The notes below the pieces were generated by a model. It saw only the letters and a program-made list of their open reading frames with translations, searched no databases and was not told where the DNA came from. Positions 1 through 64,000 of a stretch of 64,000 nucleotides of DNA are shown here, piece by piece (position 1 is the stretch's first letter; every line of letters begins with the position of its first letter). The DNA comes from Ptychodera flava (taxonomy: Eukaryota > Hemichordata > Enteropneusta > Ptychoderidae), in contig NC_091944.1 of NCBI RefSeq assembly GCF_041260155.1, positions 22,555,877-22,619,876 on the forward strand, given 5' to 3'. The position numbers and the translations under genes are program-made.

Positions 1-1180
1 GGTGGTGAAAACGTAAAAAGCAATGTGGGTTGCCACTCTAATTACAAAAGGTCATTAAATAAGTCAATTAGTAATTTATCGACAGGATGTTGCCAAATAT
101 TTTTGCATTCTATTATAACACTGACAGATTATCACGTACCACATTTCATAAACGATACTGCCAAGTGTCAATGAACTGTATTACAACACTGTGAGATCAA
201 CATCTGTATAAAGTTTCATCGAATTTGATGAAGTGTTTCTGGACATATCTTTCTAATAAGGAAAGCTCATTACATATGTAAATTAAATATTAAGTAACAT
301 AACACTGCATAGTGTCTTTATTCAATGTTAAAGCAGTGTGAGCTCAACATCTGTATCTTGTTTCATGAAATTTGATGAACCGTTTCTCGCCATATTACGA
401 AATTACGAAAATTCATTAAATATGCAATCAGCAATTAATGGACATGACACTACTACATATTTTTACATGCCATAATACTACTTGAAGATCAACATCTATA
501 ACACGTAAATTTGAGACAGCATTTTAGGACATATCAGACTAATTATGAAAGTTCATTAAATATGCAAAATAGCAATCAATTGACACGATACTGCTTAATG
601 TCTTCTCACCGTACTACAGTACTGAAAGATCAACAACATCTGTACTATGTTTCATCACATTTGATGCAGTATTTCTGGACATAGCACACTAATTAGGAAA
701 GTTCTTTAAATATGCAAATTAGCATTTAATTTGAATGACACTGATAAATGTCTTCATTCAAATGTTAACAACATCCATATCCCACTAATTACAAGAAATT
801 TGATGAATAATTTCAACATCCATATCCCACTAATTACAAAAATTCATCAAATATGCAAATTAGGAATTAATTGACATAATACTGCTTAATGTCTTCACAC
901 AGTATTATAGTAGTGCAATATCAACATCTGTACCCTGTTTCATCAGATTTGATGCAGTGGTTCTGTATATAGCCCACTAATTATGATAGTTCATTAAATA
1001 TGCAAATTAGCAATTAATTCGCATGACACCTCTAAGTGTCTGTGTAAATTTATATGAGACTGTGTGTTAAAGATCTGTACCAAGTTTCATCAAATTTGCT
1101 GCAGTATTTCTAGAAATATCACCTTAATTACAAAAATTCATCAAGTATGCAAATTAGCAGTTAATTGATACAATACTGAC
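1..1180. repeat. Degenerate tandem repeat, ~147-bp period
   Basis: A recurring block of the form TTAAATATGCAAATTAG followed by CAATTAATTGACATGACACTG appears near 54, 264, 414, 552, 703, 845, 992 and 1139. Between copies lie CAACATCTGTA and TTTCATCAAATTTGATG motifs. Spacing is mostly 138-151 bp. The copies have diverged a lot, so this looks like an old satellite-type array. It starts before the window. No coding frame runs through it. Confidence 0.8.
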
Positions 1181-1779
1181 ATATGTCATTGTGTGCTATC
1201 AGAGCCCTGTATGACATCTTTAAAAAACGAGTTAACAAGGCGTGGAAGTATACACGAGTTCAAAATTCTTCCGAAACTTCCATTATAAAGGATGGATCCG
1301 CAGTACATGTGAAGCTTCCTTCACAATACTGGGGGGGGGGGGGGCGTTTGGCTGGAGGAATCGCGATTGCAATCTTATTTATTTTCAAATTCCCATAAAA
1401 ATCCTAAAAAAAGTTCAATCTTCCCGTTTTAAGACACGTTTTAAAATTTACTCATATTTTCTTCCGAGTTTTCAGCTGTTTGTCATTTGCAGATGACACA
1501 TCACTAGCCCTGTTGGATTTGTTACTTGGGTAGTTATCCAAATCTGGTTTGGTCAATGGTACCCATAAAAGAGCGCCCAAAGTGACGATTATGAGAGAAT
1601 ATGCAATTTGTGAATTCCTGGCTCTATTCTGCCAAACAGTGAGAAACTGAGCAATGGCAAATTTGGTGAACAATAAATAAAGTGATTTTTTCAAACATTA
1701 TTTTCATTTAAATCATCCCGGGGATATACAGAACAAGTGAATCTCTTTCCCCGAGGTATCCATAACAAGTGGTGGCTAT
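1181..1779. other. Non-coding spacer
   Basis: A run of G lies at about 1331-1344. A minus-strand open frame at 1452-1694 has one hydrophobic stretch, but it has no ATG, follows a stop directly and is not recognised. Nothing else is supported here. Confidence 0.4.
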
Positions 1780-4700
1780 TAGTCGGCTGAAAATATGGTT
1801 TGACCCTAAAAAAATTGCTACAAAAGGTTTTTCAACGGTAATTTACAGAGTCAAATGTGCTTAATAACATAATAAAAGTCTACCAAAATCTAACCACCGG
1901 AAACGCGTCATTTTCAAGATGGCGTCCAAGATGGCCGCCATATACTTAAAATGGCCTAACTACTTAAATATTAAACCTAGACGAGTGATGTCTGTGTCTA
2001 CCACCATGTTTTAGTGGTTAAGAAATCCAACTACCATATCTAGATTATAGACAAGTGGTCATAAGTCCCATAATTTGCATATTTGTACATGTATTAAAAA
2101 TTATCACTGTCACATTCTGCGTCCGGAACATGTTGCTCATGTGGATTTTCACAATTTCCAAGGTTAGGTAGTAAAGGGAAATCAACTCCACACATCGTTC
2201 ATATTTGGGTTGTTTGCATTTTGTGTATGAAATTGTGTATAATATAAGTGTATGTCATGCTTGGCTGTTTTAAGTAAAGTGTTGCTTAGCCATGGTGAGA
2301 CGTACCCGTAATCTACTTGTCTTGATGTTACTCCACACTGGAGCGGAGAGACAAGTATGACACTGCGATCCTTTGGCGCTGTGTTTTCGAAAACCGAGTT
2401 TTCTTAATAAGTCGCTTAAAATTCATTCTTGATTTGTTAGCCGTGTTGAATGGTTGATTGTTTATTTTTGGTAGTATGTTGTTTCACTTACGTTTGTTGT
2501 TCAAGTAGGGAAGCTAGAATGTCTACTGGTTGGTCTTGATGTGTTTGTGTAGGTTCGTGTGAAGTTTCGGCCAATGCAACACTAGTAACACTAGATGTAA
2601 TTTAAATTTACACAAATACACCACATAATGAGCCAGTTGAATCAGTCGGCAGAGCATGAAATCAGGAGAGATCATCAAACAATCACATAATCAAGCAGCC
2701 ACCAACGAAATACATGATAGCTCTGCTTAAAAATAATCTTAAAAAACAACACATTTGAATTCAACGATGAATTCTACTGGCAAATATGGGGGTGCTCTAT
2801 GGGGTCTCCCTCGTCGCTGAAAATAGCAGATATTACATTTCACGAGATAGAAATGAGAATAATACAGAAACACAAACAACAAATACCGACCTGGCTGAGG
2901 TTCAGGGACGATGTTTTCCTGATTTTCATCGGAACACAACACGAACTCAATGAATTCATATCAAACATCAACAAAATGCATCCTACTTTCAAATTTTCGT
3001 TTGAAAGCTCCTCTCAAGAAATCACATATTTAGACCTGACTATCTACAAAGATCGTCGATACAACAAAAAGAACATTCTCGACACCAAGACACACATAAA
3101 ACCAACAGATACATTCCAGTTCTTACAAAGAAACTCCAGCTATCCGGCAGCAACATTCAAAGGTCTGATCAAAGGTGAAACATTAAGATACATCAGAACA
3201 TGCAACAACGAAATCGATTTTACAGAGAAAGTCACACAATTTAGTGAAAAATTACAAGACACAATATAAAAATACCGCAATTATACGGTGTCCGTCACAT
3301 TTGATCAGAATTTGTACATATCAGTATGGGTACCAAAGATCAACAATAAATGTTGTTTCTATCTGACTGTTCAGTGCAGGAAAATTCTACGTTGATGTTA
3401 TGACAATGATTTCTGCAAAGTAAAACCAGAAAAACAACAAGAAATATATATACCAGAAAAACAAGAATGACAAAAGTAAATAACGTCTGAAACTTTAGGT
3501 ACTGGAGGTCAACTTTAGCAACATGCATAGCAAAAACAGCTAGTCCCTCTTAGTTTGAGCAGGTCTGTTAATATGTAACAGTTCAAAAACAATGACAGAA
3601 AATGATTCAAGGTCAGTGGAGTAGCCTGTTTCAGTCACTAGCATACCACCACTCCTACACATTTGCAGGATTTCCCTTTTTCTTACCTCATTTGCACATT
3701 TTTGACGTCCATTTGAACAACGTCACATCTCAGCCCCTGCATCTACCTGTACACCAAATACTGAGATGATAGCTTTGGCGGTAAGGGAGCTTTTGCATGT
3801 GACGGACATACATCCGCACTAACATACCCACATACATACATAGAGACACACAGACGCCACCGACTCACCATATAAGCTGTTTTTGTTATTTATGCACATA
3901 CCAAATATGAGCTAAAAATGAAATAGAACGCATTATCAGAGAAACAGATCATAAAAGCAGAAAAAGACAGCGTGGGCAACAAAAAGAAAGAAAGAACGCC
4001 ACCAACAATACAGTAGTCTTCATAACAACATATAGCCCGTACATCGAAATGACAAAAATCAAGCAAGCCCTGAGAGAAAACTGAGTGAACTTAAAAAGAC
4101 GAAACACTAAAAAAACTGTTCCAAAATCAACCAATAATCGCATATAGAAGGAACAGAAATATAGGCGATAGACTTATAAGCGCCAGACTTCACAAAAGCG
4201 ACGACAGCTCGAACTCAGGTTCACACGAACCTACAAAAACACAACAAGACCAACCAGTAGACATTCTAGCTTCCCTACTTGAACACCAAACGTAAGTGGA
4301 ACAACATACTACTAAATAAAAACAATCAACCATTCAACACGTCTCACCAATCAAGAATGAATTTTAAGCGACTGATGAAGAAAACTCTGTTTTCGAAACG
4401 CAGCGCCAAAGGATCGCAGTGTCACACTTGTCTCTCTGCTCCAGTGTGGAGTAACATCAAGACACATAGATTACGGGTACGTCTCGCCATGGCTAAGCAA
4501 CACTTTACTTAAAACAGCCAAACATGACATACACTTATATTATACACACTTTCATACACAAAACGCAAACAAACCATATATGAACGATGTGTGGAGTTGC
4601 TTTCCCTTTACTACCTAACCTCAGAAATTGTGAAAATCCACATGAGCAACATGTTCCGGACGAAGAATGTGACAGTGATTATTTTTAATACATGTACAAA

Positions 4701-5032
4701 TATGCAAATTATGGGACTTATGACCACTTGTCTATAATCTAGATATGGTAGTTTAATATGGTAGTTGGATTCCTAAACCACTAAAACATGGTGGTAGACA
4801 TACCGGTAGACATCGCTAGTCTAGGTTTAATATTTAAGTAGTTATGGCCATTTTAAGTATATGGCGGCCATCTTTGTCGCCATCTTGAAAATGACGCGTT
4901 TCCGGTGGTCAGATTTTGGTAGACTTTTACTATGTTATTTAGCACATTTGACTCTATAGAAAACCGTAGAGAAACCTTTTGTAGCAATTTTTTGGGGTAA
5001 GGTCCTTTTTTTTTCATAAATGCAGCCGACTA
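1780..5032 (+). mobile_element. Penelope-like element with long inverted ends, copy A
   Basis: The ends are TAGTCGGCTG and its inverted match CAGCCGACTA. They open inverted arms of about 0.8 kb (1780-2561 and about 4211-5032). The interior carries Penelope-type reverse transcriptase sequence on the plus strand, and further C-terminal Penelope-like sequence near 3930-4260 (IIAYRRNRNIGDRLISARL type). The left arm is an inverted copy of the element's own 3' end, an arrangement known for Penelope-like elements. No clear target duplication is seen. The coding part is broken and has an unrelated-looking stretch inside it. A second copy lies at 45735-49511. The arms carry repeated AAGATGGC-type motifs near 1916-1940. 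Confidence 0.75.
2730..3270 (+). pseudogene. Penelope-like reverse transcriptase fragment
   Basis: The frame reads FNDEFYWQIWGCSMGSP, matching the family's primer-grip and 'MG' block, and then RFRDDVFLIFIGT, where FRDD stands at the usual YVDD-type catalytic position. It continues with HPTFKFSFE and EITYLDLTIYK, the block that usually follows in Penelope-like enzymes. Only the palm-to-thumb part is continuous. The N-terminal fingers and a GIY-YIG nuclease domain were not found. Reverse transcriptase identity is firm; Penelope-like rather than LINE is my family judgement from the order of the blocks. Confidence 0.75.
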
Positions 5033-5802
5033 TATGAAAAGTTTATCATTATCTTGGCTGGTATCTAGACTCTGTTGGTGGAAAATCATAGTTATTTTGC
5101 ATGCAATGCGCAGTGAAATCAAATGAATGGTAGAGGGTTGATTGTCTCTTGTATTTCTTATATTTATTCATAAACGATTTTCTTTTCATATCCTTCGATT
5201 TATTCTTTAAAGATTTCGTGATATCGTATGTTGTCAATATTTTTATTGCCGCCTCCTCTGATACGACTTTATGCAAGCTTTTCTCAGCAGCTTGCGTGGC
5301 CCTTATCAGTTAGGTGGCGCTGTGATGTGTATGATGGACACATTCTACATGTAGTCTAAGGATGTTTAATATGAGGGTCGTCGTCCACAGCCCCGTTCAC
5401 AATGGGGAAATGTCACTTCCTGAAACGCACTTTTTATTGCTTGTTGACAATCGTCTTGCAATCGATATCACGCGATCCCCTTTTCAGCTTGCTGACGAAA
5501 GGGGCATTGTATGAAGGCATGCCAATCAAGTCATTCAAGGACATGTACGTGAATAGCACTGCATAATAATAAGGGGAACTTTTTATTTTATTTTTCGTTT
5601 GCACTCTTCGATGGAGAGAGTGCGAATATGACAAAAATGTTTCATAATTCTTGAAAAAAAACGGAAGGCTTGACACGGGATATATCGGGTTTTCTTTGCC
5701 CTCGAAAGTAGTTTTGCTCGATTTGATGATGACATGGTATTTTTTCAAGTCATGTATTTCAAAAGACAACGTTCTTTGTGCATGGCAAGACTCGTCTGTT
5801 AA
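5033..5802. other. Spacer, nothing recognised
   Basis: A 111-codon minus-strand open frame (5434-5769) has no recognisable domain and no good ATG start. The rest shows no repeat or gene signal. Confidence 0.35.
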
Positions 5803-6209
5803 GGGACCGTCTCAGATTGTCGCATAAGTTCAAGAAACGAAATTCCTATCTTTACATCAAAACCCCCTCCCCCCTAAACGAAAGTTCAAAACTGCGAAAT
5901 GTTGTTGTCTACCAGAGAGCCACTGAGGAATTTGTATCCACTGAGCACATTACATCGTCAAGTAATCGATCAAATTTGAGTACTAACCATGGGAAGACGC
6001 GAACGAGTTGGAAACAGTTACAGCAAAATGTGTTGGTACAAGTGTGTACTTTTTTGTAATTTTTACACACTAGATGTAAAGAGTACATGTAACTACAAAA
6101 TAAAAGTGCGAAATATGAAGTTCACTTATTGAATGGAGATCAAACCCTGTCCCCAGTAAACGAACGAATTTCGCTTTTTTTAACTTATGTGACAATCTGA
6201 GACGGTCCC
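5803..6209. mobile_element. MITE with ~43-bp inverted ends
   Basis: The left end GGGACCGTCTCAGATTGTC is matched in inverse by GACAATCTGAGACGGTCCC on the right. The similarity runs about 43 bp inward with a few mismatches. The interior (~320 bp) has no transposase. No clear target duplication was found, so the superfamily is open. Confidence 0.75.
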
Positions 6210-6341
6210 CAACGTCTGCCTGTTTACGTCTGTATGGCCCGTGAAATGAAATGCGGGCGTCTTTTACCAGTAAGCAAATATGAAAGCCTGTTTTGACTTC
6301 GAGAAAGATTCTGATGTTTACGCTTGCCCTCCTTCCTTCGT

Positions 6342-6342
<1 letters not shown>

Positions 6343-6412
<70 letters not shown>
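6343..6412. repeat. (CT)n microsatellite
   Basis: An uninterrupted run of about 35 CT units. The short open frame over it is an artefact of the repeat. Confidence 0.97.
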
Positions 6413-6417
<5 letters not shown>

Positions 6418-7178
6418 CCCTCTATAAGAATTTATATTTCGTTACAGATCTGCAATTCGTAAAAAAAAAAACCAACGGAAAGAGAAAAGCGTTAGAATGA
6501 AAAATAAAAAAATTGCATCAGTAGATTTGCTCAGCTAACAGCCCAGTGCCTTAGAGGTGAATTCAAAATGATGTTGATCAGAAAATCAAAATGGAATGGT
6601 AGCTAAAAGGAAGAATACATAAGGCCCCATAAACGAAGATATTGAATACATTTTGCAAATCACTACAGCGATAGGTTGTGACGAGTGGCTTTTTGTAGGC
6701 AAATGGCGACTGGGTCCCAGGCACTCCATAATAATGATTATGCTTTGTCATTGCCGAACTGGTGTTTACCTGGAGATGTTAATGTGCAGTGGTAAATGCG
6801 TCACGCGAAAGGAATGTCTCGTCATGCATTTGTCATTTACAAAGACGTTGTCAGGACTCGACCTCTTGTATGCACAACATGGAAGGTACCAACCTGTCAA
6901 CTCCACCTAACAAATTGCAATGTATGTATTAAGGTGCAGACCTCATTAGCATTCAAATAATGGGTTTTATTGGTTACGAATGGAAAGGCTGACGCAAGAG
7001 TTAATTACGCATTCTTTAGATCACGATTTTTTTTCATATTTCATATTATTATGGCAGATTGTAGAACACTTTTTAGGGTACGTCGTGCATTGTGGGGAAG
7101 TTTGACAGACGTTCACTGAAAAAGCCACGTTAACACAAGTTACTAACATTGACCATAAGCAAAACTATCCTGTTTTAA

Positions 7179-7263
7179 CCCTTTCACCACCATGGTTTGT
7201 CCCAAGTCCATTGTTTTCTATGGTAAAGATAGACCTGTATACAGGGAACTGGGGGTGAAAGGG
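7179..7263. mobile_element. 85-bp piggyBac-like MITE, copy 1
   Basis: A short palindromic-ended sequence starts CCCTTTCACCACCATGG and ends GGGGGTGAAAGGG. It is flanked by TTAA on the left and TTAT on the right. Nearly the same 85 bp recurs at 39742-39826, and diverged relatives lie at 43081 and 21157. TTAA target sites and CCCTTT ends are typical of piggyBac-type non-autonomous elements. Confidence 0.75.
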
Positions 7264-7450
7264 TTATGGGTTAAATTTGCTCCGTCTGAGTATGTGTAGA
7301 ATGCAATGCTTGTAGAAACATGTCCAAACCCTGTATAATGGCACAGTCCCACTACGCTTGAAGGACTGTTCAAATGTTGTTTTTCACTACCTAATTGAAA
7401 GCTTATCGGAGTCTAAATAGCTCAATTACTCTAGATATATATCCGCCATC

Positions 7451-7503
7451 TTGTTGTTGTTGTTGCTGTTGTCGTCGTCGTCGCTGTTGTTGTTGTTGTT
7501 GTA
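7451..7503. repeat. Trinucleotide repeat (GTT/GTC)n
   Basis: Mixed GTT, GCT and GTC units, with a pure GTC core of four. On the minus strand this gives a glutamine/arginine run that is not part of a supported gene. Confidence 0.9.
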
Positions 7504-7539
7504 GGTGTTCACATTCAGATTTGTAATTTCGGGGAACTT

Positions 7540-7945
7540 TCACATCTGTGGTCAAAAAACCATCTTCTCTGAAATCGCATGTCTGACTGTTTTTATGCTT
7601 GAAATGCATATTCCTAGGGGCAACCTTAGTTGAGTGTCTTCAAATTGTGGTGAAATTATCATTTGTGTATTTTTGGATCATTTTTTCCTGAAATCACTTC
7701 TCCAATTGCTTTAAAACAACTTTGTTCAAATTGTGGTAAAACTTGCATATTTTGTTTCTATTGGGCAATATACAAATACAAATTAGGGCATTTCCTTTTC
7801 CTGGTCCAAAACTATCTTATTGACATTGCTGGTCAGAGTGCTTTGAAATTTAACATGAAGGTTCTAAGAGATGATTTATATCAGTTTATTCAAATTGGGC
7901 AAAAATCTGGAATATTGTATTTTTGGGATAATTTTTCTCGTTTTA
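7540..7945. repeat. Degenerate tandem repeat, roughly 100-bp period
   Basis: Blocks of the form TTCAAATTGTGGTAAAA followed by TATTTTTGG and CTGAAATC recur about every 95-115 bp, in at least three diverged copies. The 95-codon plus-strand frame here is explained by the repeat and has no recognised domain. Confidence 0.5.
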
Positions 7946-9659
7946 AGTAAAATAAAATAAAATGCCAAATATCTCATTCTTGAATTTATTTATCTTGAGC
8001 AATAACTGTGACCTCAAAGGCAATAATAAATCGTTTTCTTTCTTTCTCTTTGATTAATTACCAAATATTGTTTACATGCAATACAATATTGCAAGTAGAC
8101 ATTTTAAGGTTGGTATAGTAGATTGCATAACTAATTTTGATGTACCAGTCTGCATGGTGTTGTATGTGTCCTTGCAACAGTTGCCTACCAATACATACTT
8201 GATATTGTACTTGATGTACTGTACATCAAGATTAGTCCATATGCACCTGACATTATAATTATTACAACCTAAGGCCAATATAAGCTATTAGATATCGTAT
8301 GGACACTCACTCTGGCCAGTCACATCTAACCAGATATGATCAAAGTGTCAGTGACGCTAATTTTAAAAATACAGTTTTTAATTCATTGCTATTATTTTTG
8401 TATCATTCATAACTGCACAAAATGCTTCAGTACATTTCCCAAATAATTGAGGAGCCCCTCTTGTTCCTTTCCGCATTTTGAGCAATCCCCTATGCTTGTA
8501 GCTTTCAATTTTAAGTGCCCTCCCCTGCCCGAATTCTTCGACGTAAATAATAACGGCTGCCTCAGGGGGTATTTTTACATGGGAACTTAAGGGTGTTTAC
8601 TATTTAGTCAGTGTCCCTTTCATGAACTTGCTGTAAAATGAGTGGTTGTCCAGTGCGTACCGTGTGCGCCTATACATCGCGATCGTTGTTGACAAGGCAC
8701 CGCGTAAACCACAGACAATAGAGGAGGGGATTACTGTGCATGCATACAGTCTGAGAGGAGGGGGCAAACTGTGGGGGCGCTGTCTATAAAAAATGACGTC
8801 ATTTTGCCTTCAAAACAAATATGGCGGGAGCCATGTCATCCTGGATACACCGTATTCAAAATACGGACTTGGAATACACTCTCTAGGACTTTGGAATCTC
8901 TAATTGATAGGTAATTGTTTTCTCGGATATTTACTTTTGGCGATGAAAGTGATTTACGGCTTGAATAAATTTCAGATACAAGGATTTCGAACTTGTTCAG
9001 TCTGACTCGATGGTCCACTAAACTTGTGTTTCCATGTTTGGTCTTGATTACGGAGCAGCTAAGGAGCCTTACATGTTGTGAACAGTCGTGAAACTTTACA
9101 GGTCGTGGCACTTATAGGAAAGAAATGCGTGTGCCAATTTTGAACCCCCTAGCTTCATTGGACCAGAATTCGTCCCATACTGTATGGAGGCCGGTCACAG
9201 CGCTATAGCGAATCTGTACACACTGCACAGTGTAGCTCTGCATGACAGGGCTGTGTGTTACCGGCGTTGTACACGGCCTATGCACAGTGAAGCTTTGATC
9301 ATTCGCACACGGTTATTTTAACCGTGATTCGCATGAGTTTTTCCTTGCTTGATTAAAACAATCATGGAACATTTCTTCACGCGAATATTGTTAAATACAG
9401 TATATAAACCAGGATTAAAATATTGTAGTGATATTTCCGTTCACTGTATTTTTGTGGGTTTTTTTTGCTGCGTTTTCCGATCAGCTGACGCATGTTTTAC
9501 ATTGCAAATATTTGAACCTGATGAACTGCTCAATACATAACTTGTTTAAACCGCCTTTTTTGTTCTTTTTTTTCTTTTTTTTTTTTTTTAATTTTTGTAT
9601 TTGTATATTTTTAAGGGGGTTCAGTGTGTTGTCTAGACCATGTTTTAAAGATACTGAGC
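7946..9659. other. Spacer; possible promoter-like patch
   Basis: No gene is supported. At 8784-8801 a TATAAAAA stretch runs into a perfect CRE palindrome TGACGTCA, 19 bp before an ATGGCGGGA. The frame from that ATG closes after 20 codons, so no product is called. A T-rich run lies at about 9560-9590. Confidence 0.3.
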
Positions 9660-12620
9660 ATGCAGAGCTTACTCAACATCACTGTTCTCACAATCCAGTT
9701 CATTTTCAACTTCACTAGTACTATTTATTTCATATATGTCTCTTCCTTCCAACTCTACAACATATTCTTCAGGCAGATCATATTCTTCCTCCTCTTCTAA
9801 AATTATTTCTACTTCATCATCCTCACTATCTACATTCATTTCCTCTAACAATAACTCATTTGTGGCTTCTAATGTGTCTCTATCAGTGACAGTGTCTTCA
9901 GTATTGCTAGCCTTTGTATTTAAACAGTTTCTACAAGTACATCCAGGCCCACACAGAGCGTCATGTTTTTTGCATCTACAGCGTTTTGTTTCACAACCTG
10001 TTTTACAAGCACAACCCTTTGTAAATTGATTGACATTAGCCTCTGCAGCAGCAACATTTTCATCACTGTCCTATAGAATTGCCAAATTGTTACCAGTCAA
10101 TTTAAAGCCATGTTCTGAATATTTTGGGAGTGAAATGACAGAGGTGTGTGCTTGACTCCACAGTTTTGAAATAAAACAAGAGCGAAGCCAGTGATACTGA
10201 AGCGCTGTTGCATTTGGAATGCACTCCTCTTCATTTCTTATTCCGAAACATCTCTGAGCGTTCTTTTTTACTTTGTGTTATCAGACAGACAAAATTCCAG
10301 AGAACAGGATCAATTTCGTTTACCAATTTTTTGAGATCAATAGAAGATAAATTTGGGATTTTCTGGTATTTATCAATAAAGTTTGCTGCTTGAGAGTGAA
10401 GTCTGTCTGACAAGTTTTCAGCAACTGAAAACAAGAGAGATATTGTGCTTGGACTTGTTGCAGTCATGTTCCGTGTAAGCTCAGCTCTAAGCGCAGAACA
10501 GGCCGTTTCTAAATTATTGACAGTTTTTGACATATTAAAATACTGTTTGTGAAGAATGTCCCTAGTATTTGCACCATATCTTAAAATGAGAGTGCCGTTG
10601 TACAATGCCTCCAGATTTCACAGTAGAAAATGAGATGTGGTGGCCATAAATCTTTGCCATTTCCAATTTCAAAAATGTAGCTGACCTCTCAGTGTAAAAT
10701 TCCAAAGGCCTATCATTATTACCTTTCTCTGTATAAAGTTCTGAGATCTGTTCAATGTAGTGAGACTTTACTTCTGTCAAGAGAAGTGGCTCTCTATTGA
10801 CAAGCTTTTTACAGACTAAATGACCTACCCTAGAAATAGCAACTTCTTCGATATCCCCTGAAATTACATCATTGATTTTTTGTTTCAAAGATTCATTTAT
10901 CTTTATAAGACTATCATTATCAGAAACATGACCATGCTGTTGTTGTTTGAGAGCATTGGTGAAACGATAGAGTTTCATATAACAACACATACATATAGGA
11001 CTGTCTGATTTCAATGCCAAATTTGGATAATCCCCTTGCTCTCTAAAATTATCGAGCAAAAAAAAACATCAGGTGGATGTCTAACCTGACCATACAGACA
11101 CCGATTACACTCAGGCATTACACAATGTACTCTGTGCCGTTTTGCCCATAGGGATAATGCTCTGCACACAAAGGTGCATGTACTGGTATTTCTATTTCAG
11201 GATCATTGACAGCAAAGTTAAACAAAGCCCTAAACAACTGTTTGTCATCTATATTATTTGTTTTAACACTCTCATTGTCACAAACTGTACACTTGCTTTG
11301 CGGTCTTCGCCTTAGATCCACATTTTGTGTGGGATCTTTACCCTCTAAGTACTGACTGAATGCTTTGTCAAGGACATGATTACATGCATTACAGATACAC
11401 ATGTTAGCAGCTATGGCATAGTTTTTTTCTAACCAAGTCAAGTATCTTTCTTCCTTTTTTGTCTTATGATACCATTTAACTGCAGAAACCTTGCCACATT
11501 TACCACAAGGGCCACAATCAGTTTTATCTGGATGAGCTTCCTTGACCCTGGGTTTACCGCCTCCCTTGCCAGAGATGTGCACTCTCACTACACCACCTTT
11601 GCTTGGTATTCTGTGTATCAAGGGTCGCCCATTACACAATAGTTTGAAATCATCTTCCTTCATTTTTGTGATTTGTGCAACTCTACGCTTTAATTTTGGA
11701 ACATGACTTGATTTGAGACGGACTTTGAAAATATGGTCTTCACTGATGACTTGTATGACATGCGCAGACATCATATTTATTGATTTCCGTAACTTTGTTT
11801 CAATGTCATTGAGTAGAAAATGCTGTCTTCCTTTCTGTTGATGCAGTTGCATACATCTGCCAGTGCTTTCTAATCAGTCAGTTGATTCACTACAAACTTG
11901 TGTTTCAATTTCATATTTGCTAACGACCTGACACATTTTTACTTATCTGTAAGTCTTTGAACTGATAACAACAAATTCCTGGTTTTGCAAGAAAAGTTTG
12001 TTTCCTGTACTTTCTCTTTTTTATGCCTGTATACTAAGTAAACCCTCTTGAGCAATTTGAGCATTTTTATATAGGCTTGCACATGTTTAGCAGTTAACGA
12101 GCCTAAGGTAGATGATAAAGGTGTCAGAGTATGTGCTAATTTTTGCAATTTTGTCAGTCGCATAGTGGCCAATTGTTTAATTTTTTTAAGACCAACTGTC
12201 AATGGTAATCTACAAACACCAATTTCATAGAACAAGTTGTTTATGTTAAGACTTTTCTTACTGTCACTGTTCAGAAGGATGCTTCTCTTGATTTTTTCGC
12301 ACATGCGATAAGAATCATTATCAACATGCTTTCTGACCCATAATTTCCCCGACAAACTATCCTTTTCACTCTTACTGAGCTTATCTAGCCGTTTTACCTT
12401 CAAGGCCCAAAAATATACTGTCTGAGACTTCATTCTTACTATGAACAGCCTTAATCTATTTGTAACAATGCCTTCAACTATATTGTTGACTTTGTCAGAC
12501 AACTCACACTGTATGTCAGAACTGACTAAGTAAGCCGATGAATGAGGAGGAAAGAAGGAAAAACCATATAAAAAGCTCTCCGGAAATAACCACTGATTAC
12601 CAACCACAATTCACTTTCGT
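9660..12620 (-). pseudogene. Decayed intronless gene: ubiquitin-like fold, Cys clusters and CXC-type C-terminus
   Basis: Successive minus-strand reading segments read like one protein interrupted about five times. From the N-terminus: an unrecognised ~220-residue segment (12607-11939). Next (11852-11118) comes a ubiquitin-like stretch with FKLLCNGRPLIHRIP, ending in a GKGGGK tail, followed by paired cysteines (CGPCGKCGK, CICNAC, CTVC). Then a helical middle part (about 11100-10240) with CMCC. Last, an ALQYHWLRSCF block and a CXC-type cluster CACKTGCETKRCRCKKHD plus CGPGCTCRNC (about 10020-9920), closed by a very acidic tail. Similar 'HWLR...W' plus CXC cassettes occur, as I recall, in expanded marine-invertebrate gene families, possibly mobile. 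No terminal repeats were found. Function is unknown. It has no visible introns, unlike the two host genes downstream. Confidence 0.55.
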
Positions 12621-13795
12621 CAGAGCTAATAAAATAAAAATGCACAAGATCAAATACAGAATGTTACTGTTAAACAGCTTTCCCTTGTTTTAATGGCTTC
12701 TTGAGCGGAAAACATACAGTCCTTCCACAGAACAGAAACGACGGCTTGAGCGTCAGTCGAAAGAGAGACCCGTGAAGTGTGATAAACTGACTAAAAATCC
12801 AATCGCAACTCGACTCTACCGTCAATCAGCGTTAATCAAAAACCTTCACGCCACAAAACACGGCAAGTCTGTCAGATATCTTCAGAAATGTTTTTTCTTC
12901 GATGCAAAACGGGTGTAAATCTGAAATAAGGAAAGAAAGACGATTAAAGTTTGCTTCAAGTGGCATACACAGAAACACGTGAAGCCATGTATGCACATTC
13001 CATCGATATGTCACGGGAAGGTTTGACGTCTTTTACGGTTGAAATTCATCAAAATATCCCTACAAATAACTCTTTTTACACTTCATATAATGAAATACTT
13101 TGGATGGTCTACTTTAATTTTTTTAACAACTGAGTGCGCGAAAAGTACGACGATGTCGCACTTGATGTCGTCTAATACAGTACTTGCCCTCGCTAAAAGT
13201 AGCTGGTAAAGACCGCCGCCATCTTGGATTTCGATGTCAATTTTCGGCTCACGTTTCTGTGGTCGCTAGTCAAATTACAGCTTGAACAGAAATATTTTTC
13301 AAATAGAACGAATATTTAGATGTAAGTTTCATTGAAAATTGCCATCAATTTGAGAAAATCGTATGGCCCTACAGTTCGTCCCACAATGAAAAATACTCGA
13401 TCGCAGCTGTGCAGCATTCTCTGTCTGTACGCAAAGGCATACTAATTCGCCGAAATTCCGTCTAAAAAATCACACAGGTCCACATACCTTTGAATAAAAC
13501 TCATTCGTTTGGTTTCCCTTCGTCTCCGAGGTCTGAAAGTGTTAAAATCAGCAACGAGAAAATGGCCTGATGACGGGCCAACGGACGAGATGCAGTGAAC
13601 ATGTCACGTGACAATTCGAAAGGAAAGCTCATTAACATATTCAAATTTGGCACCCAGTTGTCAGACTGCATAAACATAGTTTTGCAGTTATTCATAATAA
13701 AAGGGGTCGTGACAAGCTTGGGGGACACATACCAATAGCATTACCGTGAAACTTATTTTGTTGTGTCTTGTTGAGACCATCCTATACATGTGTGT
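12621..13795. other. Upstream spacer of the decayed gene
   Basis: Contains a YY1-like GCCGCCATCTTGG at about 13215 and nothing coding that can be supported. Confidence 0.3.
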
Positions 13796-14075
13796 ATACC
13801 TTTGTTTGTTTACTTTTTTGTATTTTTGTTATTTATTGAACGTTCTATGATATTTGTTTGTTTATTTATTTATTTGTTTATGTTTGCCTGTATGGTTGTT
13901 TATTATTTGTTATGTATTTTTGCTTGTTTGTATGTTTGTATATTTTTGTTTGTTTATTTATTTGTTTGCTTGCTCATTTGTTTATATGCTTGGGTTTTTG
14001 TTTTTCATGCTCCCTGGGACAAAGCGAATAAACAAACATGCATAGACAAACAAACGAGAAAAACAAACAAAACCG
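13796..14075. repeat. TTTG/TTTA-rich low-complexity stretch
   Basis: Loose TGTTTGTTTATTT units run to about 14000, followed by a complementary AAACAAACA stretch at 14026-14075. The hydrophobic open frame over the T-rich part is an artefact of composition. Confidence 0.75.
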
Positions 14076-14112
14076 TTCTCTGTGCGCCGTGTACCGGAGT
14101 TCAAATCCAAAC

Positions 14113-14810
14113 CGAGTGGGCTGCCAAAGGCGTCTGCATGTTAAGAGTGTCATTGGCTATTGTATAAAGTCAATGTATTGTAGTGGGCCGCCTAAGGTGG
14201 CCCGCCGGTAAAGAGGGTCGATCATGGCCGTTGCACGAAGTAAACCTAATTGGAGTGGCTGCCAAAGGCGTCTGCCCGTTAAGAGTGTCATGGGCTATTG
14301 TAAAAAGTCAATTTATTGTAGTGGGCCGCCTAAGGTGGCCCGCCGGTAAAGAGGGTCGATCATGGCCGTTGCACGAAGTAAACCTAATTGGAGTGGCTGC
14401 CAAAGGCGTCTGCCCGTTAAGAGTGTCATGGGCTATTGTAAAAAGTCAATTTATTGTAGTGGGCCGCCTAAGGTGGCCCGCCGGTAAAGAGGGTCGATCA
14501 TGGCCATTGCACGAAGTAAACCTAATTAGAGTGGGCTGCCAAAGGCATCTGCCCGTTAGGAGTGTCATGGGCTATTGTAAAAAGTCAATTTATTGTAGTG
14601 GGCCGCCGAAGGTGGCCCGCCGGTGAAGAGGGTCGATCATGGCCGTTGCACGAAGTAAACCTAATTGGAGTGGGCTGCCAAAGGCATCTGCCCGTTACGA
14701 GGGTCATGGGTAATACAGAAAGTCTATTTATTGTAGTGGGCCGCCGAAGGCGGCCCGCCGGTAAAGAGGGTCGATCATGGCCATGGCATAAAGTGAACAT
14801 TATTGTAGGT
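14113..14810. repeat. Five-copy 138-139-bp tandem array
   Basis: Units begin GAGTGGGCTGCCAAAGG at about 14113, 14253, 14391, 14529 and 14668. Each contains a GC-rich palindromic patch around GGGCCGCC and GGCCCGCCGG, then GGTCGATCATGGCC. Copies two and three are almost identical. Because 138 is a multiple of three, the array yields a spurious 46-residue peptide repeat. The stretch after it (about 14820-14950) holds C-runs separated by GATGA and ends in AACGGTCCCTTATG. Confidence 0.9.
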
Positions 14811-15249
14811 ATTATGTTTTTGAAAATGTGGTGACCCCCTTTCCTACCAGTGAAAAAGCGATGACCCCCCCTTCGCGGATTCCAAAAGTAGGATGACCCC
14901 CCCCCCTGGATTTTGCCGCCCCCGGCCGTAAAAACTGAACGGTCCCTTATGAACACATATACAACTCCTTATTGGTTCTTTATTGTATATGGAAATAATC
15001 ATACGTAACAAATAAATAAACACGCATAAACAAACAAACAAGGGGCCTGAGCTCCCTTTGCTTGTACACTGAATGACACAGTAGTGAACTCACTTTTGTG
15101 CATATGGCGTATGGCCATTCCATAAAGACTCACCCAAAGCTAGTTTACTGTGGTCACGGTGGAAGTCCGTAGTCGTAGACGATAGTGGGCCTTCCCCTGC
15201 ACTGTCTATTGTAGAATAGGCTGCCTTATTTGGTGATACCTTCGATAGT

Positions 15250-15306
15250 GATTGGATCGAGGGTGTGTGACGTAGCTATCATCCTGGCAACATGAGGGTA
15301 TAAAAG
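15250..15306 (+). promoter_or_regulatory. TATA-box promoter of the candidate small gene
   Basis: TATAAAAG at 15299-15306 sits 37 bp before an ATG in good context (AGAATGG). Upstream are an inverted CCAAT box (ATTGG, about 15250) and a CRE half-like TGACGTAG (about 15268). The spacing fits a start site near 15330 and a very short leader. Confidence 0.5.
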
Positions 15307-15342
15307 AAAAGCGACAACGACGTCGACTTTTGCGCAAGCAGA

Positions 15343-15573
15343 ATGGAAACAACATTGCAGCTCAATACGCAATTCAGAGGTAAGAATAAGTTTCTGTCTT
15401 TTACTTGGTGCACGAATATATGTGTTAGCTGCCGAAGCTTACGTTGTACATTAGCCTAGATTGCTTTTCCCTTCGCTTGCCTCCGTACCTCCGTCTTCAC
15501 TACCGTCTAGTCTAGTAGTGAAGACGGAGGTACGGAGGCAAGCGAAGGGAAAAGCAATCTAGGCTAGTTGTAC

Positions 15574-15617
<44 letters not shown>

Positions 15618-17838
15618 TGGGTGTAAATGCCATAGACCTTCATTTCAGGGTTTGGTGATTGAAGAATAAACGTTTGTGAAGACAAAGAGCAAAAAAATCA
15701 GATAAACAAACACAGAAATAAAAACACGATCGTTAACGGCATTCTTCAATTTATGAGGGCACAAAACGAATGGGTCTCACCGCAGGCGTTCTGTTGTCTG
15801 GGTAGTTTGTAAAAGTGTAGTTTCTGCTACGTTCCGACGTTCCGCTCCTTAGCCTTATCACCGTTGATAACGCTACGGAAGAGAACGTCGGAACGTAGCA
15901 TAAACTACACTTTTAGAAACTACCCACTTAATCGAACGCCTGTGGGTCTCACATAAAATCCAAACGGCGGAAGTTTAACAACGCGCCATATATGGTCACA
16001 AAAGGGAACGGTAATGTAGTGACGTAAATATTGCAATTGAATCATGGGAATAGCTCGATGTATATGGATCCGCCTTCTATTTAGCATAATCCAGCTAAAC
16101 CGAACTGCACAGTTCTTCATTACAAATATCAATGTAACTGTTCAGGCTCAGACTTCTCTGCCAATTCCTATGTAGTTTTCTGTCTCAAATAAAGGTTCTC
16201 GACTTGAGGAACAAGCAGGACCAACAGCAGAGAGTCTGGTGATGAAGTATTTTGTAGGTGATTTTCATTCATGAGAGTATTATTGAGAATACCACAGGGA
16301 ACCTAGAAATATAGTTGTTGTTGGTATTGATGTTTATGTCTATATTAGTCGTGTTGTTGATGTTGACCAACAAAATTCAACGGACATAACTATTGTGTTG
16401 TTGTTTCAAACGTAATGTTGTGGGTCAAATAATGATAGTGTCCTTGTAGTGTTTCTTAGGACACCTACATTACATATGAAACAACAACACAATAGTTATG
16501 TTCGTTGAATTTTATTGGTCAACAACAACAACAACATCTAGATTTCTGGTTTCTCCGTGATAATACCTTCGTCTTCGGCTCGGCTCGGGCATCATCAATA
16601 TTACCTTCATGAGCACCATCCCTTGGGCGCGAAACAATATTTATTACATGCCTCGTATATCGAACGCCTCTGCTCCATAGGATTAAATTGGTAACTCGTC
16701 GATATGGTGGCCCCTACACGCCACAGAACTTTATTACTTTTGAAAATAAACTATAATTTTTTCTTGACAATATCTTTAATATTGATAAGAGATTTTATTT
16801 CTCCACAGCGAACTTTTAATTTTGTACGGAAAACTTTGATCAAAAAATGTTAACTTTTAAAAAATGAACTTAACTTTAATTTAAACAAAATATTTGTTTC
16901 TCAAAAGTATTTTTAACTTTAACTTTAAACAAAATATTTGTTTCTCAAAAGTGTTTATTATTTTTGTAAAACAAAAGCAAAAATTGTTCAAGAGTACCAA
17001 CTCTCCTACACGTTACACAATTTACTACTTTTGAACATAAACTCTTACTTCTAGACAATATATTTAATATTTGTAAGAAATTTTATTTCTCCACAGCAAA
17101 CTTTTAATTCTGTACAAGAAACTTTATTTTTGGGGTAAACTGTTTTCAAAAACTTAAAAAACTTTAACTTTTCAAAAATAACTTTAACTTTAAACAAAAT
17201 ATTTGTTTCTCAAAAGCATTTTTTTATTTTGTTAAACAGAAGTAAACATTGTTCAAGAGTTTAAGATTTTTGCTGAGCGCGAACTGTGTTACTTAAATGG
17301 ATGATATAACCTGATGTCTTTAGAGCAGCAAACTTCAATTCTTTAAAGAAAAGTTTTATTTTCCAAGAGTAAAATTAATTTCTTTGTGGAAAAAAGATTT
17401 TCTCAGCAGTTTCTTTATTTGAATTTATTATTAGGTTTCTTTACTTCTTCATTTCGCTATTTCGTGATTTTGTCGATTATAATTAGCCGTCAAATTCCCC
17501 TGTTAGGCCCTCACTCCCCGTACAGGTGAAAAACACTGTGATAGATGCATTACCACTTTTGCATCACTTAAGCAGCTTTCATTTACACTTTAAATTTGCT
17601 TTGCAGTTGACCGACGAGAGCTACCAGTGCGAAGAACACTCAGAGTGGATTACAGAAATGGACAAATACATGCACATGTAACTTTCAGTCAACTGGATGT
17701 ATCGATTGTGCTGTCCATGGACTTTGTCAGAACACTCCTGAACGTTTTGAATTCACTGTCAATGCGAGCTCTCAGGAGGTTGCTCAGAATAATATGAAAC
17801 ATCAAGTACAACATATTGGCAAGATGGTAGTAGACTAG
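15343..17838 (+). CDS. Candidate two-exon small gene, product unknown
   Basis: Exon 1 (15343-15379) starts METTLQLNTQFR and ends at a strong GTAAGA donor after a single extra base. The canonical acceptor TTTGCTTTGCAG ends at 17606. Joining there gives a 75-residue basic protein ending RRLLRII (stop 17795-17797). A second AG at 17620 would instead open a different frame over the same exon, giving 84 residues with a cysteine cluster (TCTCNFQSTGCIDCAVHGLC) and stop at 17836-17838. That second frame looks more protein-like, but its acceptor is weaker. Neither matches a family I know, and no signal peptide is seen. AATAAA at 18468-18473 could end the transcript. The promoter sits just upstream, and the 2.2-kb intron is full of palindromes. 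Confidence 0.3.
15453..15565. repeat. Perfect hairpin, 51-bp arms
   Basis: Arms 15453-15503 and 15515-15565 are exact inverted copies around an 11-nt spacer. The left arm begins AGCCTAGATTGCTTTTCCC. Exact identity means it is young or kept equal by conversion. Confidence 0.95.
15576..15617. repeat. (GA)n microsatellite with G-run
   Basis: About 16 GA units followed by nine or so G residues, directly after the 51-bp hairpin. Confidence 0.9.
15781..15942. mobile_element. 162-bp foldback MITE, 10-bp target duplication
   Basis: The whole element is an imperfect palindrome: GCAGGCGTTC on the left against GAACGCCTG on the right, then GGGTAGTTT and AAAAGTGTAGTTT blocks, with its centre at CACCGTTGATAA. 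It is flanked on both sides by TGGGTCTCAC (15771-15780 and 15943-15952). Target duplications of 9-10 bp point to a Mutator-like source. Confidence 0.85.
16353..16533. repeat. Imperfect palindrome, 66-bp arms
   Basis: Arms 16353-16418 and 16468-16533 pair with only a few mismatches, through AACTATTGTGTTGTTGTTTC and its inverse. The spacer itself carries a GTGTCC/GGACAC hairpin. No target duplication was identified. Confidence 0.85.
16714..17262. repeat. Direct duplication, ~292-bp unit
   Basis: The block beginning CTACACG with ATTTTATTTCTCCACAGC and AACAAAATATTTGTTTCTC recurs from 17006. The copies have diverged and the AT-rich parts are further shuffled within. Confidence 0.75.
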
Positions 17839-17869
17839 AGACCTTTGTGTTGTTTAAGGACCCCTATCG

Positions 17870-18220
17870 GTGGTATGTACCTTGACGTGGTGATAGGGCA
17901 ACTGGCTACGTATGTGTCACCGTACTCTTCTGTGTCAAGACCTAACAACTGCAGAGGGTCGACCAACAATGAAGATGCGGCAATGGTTACCGGCCAGGCT
18001 AAACATACCAAGCTACAAAAGGCTCACAATACAATACATTCCATTGTGTGAGCACACATCCACACACACACGATATACATGCAGAGCTCCATGGGAAACC
18101 TGGATGTCGACATTTCCACAGATACCACATGCTTACACACACCCACACACACCCACACACACATACACCCTACCTATGGCATGTACCTTGACGTGGTGGT
18201 AGGGCAACTGATATGTCTAA
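17870..18220. repeat. Short direct repeat and CA-rich stretch
   Basis: ATGTACCTTGACGTGGTG followed by AGGGCAACTG occurs at about 17875 and again at about 18180. Between them lie CACACC/CACACA runs (18137-18170). The open frames here are not supported as genes. Confidence 0.6.
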
Positions 18221-18479
18221 AACACAACATGAAGATACCAGTAAAAAGTCCTTGGTCATTCATATCACAGTGTCGAAGGTACAAATGGACACAGAGATCT
18301 TTCCTTAGTGTCAAAAATCTAATAATGTCCAAACACAGGATCTTGACATGTTGTACTCCCTGACATATCAGACCAAAACATGCCAACTGGATAAACTGGT
18401 GTCAAGCAACATATTTTCCAGAAGTCTTTATAATTCCACGATTCACTCACATTGTATTGCAATAGACAATAAAATATAT

Positions 18480-20311
18480 ATCAAATCAGTCACAGTTCCA
18501 TGTATCAGTCATTTTTGAAGTGTGCTACCACATTATGGATTTCCAGCTTGATGCCCATCAGCTGCAACTCTTGTATTAATCTTGTGTTCAAAATAATTAG
18601 TTTGTGTGTATTTAAGGAAGAGTGCACCTTGGGACAGATATTTGGAGTCTCAAACTTTTACAATACGTTTTTAGTCTACTTCTTGTGGGGGCTTATTTTG
18701 GAGCCACTTGTCTTTTCAAAAATCGAAACTTTTCATTCTTTATCGGCTCATCATAGAGTTGTCTGACAGACATTTTAAATTTCAGACATCAGTAAATTTA
18801 AGGTAATTGTTTCCATATTGCCAAACTTTGTGACCCCAGATTTTTATTCTTGATTTGAAAAAGTATGGTTGAAAATTTCTTTAACGGAATGTTTATGCAA
18901 AAGTTTTGATTTTTAACTTCAAGGCACATGCTAGCTTAATGAAGGATGTGCATATGAGTATGATGAGCAACAGACCAGAACTCAAAGTGCAGGTTTGAAT
19001 TAAGATAAATCGTAAAGCAATGTCCTTTACTGGCGGTTCCAATAAAGATATGTGAAGAACGGTGCACATACTGTGTGCTGCTCTACAAGAAAGCTATGAA
19101 TAGGTTCCTCGCTCGGCGATTTAATTTTCTCCGTTTAGACTTCAATGACCGGTGTTGTCATCATCAGACACACAAACCACATCAAAATACTTCAGTTTGG
19201 GCAGGTACAACGTTCAAGACCAACGATAGTATACCATAAGTACAGATTTAGGCAGATGGTAGAGTTTCAATGTACTTTGTAGGATATTCATGCAGACGTC
19301 AGAAGTAACAGCCACACTTCCACACAGGAAATTGCAAGAGTTATCAAAAGCGATATTGTCGCCAGCATTTATTTCAAACTTCCTACCATGCAGGTGGCTG
19401 CATCTTTCACATACTCAGCCGACTCTCTCACAGTCCCTCATTCAGTTCAGCTGTGAACGATCTTCAACCATAAGGTGGTGCGCCCTCAACGGTCTGTCTA
19501 GCAAGTGAACTGCCTGGCAGAACTTGGCCTCGTTGGCTTAACCGCTGAGGGCGCTTGCACGGACTAAGCCATAGCCGGCGAGGGAATCTTAATAATTCCC
19601 CCACTCTGCAATATACGGTGAATCTGTAACATGCGACTCCTTCAGGCAGAGGGGAACATGATCATGTAGTCCAAAATTGCCTTAAATTACCAGCTGTACA
19701 TGATTTCAGCTGTGCTGTTTGACCTGGGGAGTGTAATTGTCATTTCTGAAAACGATGACAACATGGACCAAGCCAATACACTTTTAGTCTGAAATGCTGC
19801 ATTCCTTGTCACTTGCGTAAAGGGGGTTTAGATTTTGTACCCTGGACTTCCATGATTCGTATTATAGCTGTGTAACATCCTAAACCACACAACACTCATA
19901 CATATAGAGGTATATGCATACCACAAAAGCAGCCTATAATATTATGGTACATTACTGAGAGAGAGCATATTGGCAATCTGATTACAGCTTTTTCAATACC
20001 AGCGGTTTTGTGACATCATGCCCTCAGATTATTACTGAGAGCATATCTGATTATCCAGTATTGAGGCCTAAGATATTTTCTATATCTACAAATTCATTGG
20101 CATCACCAAAACTGTAAAATCAATAGTATAGTATGTACCCCCTCCCGGCCTATAATTTGTCCATTATGGGCCGGGAGAGATACACTAATGCTTAAATAGC
20201 ATATTTTAGGCAGTGTAAGATGTGCAGATCAAAATTGAAATCTTAACTGAAAAGCTTTTTGTTCCCTGCACATTAATCTGCAACCAGTACTTTATACATA
20301 GTCTACAAACC

Positions 20312-20312
<1 letters not shown>
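18480..20312. other. Spacer before the RPS8 3' end
   Basis: No gene, RNA or clear repeat is supported. A weak tRNA-like patch (GGCCTCGTTGGCTTAACCGC, about 19527) lacks a convincing B box. Confidence 0.3.

Positions 20313-20344
<32 letters not shown>
20313..20344. repeat. (CA)n microsatellite
   Basis: About 16 CA units, downstream of the RPS8 stop codon. Confidence 0.95.
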
Positions 20345-20345
<1 letters not shown>

Positions 20346-20462
20346 AATCACCTGTATCAACCAGTACAAAAACACCAACACCAACAATACTTGTCAGCGC
20401 ATTTTACTTTTGACTTTGTAATTGTACACTTGACTTTGAAAAAAGTTTGAGAGGCTGGAATC

Positions 20463-23400
20463 TTATTTGCCTTTCTTTGCTTTGATCTTTCTCACATAGA
20501 AGTCCAATTCCTTGCCCTCTAGGATGTAGCCATCGGCCCTGCCGCATTGACCCGGTCTTGATGAGATGCACGCTGTGAAAAAAAGAGAACCGTGTTACTT
20601 TTATTCACTGACTTTCTGCAGTCTACTGCTTTTTATCACAACTGGAAGTTGTGATATAGAGGTGGTTTCAACCGGTGTTTGATGTGGTCCATTTCCGTAA
20701 ACGACAAAAAGTCAAAAACTGCTGAACAGACTGCGTTGATATTTGATACCGATACATAGACTGGTTCCAAAGTTCCAATTCCGAAAAATGGAGCCAAACG
20801 GAGCGCCGGTTAGATAGTTTTGGGAAATTTCTAACCCCCCTTTTTATCTAATTGATTTTAGGGGTCTTTCATATATGTAGTTTTGGAATGTACACCAATC
20901 CTGCAATGTGGACTGTTTTATGAGTTGTTGAACAGAAATGAGGGTTTGATGAATGTTAGAAACATGCAGGATGGCTGATTCGAAGTATAAGAGATTTCTA
21001 TGGTCTTTTGGGCATCAAAAGCATTAAAAAAAACATATTTCATAGTTTAGATTCTCACTTTTGAGATGACCCTAGGCATTTGTTAAGTAAACATCCTTGA
21101 GTCAATATACAGACTTTGACATTCCGGAATTAAGTATCCACAACCTCACATGTTACAGTCTTTCACTACAATGGTATGGCCCAAACCCATTGTTATCAAT
21201 TGGAGAGTGTGGACCTGTCTACAGGAAATTGGGGTGAACAGGTTAGACAATGACGTTACAAGTTGTAGGTTAGTTATCAAGGTAGCACCAGCATAGAGTC
21301 CTGAGCATCTGTCCATGTGTTCTCACAGCAAATTACAGGGAAAGAAATTATTTGAGAAGTTTCTCTCCTTTAAATAGAAGTATATTACAATTTAAACCTG
21401 TCATGGATAGATTGCTCTCTCAAATGATCTGAAACACAGTTATTGCCCATTAGCAACAAATCTATAGCAAGATTTATGTAAAGTTCATGAACTTACACAA
21501 GGTATTAGACAAAAGATGACCATGACTTTGCTACTTTTCAACATTTATTTCAATCAGATTTCCCCAGCTTAGTGTATAATTTTGTAATCTTAATTACTGT
21601 CAACTTAGCTTTACTAACTTATTCATACCTCATTATTCTTACACTACTGTTATACCTTACAACCACAAAATTTCAAGAGATGCATATATGATTGTCACTT
21701 AACAAACAATTTACAAATATGTCTTCTGCTTTTTCTCCATATACATATACATGTCTCTTTTCTCATAAAATGAGCTTAAAATCGCAATGTGAAAAATAGT
21801 CTTTCAGCTATATGTTGCTCATTGACTTCGTGGTCTGTCTAATTCACAGTGAGTGTGGTTGTTGATAAATGCCGATAATACTAGGCGGTCATTATGTCCA
21901 AGCGCCATTGGCGGTATTTTTTAACATAATGACCATAGGTCATTATCACATCTGGAAGTTGTGATATAGGGTTAGCTTCAACCGGTGGTGGACAGTGTCC
22001 ATTTTCCGTAAACGACAAAAAGTCAAAAACCGCTGAACAGACTGCATTGATATTTGGTAGAGATATTCAGACTAATTCCAAGGTTCCGATTCCGAAAAAT
22101 GGAGCCAAACGGAGCAGCAGTTAGACAAAGATCGTTTTATTTTGTAATAAGGACGTGTGATTTCGTAAAACATAGTCTATTAGCCTGGAAATGTGATTTT
22201 TGCGAATATTGCTTACCCCACTGACAAACAGTGTGGTTTGAAAATGGCTGGAATTCGCTACTTCGGGACTTTGTTTTCTGTGTGCATTTACTGACAAACT
22301 CCAAACCCGCAGCACCTACCCATTCAGTATTTCATGTACAGGTGTACCCAGAGATAGAGTAGTTTCACAATGTGCCCGTTGTGATCAAGTGCCATTGGCG
22401 CTATTTTTATTTATGCACAAGTGCCATGCTGCATGAATGAATTATTTTGTTTTCCTTCGCTTGATGGCAAATGTTTTTCATGTCAGAGATCGACACAAAG
22501 AAACAGTATATCACGACATGGTAGTTGAATGTCCACCGCAGTGTTGTTAAGTAATGCCTAGACACTTCATGTACTATTTAAGAAAGAATTATTTCTTGTT
22601 TTCCTTTATAAATATTTTAGTTTACCGTATGTTTGAAGGATAGTACAGTTCACTCTCAAGCTTTGCCAGTGCTTTTCTCAGTAGATGTGGTGAACAGTCA
22701 CTAAGTGTACGACTCAGGCAGTCAGTGTAACTATGACAAGTAGGGTCTTCCCTGGCACTTGCTGTATTGCCAAAACGGCGCAGCTGTGTGCCATAAGAAT
22801 TACTCAAACAAAATTTCATCACTCTGCCTTATTCTTAATCTCAGGGTCTACGCTGCACTGTTACAGAGCAGGGAGTAAAACCCGCCTACGAGACCTGTAC
22901 AGCACATTGATAAACTCATCTCCTTGCAGACGGGACTTTCAAAGCACAGCACTGATGTTGAGGAAAAATATTGAGAAGACCAACCACTTACCATATAAAC
23001 GACCTGTACCGAACTGCTCTGTAAGATTTAGGGCTACCGCAGCCGTCTTCTTCCTCTCATCGTATTTTTTCTGTGTTTTCTTTGACCGCTTTTTGTTAAT
23101 GGCTTCATCTTCTTGTTCACTCTGTTGGGAACATGACGCAAAAAAATGAGACAAAAAGCTGTATTCAAAGTTTTGACCAGTTTCCTGAAATAGAACTCAT
23201 ACAATAACTCAGTTGATCTATGAAAATGTTTTGATATTTGGCAGGTTAAGTTATCAAAACCAAAATTTTATCCTTTCAAATTGGAATGTATTTTTGTTTT
23301 TGTAATGATACACTATGAACTAGTTCTACATTCCAGTTCAGATGTCTATTATGCCATTTGTTCTCAGTGTAAATGGTTTCGATGGCTAGGTCTGATTACA

Positions 23401-26400
23401 GATACAACATATAAAATATCCACAACACACAGATCTTTTCAACTTTCTTCTGGTGATAAAAATTTCTGAAAGTTTTCCAAGCTGACCTATAAAATCTGAT
23501 GCAGAGATAGGATTGTGCAATTACTTTCCATTTTGGATTGAGGTTTGACATGATACACGATAGGTATTTTGTAGTAGAATCAGGGAAATGATGATAAATT
23601 TCTGATATCTTGCTTCATCATGACTGGCACTCATGAGACGTAGCATGAATCGCATATCATGAGATGTGCCTATTAATGTTGTGTATGATTAGGCCTAAGA
23701 GTGTCATAGTCCATGGGTTTTTGCAATTCTCACAACCTTCCTAACTTTCCACTCATGTAAAGGTTTTTCTGTAAATAGACATTTTTTTTGCACAGAATTT
23801 ACCTTTTAACCCATTGTGCCCCCATATATCAAATAACTAGTAACAAACGGTAGGGTACAGTTGCAAATTCCTCAAGTTTTAATGTACTTTGAAATACAGA
23901 TATTTTTTGTCAATTTACTTTTAGAAGGTGTTATTCAACACCTATGCATAAAATCTGGAAACAGATCACATCTACGGTGCTTATTGATTTCAGCTGAAAT
24001 TCCTCACGTTTGGATGTCATGGCCTGAATAGAAAATGTGCAGCAAAATTATACCTTGCCACAAAAGAATTACTTTTGTGTATTTGGTTGGTGGACAGATA
24101 GACAAAATACAGACATACACAGGAAAAAACAAAATAACAGGGAAAATACAATATATTGTAAGTTGAGAAACTTCTTTAATTCTGTTCAATGCATTAGTTC
24201 TGATCTTGTATCACTCACCAGTTTGACACCCTTTTTCCTTGCAAGCGGTGAAGCATAATGTGACTCGTACCACTGCCTGAACGGCGTTGAATCAACCTGC
24301 ACGATACAGTTCTTTACAATAGTTTTGGTTCTCACAAGCTCGTTGTTGCTGGCGTTGTAGACAACGTCGATAATACGTGTTTTACGGCTAACCCCTGAAT
24401 ACGGTGAATAGTTGAAAATTAAAAAAAAATAGCGTCAATGACACTGTAGCTCCCATCCTGGACTATTTAGTGTTTGTTCTCTGGTCAGATATTTGAACAT
24501 GTGTGAAAGGGATAAAGTGCATGAAGTGAAAATACTTAAATGAAATGTACTGGAGACAGTGAAATATGTTTAATGTAATTATTCAGAATATAAAATGGAA
24601 AAAATACAGAATTAGATATATCGAATACTGTGATACAACCATTAACTCAACAAGTCATTTACAATGACATAGTCCCCACTTGTAATAGGAGTATTAGTCT
24701 TGATGGGGCAGGAAAATGTGGTCATTAAGAAGTATCACTGGAGTGTATATGTTGAGATCTATGGGCACATAGGTCTATGTCGTTGTTCCCAATTTGAAAC
24801 ACATGAGGCATGTCTAAGTTATGGTTCTAAATCAGGAAAAAAGATCAGACCTCTAGCAGTATTGGCCAGCCAAGAAATACATATGCGCATTATAAATGAG
24901 GTACAAGATGTGACATCTTAAGGTCTAATATCCTATCAAATTGGAGGGTATAGAACTTGTGGTTACTGAAATATGCATATATATGTATAATCAAGTCAAA
25001 GGTCATCGAGGTCACATGGCATTTTGAAAAAAAAATTATATTGCTAATTAATCCCTATATGCCAAAAAATCAGATCTCTAGCTCTATTCGCTTGCCCAGA
25101 ATTAGATGTATACATAATTAATGAGGCAAAGCGTGTGTTGTCATAAGGTCTCCCATCCTACTAAATACAAAGGACATAGCACTTGTGGTTACTTATTTAT
25201 TGACACAAACATATATTTTAGGTAAAGGTCATCGAGGTCACATGACATTTGGTCAAAAATTTCTCTCCTATAGTTATCCCTATATACCAAAAATCAGATA
25301 TCCAGCTCTATTGGCTCGCTCAGAATGAGATATGCGCATAATTATTGAGGTACAGTATGTCATAATGTGGCGTCATAAGGTGTCCAATCATACCAAACAT
25401 GAAGGGTGTAGCACTTGTGGTTACCGAGTTAGGGAAAAATATGTATATTTGAGGTCAAAGGTCAACGAGGTCACGTGACATTTTGTCAAAAAAATTGTAG
25501 TGCTAAGTTATCCCTATATACCAAAAATCAGACCTCTAGCTCTATTTGCTTGCTCAAATTAGATATGCACATAATTAATGAGGTACAATATGTGGCGTCA
25601 TAAGGTGTCCCATCATACCAAATATGAAGGGTGTAGCACTTGTGGTTACTGAGTTATGCACAAATATGTATATTTGAGGTCAAAGGTCACCAAGGTCACG
25701 TGACATTTTGTCAAAGTGTCTGAGATATCTGCGTGAACGGATGGACTCATGGATGGACTCACGGACGGACATGACCCAATCTAAAAGCCCCCTTGACTTT
25801 ATCTTTGGGGACTAAAAACTGTGTAACTGCATCCTTTTTGCAATATGAATACGATGAGAAACTAAATTTTTATTTTTCTTGGCCTTATACATGGGAGTCT
25901 ATGGACTGCCTTATACATGGGAGTCTATGGACTGCCTTTTACATGGGAGTCCATGGACTGCCTTATACATGGGAGTCTATGGACTTCCTTAAACATGGGA
26001 GTCTATGGACTGCCTTATACATGGGAGTCTATGTACTGCCTTATACATGGGAGTCTATGGACTGCCTTATACATGGAAGTCTATGGACTGCCTTATACAT
26101 GGGAGTCTATGGAGGTGAAAACTAAAAAGTCCTCTAACACGGCCAATTTGATCGCATTGTGAAACAAATCGATGTGCATCTGTATGAGGTAGGGTACTAT
26201 CCTTGTACCAAGTTTGAACGAAATCGCTCCAGGCGTCTCTGAGATATCTGCGTGAACGGACGGACGCACGGACGGACGCACACACGCACGCACGCACGCA
26301 CGGACATGACCAAACCTATAAGTCCCCCCGGACGGTGTCCGTGGGGACTAACAAAGACGATCCAAAGGATCACCAAAAGGGCCTTTAACCCTTTGAACCC

Positions 26401-28591
26401 AGTTCGGACAGACATGTCCACATGATTTCATAGGGTACCAGGGGGTCAGGGTGCAAAGGGTTAAAGAAACAGATACCTTTTGGGACATTGTGATGAAAAC
26501 GACAGTGACAGGTGACTTTGACATCAAGAAGTACACACACATGCCTACTGTACAACTTTTGCAACAGACAACTAGTAACTGGCTCTTACTAACTGGCTCT
26601 TTTCTATGTTTCACGTGCTGCAAAACTCCTAAAGATTGCAAGGTCAAGCACATTTACCTTCTGATCCCCAGGACATATTTCCTTGGTCCAGACGAAGAGC
26701 ACGGAATTTCAGATTTCCACCACGGCATCTCACCAAGTGCACTCTCTTGGCGCCAAGCTGAGAAAATCAAGATGTACATAACACGTCAAGTAGACATATT
26801 AAGCATTTTACATATTTTACAGGAGCACTTGGGCTTTCATGTGAACTATGACCATCGCAATAGCGTAGATCGCGATTTCAGGTTTGTTACTAAATATAGC
26901 TGCACGTGCGCGACTTCGGACAAGGCTGCCTGAAATTCGGACAAATGTTGTCGTTGTATGCGCGGCTGTTGTTGTAGCTTGTCCTCAAAACCATAAATTC
27001 ATTCAAATCAGTTTGACTTTTTGAAGCCATTGTAACACTGGCAGGTTATCTTTTCGCTGTTTATGCTGAAAATGCGGACAAATATTAATGTTATACATAA
27101 ATGAGGGAAATGTGACGTCATTTGCGATCAGCGGTATGCCCTCTTGTTAATTATATAGAAACATCTTTTAAATTGACTCTGAAACTGGCCAAATTATTTT
27201 CTTCTCTAACAATGCTCTCAACCATAACAAGCTCTTAATTTCGATGAAGTTAGGGTTGCTGGAAACTGAAAATAGCCAACAGAATTTTGTTTGATAAAAA
27301 AGGTCATCAAAGTTTACTTCATAAGATAGCAAAATACCAAAAAATCGTTGGAGAGAGCAATTTTAAGTTGAAAGCTACAGAAGTGCAGCAAAAATAGAAG
27401 ACGCTCATTTTGTATACAAAAACACTTTACACAGCATACCTGTTATATGTGACATATTTTATACTATCTTCCAAATACAAACGGATTGTACATGGATAAG
27501 TTAGAGTAAGCCTATGTGAATACTTTCAGTAACCTTAGTTACATGACTTTAAGGTATAAAGTTACCTTGGTATTTGCAGCTGGTCTTCCGAGTTCAAACT
27601 TCCTCTTCTTTCTCAGGGGTTTCCTTTTACCTCCTGTTTTACGGCGCTTGTGCCAATTGTCACGCGAAATACCTGTTGAAAGAATAGAAGTATGGAGTCA
27701 TGAAACATTTCCATGGATTAGAATTTGCCTGCACTGGTCTAAAGTGTTGCAGAGTTTCTGAATGCTTGCAAAAAGTGTTGCCGAGTTGCTGAGTAAAACT
27801 AACGTGTGGGATGAAGAATGATGGCTTATGCGACACTTATGAATTTAAAGTCCTAAAGGCTGCATTTTCTCTACACTACACTGGGCAGCTCAAGGGTTTT
27901 ACCCTGTTTATGTTGTCCTCATCGAAAATGGCGATTCATGGTTGGCGAGAGAAGTTGCACATACATGCAACATTCATGTAACATTTGTTGGTAATTGCCA
28001 TTTATGCAAAATTCATGTTTTTCATAAAGTCCGTATTCTGATAAAGAGTGACGCTTGTCACTCATTTTCACATAGGGTGGAATAAACCTTTGACTAGAAT
28101 GGCATCACCCTAGTGTGCCTATCAAGACAAACGACATCAAAACATTGTGTGTATCGTTACAGTATCATCAACTGTATTCCGGGATGGCCGGGATGGAACT
28201 GTATGTACGACCACGAAACTTTCCAGCCCTGGTAAGAGATACAAAATGTCCTCGCTTTGCCTAGGAGATTAAGATGCTGTAGATTCAAGTTAAAGACTGC
28301 ATTTTGGAGACCCCGTCTCCGTAAGAGTAGTACAAAAAGACCGAACTACCAAAGTAGAACCAATGTCAGTCTGCAGTCTGACGGCCAATCCATGAACAAC
28401 ACGGGTGTACCAACCGAGAAGTATGACGAATTAACGCTTAATCATTTGAAAATTACAGTAAGTAACAAGTTGGTACGAATTAATAACTATAGTGTGACCA
28501 TCAAAATGCATGTATGGAAGTGGATGATCCCAAGTAATATGTGATTGCGGTAGATATTTTATTTTGGGTTTTCTGCTCACAACTCACCCAT
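20463..28591 (-). CDS. RPS8: 40S ribosomal protein S8
   Basis: Coding exons on the minus strand: 28591-28588 (only ATGG), 27672-27566, 26757-26658, 24394-24219, 23121-22992, 20572-20463. All introns are GT-AG and phases close, giving 208 residues, the same as human RPS8. Recognisable family blocks: [19 protein letters not shown] at the N-terminus, [70 protein letters not shown], and the C-terminal [18 protein letters not shown] ending KAKKGK. The protein is part of the small ribosomal subunit body in the cytoplasm. A first exon of almost only the start codon is usual for ribosomal protein genes. A pyrimidine tract at 28614-28605 suggests TOP translational control. Intron 5 hosts a snoRNA; introns 3 and 5 hold repeats. 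It shares a short upstream region with TUBGCP5. Confidence 0.97.
20634..20814. repeat. Interspersed repeat X, copy 1 (RPS8 intron 5)
   Basis: Begins with the palindrome TATCACAACTGGAAGTTGTGATA and continues with TTCAACCGGTG, CCGTAAACGACAAAAAGTC and CCGAAAAATGGAGCC. The same order recurs at 21944-22127. Confidence 0.85.
21157..21242. mobile_element. Diverged copy of the 85-bp MITE
   Basis: AGTCTTTCACTACAATGG at the left, CCCATTGTTATCA in the middle and GGGGTGAACAGG at the right match the family seen at 7179 and 39742. The TTAA flanks are worn. Confidence 0.6.
21944..22127. repeat. Interspersed repeat X, copy 2 (RPS8 intron 5)
   Basis: Matches 20634-20814 through CGTAAACGACAAAAAGTC and ATTCCGAAAAATGGAGCC. 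Just before and after it, AGCGCCATTGGCGGTATTTT and AGTGCCATTGGCGCTATTTT occur (about 21900 and 22388), so the full unit may reach about 21890-22430. Confidence 0.8.
22717..22828 (-). ncRNA. Box C/D snoRNA in RPS8 intron 5
   Basis: Read on the minus strand, the parts come in snoRNA order: a 5-bp terminal stem half GGCAG, box C GTGATGA, about 90 nt, then GTCATAGTTACA immediately before box D CTGA, and the closing stem half CTGCC. The 11-nt guide GTCATAGTTAC is an exact complement of GTAACTATGAC, part of a near-universally conserved 28S rRNA segment (recalled, not searched). By the box D + 5 rule the target is the second A of GUAAC, for 2'-O-methylation. It lies in the host intron on the coding strand, as intronic snoRNAs do; vertebrate RPS8 also hosts C/D snoRNAs. 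D' and C' boxes are not clear. Confidence 0.75.
24790..25820. repeat. ~225-bp tandem repeat, four to five copies
   Basis: Units share AATCAGACCTCTAGCTCTAT, CATAATTAATGAGGTAC, GTAGCACTTGTGGTTACTGA and AGGTCAAAGGTCA with CGAGGTCACGTGACATTTTG. The anchors lie at about 24843, 25069, 25285 and 25528. The array ends with GAGATATCTGCGTGAACGGA and GGACATGACC tail sequence, shared with 26190-26352. Confidence 0.8.
25883..26113. repeat. 26-bp minisatellite, about nine copies
   Basis: Unit TTATACATGGGAGTCTATGG plus ACTGCC. Because 26 is not a multiple of three, all frames cycle through the same peptides, which explains the long open frames here. Confidence 0.95.
26190..26352. repeat. Repeat tail with GGAC-rich microsatellite
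   Basis: CTGAGATATCTGCGTGAACG, a run of GGACGCAC and CACG units, GGACATGACCAAACC and a closing GTGTCCGTGGGGACTAA. It matches the tail at 25716-25820, so both are likely ends of one interspersed repeat family. Confidence 0.7.
26399..26460. mobile_element. 62-bp TTAA-flanked MITE
   Basis: CCCTTTGAACCCAG at the left and GGGTGCAAAGGG at the right are inverted matches. TTAA lies exactly outside both ends (26395-26398 and 26461-26464), as for piggyBac-type insertions. It sits in RPS8 intron 3. Confidence 0.75.
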
Positions 28592-28699
28592 GATGGCGGT
28601 GACAGGAAAGAGAGTACTGCAAGGTATTGTGGGTAGTACATTAACAACAAACCACCGAACTCGGGTCAAAGGTTGTATCATTTCTCGACATGGGAAAAC
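28592..28699. promoter_or_regulatory. Shared two-way promoter of RPS8 and TUBGCP5
   Basis: Only 108 bp separate the two start codons, which point away from each other. On the minus strand CTCTCTTTCC (28614-28605) is a TOP-like pyrimidine tract that would begin the RPS8 mRNA about 14 nt before its ATG. The start codon region also reads GATGGCGG on the plus strand, a YY1-type core common at ribosomal protein gene starts. GTATTGTGGGTAGTAC (about 28624-28639) is a candidate shared factor site. No TATA box is seen on either side. Confidence 0.7.
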
Positions 28700-31600
28700 A
28701 TGGCATATTTGGACAAAAAAGTTGATAAGGATACAAGAAGACTGATCAAACATTTGACGGGATTTGAGGTAATTGCATGAAAATATACATGCTTTTGTTC
28801 CACAGAAAGCGCCACCTTAGGGATACATAACAACATTTGGAAACATTTTTGAGAACGCGTCCTGTCATGTACATGTACTCTGAGCAGTCTGTGGCGAATG
28901 AACTTCGAGTTCGAAAGGCGGGACTTTCAAACCTTCTTCTTTGGATCCACCCTCATTTCGGCAGTCGACGATTCAGCAAGTCCAGCATATTTAATGTTCA
29001 GTGTAAGATTTTACAACAGCTGAAGATGAACTGATAAAACCCGTGACTGTACCAAGTGGAAACATTTCTCTCCTCGTCACCCCCCCCCCCCCCTGCACGC
29101 ACCATGGATGTAAAAATCCATGCACGCACACACACTCAGAGGCACATTGATCGTCGCTTTGCGAAGGCTTCGCCATTAAATCATTAAATCTTCACTGTTC
29201 AGACTTCAAACAGGAGAAACCAGAAGTTTGAAGTACTACACACAAAGCCATGTGTTGTATTAAAATGAGTATGAAATGCTTGTATTATATGATCCGTTTC
29301 TAGCTCCATGATTAGAGGGACCGTGGTTTAAAGCCTCAGTATTTGTAACTTTTAACCTTTTTTATGTTCGAAATTACATGTTGTTCTCTTACATCCATCG
29401 TGAAATGTTGTTCAGTAAAGAAATAAGCCAAATTTGTGCTCCTGTAGTGACATACAAACGCTAAATATTGCCCGATCGAGTTGGATTGCCGCACGGGTTT
29501 GTTGACAACTTGTAGGCTGTGCACATGACCGAGAACGCCGATACTGATGACATGATCATCGAGCCTGCAACATTCTCTGGGGCCATGCAATGCCACGCCA
29601 CACTGCCTGGGTAATCGCCCATGGTCGCATGGTCGCCGGGATGGTCGCCGGCTGAATGACCTGCGAATGGTTTTATTTTGTTCTTCTCTGTTCAAATACG
29701 TACTGCCACTGTGTTTCAGAGGATACGGAACTTTGGCAGAGGAGGCTGACATTCTATTCTGGTACAGTGTGCGTTATATACGGATTATTCAAACTGCAGT
29801 CGGCAGTGCACTGATATGCACACCCTGCAGTTGGTCACTCACACAGTTGCGAGTGTAGTGATACGTACCGGCCGCCGCGTACTATGCATAGAATAACTTA
29901 TTCTATGCATAGTACGCGGCGGCCGGTACGTATCACTACACTCGCAACTGTGAGTTTGGCAATGTATGGTAGGCTGTCGAATGCAGTGAACGCGAAGGCC
30001 TTTGGCAGCAAGTAAGGGAACCGTCAGTATTTACGACCTTGGGGTCATTCAAAAATTGAAAGCTAATAAGGAGGTGCTCAAAATGTTTTTCTTTGTCTTA
30101 CTCTGTCCTCAATGAAATAATGATAAGTTGATAAATATATTTTACTCTGAGACAGTTAAATAACAATAAATAAATACTTTAACAGAACAATAAATATCAA
30201 CTAGATGAAGCAAGGCAAAAAAACTACAAGTAGCTGCTACTACTATCAATACTTATTATGAAAGAGAAGATAGTGACGATGAGAATGATATCGTTGTTCA
30301 TGCACTCAACTGCACCAGCGACAGTAAAGATGAGGATCGACAGTGGTGATGATGATGTCACACAGTAGTTTTCTACAGTCGTTACCAGAGGTGAAAGGAG
30401 AGGCTGGGTCATGGAGAAATGTTCTCGACAGATATCACTATAAGTGTACAGGATCTAGGACAAAACTGAACTGTTTTGAATCATCCTTTATATTATCATA
30501 GAAATGTCAATTTATTTGACTTGAGTTCAACAACCATTTGGACATTTAACCATACCATAATGACATTGCTACCCATCCACATTTAACAATACTATATATG
30601 GTCGGAGACTGGTTATTAGGTGAGCTTTTATATCTACGTATTGTTACATGGGCTCAGGTAAGCCAAAATTTCTGTTAGAGAGGGGTTACCCAAAGTCATG
30701 GTTGGCTGGGGTGTGACTCAAAATTTCGGAGTTTCAAATGTAATTCCTCGACCCCCAGGTTGTAAATAATGACGGCTCCCTAAACAGCTGTGAACGCCCG
30801 AGTCAGAACGATCGGGACCAGTATACGCACGGCTGATATCTAAGCGAAAATTTAGAAAAAACAATGGAGCTACTGCTAAGAAATTTACAGACTCTTGGCT
30901 TTTTTGCATCAGTTTTTGAGCTTTTATACTGGTAAAAAGGCATTCTGAATACAGCGGTAAATTTCCTCCCAAACGCGAAAGGCGAACACGCAGGCATTCT
31001 GCAATGGACGCTGTCACTTTACCTTGCTGCAGGCCCCACGCCAATCTCGGCCCGGCCCCGCTGCACTTGTACAGTCTACTACCTCCATGTAGTACAGCCT
31101 TACAGGACTAGTAGCCGGCCAAACGCAAAAAAACAACGCCGCAGTGTAAAATCCGTAGGTCAGAACCATTGATCATAAATTTTCAGAACCAGTGATGTTT
31201 AAAAGTTTTGTATTGATCACTTCATTTAGGTTTATGTGAATGACTTTCTCATCGAGCTGCGTGTATAATTGTCCCGGGCATTGTCCATGCAAATTTGGGG
31301 CCTGCCTTAGCTCCCTCCACAGTCGCTCGAGAGCTATTCAGCTCTGGGACTACAGTACTATTCGCCCCATAGACGAGTGTACATAAGCGAGAAACAACCC
31401 AAGTCTGGAAACAGAATGGCTATAAAAACCACGCCATGTCACATTCCGTGTCCGATTTCACTGTGAAAATTAGCAAGTTCATCTATCATGTAACCGTCGA
31501 TCGTTCCCTAGCATTCTCAAAATTCATACCTGGTACTTAATTTGCTTCAAAAACGCTCGTTTTGTGTGATTTTCGGCCGAATTCGACGGACACATCGCCA

Positions 31601-34600
31601 AAACATAAGCGTGAGCAACATTCCGGTCACCTCTTGGGCACCTCCACTTTACTGACGTTGGCGCCGCCTACCCATGAGGGGTGACTGGAATGTTACTCAC
31701 GCTTATGTTTTGGCGAGGTGTCTCTCGACCTCAGCCGAAAATCACTTGAAAATGAGCATTTTGTAAGCAGATAAAGTATCAGGTATGAATATTTGTGTGA
31801 TTTTAGGCCGAGTTCAGAAGACACCTCGCCAAAACATAAGGCGTGAACAACCTTCCAGTCACCCCTCATGGGTACGCGGCGCTAACGTCAGTAAAGTGGA
31901 GGTGCCCAACGTTCACTGTGAGGTGACCGGAATGTTGCTCACGCTTATGTTTTGGCGATGTGTCCGTCGAATTCGGCCGAAAATCACACAAAACGAGCGT
32001 TTTTGAAGCAAATTAAGTACCAGGTATGAATTTTGAGAATGCTAGGGAACGATCGACGGTTACATGATAGATGAACTTGCTAATTTTCACAGTGAAATCG
32101 GACACGGAATGTGACATGGCGTGGTTTTTATAGCCATTCTGTTTCCAGACTTGGGTTGTTTCTCGCTTATGTACACTCGTCTATGGGGCGAATACTGTAG
32201 TATAGTCCCAGAGCTGAATAGCTCTTGAGCGACTGTGCTCCCTCCGATCGTCTGTAGACTACAGCCAAAATCACAGTCCTAAGCAAATTGTGCAGTTGTG
32301 AAAGTCAGATACATGTATCATGAATTTTATACAAAAATATGTAAACAATACAATCAAACCAAGAAGTAAGTTTGCTGTCGGGCTGGGTACGCAGGGGACG
32401 ACTTTGCAGTGAGGGCGGGATCTCTTGGTGTTCGAACTTCTTCTGGAGCTCCATCGCATCGCAGCTAGCCGATAATTGTACTACTATAGTCCTTGTGAGG
32501 ATTAGATACCCGTTACGTTCGATATTATTTGGAAATACTTTTAAATTTAATAAGTAAGACTTTTGTACTGCATTCAAGATATAATTTTTCCTTTCTGAGC
32601 GTTTTCAATTACGGCAACGATATGCGAAGTTGATAGGCTGTGTTGCCTGCAGCGTAGCCTGGCCGTACACAAAACTTCGTTTGAGTAGACGGAGCAGAAT
32701 CAGTCCCGTCATTTATTATGAACGAAATTTTCATTATACTCCATGATGGAAGAAACGACTAGATCAATGATTACAATGGTGAAGTGTTGAATTTTATTCA
32801 TATATGTTTTTTTCTCTCTCAATTCATTCACCAAACTTGATCTCCGTAGGCCTACCGCCGGTCACAGCGTGCAATGCAGTGCATGAACCTCACAATCGAC
32901 TGCCTCCGTCGTTAGTTTAGCTGTTCAAGACGTTTGTTTGCACGGCTCATTATAGTCGGAACAATCTGTTAACACTTACATATTTATATCTTTCCGGTAT
33001 TTCACCCAACTTTCGCGCGTTTTTGCTGAGTCTCCAGTTTCGAAGGACCAGACCTTTTCGAAGAGCGTAAGTTTCTATGGACACCACAGTAAACTTGCGT
33101 AGATGTGGTTGAGCATGCGCAATGGTGTGATTACGTTTCATTTCGTGTGTCAACAAAGCCTTACTTCTGGTCCGGACAAGAAGTCATTTTTCACTCCTTT
33201 TACTGTGCTGGGCATGCAAACCATGCGATTCAGTATTAATTATGGTCTACTTTCACAAACTGAGATGTCATTTTGATCAAAAATATGAAAAAAATTGTTA
33301 AAAGTTACAAATACTGGGGCTTTAACATTTAATCATTTCGTCATAGGGCTACGCCGTGTTGATATATAATCATGCATTTGGACTCACAATCCACTATTAT
33401 GATTTTGTTTTATTGCAGGAAGACAGTGAAAACTTTCAAACATCAGTGCAGTTTGCACTGTCAAATTTCCGCTTTCATCGCTTTCTGAATGTAGATAGTC
33501 ACAAGCTCGATAGAACAATAGATGGGTAAGTAGCAATCCACCAAAGTCTGACCCTGACCGCTTATAACACTTTAAGTTTAACCTTTTGACCCCTGACTGT
33601 CTGGTAACCCATAAAGATTAAAGGTTTGACCCTTACCGCCTACAAAATGTGGAGATTGTCATACATGTAGAACAGGATGACCACTGACCAGGATTAAACC
33701 TTTTCCTGCCAAGTCCATATTTCACCATCAGGTCAAGATGGTTAAAATTAATGAAACACAACATATTTCATATACCGGTATTGTATTTTAACATAATAAT
33801 GTACTTTTGAAGGCTGTTGAAAACATAAATACTGTAAACTTGATTTTTTTTGGACTAAAGATGCTATACAGACCAAGCCAAGTGAGTGAAAATACGTCAT
33901 GTTTTGACTCAATACCACTTTTTACTGACTTAGCTGATGGGGAAGTGATACTGTCTGGCAGGAAAAGGGTTAATCTTACACAGGAACTTCCCCTATAAAA
34001 GCCGGATTATCGTAAATCTATGCAAATGTATTAAAAAGTTGCCATGCTACTGATGGGACGTGCCGTGTTTGGTCCCGGAATCCCATAATTTTGTCATGTT
34101 TCAAGTGTTCATTGTCATTGAATCTTGCTTGCATACATGTATGATGTCTGTGAATATACAGCGACTGAACCTGAGTCGAAAATAATTGAAAAAATGTTCC
34201 ATATTTTGTTTGAGAGCGTTGCATATGTTTCAAAATGTGTTCCCTGTACGACCATTTGACCCCATTTGCATAAGTCACAAAAGTGCCCATCATGATTATT
34301 CAAATTTCTCATACAGTCAAAGCCATGTTATGAGAATTAAAAAATTCCCACCCAGTGTATGCAAATGGCTGCGTCCCCTATTGTGCACCCACGGTTCTGT
34401 AACTTTCTGTTTAAAAGCTCTCATCACACCAATCCCAGTCTACCGTTTTTGACACTGTAATTCAGTGAAAGATTGTGAGTAAAGTACCCAAAAGTCATTT
34501 ATCTCATGCTTTCTCAGAGGTTCATATGAATCATAATAAAGTAAAGTCTTAGAGTGTGTGCATGACTATTTACCCTCTTGCCCTCTGGAATCTTCTTTAG

Positions 34601-37600
34601 TTCGGCTTGTCAAGGACATAAATGGCAACACTTCTGATTCTACTGGTACCTTCCCATTGCAATCACTACATCCATTTCATAATTGTATTAAATAGTAACC
34701 GGAATACTAGAAAGCTGTGAAAATCATCTTTGTGCACTTTGCCACCAGTATGGTTTAAAGTAGGCCATTCATAAAATATGCCTATAAATTCCTCTCAAAA
34801 GAAGGTATTGACAGTTTTTAGCGGTGTGATAATCCTACACAGCTAAAAATCTGCAGCCATGTAATAAAACAGACATGTACTCATGTTGATGTGTGCAGTT
34901 GACACAATATTTTGTAATTTTTTCCTTGTAGCGTCTGTGAAAAGTTTGCTGTGCATTCCCAGCCTGAGAAAAAGGAAGCTTTCAAAAAACTGACGGACAG
35001 CTTCCTGAACTCACCGCTATCTTCAGGAGAAAGTCATACCAAGGTACAGCTCTATAGATGTGTATTCCACAGTTGCTTGTTGCTTGCTAGCAGGCCTCTG
35101 TAACCATATTGCAAGAATACGCACATATAGCCAAGCTTGCAAACCAGTGTGCGAAATTAAGAGAAAATAGCTTCAGGTCATAAGGACCTGCACCAAGCCA
35201 AAGCTTCAGGTCCTTACAGAAAACTGCCGGTCCTCAATAAATGCTGTTGTTAATGCTGTTGTTAACGACCATTAAAGTCAACACTCTCTCGACTATAATT
35301 ACTATATATGCTTTTGAATGTTGTAATATTTAATTTTTCATGTCCTTTTATCAATACAAAAGGACTATTGTTCACATAGATTGCAGAATAGAGTAAGTTA
35401 ATGCATCATTCAGCAGCTATATGATCTGGAATCTGAAAAAGATCACAGCCCTCATCTTCCTCACTGTCATGCGCACACATTTATCAATGTTTTTCCACCA
35501 TGGGAGGGGGGGGGGGGGACTACGGGACTAACAGGAGAATTTGACCTTTTTTTTGGCAATGCCAAATCCCCCACTTTCGGACCATAAAGTGATGTAAAAC
35601 ACCCAGGGGCCGGCGAATACAGGCTCATGCACTGACTACGTGTGGGTGATGAAAGCAAGACATTTTGTCTCTCAGTCTATGGGAGATGATGTTCTCTATA
35701 TGGCTGTGTAAAATTGTACACTACACCAGGGCATGTGATATTGTGATTTGAAAATGCTTGGCGAGCTGAAAATCACTTCTGAAATTAGCCAACGTGAGTG
35801 GTAGAGGAGTGAGTGAATACCCTAGTACCCTGAAAACGGTCATGAGTAAGGGGAGTGTGTGAATAATTTTATGCAAACATTGATCACTACGTCTTTTTTA
35901 ATTGTAATGTAAAACAGAAGGAAGAAAATACTTGGTATGTATTTTGATATGACGTATGGCTTACTTTCAAAATTTTTCAAAAATTAATGTGCTTAAAAAT
36001 GTGGCCTCTGTTGCATTCGTGAAGAAACAGGTGAAGTTATACTTTTAATTAAAAGGACAAGTATCGTAACTTTTTTCTCGATTATAGAAATTGCAGACAA
36101 CATGAATGGCACACGTTGCCACTCGCGGAAATGAATGCATATTTTCTGATTGAAAAGTTTTCACTGAGCGATTGCTGGGTCTCATCGCCTTTTAAAAGGA
36201 TTCTGAAAAGTTTGACAGACACTCTATACTGCTGAAAACGATCGCGACACGACCAGTTAATGATACCGTAAAATATTAAAAGACGTAATTTTTTGCGATA
36301 TTTAGGCGTAGAGCCCAGGATGACGGTGAGTTTTGCATGCCTGTCGTAAAACGGTATACATCGAAACAATTTGAAGCCCTCAGCCTCTGAGAGTATACAC
36401 GACAAAACTGTTACATGATAAGGCCGCTCTGTTTTATAAAATGTACACTTGTTATCACGACGATATATTGTGCTAACAGTCGGTCTTGTGAACTTTGGTT
36501 GAAGACCAATGAGCAAGCAAGATGTTCTAGTGGTCCAGAAACAAACGTAGCGAAACGTGAACTTGACTGTCGACTGCAGGTAGCACTATTGGGCTGTCGT
36601 GTAACATCTTATCTTTGTATTGTGCGTAGTTCAAAATCATGGAGGTAAAAAAATATCTCCATGTTCAAAACCAAATATGTTTAGGCAACAGCACTGTACT
36701 CTCAGTAGGTTTTTGTCTTAAACTCATCTATGAACAGTTTATGTTTTGAACGCGTATATTGAAAATCAAAGCAAAGAAAACGGAGTCAGTTTGATAAAAG
36801 CATTGTTGCACCAAAATAAATCCATTCCATTGCTAGAATGTGCATGCACGGACGTAATTCATACTGATCTGAATGTAATCAGCTGCACTGTGCTATGCGC
36901 CTCGATCGGAGAGATTAGACTCCGTAAATGTAAAACGTCGAAAGACAAAAAATTACTATGTTGCGACATTGTCACCCCTTCCCCGTCTGGCGTACCATAG
37001 ATCGAATTCCCCAGTACCAGGACACGAAGTGCGATCAATATCCCGTCTTGCCCTGCACTCGCACGGTGGAAATCATTGATAGGTGCATGACATTCAAGTC
37101 TGAATCATATGATTCAAAGTTAGTCACTATCTGCATCTGTTACAGGTCTTGACGGAGAAATTTTCATCATCTATTCCAAATTCCAGTCGGTCATAAGGAC
37201 CGACATGTTGCTAAAAACTTTCGGCCCGACGAGAAATCTGTCGGTTCGGACCGTCAGACCGACGTTAATTTCGCACACTGTTGCAAACTGATAAAAATAG
37301 TACTTCATCAAAGTGATATCTGGAAAATGGTATTTTAGACCTCAAAAGTTCTTGAAAATTGCTGAAAAAGTCCTTAAAATTCAGTGACTTTGAGCATATA
37401 GACCCGTGTGTGGAATCGAATTGGCACTACCGGTAACCACCATAAAACTTGTCAGTTTAGCTAGTGTGCCATTTTAGTTAAGTTAGCAGTAATCAAGGGT
37501 TCACTTAATTCAACATTTCTGTACATTAACAATTGTCAAAGTGTTTTATTAGCTAAATTGCGAATCCACTTATTCAATGAAAATTCTCACTTTGACAAAA

Positions 37601-40600
37601 AAGCATACAGTTAATTTAAAGTGTTTCACAGTATATGTCATGGTTATGTCATTTAAAACCATGCATGTGCAGTGTGTGAGTTATTTACATGCCATATGCC
37701 TGTGCATCCACTGCAAAAATAGAGAACCCTTTCAAGTGTTGCTTTGGTATTTGGTGTTTAAAAGGAAAACAGGTCAAAGAGTTCCCATTTTTCAAATTGG
37801 AGTGTGTGAAGAATTTTCAGTCATTGTAACGGCAACAATAACATGGCAATCATGAACTTGATCGACAGACCGATGTCCATTATGGCTTGTTGTCCCTGCT
37901 TCTGAATCTTTCTGATTCACCGGTCAACCACTCATTTCAAGAGAGACAAGCAACCCCAAAGCAAGGTATGTATGGTTTTTGTTTATGTTCTAGGAATGAT
38001 GGTCACATGTCAGTAACTTTGAATGAGCTGTTTACAAGTGTATCACATGGGCAAAGAGTCAATTTTCTGAGATTTTTCAATCCTTTATTACATAAAAGAA
38101 GTTGTAAACAGGTCTTGTAAGACTCTTTGAATAGGTCAGTTACCAGGATACTACCTTCGTTTACTTGTTTTAGCATGGTTTTGAAATGGATAGATAGATA
38201 AATAAATAGATAAATATATATCTAAATAAACAAACAAATAAATGTATGAATCAATGGTACTAAGTCTACGCTAGACAGATTAAATCGTCAAGTCATTGTA
38301 TACTCACAAATATATCAAGAATTATCTTTAGGAAAAATATCTTGAAAGTAAGTGTTCCTCAAAAATATGACAGAAGTACTCACACAGCCGTGCTTGTCTT
38401 GGCCAGGAGGAATACATACATGTGTGTATACTTGTATAATAGATTCTTGTCACTTGAAATAAATGACATCAAAATGGGAGAACTTCCACCCTTACAGTAC
38501 ATGTATGTTTGTACTTGCATATTTCTCTTGTGCAATCTGCAGCTATTGCTTTCCAGTGTGTCCACTGTCCTAGCTTCACATTCAGAGTTAAGTCAGTCAT
38601 AACAAACTTAATGAATTGAGTACTTGTGTTTCTTTTTGGGATAGATATCATTTTACTGTATACAGGTAATTTGTGTTTCCCTATCTGATAATAGATAATT
38701 GAATTAGTAAAGATCACGGCTACAACTCGGAGTTCATAACAATTTCAATATCAGCATTACGACATTTTAAATTTTCAGCCAAAGAAGATGCCACCGTGTT
38801 TGTGGACCTAGCAAAATTGTCGTAACAGTCTTGGCTTTAAATTTCATCATGAAATTCAGGACCCTCATCTTAAAAGTCTTTGAATTAAATATTTTCATGC
38901 TGTCTCCAAAGAACTTGAAACATGTGCAATCACAGTAATGCCATATTTGTTATTAAAATTCATTGTTTTATTTTCTCATTAGAAAAAGATGAGTTTGACT
39001 GGGGCAAGTATCTTCTAGAAGGCATTGAAATTCCAAGATATTATCACTATTCCTCTGATGAGGTATGTATGGCAGGGATACATAACATTGTTTATTTGAA
39101 CAACCATGATTTGATTTGCTCTGGACATTTCTTGATGTCAAGGGTATAAAAGTCAATGAAGAAAATTGTTGAAAATATGCTGCATGTAACTTTTGATGAT
39201 GTTCTCACCATTTTTGTTTCTAAGTCAACCACAGTTGGTTATTGTACTTCTGAAAGCATGTTTAGAGACACAGTATTCAGCTTGTCAACTCAGTCTATAC
39301 ATGTGTAAACTGCATTACCATACAATAACCACCCATTTTACACATGTAGGCGCTGTGTTGGCAAGCTAAATAGTTTGCAATGCTATGTATTTTTGGGAGT
39401 AGAATGAGAACTTGCCATTGAAATACAAAAACAAAAACAGTGAATAAAAATAATCAAAAGTTACAGCTAGGCCAAAGTAAGTAAATTCTTTGTTTTGCGT
39501 CCACTCTAAATGGGAAAAGGTACACGTCTAAGCGGCTGAAAAACACACACAAGAAAATTAACACAATGTAATTTGATTGCAGCAAATAAAAAATTGATTT
39601 AGTTCAGAAAAGCTAAGCGGCCATGTCCTAAAATTTCCTATTCAAATACACTGTGTGTGTTTTTTATGAAAACCTTAAAAACTTAAGCGGGTTGGGACGC
39701 AAAACAAAGAATTTAATTACTCTGGCCCTACTGACCTTTAAGCCTTTCACCACCATGGTTTGTCCCAAATCCATTGTTTTCTATGGTAAAGTTGGACCTG
39801 TATACAGGGAACTGGGGGTGAAAGGGTTAAGCATTTTGTTTTTATAGGTAGCTTAATGGTTTAGGATCCCACAAACTTTTCTAAAATCTAGTATGACTGC
39901 ATTGATATACTAAAAACAATCACCTGGTTACTACCTTAACAAAGGCAAAGTGTAAGATAAATCATTGAAGATAAAAAAGCTGATATTTCAAATATTGACC
40001 TGTCAAATTGAAAACTATTATGGGATGTGTTCACGTGTAAGAATGTCACATTGAATATAACGTTCATATCGGTGACCTTTGTCATACCATAGGATTGGTC
40101 AGATGACGAGGCAACCTCTCAACAGCCTGCAAATGACACAGGAATTAAGGACGCCCAACCAGAGGAGGTTCCCAGAGCCCTTGAGTTGGCTGGCAGCCCA
40201 TTGCATTCTGGGAAAGAGTGGATTGCCCAGAATGTCATGGTGCAATACTGGCATGGAGAGGTTGAGAAAGGAATGTGGAGTTCTTACCCAGCCAGCAACA
40301 TTGGCAGAAAATGGTAAGGAGTTAAATTGAGTTATAGTATGATACTATGTATCCTCTCTCAGCAAGGAATTGAGCTGTAATGCTCTTGAAATTTCTTTCT
40401 GTAAGGCCTACATAGGTATGTGAAATATAAAAAAAAAGGTGAGTTGATGAGGATTCCTGTATGTTGGCAGCATACCCTATCATGCCTAGAGGACATACTG
40501 CTCCCCTTCTCCTTACTCTCTCTCTTTAAATCTGATGGTGTCTTTCATTATTACTCCAAGTCCTTCAAACTCTCTCCCATGCAATATCTGTCCATCCCTT

Positions 40601-43600
40601 CAGCCATTTTGCCTTTTTAACTCCATCCAGTGAAAATTTCATGAAACTTTGAAGAAAGATGTGGAAAATTCGCTACTGGAAAATTAGGTATTCCCGACTC
40701 AAATCTGATTGCTGCCAGGTGAATTTTTATTTCTAAGTATTATGTATTTTTTTAGTTTTTCCCTTGTTTTCAGCTGGAACTTTGCCGTTCATAGACAGTT
40801 ATATTTTCCACCTTCTGCCTATTTTCTACATTCCTATTGACATGGCATTTTCAGAAGATTTTCTTATCTTAACTAAATTTTTTTTTCTGCAGGGAGAAAC
40901 ATCTGTATGAAACGCAGCCTTTCTTCCAGCTTGGTACAAAAACGATGATGACCGAAGCACAGATTGTCAGAGAAACCATATGGTATGTCAGGAGTAAGAC
41001 TTTTCTTCATGTGTATTATCAAAGTAGCTGGCAGACGTTTCATCTGCTAACAAGATCCATGCAAATGTCGTCTACTTTGTTATAGGACAAAAAAGACCTG
41101 AAATGTTCAGTTATTTTATCCAAAGTGAACTGGTGTTGAAATTATTTTCTAACTTTGGACCTACTATTAAGGAGAATGATGAGACCGTAGCATATCAGTG
41201 ATCAGGCTAGACCATAGTAAAACTAGGTGTTGTCCTACAGAGTGTGTTTCTATTTGTAAACGGTACCCAAAGACCAGCATATTGGGCCAGTGTTGTCTCA
41301 GGTGTACCAGAAGTAGATACAGCAAGCACATTTATCCTCTTGTCAACAGCATTGTCACCACTCTGTAGTTTCAAATTTCTCCGTACCATTTGTTGTCAAA
41401 TAGCTACCACTGCCAGGCTAAGCTGTACACACACATACCACTGTTCACAATGAAGCTTGATTTAAACTTTCTTCAAACAATTCATTTGCAGGTTATTTTG
41501 TGGTGCAACGGATGGCTTTGTGTACAAACTCCAAGACGGTAGAATAAGATGCAATCCTGAGATCCAAGTATCTCATTTGACACCAGTAAGTCATTAGTGT
41601 CTGAAGCTTTGTAATTGCCGCCAAGTGTGTGCATATCAGTGCATTATGATGTCACAAATTTTGATGTTATAAATATTTGAATACATTGCAATATTACCCC
41701 TTAAATGTTGTTCCATTGTGTGATTTTTAGCCATTAATAATTTGATTTCTGATGATAAGAGGATTCTGATTTGTTCAGACCCAAGAGATCAAAACTAAGC
41801 TAACATATTTGAAAGATATTTCATTTAGCTTTAGTATTATTGTGTTGTTGTTTTTGTTGTGAAATGTCAATTCCAATTTGCGCTGGGACATATCAAAGTA
41901 CCCAGTAATGAGGTTTTTATATCTCCCCATTGTTCACTGTTTTGAACCACTGTATTCGATCGTAGAGCACCAAAATTGTATTGTTGGTTTTCTCCACTAT
42001 AAAGGCATAGTAAATGTCTGTTTTGGTTTTCTAGAATTGATTCCAAAACTTTTGAATGGACAAACATTACCATTGCTGTGATTTTAGTGTCCTACATACA
42101 TGTATGTGAGTGTAGACTGAAAGATCTCTATGCATGCAAGCAAGTGGGGAGAGTAGAGAGTGCCCTCAGGCGACCGATCTTTCAGTCTAATGTGATTGCT
42201 ACTTTTTGGGTTTCTTCTTACACAGAATGCCCTGTACAGTCTATTGAATCAATTTGTGAGGTTTGGCCAGATGATGTATCACTTGCGTGGGTTCATTGAG
42301 GACACTATCTGCAGTCCAGGTAGCCATCAAGACAGCGACCACAGGATGTCGCAGACCATGCAGGCGTTTGCATCCTCCATGTCAAAGTTCCTGCAGAGGG
42401 AGTTCCAGACCCAGCTGTGTAAGATAGAGAAACAAGTCATGGAACAGGGTAAGTAAGATAGAGAAACAAGTCATGGAACAGGGTAAGTAAGATAGAGAAA
42501 CAAGTCGTGGAACAGGGTAAGTTAATGGCATCCCTGAGCGATATATTAGGGCCATACTTAATGTGGTAGGAAAATACTTGCTAACAGTACTTTTAGTTCT
42601 CTCACCCCATACTCAGCCCACCCTCGCTATTTAAAATAACAGGGGTGTATGTAGCCAAGCCTGGTGGTGAAAGAGCAAAAATTTACATAGAACATAACTT
42701 TTGGAATACATGGATAATAGTGTTGAATTGTTTTCCAGCCTTGCTTACATTATTACATTAAGGGGCTGTGTTATTGGTAATTGTACCTGGCAGCATAAAC
42801 TTCTGTTTTTCCACATTTCTAGTGAACTAGTTGCACTTTAGAACATAATTGACATGATCAGTCTAGGTATAAGACTAAAGTACCTGTAAAATTCAACTTT
42901 ACGGGATTATTCACTCAATGATGATAATTGTGAACCCTCCAGTATAAGAGTGTAACCCTTCTGTGATGAACACTACAATGACAATATATCACGTACTAGA
43001 AAAATTAATACACCTTAGTCTGCATGGTGTATATTTATCACTTTACCTACAGGTAGTCACTCTATTGCAAACCTATTTAACCTTTTCACCACCATGGTTT
43101 GACCCAAACCCATTGTTATCAGTAGTGATAGTGGACCTGTTTATGGGGAATAGGGGTGGACAGGTTAAAGGGAACATTTCTTGACATTGAACAGTCTTAC
43201 AAGTTTTGTCAGTTTTGCCAAAGTACATTAGCTAAGGTGGGCATTTATCTTTTCATTGAAGGAGTGTTGATGAAAGTTTATGTAGTGTAGGAACCTCTAA
43301 CTTTCAAGAGTTCAATGTGGAACCACACGGCCATTTTTGTGAATTATGTAAAAAATTCTCTGAGAAATGAGCAAAAACATTATTGCATTTCATAAGATGT
43401 AACCACTTAAAGGCCTGTGTTAGGTGTCAGATTGTCTTGCCAGGAAATGGCTAGATTACAATTACAATGGAAAACAAAAGGCTTCGACACCATAATCTTA
43501 TTACACACTAGAACAAACCTGATCTTGGGGATCGAGTCCCCTTCCCTTAATGCATCACATTCATCAGGCAAACTTGTAGAGAATTTTACGAATGCATAAA

Positions 43601-46600
43601 TTTTTACGCGTGAAAGACTGACGATAGCCTTGTTTCCTTCTAATCTCAGAGCAAAGTGTCACTTTGATTGAACTCAAGGAGAGATTATTTTGTGAGTTGG
43701 AGCAAGTCTCTGCCCTCCATGAGATTTACGAAATGGGTGTTGTCGATAGCAACGGAAACGCTGCCGTTCTTCTCACAACCATGTATGATAAAATATTACT
43801 ACTGCAAACCAATACAATGGAAGCTGTTGATAAGAGAAAGGTGAGCTGGTGTATCTACGTTTACTGTTTTGGTATTGTTTATTTAGTGTTTACGTTCAGT
43901 GTATCAACTATATATAATTTCTTTCATAATTTCTTTTTTATATCCATAAGTGCAAGAAAGTACCTGATATGGGCCCATCTGTGACAATCGATTTGCATAA
44001 TCCTAGTAAAATGACTTCATGTCCAGATATCAAATTATTTGTCAACAATAACAATGCCTGTAACATATTATTGTCACTGACAATAGGATTGTCAACAATA
44101 ACAATATCATTATCGAGAAAAACGTATGCACATCAAAGCAACATATTGAACATGGTGGTCCAGTTAATTTCTTTTTAATAGTTATGATTTTGTGGTCGAG
44201 AGAACAGTGTGTCATTTTGTTGAGTGGACATGAAATAATTATTGATGTATTTTGTGTATTTGTAATTGAGTACTTTCAGCACATCCCAAATCACTCAACA
44301 CATCTGACTATGGTACATAGACACGTTTAACCTTGGCATTGAATATACTGGTATCTATTCAGTGCGGAGAGTTGGATACGAGTGTTCTCTCATTCTCACC
44401 GTATTCTGTACTTCTTGACAGGTTTGTTTGATACTTGGCCTATTCATACAGTCTATCAGACCGTATCTGGAAATTATTGATGGTTGGATCAGCAATGGCA
44501 CCCTCACAGATCCAGCTAATGAATTCATCATATCCAGGTAATCCACACATGAAAATTTTCCAAAGGTGCTTCCATTATATTGATTTATGTTCAACAAAAA
44601 TGCTCTGAAGCAACGTGATCTAAAATGTTAATTCAATTTCATTTGGTTAATAAAAGTTTTGTAAGTTCTTACAGCCAAGAAAAAGATTCTGAAACGTTTA
44701 AATCATAGATAATACTTGCTGTACCCAACAGGTGAGCTAGATTGAAATAGCGCCACAAGTGTTCTTGTACAGGTATACTTTTGTTTATACCATGAAATGA
44801 TATATTCACATTTAAAATTTGGTTTCATTGAAATTCTAGGGGAAATAAAAACTTTTTTATCACTATGTGCAAACCTTCAGAAAAGGAAAGTCTTGCCATA
44901 AAAAATAATTAAGAATGTCATTATCAATGGAAACTGTTCTTGTTGTCAGGAACAAAGAGGTCAAAACAGAGAGTTGTGATTTCTGGGAGAAAGGTTACAC
45001 CTTCCACAGTATACCGGCTGAACAACAAGATACTGAAAGCAAGGACCAACAGGTCTCTGCTCCAAGTCAGCAAGAAGTACAGGATGTTGAAGTAGGCATT
45101 CCTGGGTTTCTGGAGCCAATACTGTACAAGATTGTACTGGGTGGAAAATCAATGGATCTGTTGGACAGCCTGCGTAGATTAACAGGCACCGCTGTTGAAA
45201 AATCACAAGGTGAGTGAAAATCAGAGATAGAGGTTATTTATGAAGTCTCAATTTTATGACATTTATTACACATTATTGTCTAGCATGCTCAGTGCTGAAT
45301 GGTGATAGAAAAGAGTATTTGGAGAGGCATTTCTTCAAAATGCTAAAGTTTGAATAGTTTACTTCCCAGTAATTTGTGTATTAATTTTTAGTGTATTTGT
45401 GAATTCCTTTGTCTATTCGGTGTGAGTATTTTTTTTCTGACAGAGAGAATCATCTTGTCATAAAACTTGCCGACAATGCATGACTATTGGATAGCTCTCA
45501 ATGCATGACTCTTGGGTTGCCTTCAATGTATGACCCTTGGGTTGCCCTCATTAAAGACCCTTTGGTTGCCCTCATTAAAGACCCTTTGGTTGCCCTCATT
45601 GTAGGACTCTTGGGTTGCCCTCATTGTAGGACTCTTGGGTTGCCCTCAATGTATGACCCTCGGGTTGCCTTCAATGTATGACTCTTGGGCTACCCTCATT
45701 AAAGACCCTTGGGTTGCCTTCAAACTATAACCTTTAGTCGGCTGAAAATATGGTTTGACCCTAAAAAAATTGCTACAAAAGGTTTCTCAACGGTTTTTGA
45801 TAGAGTCAAATGTGTTTAATAACATACTAAAAGTCTACCAAAATCTGACCACCGGAAACGCGTCATTTTCAAGATGGCGTCCAAGATGGCCGCCATATAC
45901 TTAAAATGGCCATAACTATACCAAAAAAAATTGCTACAAAAGGTTTCTCAACGGTTTTGATAGAGTCAAATGTGCTTAATAACATAGTAAAAGTCTACCA
46001 AAATCTGACCACCGGAAACGCGTCATTTTCAAGATGGCGTCTAAGATGGCCGCCATATACTTAAAATGGCCATAAAAAACTTAAATATTAAACCTAGACT
46101 AGTGATGTCTGTGTCTACCACCATGTTTTAGTGGTTTAGGAATCCAACTATCATATCTAGATTATAGGCAAGTGGTCATAAGTCCCATAATTTGCATATT
46201 TGTACATGTATTAAAAATAATCACTGTCACATTCTTCGTCCAGAACATGTTGCTCATGTGGATTTTCACAATTTCCGAGGTTAGGTAGTAAAGGGAAAGC
46301 AACTCCACACATCGTTCATATTTTGGGTGTTTGCGTTTTGTGTATGAAATTGTGTATAATATAAGTGTATGTCATGTTTGGCTGTTTTAAGAAAAGTGTT
46401 GCTTAGCCATGGTGAGACGTATCCGTAATCTACGTGTCTTGATGTTACTCCACACTGGAGTGGAGAGACAAGTGTGACACTGCGATCCGTTGGCGCTGCA
46501 TTTCGAAAACAGAGTTTTCTTGATCAGTCGCTTGAAATTCATTCTTGATGGTGAGACGTGTTGAATGGTTGATTGTTTTTATTTGGTAGTATATTGTTCC

Positions 46601-49600
46601 ACTTACATTTGGTGTTCAAGTAGTTAAGCTAGAATGTCTACTGGTTGGTCTTGTTGTGTTTGTGTAGGTTCGTGTGAACCTGAGTTCGAGCTGTCGTCGC
46701 TTTTGTGAAGTCTGGCACTTATAAGTGTATTGCCTATATTTCTGTTCCTTCTATATGCGATTATTGGTTGATTTTGGAACAGTTTTTATTTAGTGTTTCG
46801 TCTTTTTCAAGTTCATTTCAGTTTTCTGTCAAGGCTTGCTTGATTTTTGTCATTTCGATGTTACGGGCTATATGTTGTTATGAAGACTACTGTACAAAAT
46901 ACAAGATAGCTCTGCTAAAAATAATCTTTAAAAACAACACATTTGAATTAAACGATGAATTCTACCGGCAAATATGGGATGCTCTATGGGGTCTCCCTCG
47001 TCGCTGGAAATAGCAGATATTACATTTCACGAGACAGAAATGAGAATAATACAGAAAACACAAACAACAAATGCCGACCTGGCTGAGGTTCAGGGACGAT
47101 GTTTTCCTGATTTTGATCGGAACACAACACGAACTCAATGAATTCATATCAAACATCAACAAAATGCATCCTATTTTCAAATTTTCGTTTGAAAACTCCT
47201 CTCAAGAAATCACATATTTAGACCTGACTATCTACAAAGGTCGTCGATACAACAAAAAGAACATTCCCAACACCAAGACACACTTAAAACCAACAGATAC
47301 ATTCCAGTTCTTACAAAGAAACTCATGCCATCCGGCAGCAACATTCAAAGGTCTGATCAAAGGTGAAACATTATGAACATCAGAACATGCAACAACGAAA
47401 CCGATTTTACAGAGAAAGTCACACAATTTAGTGAAAAATTACAAGACCGACAATATAAAAATACCGCAATTATACGGTGTCCATCACATTTGATCTGAAT
47501 TGGTACATACCAGTATGGGTACCAAAGATCAACAATAAATGTTGTTTCTATATATCAGTGCAGGAAAATTCCAAGTTGATGTTATGACAATGATTTCTGC
47601 ACAGTACAGCCAGAAAAACAACAAGAAATATATAAACCATAAAAACAAGAATGACAAAAGTAAATAACGTCTGAAACTTTAGGTACTGGAGGTCAACTTT
47701 AGCAACATGCATAGCAAAAACAGCTAGTCCCTCTTAGTTTGAGCAGGTCTGTTAATATGTGACAGTTCAAAAACAATGACAGGAAATGACTCAAGGTCAG
47801 TGGAGTAGCCTGTTTCAGTCACTGGCATGCCACCACTCCTACATATTTGCAGGATTTCCCTTTTTCTTACCTCATTTGCACATTTTTGACGTCCATTTGA
47901 AGAACGTCACGTCTCAGCCCCTGCATCTACCCTGTACACCAAATACTGAGATGATAGCTTTGGCGGTAAGGGAGCTTTTGCGTGTGACGGACATACATCC
48001 GCACTAACATACCCACATACATACATACATAGAGACACACAGACGCCACCGACTCACCATAAAAGCTGTTTTTGTTATTTATGTACATACCAAATATGAG
48101 CTAAAAATGAAATAGAACGCATTATCAGAGAAACAGATCATAAAAGCAGAAAAAAACAGCTTGAACAACAAAAAGAAAGAAAGAACGCCACTAACAATAC
48201 AGTAGCCTTCATAACAACATATAGCCCGTAACATCGAAATGACAAAAATCAAGCAAGCCTTGACAGAAACTGAAATGAACTTGAAAAAGACGAAACACTA
48301 AATAAAAAACTGTTCCAAAATCAACCAATAATCGCATATAGAAGGAACAGAAATATAGGCAATACACTTATAAGTGCCAGACTTCACAAAAGCGACGACA
48401 GCTCGAACTCAGGTTCACACGAACCTACACAAACACAACAAGACCAACCAGTAGACATTCTAGCTTCTCTACTTGAACACCAAATGTAAGTGGAACAATA
48501 TACTACCAAATAAAAACAATCAACCATTCAACACGTCTCACCAATCAAGAATGAATTTCAAGCGACTGATCAAGAAAACTGTGTTTTCGAAATGCAGCGC
48601 CAACGGATCGCAGTGTCACACTTATCTCTCCACTCCAGTGTGGAGTAACATCAAGACACGTAGATTACGGATACGTCTCACCATGGCTAAGCAACACTTT
48701 TCTTAAAACAGCCAAACATGACATACACTTATATTATACACAATTTCATACACAAAACGCAAACACCCAAAATATGAACGATGTGTGGAGTTGCTTTCCC
48801 TTTACTACCTAACCTCGGAAATTGTGAAATCCACATGAGCAACATGTTCTGGACGAAGAATGTGACAGTGATTATTTTTAATACATGTACAAATATGCAA
48901 ATTATGGGACTTATGACCACTTGCCTATAATCTAGATATGATAGTTGGATTCCTAAACCACTAAAACATGGTGGTAGACACAGACATCACTAGTCTAGGT
49001 TATGGCCATTTTAAGTATATGGCGGCCATCTTGGACGCCATCTTGAAAATGACGCGTTTCCGGTGGTTAGATTTTGGTAGACTTTTACTATGTTATTAAG
49101 CACATTTGACTCTATCAAAAACCGTTGAGAAACCTTTTGTAGCAATTTTTTTTGGTATAGTTATGGCCATTTTAAGTATATGGCGGCCATCTTGGACGCC
49201 ATCTTGAAAATGACGCGTTTCCGGTGGTTAGATTTTGGTAGACTTTTACTATGTTATTAAGCACATTTGACTCTATCAAAAACCGTTGAGAAACCTTTTG
49301 TAGCAATTTTTTTTGGTATAGTTATGGCCATTTTAAGTATATGGCGGCCATCTTGGACGCCATCTTGAAAATGACGCGTTTCCGGTGGTCAGATTTTGTA
49401 GACTTTTAATATGTTATTAAGCACATTTGACTCTATCAAAATCCGTTGAGAAACCTTTTGTAGCAATTTTTTTGGGGTAAGGTCTTTTTTTTTCATAAAT
49501 GCAGCTGACTATAACCTTGGCTTGCCTCAGTGTATGTCCCTTTGGTTGCCATCAATGTGTTCCCTCAATTTGTAAGCTTGGTTTGCCCTTAATGTATGGC

Positions 49601-52600
49601 CCTCGGGTGCCTTCAATGTATAACCTTGGTTTGCCCTCAATGTCTGACCCTATGGTTGCCCTCAATGTATGACCCTTGGGTTGCCTTCATTGTATAATCT
49701 TGGTTCCCCCTCAGTGTATGCCTATTGTTGTCTCCACAGACAGGACACCTATGTTCGACCAATTTGTGTCATCAATGTGTGAACTGTGGAAGTTAGATAA
49801 TGCCATCAGTCAAGTTGAATCTCAGGACGAAGATGACAGCACTGTGGTATCTCTGGTCTCCATGGCGACAGATTCCAGCAAACTGTTACAACAAAATGCC
49901 ATGATGCAGAGTAAGAAATATGACATCAAACCTAAACGGTGAGTGTGACAACATTAATGTGCAGTGAAATAAATAAGTGGTTGTAAGAAGTTTTTACCGT
50001 TAGTTAACATAGCACATTTGGTACATAGCACCTCAGCCATGCCCCAAGACCATATGATATGAAATTACTAGCACATGCTGGTACACACCCATAGAACAAT
50101 ACTGTAGATGGGATTCAAACCAAAGGTTTCCTTGATTCTTGAAATGCTCATGAGCATTATTGGCTTGATTTCTGTCTTGATATCTTGGTACATATAAAAT
50201 GTCTCTCACAGTGTACTCTTTAACTGTTCATATCGGCTACGACCACTTGCATGTGGAAAGCACAGCTGCTTACATGTATATCTAGTTTGGCAGTGCTGTC
50301 TAGGTCCCCAGTTATTCTTCTCTGGAAGGAAAAGGACACAATGTCTTCTACAGACTCAGAACGCCCAAAAAATGAAATAATGGCGGTACAAACGAACCCA
50401 CATGTACAAACACATACTTCTGTGTGCGTTTGTGCACCTGATTGTATTTGTACTGTGGTCCATTTGAATTCTGAGTTTGGCCTATTGAGTTTTGCACAGC
50501 AGCAGGTATGCTTTGCTGGAAAGCTAGCAGCACATCAGGTACAACCATTGCACAGTGGCTGGGGGATAGTCAGTATATTGTGTACATACATTAGCACATT
50601 TATCAGTCTGCCATTCAATAGCACTGTCTGTCTCTAGTGTTTAGGAGATGAGAGCAAGTGGTATCTTTTCCATGAGTTTCTTGTAACAGCCTGTTTTTCC
50701 ATCATCCAATCAAACATTCATCCCTAGGTCTGAACCAGATGGTCTGTATCACAAGCTGTTGGCTGTATTTCAAGAGAGACCATTGGACATTCAGGTAGCC
50801 ATGTACAGATGTCTCTACCCTCACATTGACACCAAATGTACCAGGTCGTCTAGGCAGTTAGTAGAATTACTCAAGTCACAGCACAAACTGCTTGACTACC
50901 TTGCTGCCGTAAGGGTGAGTATTCTGTGTGTAACATTTTTCTACTAAGATCAGTAGAGGCATCGCTCATGACCTTAGGGGTCAAGGTTCAAGGGGTCATG
51001 AGTGACTTTCCGCATACAGGTCTGTGTTTCAGCCAGCGTGCGGCATTGCGACATTTGACGCAATTTTTTTTGTTTTGTCCCGATAAAATAACCGTTGTGG
51101 GTCACCATGACGCAATCTGAGCAGGCCATATTTTTGTGGCTATTGAATTTTTAGACAGTGCCTCCTGGGCAGAAAACTACAGCTAAACAATAAAAATGCT
51201 GTAAGATGTTGAAAACAGTTTACCCTCCTTCCTACAAAGTTGCAATGTATTGAAACAGTTTACTCTCCTTTCTAAAAGTTACAAATTCCCTGGTACGTAA
51301 AACAAACATTGTTGCTGTTCGATACTACTAGTACAATACATCACCGGTGTACAACGTCGGTGAATACACTGACAGTCTGTGAGGCTTGGTTTTGCATAGA
51401 TAAGTGCTGCGTACCGGTCGTCCTTGAGTTCAAGTTTTACCTACATTGCTTGCATCAAAATTTGGCCTGCAGCTACTCAGTTTGATAGTAAAAACCATAA
51501 TTTCTACGGAAACTTTCACAATCAGAGTCATTGTACAAGTGAAAAGGAGACAAACTCAGGTTTTCTGAAAGGTCAAATCTGGGTCATTTCACGTGATGTC
51601 ATGAATGAAGACCCCTAAGTACACAATTATGGTTCAAAAGAAACCACCTAGGGAGGCAATAGGTACAATCTTATGTAAAAGAGAAATTCTCGGTGCCTTC
51701 CAATTTACATGGCATTTAGCTTGACTGTCAGTTTTAAATTCTACTTTATTAAGAGTCATGGCAAATGGAGATTGTCAACAGTACTTGCAGTAAGCATATT
51801 CATTTTCAAATCTTCACATTTGAGAGCTGCAATTTTGCATGGTAACTTAACATCAAAGCAACAATTCAAAAGTAGAGCTATTAAAATTGTCCATTTGGCA
51901 TATTTCAAACTGCTATAACTTATACAAGAAATGGTGTGATTCTGAATGATTTTAATATTTCTGCAGATTCTACCACTTTCATGATATAATAATGAACATC
52001 ACTAGACATTTCTTGAAAATATAAATGAAAATATTTCTGGGCTAAAATGTTATCATAATCTTTGAAACAATGATTACTCTAAAACATTGGAAATTAAATG
52101 AACAATATCATTGTGTATTGTTTTACAGGATTTGGGTTTGGCCAAACCATTTTTGTCTCAAGAAAAATACTTATGCTTAAGATGCTATTGAGCCTGCTTG
52201 ATCACAACTATGACACAACACCAGGGCCATAAACACCACAAGAATTGTATCTACATTGCCACTATGCTACCCATGCTTTCTTCTGCATGGAAAATTTTAT
52301 CTGTGTGGCTCACAAAATTTTCGTCATGACTTACAAACTGCATAAATTTGCCACATTAGGAGCTTGTATCAAGTTGTCATTCTGTGAACACTGACAGAAT
52401 GCTACAGAAATATACACTTCACATTGCCACCTAATTTTATTTCTGGTGGTAAAAGTTTACCACCAGAAATGAAAAAATATACCTATCACTTTAATGTCAT
52501 AAAAACACAGATAATTAATGCAATAAAAGCTGAACAAATATTTCTTTAATGTAAAATACAAAACATCTTGATTTGAAAAATGAAGAACTCCTGAATACCA

Positions 52601-55600
52601 AGAAAGTTGTTGCCACACTTGAGATCATAAACTGCCTAAAATTTGTTCAAAGTGGCTACAAGATTTTTGATTTGGCTAATGAGTTGGCTAATCATCTTGG
52701 TGACTTAGGGGGAGCCCTACAGTTTATGTGCATACCACGTGGTAGCAGTAAACTTAATGATACTGCAAGTTTCATGTTGGCACAATTTTGCACAACACCA
52801 TTGGCCTACTATATATACTCACCGTTAATGCACTCACCTGACTTGCCTATTGAACACCAAATACAGTACCAGGTCATAATGACACATAATGACACTGTAC
52901 TGTTGTTTTATTGAAATACATTACATGTCCCCCAAAATTTAATTTGTCCCCATTCAGAACTACCATGGGTCACTGTGTCCCCATGCAAGCAAAAGCTGGC
53001 TGAAACACTGCAGGTACCTGTAGATGTAAGCTACTTTACACTACGGAATCACTTGTTTCTTGTCTACTATTGTTTGCCATTGTCTGATGTAGTATTTTTA
53101 TGTTTGCGTTTCTTTGCCTCCTTTGACCAAAATTTTCTACATTCCTGCGGGCAGTTTACAAATTTGGAATGTTTGCTTGCTGGACAGTAGACATACAATT
53201 TCAATGGTACGTATATGTAAAACACTGAACAAAAGCATATAAAACATGAAATTACATATATTGTACCTGTATCATTTCCCAATGAACAGGTCCCACTGTA
53301 CCTTAGAAAATGTTAGGGTCCGTGGGCTAGAGGGGGTCTACGTGCACCCCCCCCACAGGATAACAAACCTGTATTTTTCAGAACCCTTGGGATCCTAGAA
53401 TACGAAATGGAATTTTAACAGGAAAAATATAGGGACGCAATAGCTGTTATGGTCATGTTTTGAAGGGTACCGTTTTAAAAATCACGATTTTCTAAGCCAA
53501 ATGCATTTTCGTCAAATCTGTCTTCTTGTAAGTCATGTGCTGAGCTCATTTTTTAACTAAACCTCACTTGTTTGGTATCATTAGAAAGGGAATTTATTCC
53601 TCTTTAAAATGACATATTGCACTATGCAATATCTTCTACAGTTTTTGTCAAATATAACCAAAACTTACCCCTTACCCCAAAATTAACATTGCAAATTACA
53701 GTAAAACTCAAATTCTACCAATTTTTTAGCTAGGCATAATAAAATATGCATTGCTTTGTCTGAAATCTGTTTTATTTGATACAGGAACATGTCAGAAATA
53801 TGAAATAGACTTTTAACAGAAAAAATATTGGGAATCTACAGCTGTAACAGTCATATTTTGAAGGGTACCGCAAAATAACAGTGTTGCAGATTTGCATGCA
53901 TTTTTGTTAAAACTGTCTTCTTATAAGTTATCTGCTGAGCTTGTTTTTGAATATAACCTGGCTTGTTAGGTATCATTAGAAAGATAATTCACTAATCTTT
54001 AGAATGACATATTGTAACATGCAATATCTTCTATAGTTTTCATGATATATAACCAAAACTTACCCCTTACCCCAAAGTTTACATTGAAAATTTCAGTCAT
54101 AGCTAAAACCAAATTCTACCATTTTTTTAGCTTGACACAAAAAATCTGGCCGTTTTTGCTATTTAATCTATTTTATTTGGTACAGGGACATGTCAGAAAT
54201 ATGAAATAGACTTTTAACAGAAAAAATATTGGGAATCTACAGCTGTAACAGTCATATTTTGAAGGGTACCGCAAAATAACAGTGTTGCAGATTTGCATGC
54301 ATTTTTGTTAAAACTGTCTTCTTATAAGTTATCTGCTGAGCTTGTTTTTGAATATAACCTGGCTTGTTAGGTATCATTAGAAAGATAATTCACTAATCTT
54401 TAGAATGACATATTGTAACATGCAATATCTTCTATAGTTTTCATGATATATGACCAAAACTTACCCCTTACCCCAAAGTTTACATTGAAAATTTCAGTCA
54501 TAGCTAAAACCAAATTTTACCATTTTCTTTACCTAGACATATAAAATCAGGCATTTATTTGTATGAAATCTATTTCATTCGGTAATGGGTCATGTCAAAA
54601 ATATAAAATAGACTTTTAACAGAAAAAAGATTGGAATTCTGTAGTTGTAACAGTCAGATTTTGAAGGGTACAGGAAAATCTCAGTATTCCTGACTTGTGT
54701 GCATTTTTGTTGAATCTATCGTCTTTTAAGTCATCTGCTGAGCTTCTTATAGAATATAATGTAAGTTGTTAGGTATCATTAGTAAGATTATTTACTAGTC
54801 TTTAAAATGACATATTGTAACATGCAATATCTTGTACAGATTTTTATGAAATATGACCAAAACTTACCCCATACCCCAAAATTTACATCGAAAACTACTG
54901 TCATAGCTAATGTCAAATTCAAGCAATTTTTTACGCAGACATAAAAAATTAGACAATTTTTTGTATGAAATCTGTTTTATTTTGTACTTGGCCATATCAG
55001 AAATATGAAATGAACTTTTAACAGAAAAAATATTGGGATTCTATAGCTGTAACAGCTGTATTTTTAAGGGTACAGCAAAATCTCTGTATTCCTGATTCGC
55101 ATGCGTTTTTGTTAAATCTGTCATCTTATAAGTCGTCTAATGAGCTTGTTATTGATTATAACCGGGTTTGTTTAGTATCATTGAAAAGGTAATTGAATAG
55201 TTTTTAAAATGACATATTGTAACAGGCAATATCTTGTATATTTTTCATGGAATATGACCAAAACGTACCCCATACCCCAAGGTTTATATTGAAAGTACTG
55301 TCATAGATAACGTGATCAAATTCCGTGAATTTTTAGCTAGACATGATAAAAATAGCTCTGTTTCGGTATTAAATCTGTTGTATATGGTACTGGGTCATGT
55401 CAGAAATGTGAAATAGACTTTTAACAGAAAAAATATTTGGACTGTATAGTTGTAACAGCCATATTTTGAAGGGAAATGCAAAATCGCAGTACCGCAAACT
55501 GGCACCTTTTTGTTAAATTCTTCTTCTTGTAAGTCATCTGCTGAACTTATTTTGTGACACAACCTGGCTTGTGAGGTATCATTAGTAGGGCAATTTATTC

Positions 55601-58600
55601 TTCTTTAAGATGACATATTGTAATATACAATGTCATTCATAGTTTTCCTGGAATATGGTCAAACTTTACCCCATACCCAAAAAGTTCAAATCGCAAATTA
55701 CGGCTTATCTTAAATTCTACCATTTTTTGCTGCACATAATACAAAAGGCAATTCTTGTTTAAAATCTGATTCATTTGTTACAAAAGTATGTCACTAGTAT
55801 AAAATTAACTTTTAATGGGAAGATGATACAATTTAGTAGCCATTTGGATCATTTTTGGAGGGGGAACCCATATATTGCAAATGTATGTGTTAGGCAAATT
55901 TGCCCTGATACCTGGGTACCCTTCCAAATATGATCCAAGAGGCTACAAAATCATATTATGTTCCTGTTAAAAGTTAATTTCATATTTGTGACATACTTTT
56001 TAAACAAAAACACAGATTTCATAGATTGCATACAAGCATTGCCTTTGGTATATAAAGTTAATAAATTGTAAAAAAGGTAGAGTTTCAGATTTGCAGTAAT
56101 TTGCTGTGTAAACCTTGGGGTATGGGGTAAGTTTTGGTCCTATTTCATGAAATGTAAACAAAACATTGCATATTACAATATGTCGTTTTAAAGACTAGTA
56201 AATTACCTTCTATTGATACCTAACAAGCCAGGTTATGTCAAAAATCAAGCTCAGCAGATGACTTATAAGAAGACAGATTTAACAAAAAAGCAAGCGAGTT
56301 GGCAATACTGTGATTTTGCGAGACCCTTCAGAATATGACTGTTACAGCTGTAGAATCCCAATATATTTTCTGTTAAAAGTCTATTTCATATTTCTGACAT
56401 TCCCCAGTACCAAATAAAAAGATTTCATATAAAGCATTGCCTTATTTGTTATGTGTAGCTAGAAAATTGGTAGAATTTGACGATAGCTACGAAAGTAATT
56501 TTCGATATAAACTTTGTGGTATGGGGTAAGTTTTCGTCATATTCCATGAAAACTATATCAGATATGGCATATAACAATATGTCATTTAGGAAAGTTGTAA
56601 ATTAGCTTTTTAATGATACCAAATAAACATGGTTATGTAATAAAATAAGCGCAGTAGATGACCTACAATGGGACAAAGTTAACAAAAACACATATGAGTC
56701 TGCACTGCTGTGATTTTGCAGTACTCCACAGAATATGCCTGTTACAGCCATAGAATACCAATATTCTTTCTGTTAAAAGTCTATTTCATATTTCTGACAT
56801 GTTTCTGTACCAAATAAAATAGATTTAATAGCAAAAATGGCCAGATGTTATATGTCTAGGTAAAAAAATGGTAGAATTTGGTTTTAGCTATGACTGCAAT
56901 TTTCAATGTAAACTTTGGGGTATGGGGTAAGTTTTGGTTATATATCATGAAAACAATAGAAGATATTGCATGCTACAATATGTCATTCTAAAGATTAGTG
57001 AATTATCTTTCTAATGATACCTAACAAGCCAGGTTATATTCAAAAACAAGCTCAGCAGATAACTTACAAGAAGACAAATTTAACAAAAATGCATGCAAAT
57101 CTGCTACACTATGATTTTGCGGTACCCTTCAAAACATGACTGTTACAGCTGTAGATTCCCAATATTTTTTCTGTTAAAAGCCTATTTCATATTTCTGACA
57201 TGTCCCTGTACCAAATAAAATAGATTTAATAGCAAAAACGGCCAGATTTTTTGTGTCAAGCTAAAAAAATGGTAGAATTTGGTTTTAGCTATGACTGCAA
57301 TTTTCAATGTAAACTTTGGGGTATGGGGTAAATTTTGGTTATATATCTTAATAACTACACAAGATATTGCATGTTACAATATGTCATTTCAAAGACTAGT
57401 AAATTATCTTTCTAATAATTCCTAACAAGCCAGGTTATATTCAAAAACAAGCTCAGCAGATAACTTATAGGAAGACAGTTTTAACAAAAATGCATGCAAA
57501 TCTGCAACACTGTTATTTTGCGGTACCCTTCAAAATATGACTGTTACAGCTGTAGATTCCCAATATTTTTTCTGTTAAAAGTCTATTTCATATTTCTGAC
57601 ATGTCCTTGTACCAAATAAAATAGATTAAATAGCAAAAACGGCCAGATTTTTTGTGTCAAGCTAAAAAATATGGTAGAATTTGGTTTTAGCTATGACTGA
57701 AATTTTCAATGTAAACTTTGGGGTAAGGGGTAAGTTTTGGTCATATATCATGAAAACTATAGAAGATATTGCATGTTACAATATGTCATTCTAAAGATTA
57801 GTGAATTATCTTTCTAATGATACCTAACAAGCCAGGTTATATCCAAAAACAAGCTCAGCAGATAACTTATAAGAAGACAGTTTTAACAAAAATGCATGCA
57901 AATCTGCAACACTGTTATTTTGCGGTACCCTTCAAAATATGACTGTTACAGCTGTAGATTCCCAATATTTTTTCTGTTAAAAGTCTATTTCATATTTCTG
58001 ACATGTTCCTGTATCAAATAAAACAGATTTCAGACAAAGCAATGCATATTTTATTATGCCTAGCTAAAAAATTGGTAGAATTTGAGTTTTACTGTAATTT
58101 GCAATATTAAATTTTGGGGTAAGGGGTAAGTTTTGGTTATATTTGACAAAAACTGTAGAAGATATTGCATAGTGCAATATGTCATCTTAAAGAGGAATAA
58201 ATTCCCTTTCTAATGATACCAAACAAGTGAGGTTTAGTTAAAAAATGAGCTCAGCACATGACTTACAAGAAGACAGATTTGACGAAAATGCATTTGGCTT
58301 AGAAAATCGTGATTTTGCGGTACCCTTCAAAACATGACCATAACAGCTATTGCGTCCCTATATTTTTCCTGTTAAAATTCCATTTCGTATTCTAGGGATC
58401 CCAAGGGTTCTGAAAAATACAGGTTTGTTATCCTGTGGGGGGGGGGTGCACGTAGACCCCCTCTAGCCACCGGACTATTAGGGTCACATCGAATGTCGCT
58501 GTAATAGGGTTTAGGTAGCACGCATTTCATAATTTAAATCCTAAACTTTTGCTGAAAATTTCCTCAAGGAAAGATTCGATCAGTCTTTTTCCAACTCAGG

Positions 58601-61600
58601 AATAAAAATCAGGGGTCAGCATGTAAATTGTTGCACTAGTGAAACAAAGTACCCAACCTATTCTGACATTTGAAATTCAAAATGGCCGTCATTCCTATGT
58701 TCACACTACGGAGAAAAATTAAATTTTCAATTTTTCACAAAACTAAGACAAGTGAAGACAGTCCCTTCTCCAAGAGCTTCAAAATGAACTCCCACTAGCT
58801 GTAGATCAGAAAAGGTGAAGAAAAATTTGCGAGTCTGAATGTCTGTCCCTGCATACATTCTTACCTTCAAGTGAATGAAACAAAGGTTAACAATGATGAT
58901 CTCTTTGCAGGGTTACTTCTTGATGGAGGCTGGTGACACCATGTATGATTTCTACACCGAAGTCTTTGAGAAGCTGAGATTGCAAGAACACTGGCAGGAC
59001 GTGACCTACCTCAATCTAGCCTTGCAGGAAGCACTGCAGGCACACCATGCCGAGGACATTGACAGGTGACTTGTCATACGTTCACGTTCTCTCTCTTACA
59101 GGGACAAAGTCGACCATTTTTCATTAATATTTGTTTGATGCGAGATACTACTTATATTGTTTGACATGTTGAAAGATACTGAATGAATGGGTGATCATGC
59201 ATGTATTCGACCCCGGTTTTAGACAAATTAAATGAAACCATCGCCAAAAATGAATTAATGATCATGATCAATAATTCATTTTTGCGATGGTTTCATGTAT
59301 CATGTCTAAAATCGGGGTCGAATATAGGCATGGTCACCCATTCATTCAGTATCTTTCAACATGTCAAACACTATAAGTATTATCTCGTATCGAACAAAAT
59401 CCATGAAAAATGGCCGACTTTGTCCCTTTAACTGGGTGCCTTCATCTTGTGTCCAACGCAAGCCCTGTACTCCAACTTCCCTGTATAGAAGTCTACCTTC
59501 CCATTTCACCCTTTCAGCACCCCCTTCCCAGTATGACGTAGAATTTCACATAGCCTTGGAGTACACACCAGCTCTTTTTTACTTGACCTGCGTATCTTTA
59601 AGATGGAGGTCAAGCCCCAAAATTTACTATTCTTCAGATTTTTTTTGGCAAGGCTACAGACACGGCAAGTGAATTTTTTTCAAATTTTTTTTTACCAACC
59701 AGCAAAATCTCTCAAGAGTTACATTGTTACAGATGACACGGAGTCTAGATAAACTGTCCAAAATAGTAAAGGAATTACAAACACAGGCAGTGTTGACAGA
59801 GCAAAATCGGAACATTTCCACATACATGCTCCCAGAAATAACCCCCAAAACATAAAGATATGCACAACGCCTGTCAGCACTAAAATACTTGCAATTGTAT
59901 ATTTCTGCAATTTGCAAAAAAAATAAAAAATAAAAGTATCCAAATTGGCTTAAGTAGAAGCGGCGATTCTGAGAAACTTTATTTCTTTATTCTTTCTACT
60001 CTTCTTTAGCTCTACTTCGCAGTTAATGAACTGATTGTGAGACAGTTGTTTATGCTATATTTCAGGTTGAGAGTATCGGTGGAACCAGTCGGTAGGACAG
60101 GCAGACTACTGATAAATGCTTTGGATGGTTTAACATTACACTACAAGGTACTGATCAAAGATTTCATAATTTATGTATTCACTGTGATAGAGATTAGAAT
60201 TCATGTCTGCTATCTCTGTGACAGAGGTTGTTTTAACTCAGTAGAGTTTTAACTTGGTAGGCTTGTCGTCTTAAGGTATCACATGTCTTGAAAGTGAAGA
60301 CTCAAAAACTTTTGCTCAAACTTTCCTCAATGATACTTTCAATCATTCTCTTACCATATCAATGATAAAAATCAGGGGTCACTGTGCAAAGTTTGGTACT
60401 AGAAAAACTAATCACCTAACATTTAGCAATATTTGAAATTCAAAATGGCCGTCATCCCTGTGTTAACTCTAAATTTTTTTTATTTTCGAAAAACTATGAC
60501 ATTGAAAATGTTTTGTATTCTGAGAGCTTTAAAATGAACCCCTACAAGTGGAAGATCAGACAAGAATTGTGAAAAATTTAGATTCCAAATATCTGTCTCT
60601 GAGGCAGATTCTACATTAAGGGACATTTACTTTTTCACATAAAGGGCTCTAATCTAGTATGCTGACTTTGCAAGACTAACTCAACAAACTGTCTTCTATT
60701 TTCCCACCTACTATTGTCCTGTACCTCATTAAGCTGACTACACTCCTGAGTTTGATGATAATGGTTTCATACTGTTTCTGTCATGGTGTGTCAGAATGTA
60801 ATTTTTAAGTCCCTTTGCAGCAAAAGCAATAAAGGCATTGTTTTTTCCACCCTGATTCAAGGTTCCATGGCCCATAGATGTTGTGTTGAATGACAGATGT
60901 CAGCGGATTTACAATGAAATTTTCTCTCTGCTATTACAAGTGAAGAGAGCTAAGTACTGCCTTGACCAGCTCAGATTTACAGGTGAGATTTAGATTGCTG
61001 TGGGTACTGGTCAGTGAAATTAATCTCATTACAATTCTTGTCAAGGAGTATTTCCATATAAAAATTACAAAGCAAACAATGTCCATTATGATACTGGCAA
61101 TCAGAGTGTGATGAAATTTGCCAGTGTACAATTCTGCCAGAGGAATACTTCCAAATGAAAATTACCAAGTGAATGATATATTGTTTAAGGCGGTCCATGT
61201 CAAAAATTAACTGAACAGTTGAATTCAAATACGCAACTCAGCTTTGATTCTTTGTGAAAAAAAGGGGTGAGTTGTGTAGGACTACCGAGTGTTTGGTTTT
61301 GACTGGTGACAATAAACTTGTTCATCCTGGTCAAACAGAACTATATTTCATGCCAGCAAATGCCCACAGGATACAAAAGTAAGCTACTTATTCCATTTCA
61401 TGTACTTCAATATTGAACCTGAACTGTCCAGTTATAATTTGGTTTGCCTCAAATATATTTATCAAGCATAAATGCCACATGATTTCATAACATTGACTGC
61501 AGACAACTATTTTTCTAGAGTAGCTCTTTTTTTAAACACATGTATTTCTGTACCCCTGCATTAGCCATTACTACTGGTAGTTCTTATATTTCTTTGTCTC

Positions 61601-63835
61601 TTTCCTTTGCTTGCTTAGATCTTCTGAGTACCCTGCATGCGGAGCCTACGCCAACACAGTCAGCCAACGCACACCGTGTCCAGCTGTTGAGAGTTCATCT
61701 CATGCACTTTGTGAATGTCCTTCACAATTACATCATGACAAGGGTGAATAGGGCTGAGTCTCTCGGTCACACCAAATCACCTCCTAGTTTTTGTACAGTC
61801 CTATTCTTTTAAGCACTGTGGTCAGATATCATTACTGTGAAACAGGGGTGTTAGTCTGGAACTTCAGAAGTACGTCCCTCAGAATGGGGGAGGTAACTGA
61901 AGAATCTGTCCTCATAGTATAATTTAGATTAGATTTCTGTCTGGTCACCGCCCACATCACTTTGAGACCTGTCTTTTTATATTCTCTTTGGTGTGTGCAA
62001 TAAATCTACGCGATGGTTTTCCCAAATAGAGGACAAATATACCGTACAACCAAAATTATTCACAATATCGTATCAGTAAAATATGTGGAGCTGCTTTTCT
62101 CTTCTCACCCATAAATATGCTAATAAGGAGGAGAGGGTAAAATGTAATCTGTATTCTCGTAGCAAAGTGGTAAATGCAGAAAGAAGAAAGAATATTGAAT
62201 CTCTTCTCACCCACAAAAAGCGGCAGTGGCTAGGTACTGGACTCACTATCAAAGGATGGTGAGTTTGAGACCCAGTAAGTCTAGAGTAATGGACTCACTG
62301 TCATGGTATGGTGACTTTCAGAGTCTAGCATGGTGTTTTGCCCCTTAGCAAGGCACTTTACTCCCCATTGCTCCACTGGGTAGTGGGTTATGGGTACCTC
62401 ATCCTGTAATTGGGTTCGTCTGTTGGATGGGTGATAAAAAAAGAGAAGAGAAAAGAATCACCGCATCGAATGTCAATTTCAAGAAATGAATCTTTTTCAG
62501 GTCTGTCAGATGCAAGTGTGGTGAAGTTCATTTTTTTATCAATGAGTGAATGAATCAGTTAATGAGTGTGTATTTTGTGATGCAGATTCTACACAGCACT
62601 GGCCTGGAGTTCCAACAGCAGCTGACCACTGCCACGGACCTGAACCAGGTGATCGAGGTCCACAACAACTACATCAAGACCATCTACGAACGCTGCCTGG
62701 TCAACCGAAAGATGGGTTACGTCAGGGAGGCCATCATTAAGGTCTTGAATCTGACACTGAACTGTCAGAAGAGATGGGACGCTGGTGTCAATGCCATCAC
62801 GTAGGTGTATATTACCTCATCACCATGGTTACAAAGGTGTATATTGCCCTATCACCATTGTAACATCATGTTGTTTTGATGACCTTCCTGAAATAAGTTG
62901 ACCAATTGTTCTGTAGAGGTCAGAAAAAAGTAATGACAGCTCCCTTACCACCTGTTAACCTCCTGATATTTCAAAAAGTTGGGGAATAAAAAACTGAAAA
63001 TCTCTAATTACAGTTTACTGTATGTTGGACTTTCACTGAGAACTTCCAATGTACTTCTGTAAACAGAAGGGATAACTTTGATTTTGTTTAGCCTTTGAAG
63101 GGAAAGAGGCTATCTTCTGCTCAGCAGATCTTATTAGCTATGTGTATATCAAGTTCAAAGACACCATGATGTCTAGCTCTTATCTATGGAGGGTAATCTT
63201 GACAACTTTTGTCACTTTTTGAATTTTTAGAGAGCAGTCTTTGGAGAGCATGGAGGAAGAGTTCAAAAAATGTAATTACTTTCTGTCCAAGCTGTTTGCC
63301 AACGCCGTCAAGAGGGGTGCCTTTCCGCATTGTAAGTCCAGTAAATTATGCGCAGAGTTGTACCGAATTTGAGTCAATTGTTTATCTGCTTGAAGTGTTG
63401 ACTTCCTAGCTGTGAAATATGTAACCATCATATTATCTTGAAGCATCCATCTTTTTATTGTACTCAACTGATAATTGGCAGTCAACAAGAACCCATTTAT
63501 TACTATGATAAATTCACTTGATATACTCAATTACGCTGGATTTCTGATTTAGAAATGTTAACACACACAAACCTATCAACTGACATATTGACATATCTTG
63601 AAGAGATTCTTGTAGGTTAGAGCAGCTGTTCATCATGTTAAATGTCTTACACACATATTTCCGACAGATTTTTGAAATACTTTGTTTCAGTTGCCCATAA
63701 AGTTGTTTCCGACAAATTTATGTACAATTTTGCCTATCTTATACAAGCTAATTTTTTTTTTCTTCCCCAGTGGAAATGCTGGCCCAGTCCTTGCTGAGTA
63801 CTGCGGAGAATGAAGATGCCTATAAGCAGAAATGA
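28700..63835 (+). CDS. TUBGCP5: Gamma-tubulin complex component 5 (GCP5)
   Basis: Twenty-one coding exons: 28700-28768, 33419-33525, 34932-35043, 37869-37965, 38983-39062, 40093-40313, 40893-40982, 41492-41585, 42226-42448, 43650-43840, 44422-44537, 44950-45209, 49740-49938, 50728-50914, 58911-59065, 60066-60147, 60862-60982, 61619-61743, 62586-62800, 63231-63331, 63771-63835. All are GT-AG and in phase; the product is 969 residues (human about 1024). GCP5-specific blocks: ALSNFRFHRFLNVDSHKLD (about 33-52), DEFDWGKYLLEG, TEAQIVRETIW, a GRIP1-type RPYLEIIDGW (about 441), CLYPHID, FLMEAGDTMYDFYTEVF (about 685), LDGLTLHYKVPWPID, LLRVHLMHFVNVLHNYIMTR (about 824-843) and ILHSTGLEFQQQL. GCP5 is a gamma-tubulin ring complex subunit that nucleates microtubules at centrosomes. 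The start sits in exon 1 directly beside RPS8. Confidence 0.97.
29842..29952. repeat. Perfect palindrome, 55-bp arms, 1-nt centre
   Basis: Arms 29842-29896 and 29898-29952 are exact inverse copies, through GTACCGGCCGCCGCGTAC and ATGCATAGAATAA. Only C29897 separates them. It lies in TUBGCP5 intron 1. No target duplication is visible. Confidence 0.97.
29953..31309. other. TUBGCP5 intron 1, no feature
   Basis: No repeat or open frame with support was found apart from ordinary AT-rich intron sequence. Before the palindrome, a C-run lies at about 29079-29094. Confidence 0.4.
31319..32236. mobile_element. 918-bp Mutator-like foldback element
   Basis: The ends ACAGTCGCTCGAGAGC and GCTCTTGAGCGACTGT are inverted matches, and almost the whole element folds on itself around about 31777. 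It is flanked by the exact 9-bp duplication GCTCCCTCC (31310-31318 and 32237-32245). Each arm is itself a smaller foldback: AAAACATAAGCGTGAGCAAC and its inverse occur twice per arm. No transposase frame is present. The 9-bp duplication is the hallmark of Mutator-like transposition. It sits in TUBGCP5 intron 1. Confidence 0.9.
32246..33418. other. TUBGCP5 intron 1, right part
   Basis: No gene or repeat is supported up to the exon 2 acceptor. Confidence 0.4.
33698..33969. mobile_element. 272-bp TTAA-flanked piggyBac-like MITE
   Basis: ACCTTTTCCTGCCA at the left and TGGCAGGAAAAGGG at the right are inverted matches. TTAA flanks both ends exactly (33694-33697 and 33970-33973). TTAA sites with CCCTTTTCCTGCCA-like ends fit piggyBac. 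The interior is non-coding. Confidence 0.8.
35145..37280. mobile_element. hAT-like non-autonomous element, 2.1 kb
   Basis: The 16-bp inverted ends CAGTGTGCGAAATTAA are exact. They are flanked by the exact 8-bp duplication TTGCAAAC (35137-35144 and 37281-37288). CAGTG ends with 8-bp duplications are diagnostic of hAT. Just inside each end are short palindromes around GGTCATAAGGACC and GGTCATAAGGACCGAC. No hAT transposase motif was recognised in the open frames (for example 36082-36516, minus). It lies in TUBGCP5 intron 3. Confidence 0.88.
37989..38300. other. TUBGCP5 intron 4, ATAG/AAAT-rich patch
   Basis: A low-complexity GATA/AAATA stretch lies at about 38188-38245. The rest is plain intron sequence. 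Confidence 0.5.
39742..39826. mobile_element. 85-bp piggyBac-like MITE, copy 2
   Basis: Nearly identical to 7179-7263, here with intact TTAA on both sides (39738-39741 and 39827-39830). It sits in TUBGCP5 intron 5. Confidence 0.85.
42421..42522 (+). repeat. 34-bp triplication of the exon 9 donor site
   Basis: The 34-bp unit that ends exon 9 (AAGATAGAGAAACAAGTC, then GGAACAGGGTAAGT) stands three times in tandem at 42421, 42455 and 42489, with one base change in the third. Each copy carries the same GGGTAAGT donor (GT at 42449, 42483 and 42517). Reading past the first donor meets TAA in frame at 42454-42456, so use of the second or third donor would truncate the protein. Confidence 0.95.
43081..43164. 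mobile_element. 85-bp MITE family, diverged copy
   Basis: CCTTTTCACCACCATGG at the left and GGGGTGGACAGG at the right, with TTAA at 43077-43080 and 43165-43168. The middle matches the diverged copy at 21157 (CCCATTGTTATCA), so two subfamilies exist. Confidence 0.75.
45483..45727. repeat. 25-bp minisatellite, left part
   Basis: Units of the form AATGTATGACCCTTGGGTTG plus CCCTC, about ten copies with ATTAAAGACC variants. The array is cut by the element that follows and resumes at 49512. Confidence 0.9.
45735..49511 (+). mobile_element. Penelope-like element with long inverted ends, copy B
   Basis: The ends TAGTCGGCTG and CAGCTGACTA open inverted arms of about 1.2 kb (45735-46895 and about 48205-49511), longer than in copy A. 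TAACCTT flanks both sides (45728-45734 and 49512-49518). A subterminal block of about 160 bp (GATGGCGTCCAAGATGGCCG type) is present twice on the left and three times on the right. Part of the element's own C-terminal coding sequence lies inside the arms, so it occurs in both orientations. The interior is closely similar to copy A. The coding part is broken. It was inserted into a minisatellite within TUBGCP5 intron 12. Confidence 0.8.
46925..47456 (+). pseudogene. Penelope-like reverse transcriptase fragment, copy B
   Basis: Close counterpart of 2730-3270, with RFRDDVFLILIGTQHELNEF, HPIFKFSFE and EITYLDLTIYK. It covers the same palm-to-thumb part and is broken in a few places. It is useful as a second copy for dating. 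Confidence 0.75.
49512..49728. repeat. 25-bp minisatellite, right part
   Basis: Continues the array at 45483-45727 with units such as CTCAATGTATGACCCTTGGG. It ends about 10 bp before the acceptor of TUBGCP5 exon 13. Confidence 0.85.
50915..53317. other. TUBGCP5 intron 14, left part
   Basis: Mostly plain AT-rich intron. A perfect 15-bp hairpin ATTTCTGGTGGTAAA with a 2-nt loop lies at 52439-52470. A plus-strand open frame at 52573-52914 has no recognised domain. Confidence 0.5.
53318..58475. repeat. 5.16-kb inverted repeat made of ~400-bp tandem units
   Basis: The ends GTCCGTGGGCTAGAGGGGG and CCCCCTCTAGCCACCGGAC are near-inverted. Inside, a ~400-bp AT-rich unit (marker CTTTTAACAGAAAAAATATT) stands at about 53411, 53813, 54214, 54615, 55014, 55420 and 55810. 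Its inverse stands at about 55963, 56368, 56769, 57171, 57571, 57972 and 58367. Arms are about 2.55 kb with a loop of about 45 nt near 55890. The outermost units of the two arms are almost identical, and inner units are more diverged. TGTTAGG and TATTAGG at the two borders could be a 7-bp target duplication with one change. No coding frame is present. It lies in TUBGCP5 intron 14. Confidence 0.92.
58485..58855. repeat. Interspersed repeat Y, copy 1
   Basis: AAATCAGGGGTCA, TTTGAAATTCAAAATGGCCG and GAGCTTCAAAATGAACTCCC recur in the same order at 60260-60610. It abuts the 5.16-kb inverted repeat, which may have inserted into it. Confidence 0.75.
59101..59426. mobile_element. 326-bp foldback MITE
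   Basis: GGGACAAAGTCGACCATTTT at the left and AAAATGGCCGACTTTGTCCC at the right pair. Pairing continues through TTTGACATGTTGAAAGATAC to a centre near 59262. The right border is followed by TTTAAC, and no convincing target duplication is seen. It sits in TUBGCP5 intron 15. Confidence 0.85.
60260..60610. repeat. Interspersed repeat Y, copy 2
   Basis: Diverged partner of 58485-58855, in the same orientation, in TUBGCP5 intron 16. Confidence 0.75.
62222..62455 (+). mobile_element. tRNA-derived SINE-like element
   Basis: TGGCTAGGTACTGGAC resembles a polymerase III A box, and GGTGAGTTTGAGACCC a B box about 35 bp later. The body contains TTAGCAAGGCACTTTACTCC, a motif I recall from several animal SINE bodies, and an A/G-rich tail follows. 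It lies in TUBGCP5 intron 18. Confidence 0.5.
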
Positions 63836-64000
63836 GATACGAGAACCATCATTAATGGTTGGCTTTACCATATGCTACTTTAACCCTTCCACCCCTATCA
63901 GCCAATACAGAGGTCCAGCATTTCTGTAGAAAACACAATAGGGTTTTGATCAATATTTGATGGTGAAAGAGATGAATGAGGTGAACTTGTCCTTGGACTG
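63836..64000 (+). other. TUBGCP5 3' flank with a worn MITE end
   Basis: TTAACCCTTCCACCCC at 63880 resembles the left end of the TTAA-flanked MITE family, and GGTGAAAGAGATG at about 63962 a worn right end. No AATAAA is seen before the window ends. Confidence 0.45.

Follow-up and report, generated by a model that had tools for sequence, protein, structure and literature searches.

The hairpin studied here occupies positions 53318–58475 of a 64-kb window, by which is meant the whole stretch of Ptychodera flava DNA that was analysed (64,000 nucleotides). Its host is an intron on the plus strand of a GCP5/TUBGCP5 gene, which functions in cell division, at 50915–58910. The exon before the intron ends at 50914 and is followed by GTGAGT, and CAG precedes the next exon, which starts at 58911. 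Residues 32–114 of the joined exon peptide align without gaps with residues 684–766 of gamma-tubulin complex component 5 (6v69_J), and more exons downstream of 58911 match the same protein. The protein match and the splice sites therefore place the element inside a GCP5 intron of 7,996 bp, transcribed along the plus strand. This agrees with an earlier reading made from the letters alone (the sequence-only reading), which had put the hairpin in a TUBGCP5 intron.

Self-comparison and alignment of the arms with each other resolve the hairpin into two opposed arrays, each with six units of approximately 400 bp and a partial inner unit. The arms are of opposite orientation and about 2.57 kb each, with a tandem period of about 401 bp. 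Unit boundaries were anchored on a TTTTAAC block common to the units, which gives lengths of 391–406 bp: from the outside in, 398, 401, 402, 402, 403 and 391 bp on the left and 395, 402, 401, 401, 400 and 406 bp on the right. The loop measures about 20–45 nt, depending on where pairing is taken to stop, and the innermost predicted pair in register is 55888–55910. Two hallmarks of foldback elements are present, namely long inverted terminal arms and tandem repeats within them. The sequence-only reading had described inverted arms at 53318–58475, about six tandem 400-bp units in each direction and a loop of about 45 nt, and all three are recovered here. The features are listed below, with left (L) and right (R) units numbered from the outside in.

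50915–58910, plus strand: GCP5 intron holding the element (splice sites, GCP5 alignment)
53313–53320, plus strand: candidate target-site duplication TTAGGGTC, left copy; its real length may be 3–8 bp
53318–54371, plus strand: left outer tract, almost identical with its counterpart on the right; the step is at its inner end
53321–53398, plus strand: left terminal domain, outside the tandem unit; unit-like sequence starts at 53399
53413–53810, plus strand: left unit L1
53811–54211, plus strand: left unit L2
54212–54613, plus strand: left unit L3, mosaic
54614–55015, plus strand: left unit L4
55016–55418, plus strand: left unit L5
55419–55809, plus strand: left unit L6
55810–55972, no strand: two partial units face to face and the loop, around the innermost predicted pair
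55973–56378, minus strand: right unit R6
56379–56778, minus strand: right unit R5
56779–57179, minus strand: right unit R4
57180–57580, minus strand: right unit R3, mosaic
57581–57982, minus strand: right unit R2
57983–58377, minus strand: right unit R1
57421–58475, minus strand: right outer tract
58392–58477, minus strand: right terminal domain, mirroring 53321–53398
58478–58485, plus strand: candidate target-site duplication TTAGGGTC, right copy

Arm identity changes in a step

A single local alignment of the arms supplies both the overall count (283 mismatches in 2,542 positions) and its division at 54372. Outside this point 9 of 1,050 aligned positions mismatch (0.86%), and inside it 274 of 1,492 do (18.4%). 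Gapped columns are excluded from these counts; they comprise five indels in the outer tract (53325–54371), the unmatched bases of the tips and more indels further inside. Over 53325–54371 the arms are seven substitutions and five indels apart.

A model with one step, at 54372, has an AIC of 1532.6 over the 2,542 aligned positions. Slope models are much worse, at 1611.1 for linear probability and 1618.5 for the logistic form, and a smooth gradient of identity is rejected by this comparison. A two-step fit is slightly better than the single step (AIC 1528.1), with the second step at 54528 and 10.3% mismatch between the two, while a slope inside 54372 adds 0.6 log-likelihood units, which is no further trend. 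The sequence-only reading had arm identity graded from outside to inside. Set against distance from the centre, identity instead shows one drop at 54372, followed by a short zone of intermediate identity that ends near 54528, and is flat inside it. The contrast that had been noted between the extremes does stand: at 99.2% for L1/R1 and 99.3% for L2/R2 the outermost partners are near-identical, and the innermost, L6/R6, have diverged to 75.5%.

Relationships among the units

Unit identities, exclusive-state counts, conservation, mosaics and the tree were all based on the 12 whole units, the inner partial units being set aside. L1 and L2 are only 79.2% identical. Because L1/R1 and L2/R2 are 99% alike even though L1 and L2 differ by about 21%, the copying kept the register of the units and joined the two arms to each other, and did not homogenise the array. 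Further in, the mirror partners L4/R4 and L5/R5 are 80.8% and 77.1% identical. Identities between units that are not partners are similar (L4/L2 81.3%, L5/L2 81.0%, L6/R4 75.6%), and the inner units are scarcely closer to their mirror partners than to other units.

A weak mirror signal persists in the innermost units. Exclusive states, counted with L2, R2, L3, R3 and R4 merged as one class and L1 and R1 as another, number six for L5/R5 and five for L6/R6, the top two of the ten pairs among L4, L5, L6, R5 and R6; the other eight have one to four, and pairs that involve a merged class have up to seven. L6 and R6 are sisters in 85 of 100 bootstraps. Neither tree groups L5 with R5 as sisters, and L6/R6 is therefore the main evidence for the older mirror symmetry.

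Units 2–4 are patchworks. L3 differs from L2 at 2 of 309 compared positions over the first 318 or so alignment columns and at 20 of 92 thereafter (Fisher p 4e-12). The sequence-only reading had taken units 2 and 3 of the left arm to be nearly the same, which holds for these first three quarters and fails for the remainder. Likewise, R3 differs from L2 at 3 of 243 positions in its two ends together and at 14 of 158 in its middle (Fisher p 4e-4). For both Fisher tests the segment limits were picked after the sites had been seen. Short tracts of conversion, or unequal exchange between units of the array, would leave a patchwork of this kind. Invariant columns of the unit are somewhat clustered (variance test, p 0.0065). 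As a candidate binding site, the best conserved block of 24 columns, with a score of 16, is unexceptional beside the mean maximum of 14.9 in permutations (p 0.28), and so no binding site is claimed in the unit.

Ends, coding content and copies

On both sides a stretch of approximately 80 bp that does not belong to the unit precedes the array. Both candidate ends are flanked by the 8-bp direct repeat TTAGGGTC; when 22-nt sequences from the window are paired at random, 0.6% of the pairs have an 8-mer in common. Since the outermost tips match uncleanly, the duplication may be TTA alone, with GGGTC then belonging to the left tip. The ambiguity of the left tip gives the candidate duplication a length of 3 to 8 bp, a measure that helps to distinguish the Mutator, P, hAT and PIF/Harbinger superfamilies. 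TTAGGG, which many animals have as their telomere hexamer, occurs within the repeat, probably by chance.

The element has no coding part, and its short loop is too small for a transposase gene. Pfam identified no transposase among seven open reading frames of the window, one of which had a single match below the family cut-off. Across the window there was no structured RNA or tRNA, by Rfam at gathering scores or by ARAGORN. None of 47 BLAST pieces matched the 64-kb window outside the element, which is therefore seen there as a single copy, and the same window holds no complementary target for a hairpin RNA. Searches with tip and unit patterns, exact or degenerate, gave no match in viral_contigs and none in genome_contigs; these negatives mean little because the two collections are viral and prokaryotic. 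Among the titles listed in a literature search that mostly did not extend to subscription papers, none describes this element, which does not establish that it is absent from print.

Other repeats in the window

Two related elements, at 1805–4993 and 45760–49476, are about 93% alike; in each, long inverted arms enclose a reverse-transcriptase-like frame (2721–3269 is one example). The frame has no Pfam or PDB match, and we take it to resemble Penelope-like enzymes. The copy at 45760–49476 sits in a minisatellite of about 25 bp and has tandem units of about 160 bp at its ends, two of them at the left end and three at the right. Its own arms are 97.1% identical, and they are 91.7–93.1% identical to those of the element at 1805–4993. 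Being closer to each other than to the arms of the related copy, they suggest that homogenisation between arms is not peculiar to the 5-kb hairpin. The element at 1805–4993, with its own arms 91.6% identical, shows no such homogenisation.

A palindrome of 0.9 kb at 31318–32237 has arms that are 94.1% identical over 442 aligned columns, including a 275-nt stretch reported as 100% complementary, and is perhaps another foldback or MITE-like element. On the minus strand, a cluster of open frames at 9672–12610 includes a cysteine-rich stretch (9672–10070) that presumably resembles the TSO1/tesmin CXC domain. Three frames neighbouring this stretch have no Pfam match, and the cluster is possibly a decayed mobile-element gene. 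Tandem arrays are found at 14114–14788 (138-bp GC-rich units) and 24840–25715 (225-bp units).

Predicted RNA duplex

The element's sense transcript has a predicted folding energy of −3295 kcal/mol. In this fold 88.8% of the bases are paired, and the arms are in register for 2,285 of the 2,289 pairs. Controls of equal length gave −1330 kcal/mol (the stretch from 38001) and −1089 kcal/mol (one mononucleotide shuffle). Pairing is predicted for 1,044 of the 1,054 bases in the left outer tract. Perfect predicted helices extend to 262 bp in the element. In two controls of the same length they reach 21 bp (one other part of the window) and 14 bp (one mononucleotide shuffle), which puts the hairpin far beyond chance. 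On thermodynamic grounds the pre-mRNA is expected to form a very long duplex, in keeping with the claim of the sequence-only reading that the TUBGCP5 pre-mRNA would form more than 2.5 kb of double-stranded RNA.

Selection for pairing in the sense RNA received no support from the differences between the inner arms, in a comparison of limited power: transitions that leave a G-U pair on the sense strand, which such selection should favour, number 69, and those that disrupt pairing 64 (p 0.73), beside 141 transversions. The sequence gives no sign that the element is maintained for its RNA.

Comparison with known foldback elements

Foldback transposons with long repetitive arms occur in a deuterostome as the TU elements of sea urchins, where the unit is about 15 bp long. 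For the sea urchin case, PMC4079207 cites Lieberman et al. (1983).

Tetris, a foldback transposon of Drosophila virilis, is described as having no apparent coding capacity and arms made of a terminal domain followed by AT-rich tandem units of about 220 bp (PMC4079207). The same account gives target-site duplications of 8–9 bp for the only three structurally complete copies, a unit number altered by duplication of one unit, a terminal domain of up to 866 bp, arms of up to 1,735 bp, and inner and middle domains. On this published description, the element is like Tetris in its long inverted arms, its combination of terminal domain and tandem units and its lack of coding sequence. It is unlike Tetris in having a terminal domain of about 80 bp, 400-bp units, arms of about 2.57 kb and almost no middle.

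Galileo, a foldback-like member of the P superfamily, is described with units of about 210 bp in the arms of subfamily F and with a unit number that varies independently between the two arms; repair of a break in one terminal inverted repeat from another is a published proposal (PMC3573991). Its repeats are reported to hold extra transposase-binding sites (PMC3688188). Near-complete copies with P-type transposase-coding segments are described, and the longest arms given are about 1.26 kb (PMC3573991; PMC3688188). The shared features, as far as these accounts go, are long, internally repeated arms and a proposed arm-to-arm copying. Unlike Galileo, the present element has no transposase found with it, and its arms are about 2.57 kb rather than 1.26 kb.

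Tm1 of root-knot nematodes, in the Mutator/foldback family, is reported to have composite arms with internal repeats of about 14 bp, target-site duplications of 8–10 bp in 45 of 53 elements, two ends whose outermost 7 bp differ, and some copies with a Mutator-like transposase or a histone-hairpin motif (PMC3169594). Short outermost tips that do not match, as described there, are possibly also present in this element, in which the internal repeats are units of about 400 bp rather than 14 bp.

By its anatomy, the element fits the foldback kind. Foldback elements with arms of tandem units are already published (Tetris, Galileo); the present one has an unusually clear conversion boundary.

Origin of the hairpin

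With a probability of roughly 0.78, the GCP5 intron contains a non-autonomous DNA transposon of the foldback type, its outer 1.05 kb or so recently copied from arm to arm and its tandem units having also exchanged pieces. This reading starts from the anatomy, the step and the patchwork, which are observed. As for mobility, the element would have relied on a transposase supplied from elsewhere, and its units may serve as repeated transposase binding sites, as shown for Galileo. In the simplest history the arms would once have been mirror images and then diverged unit by unit. After this divergence, the outer end of one arm, approximately 1.05 kb, would have been copied from the other, a direction of copying that we infer. 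The likeliest route would be repair of a break templated by the opposite arm, whether here or in the copy from which this one came. Unequal exchange or conversion between neighbouring units would have made the patchwork of units 2–4. Conversion at the outer ends, as proposed by the sequence-only reading, is thus supported in the form of one recent near-identical tract. The repeated growth also proposed there, giving a graded series, is not supported, one tract and patchy exchange between neighbours explaining the data. Nor is an even divergence of arms in ordinary inverted-repeat transposons, on which that reading drew, a useful contrast, because published accounts of Galileo and Tetris include variable, internally repeated arms that exchange sequence.

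A distinct terminal domain at both outer ends, the 8-bp direct repeat, the step and the published parallels point to a foldback transposon. Counting against it are the single copy seen in the window, the unclean tips, the lack of a linked transposase and the position of L5 and R5, which are not sisters. The main rival is an inverted satellite-like array formed in place by inverted duplication of a tandem array and never transposed. The units do form a regular tandem array, partner signal in the inner units is slight and no second copy was seen in the window, but the same non-unit terminal domain lies inverted at both ends with an 8-bp direct repeat outside it, and simple inverted duplication predicts neither. 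Formation in place is accordingly considered unlikely.

It is considerably less probable that the locus is a source of hairpin RNA, its arms kept alike since an intronic duplex feeds small-RNA production or editing. The strong predicted fold, paired in register and almost throughout the left outer tract, would suit such a role. Against it, transitions that keep pairs are about as frequent as those that break them, divergence has gone unchecked in the inner 1.5 kb and the window contains no complementary target. An assembly artefact, in the form of a palindromic chimera or a wrongly copied arm, is the least probable of these explanations and very improbable in itself. Near-identical outer tracts are what it would produce, and such repeats are hard to assemble; a read-level foldback chimera, however, should be most alike centrally, whereas this hairpin is alike at its outer ends and diverged in the middle. 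The outer tracts also differ at the 9 positions and five indels given above, and the two flanks are unlike except for the short direct repeat.

Implications

If the foldback reading holds, it is a caution that even a very strong predicted duplex of intronic RNA may arise as a by-product of how a transposon is built. The locus would also make a single tract of arm-to-arm copying directly readable, with a sharp inner limit and 0.86% divergence since, and would be a concrete case of the break-repair route proposed for Galileo. A broader proposal, and a doubtful one, is that the outer tract has been renewed repeatedly across insertions of the family by arm-to-arm copying, at transposition or later, which would preserve ends that the transposase can use while the inner units drift. 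Were this true, the step in each copy would be a record of its last renewal, giving a per-copy clock for foldback elements.
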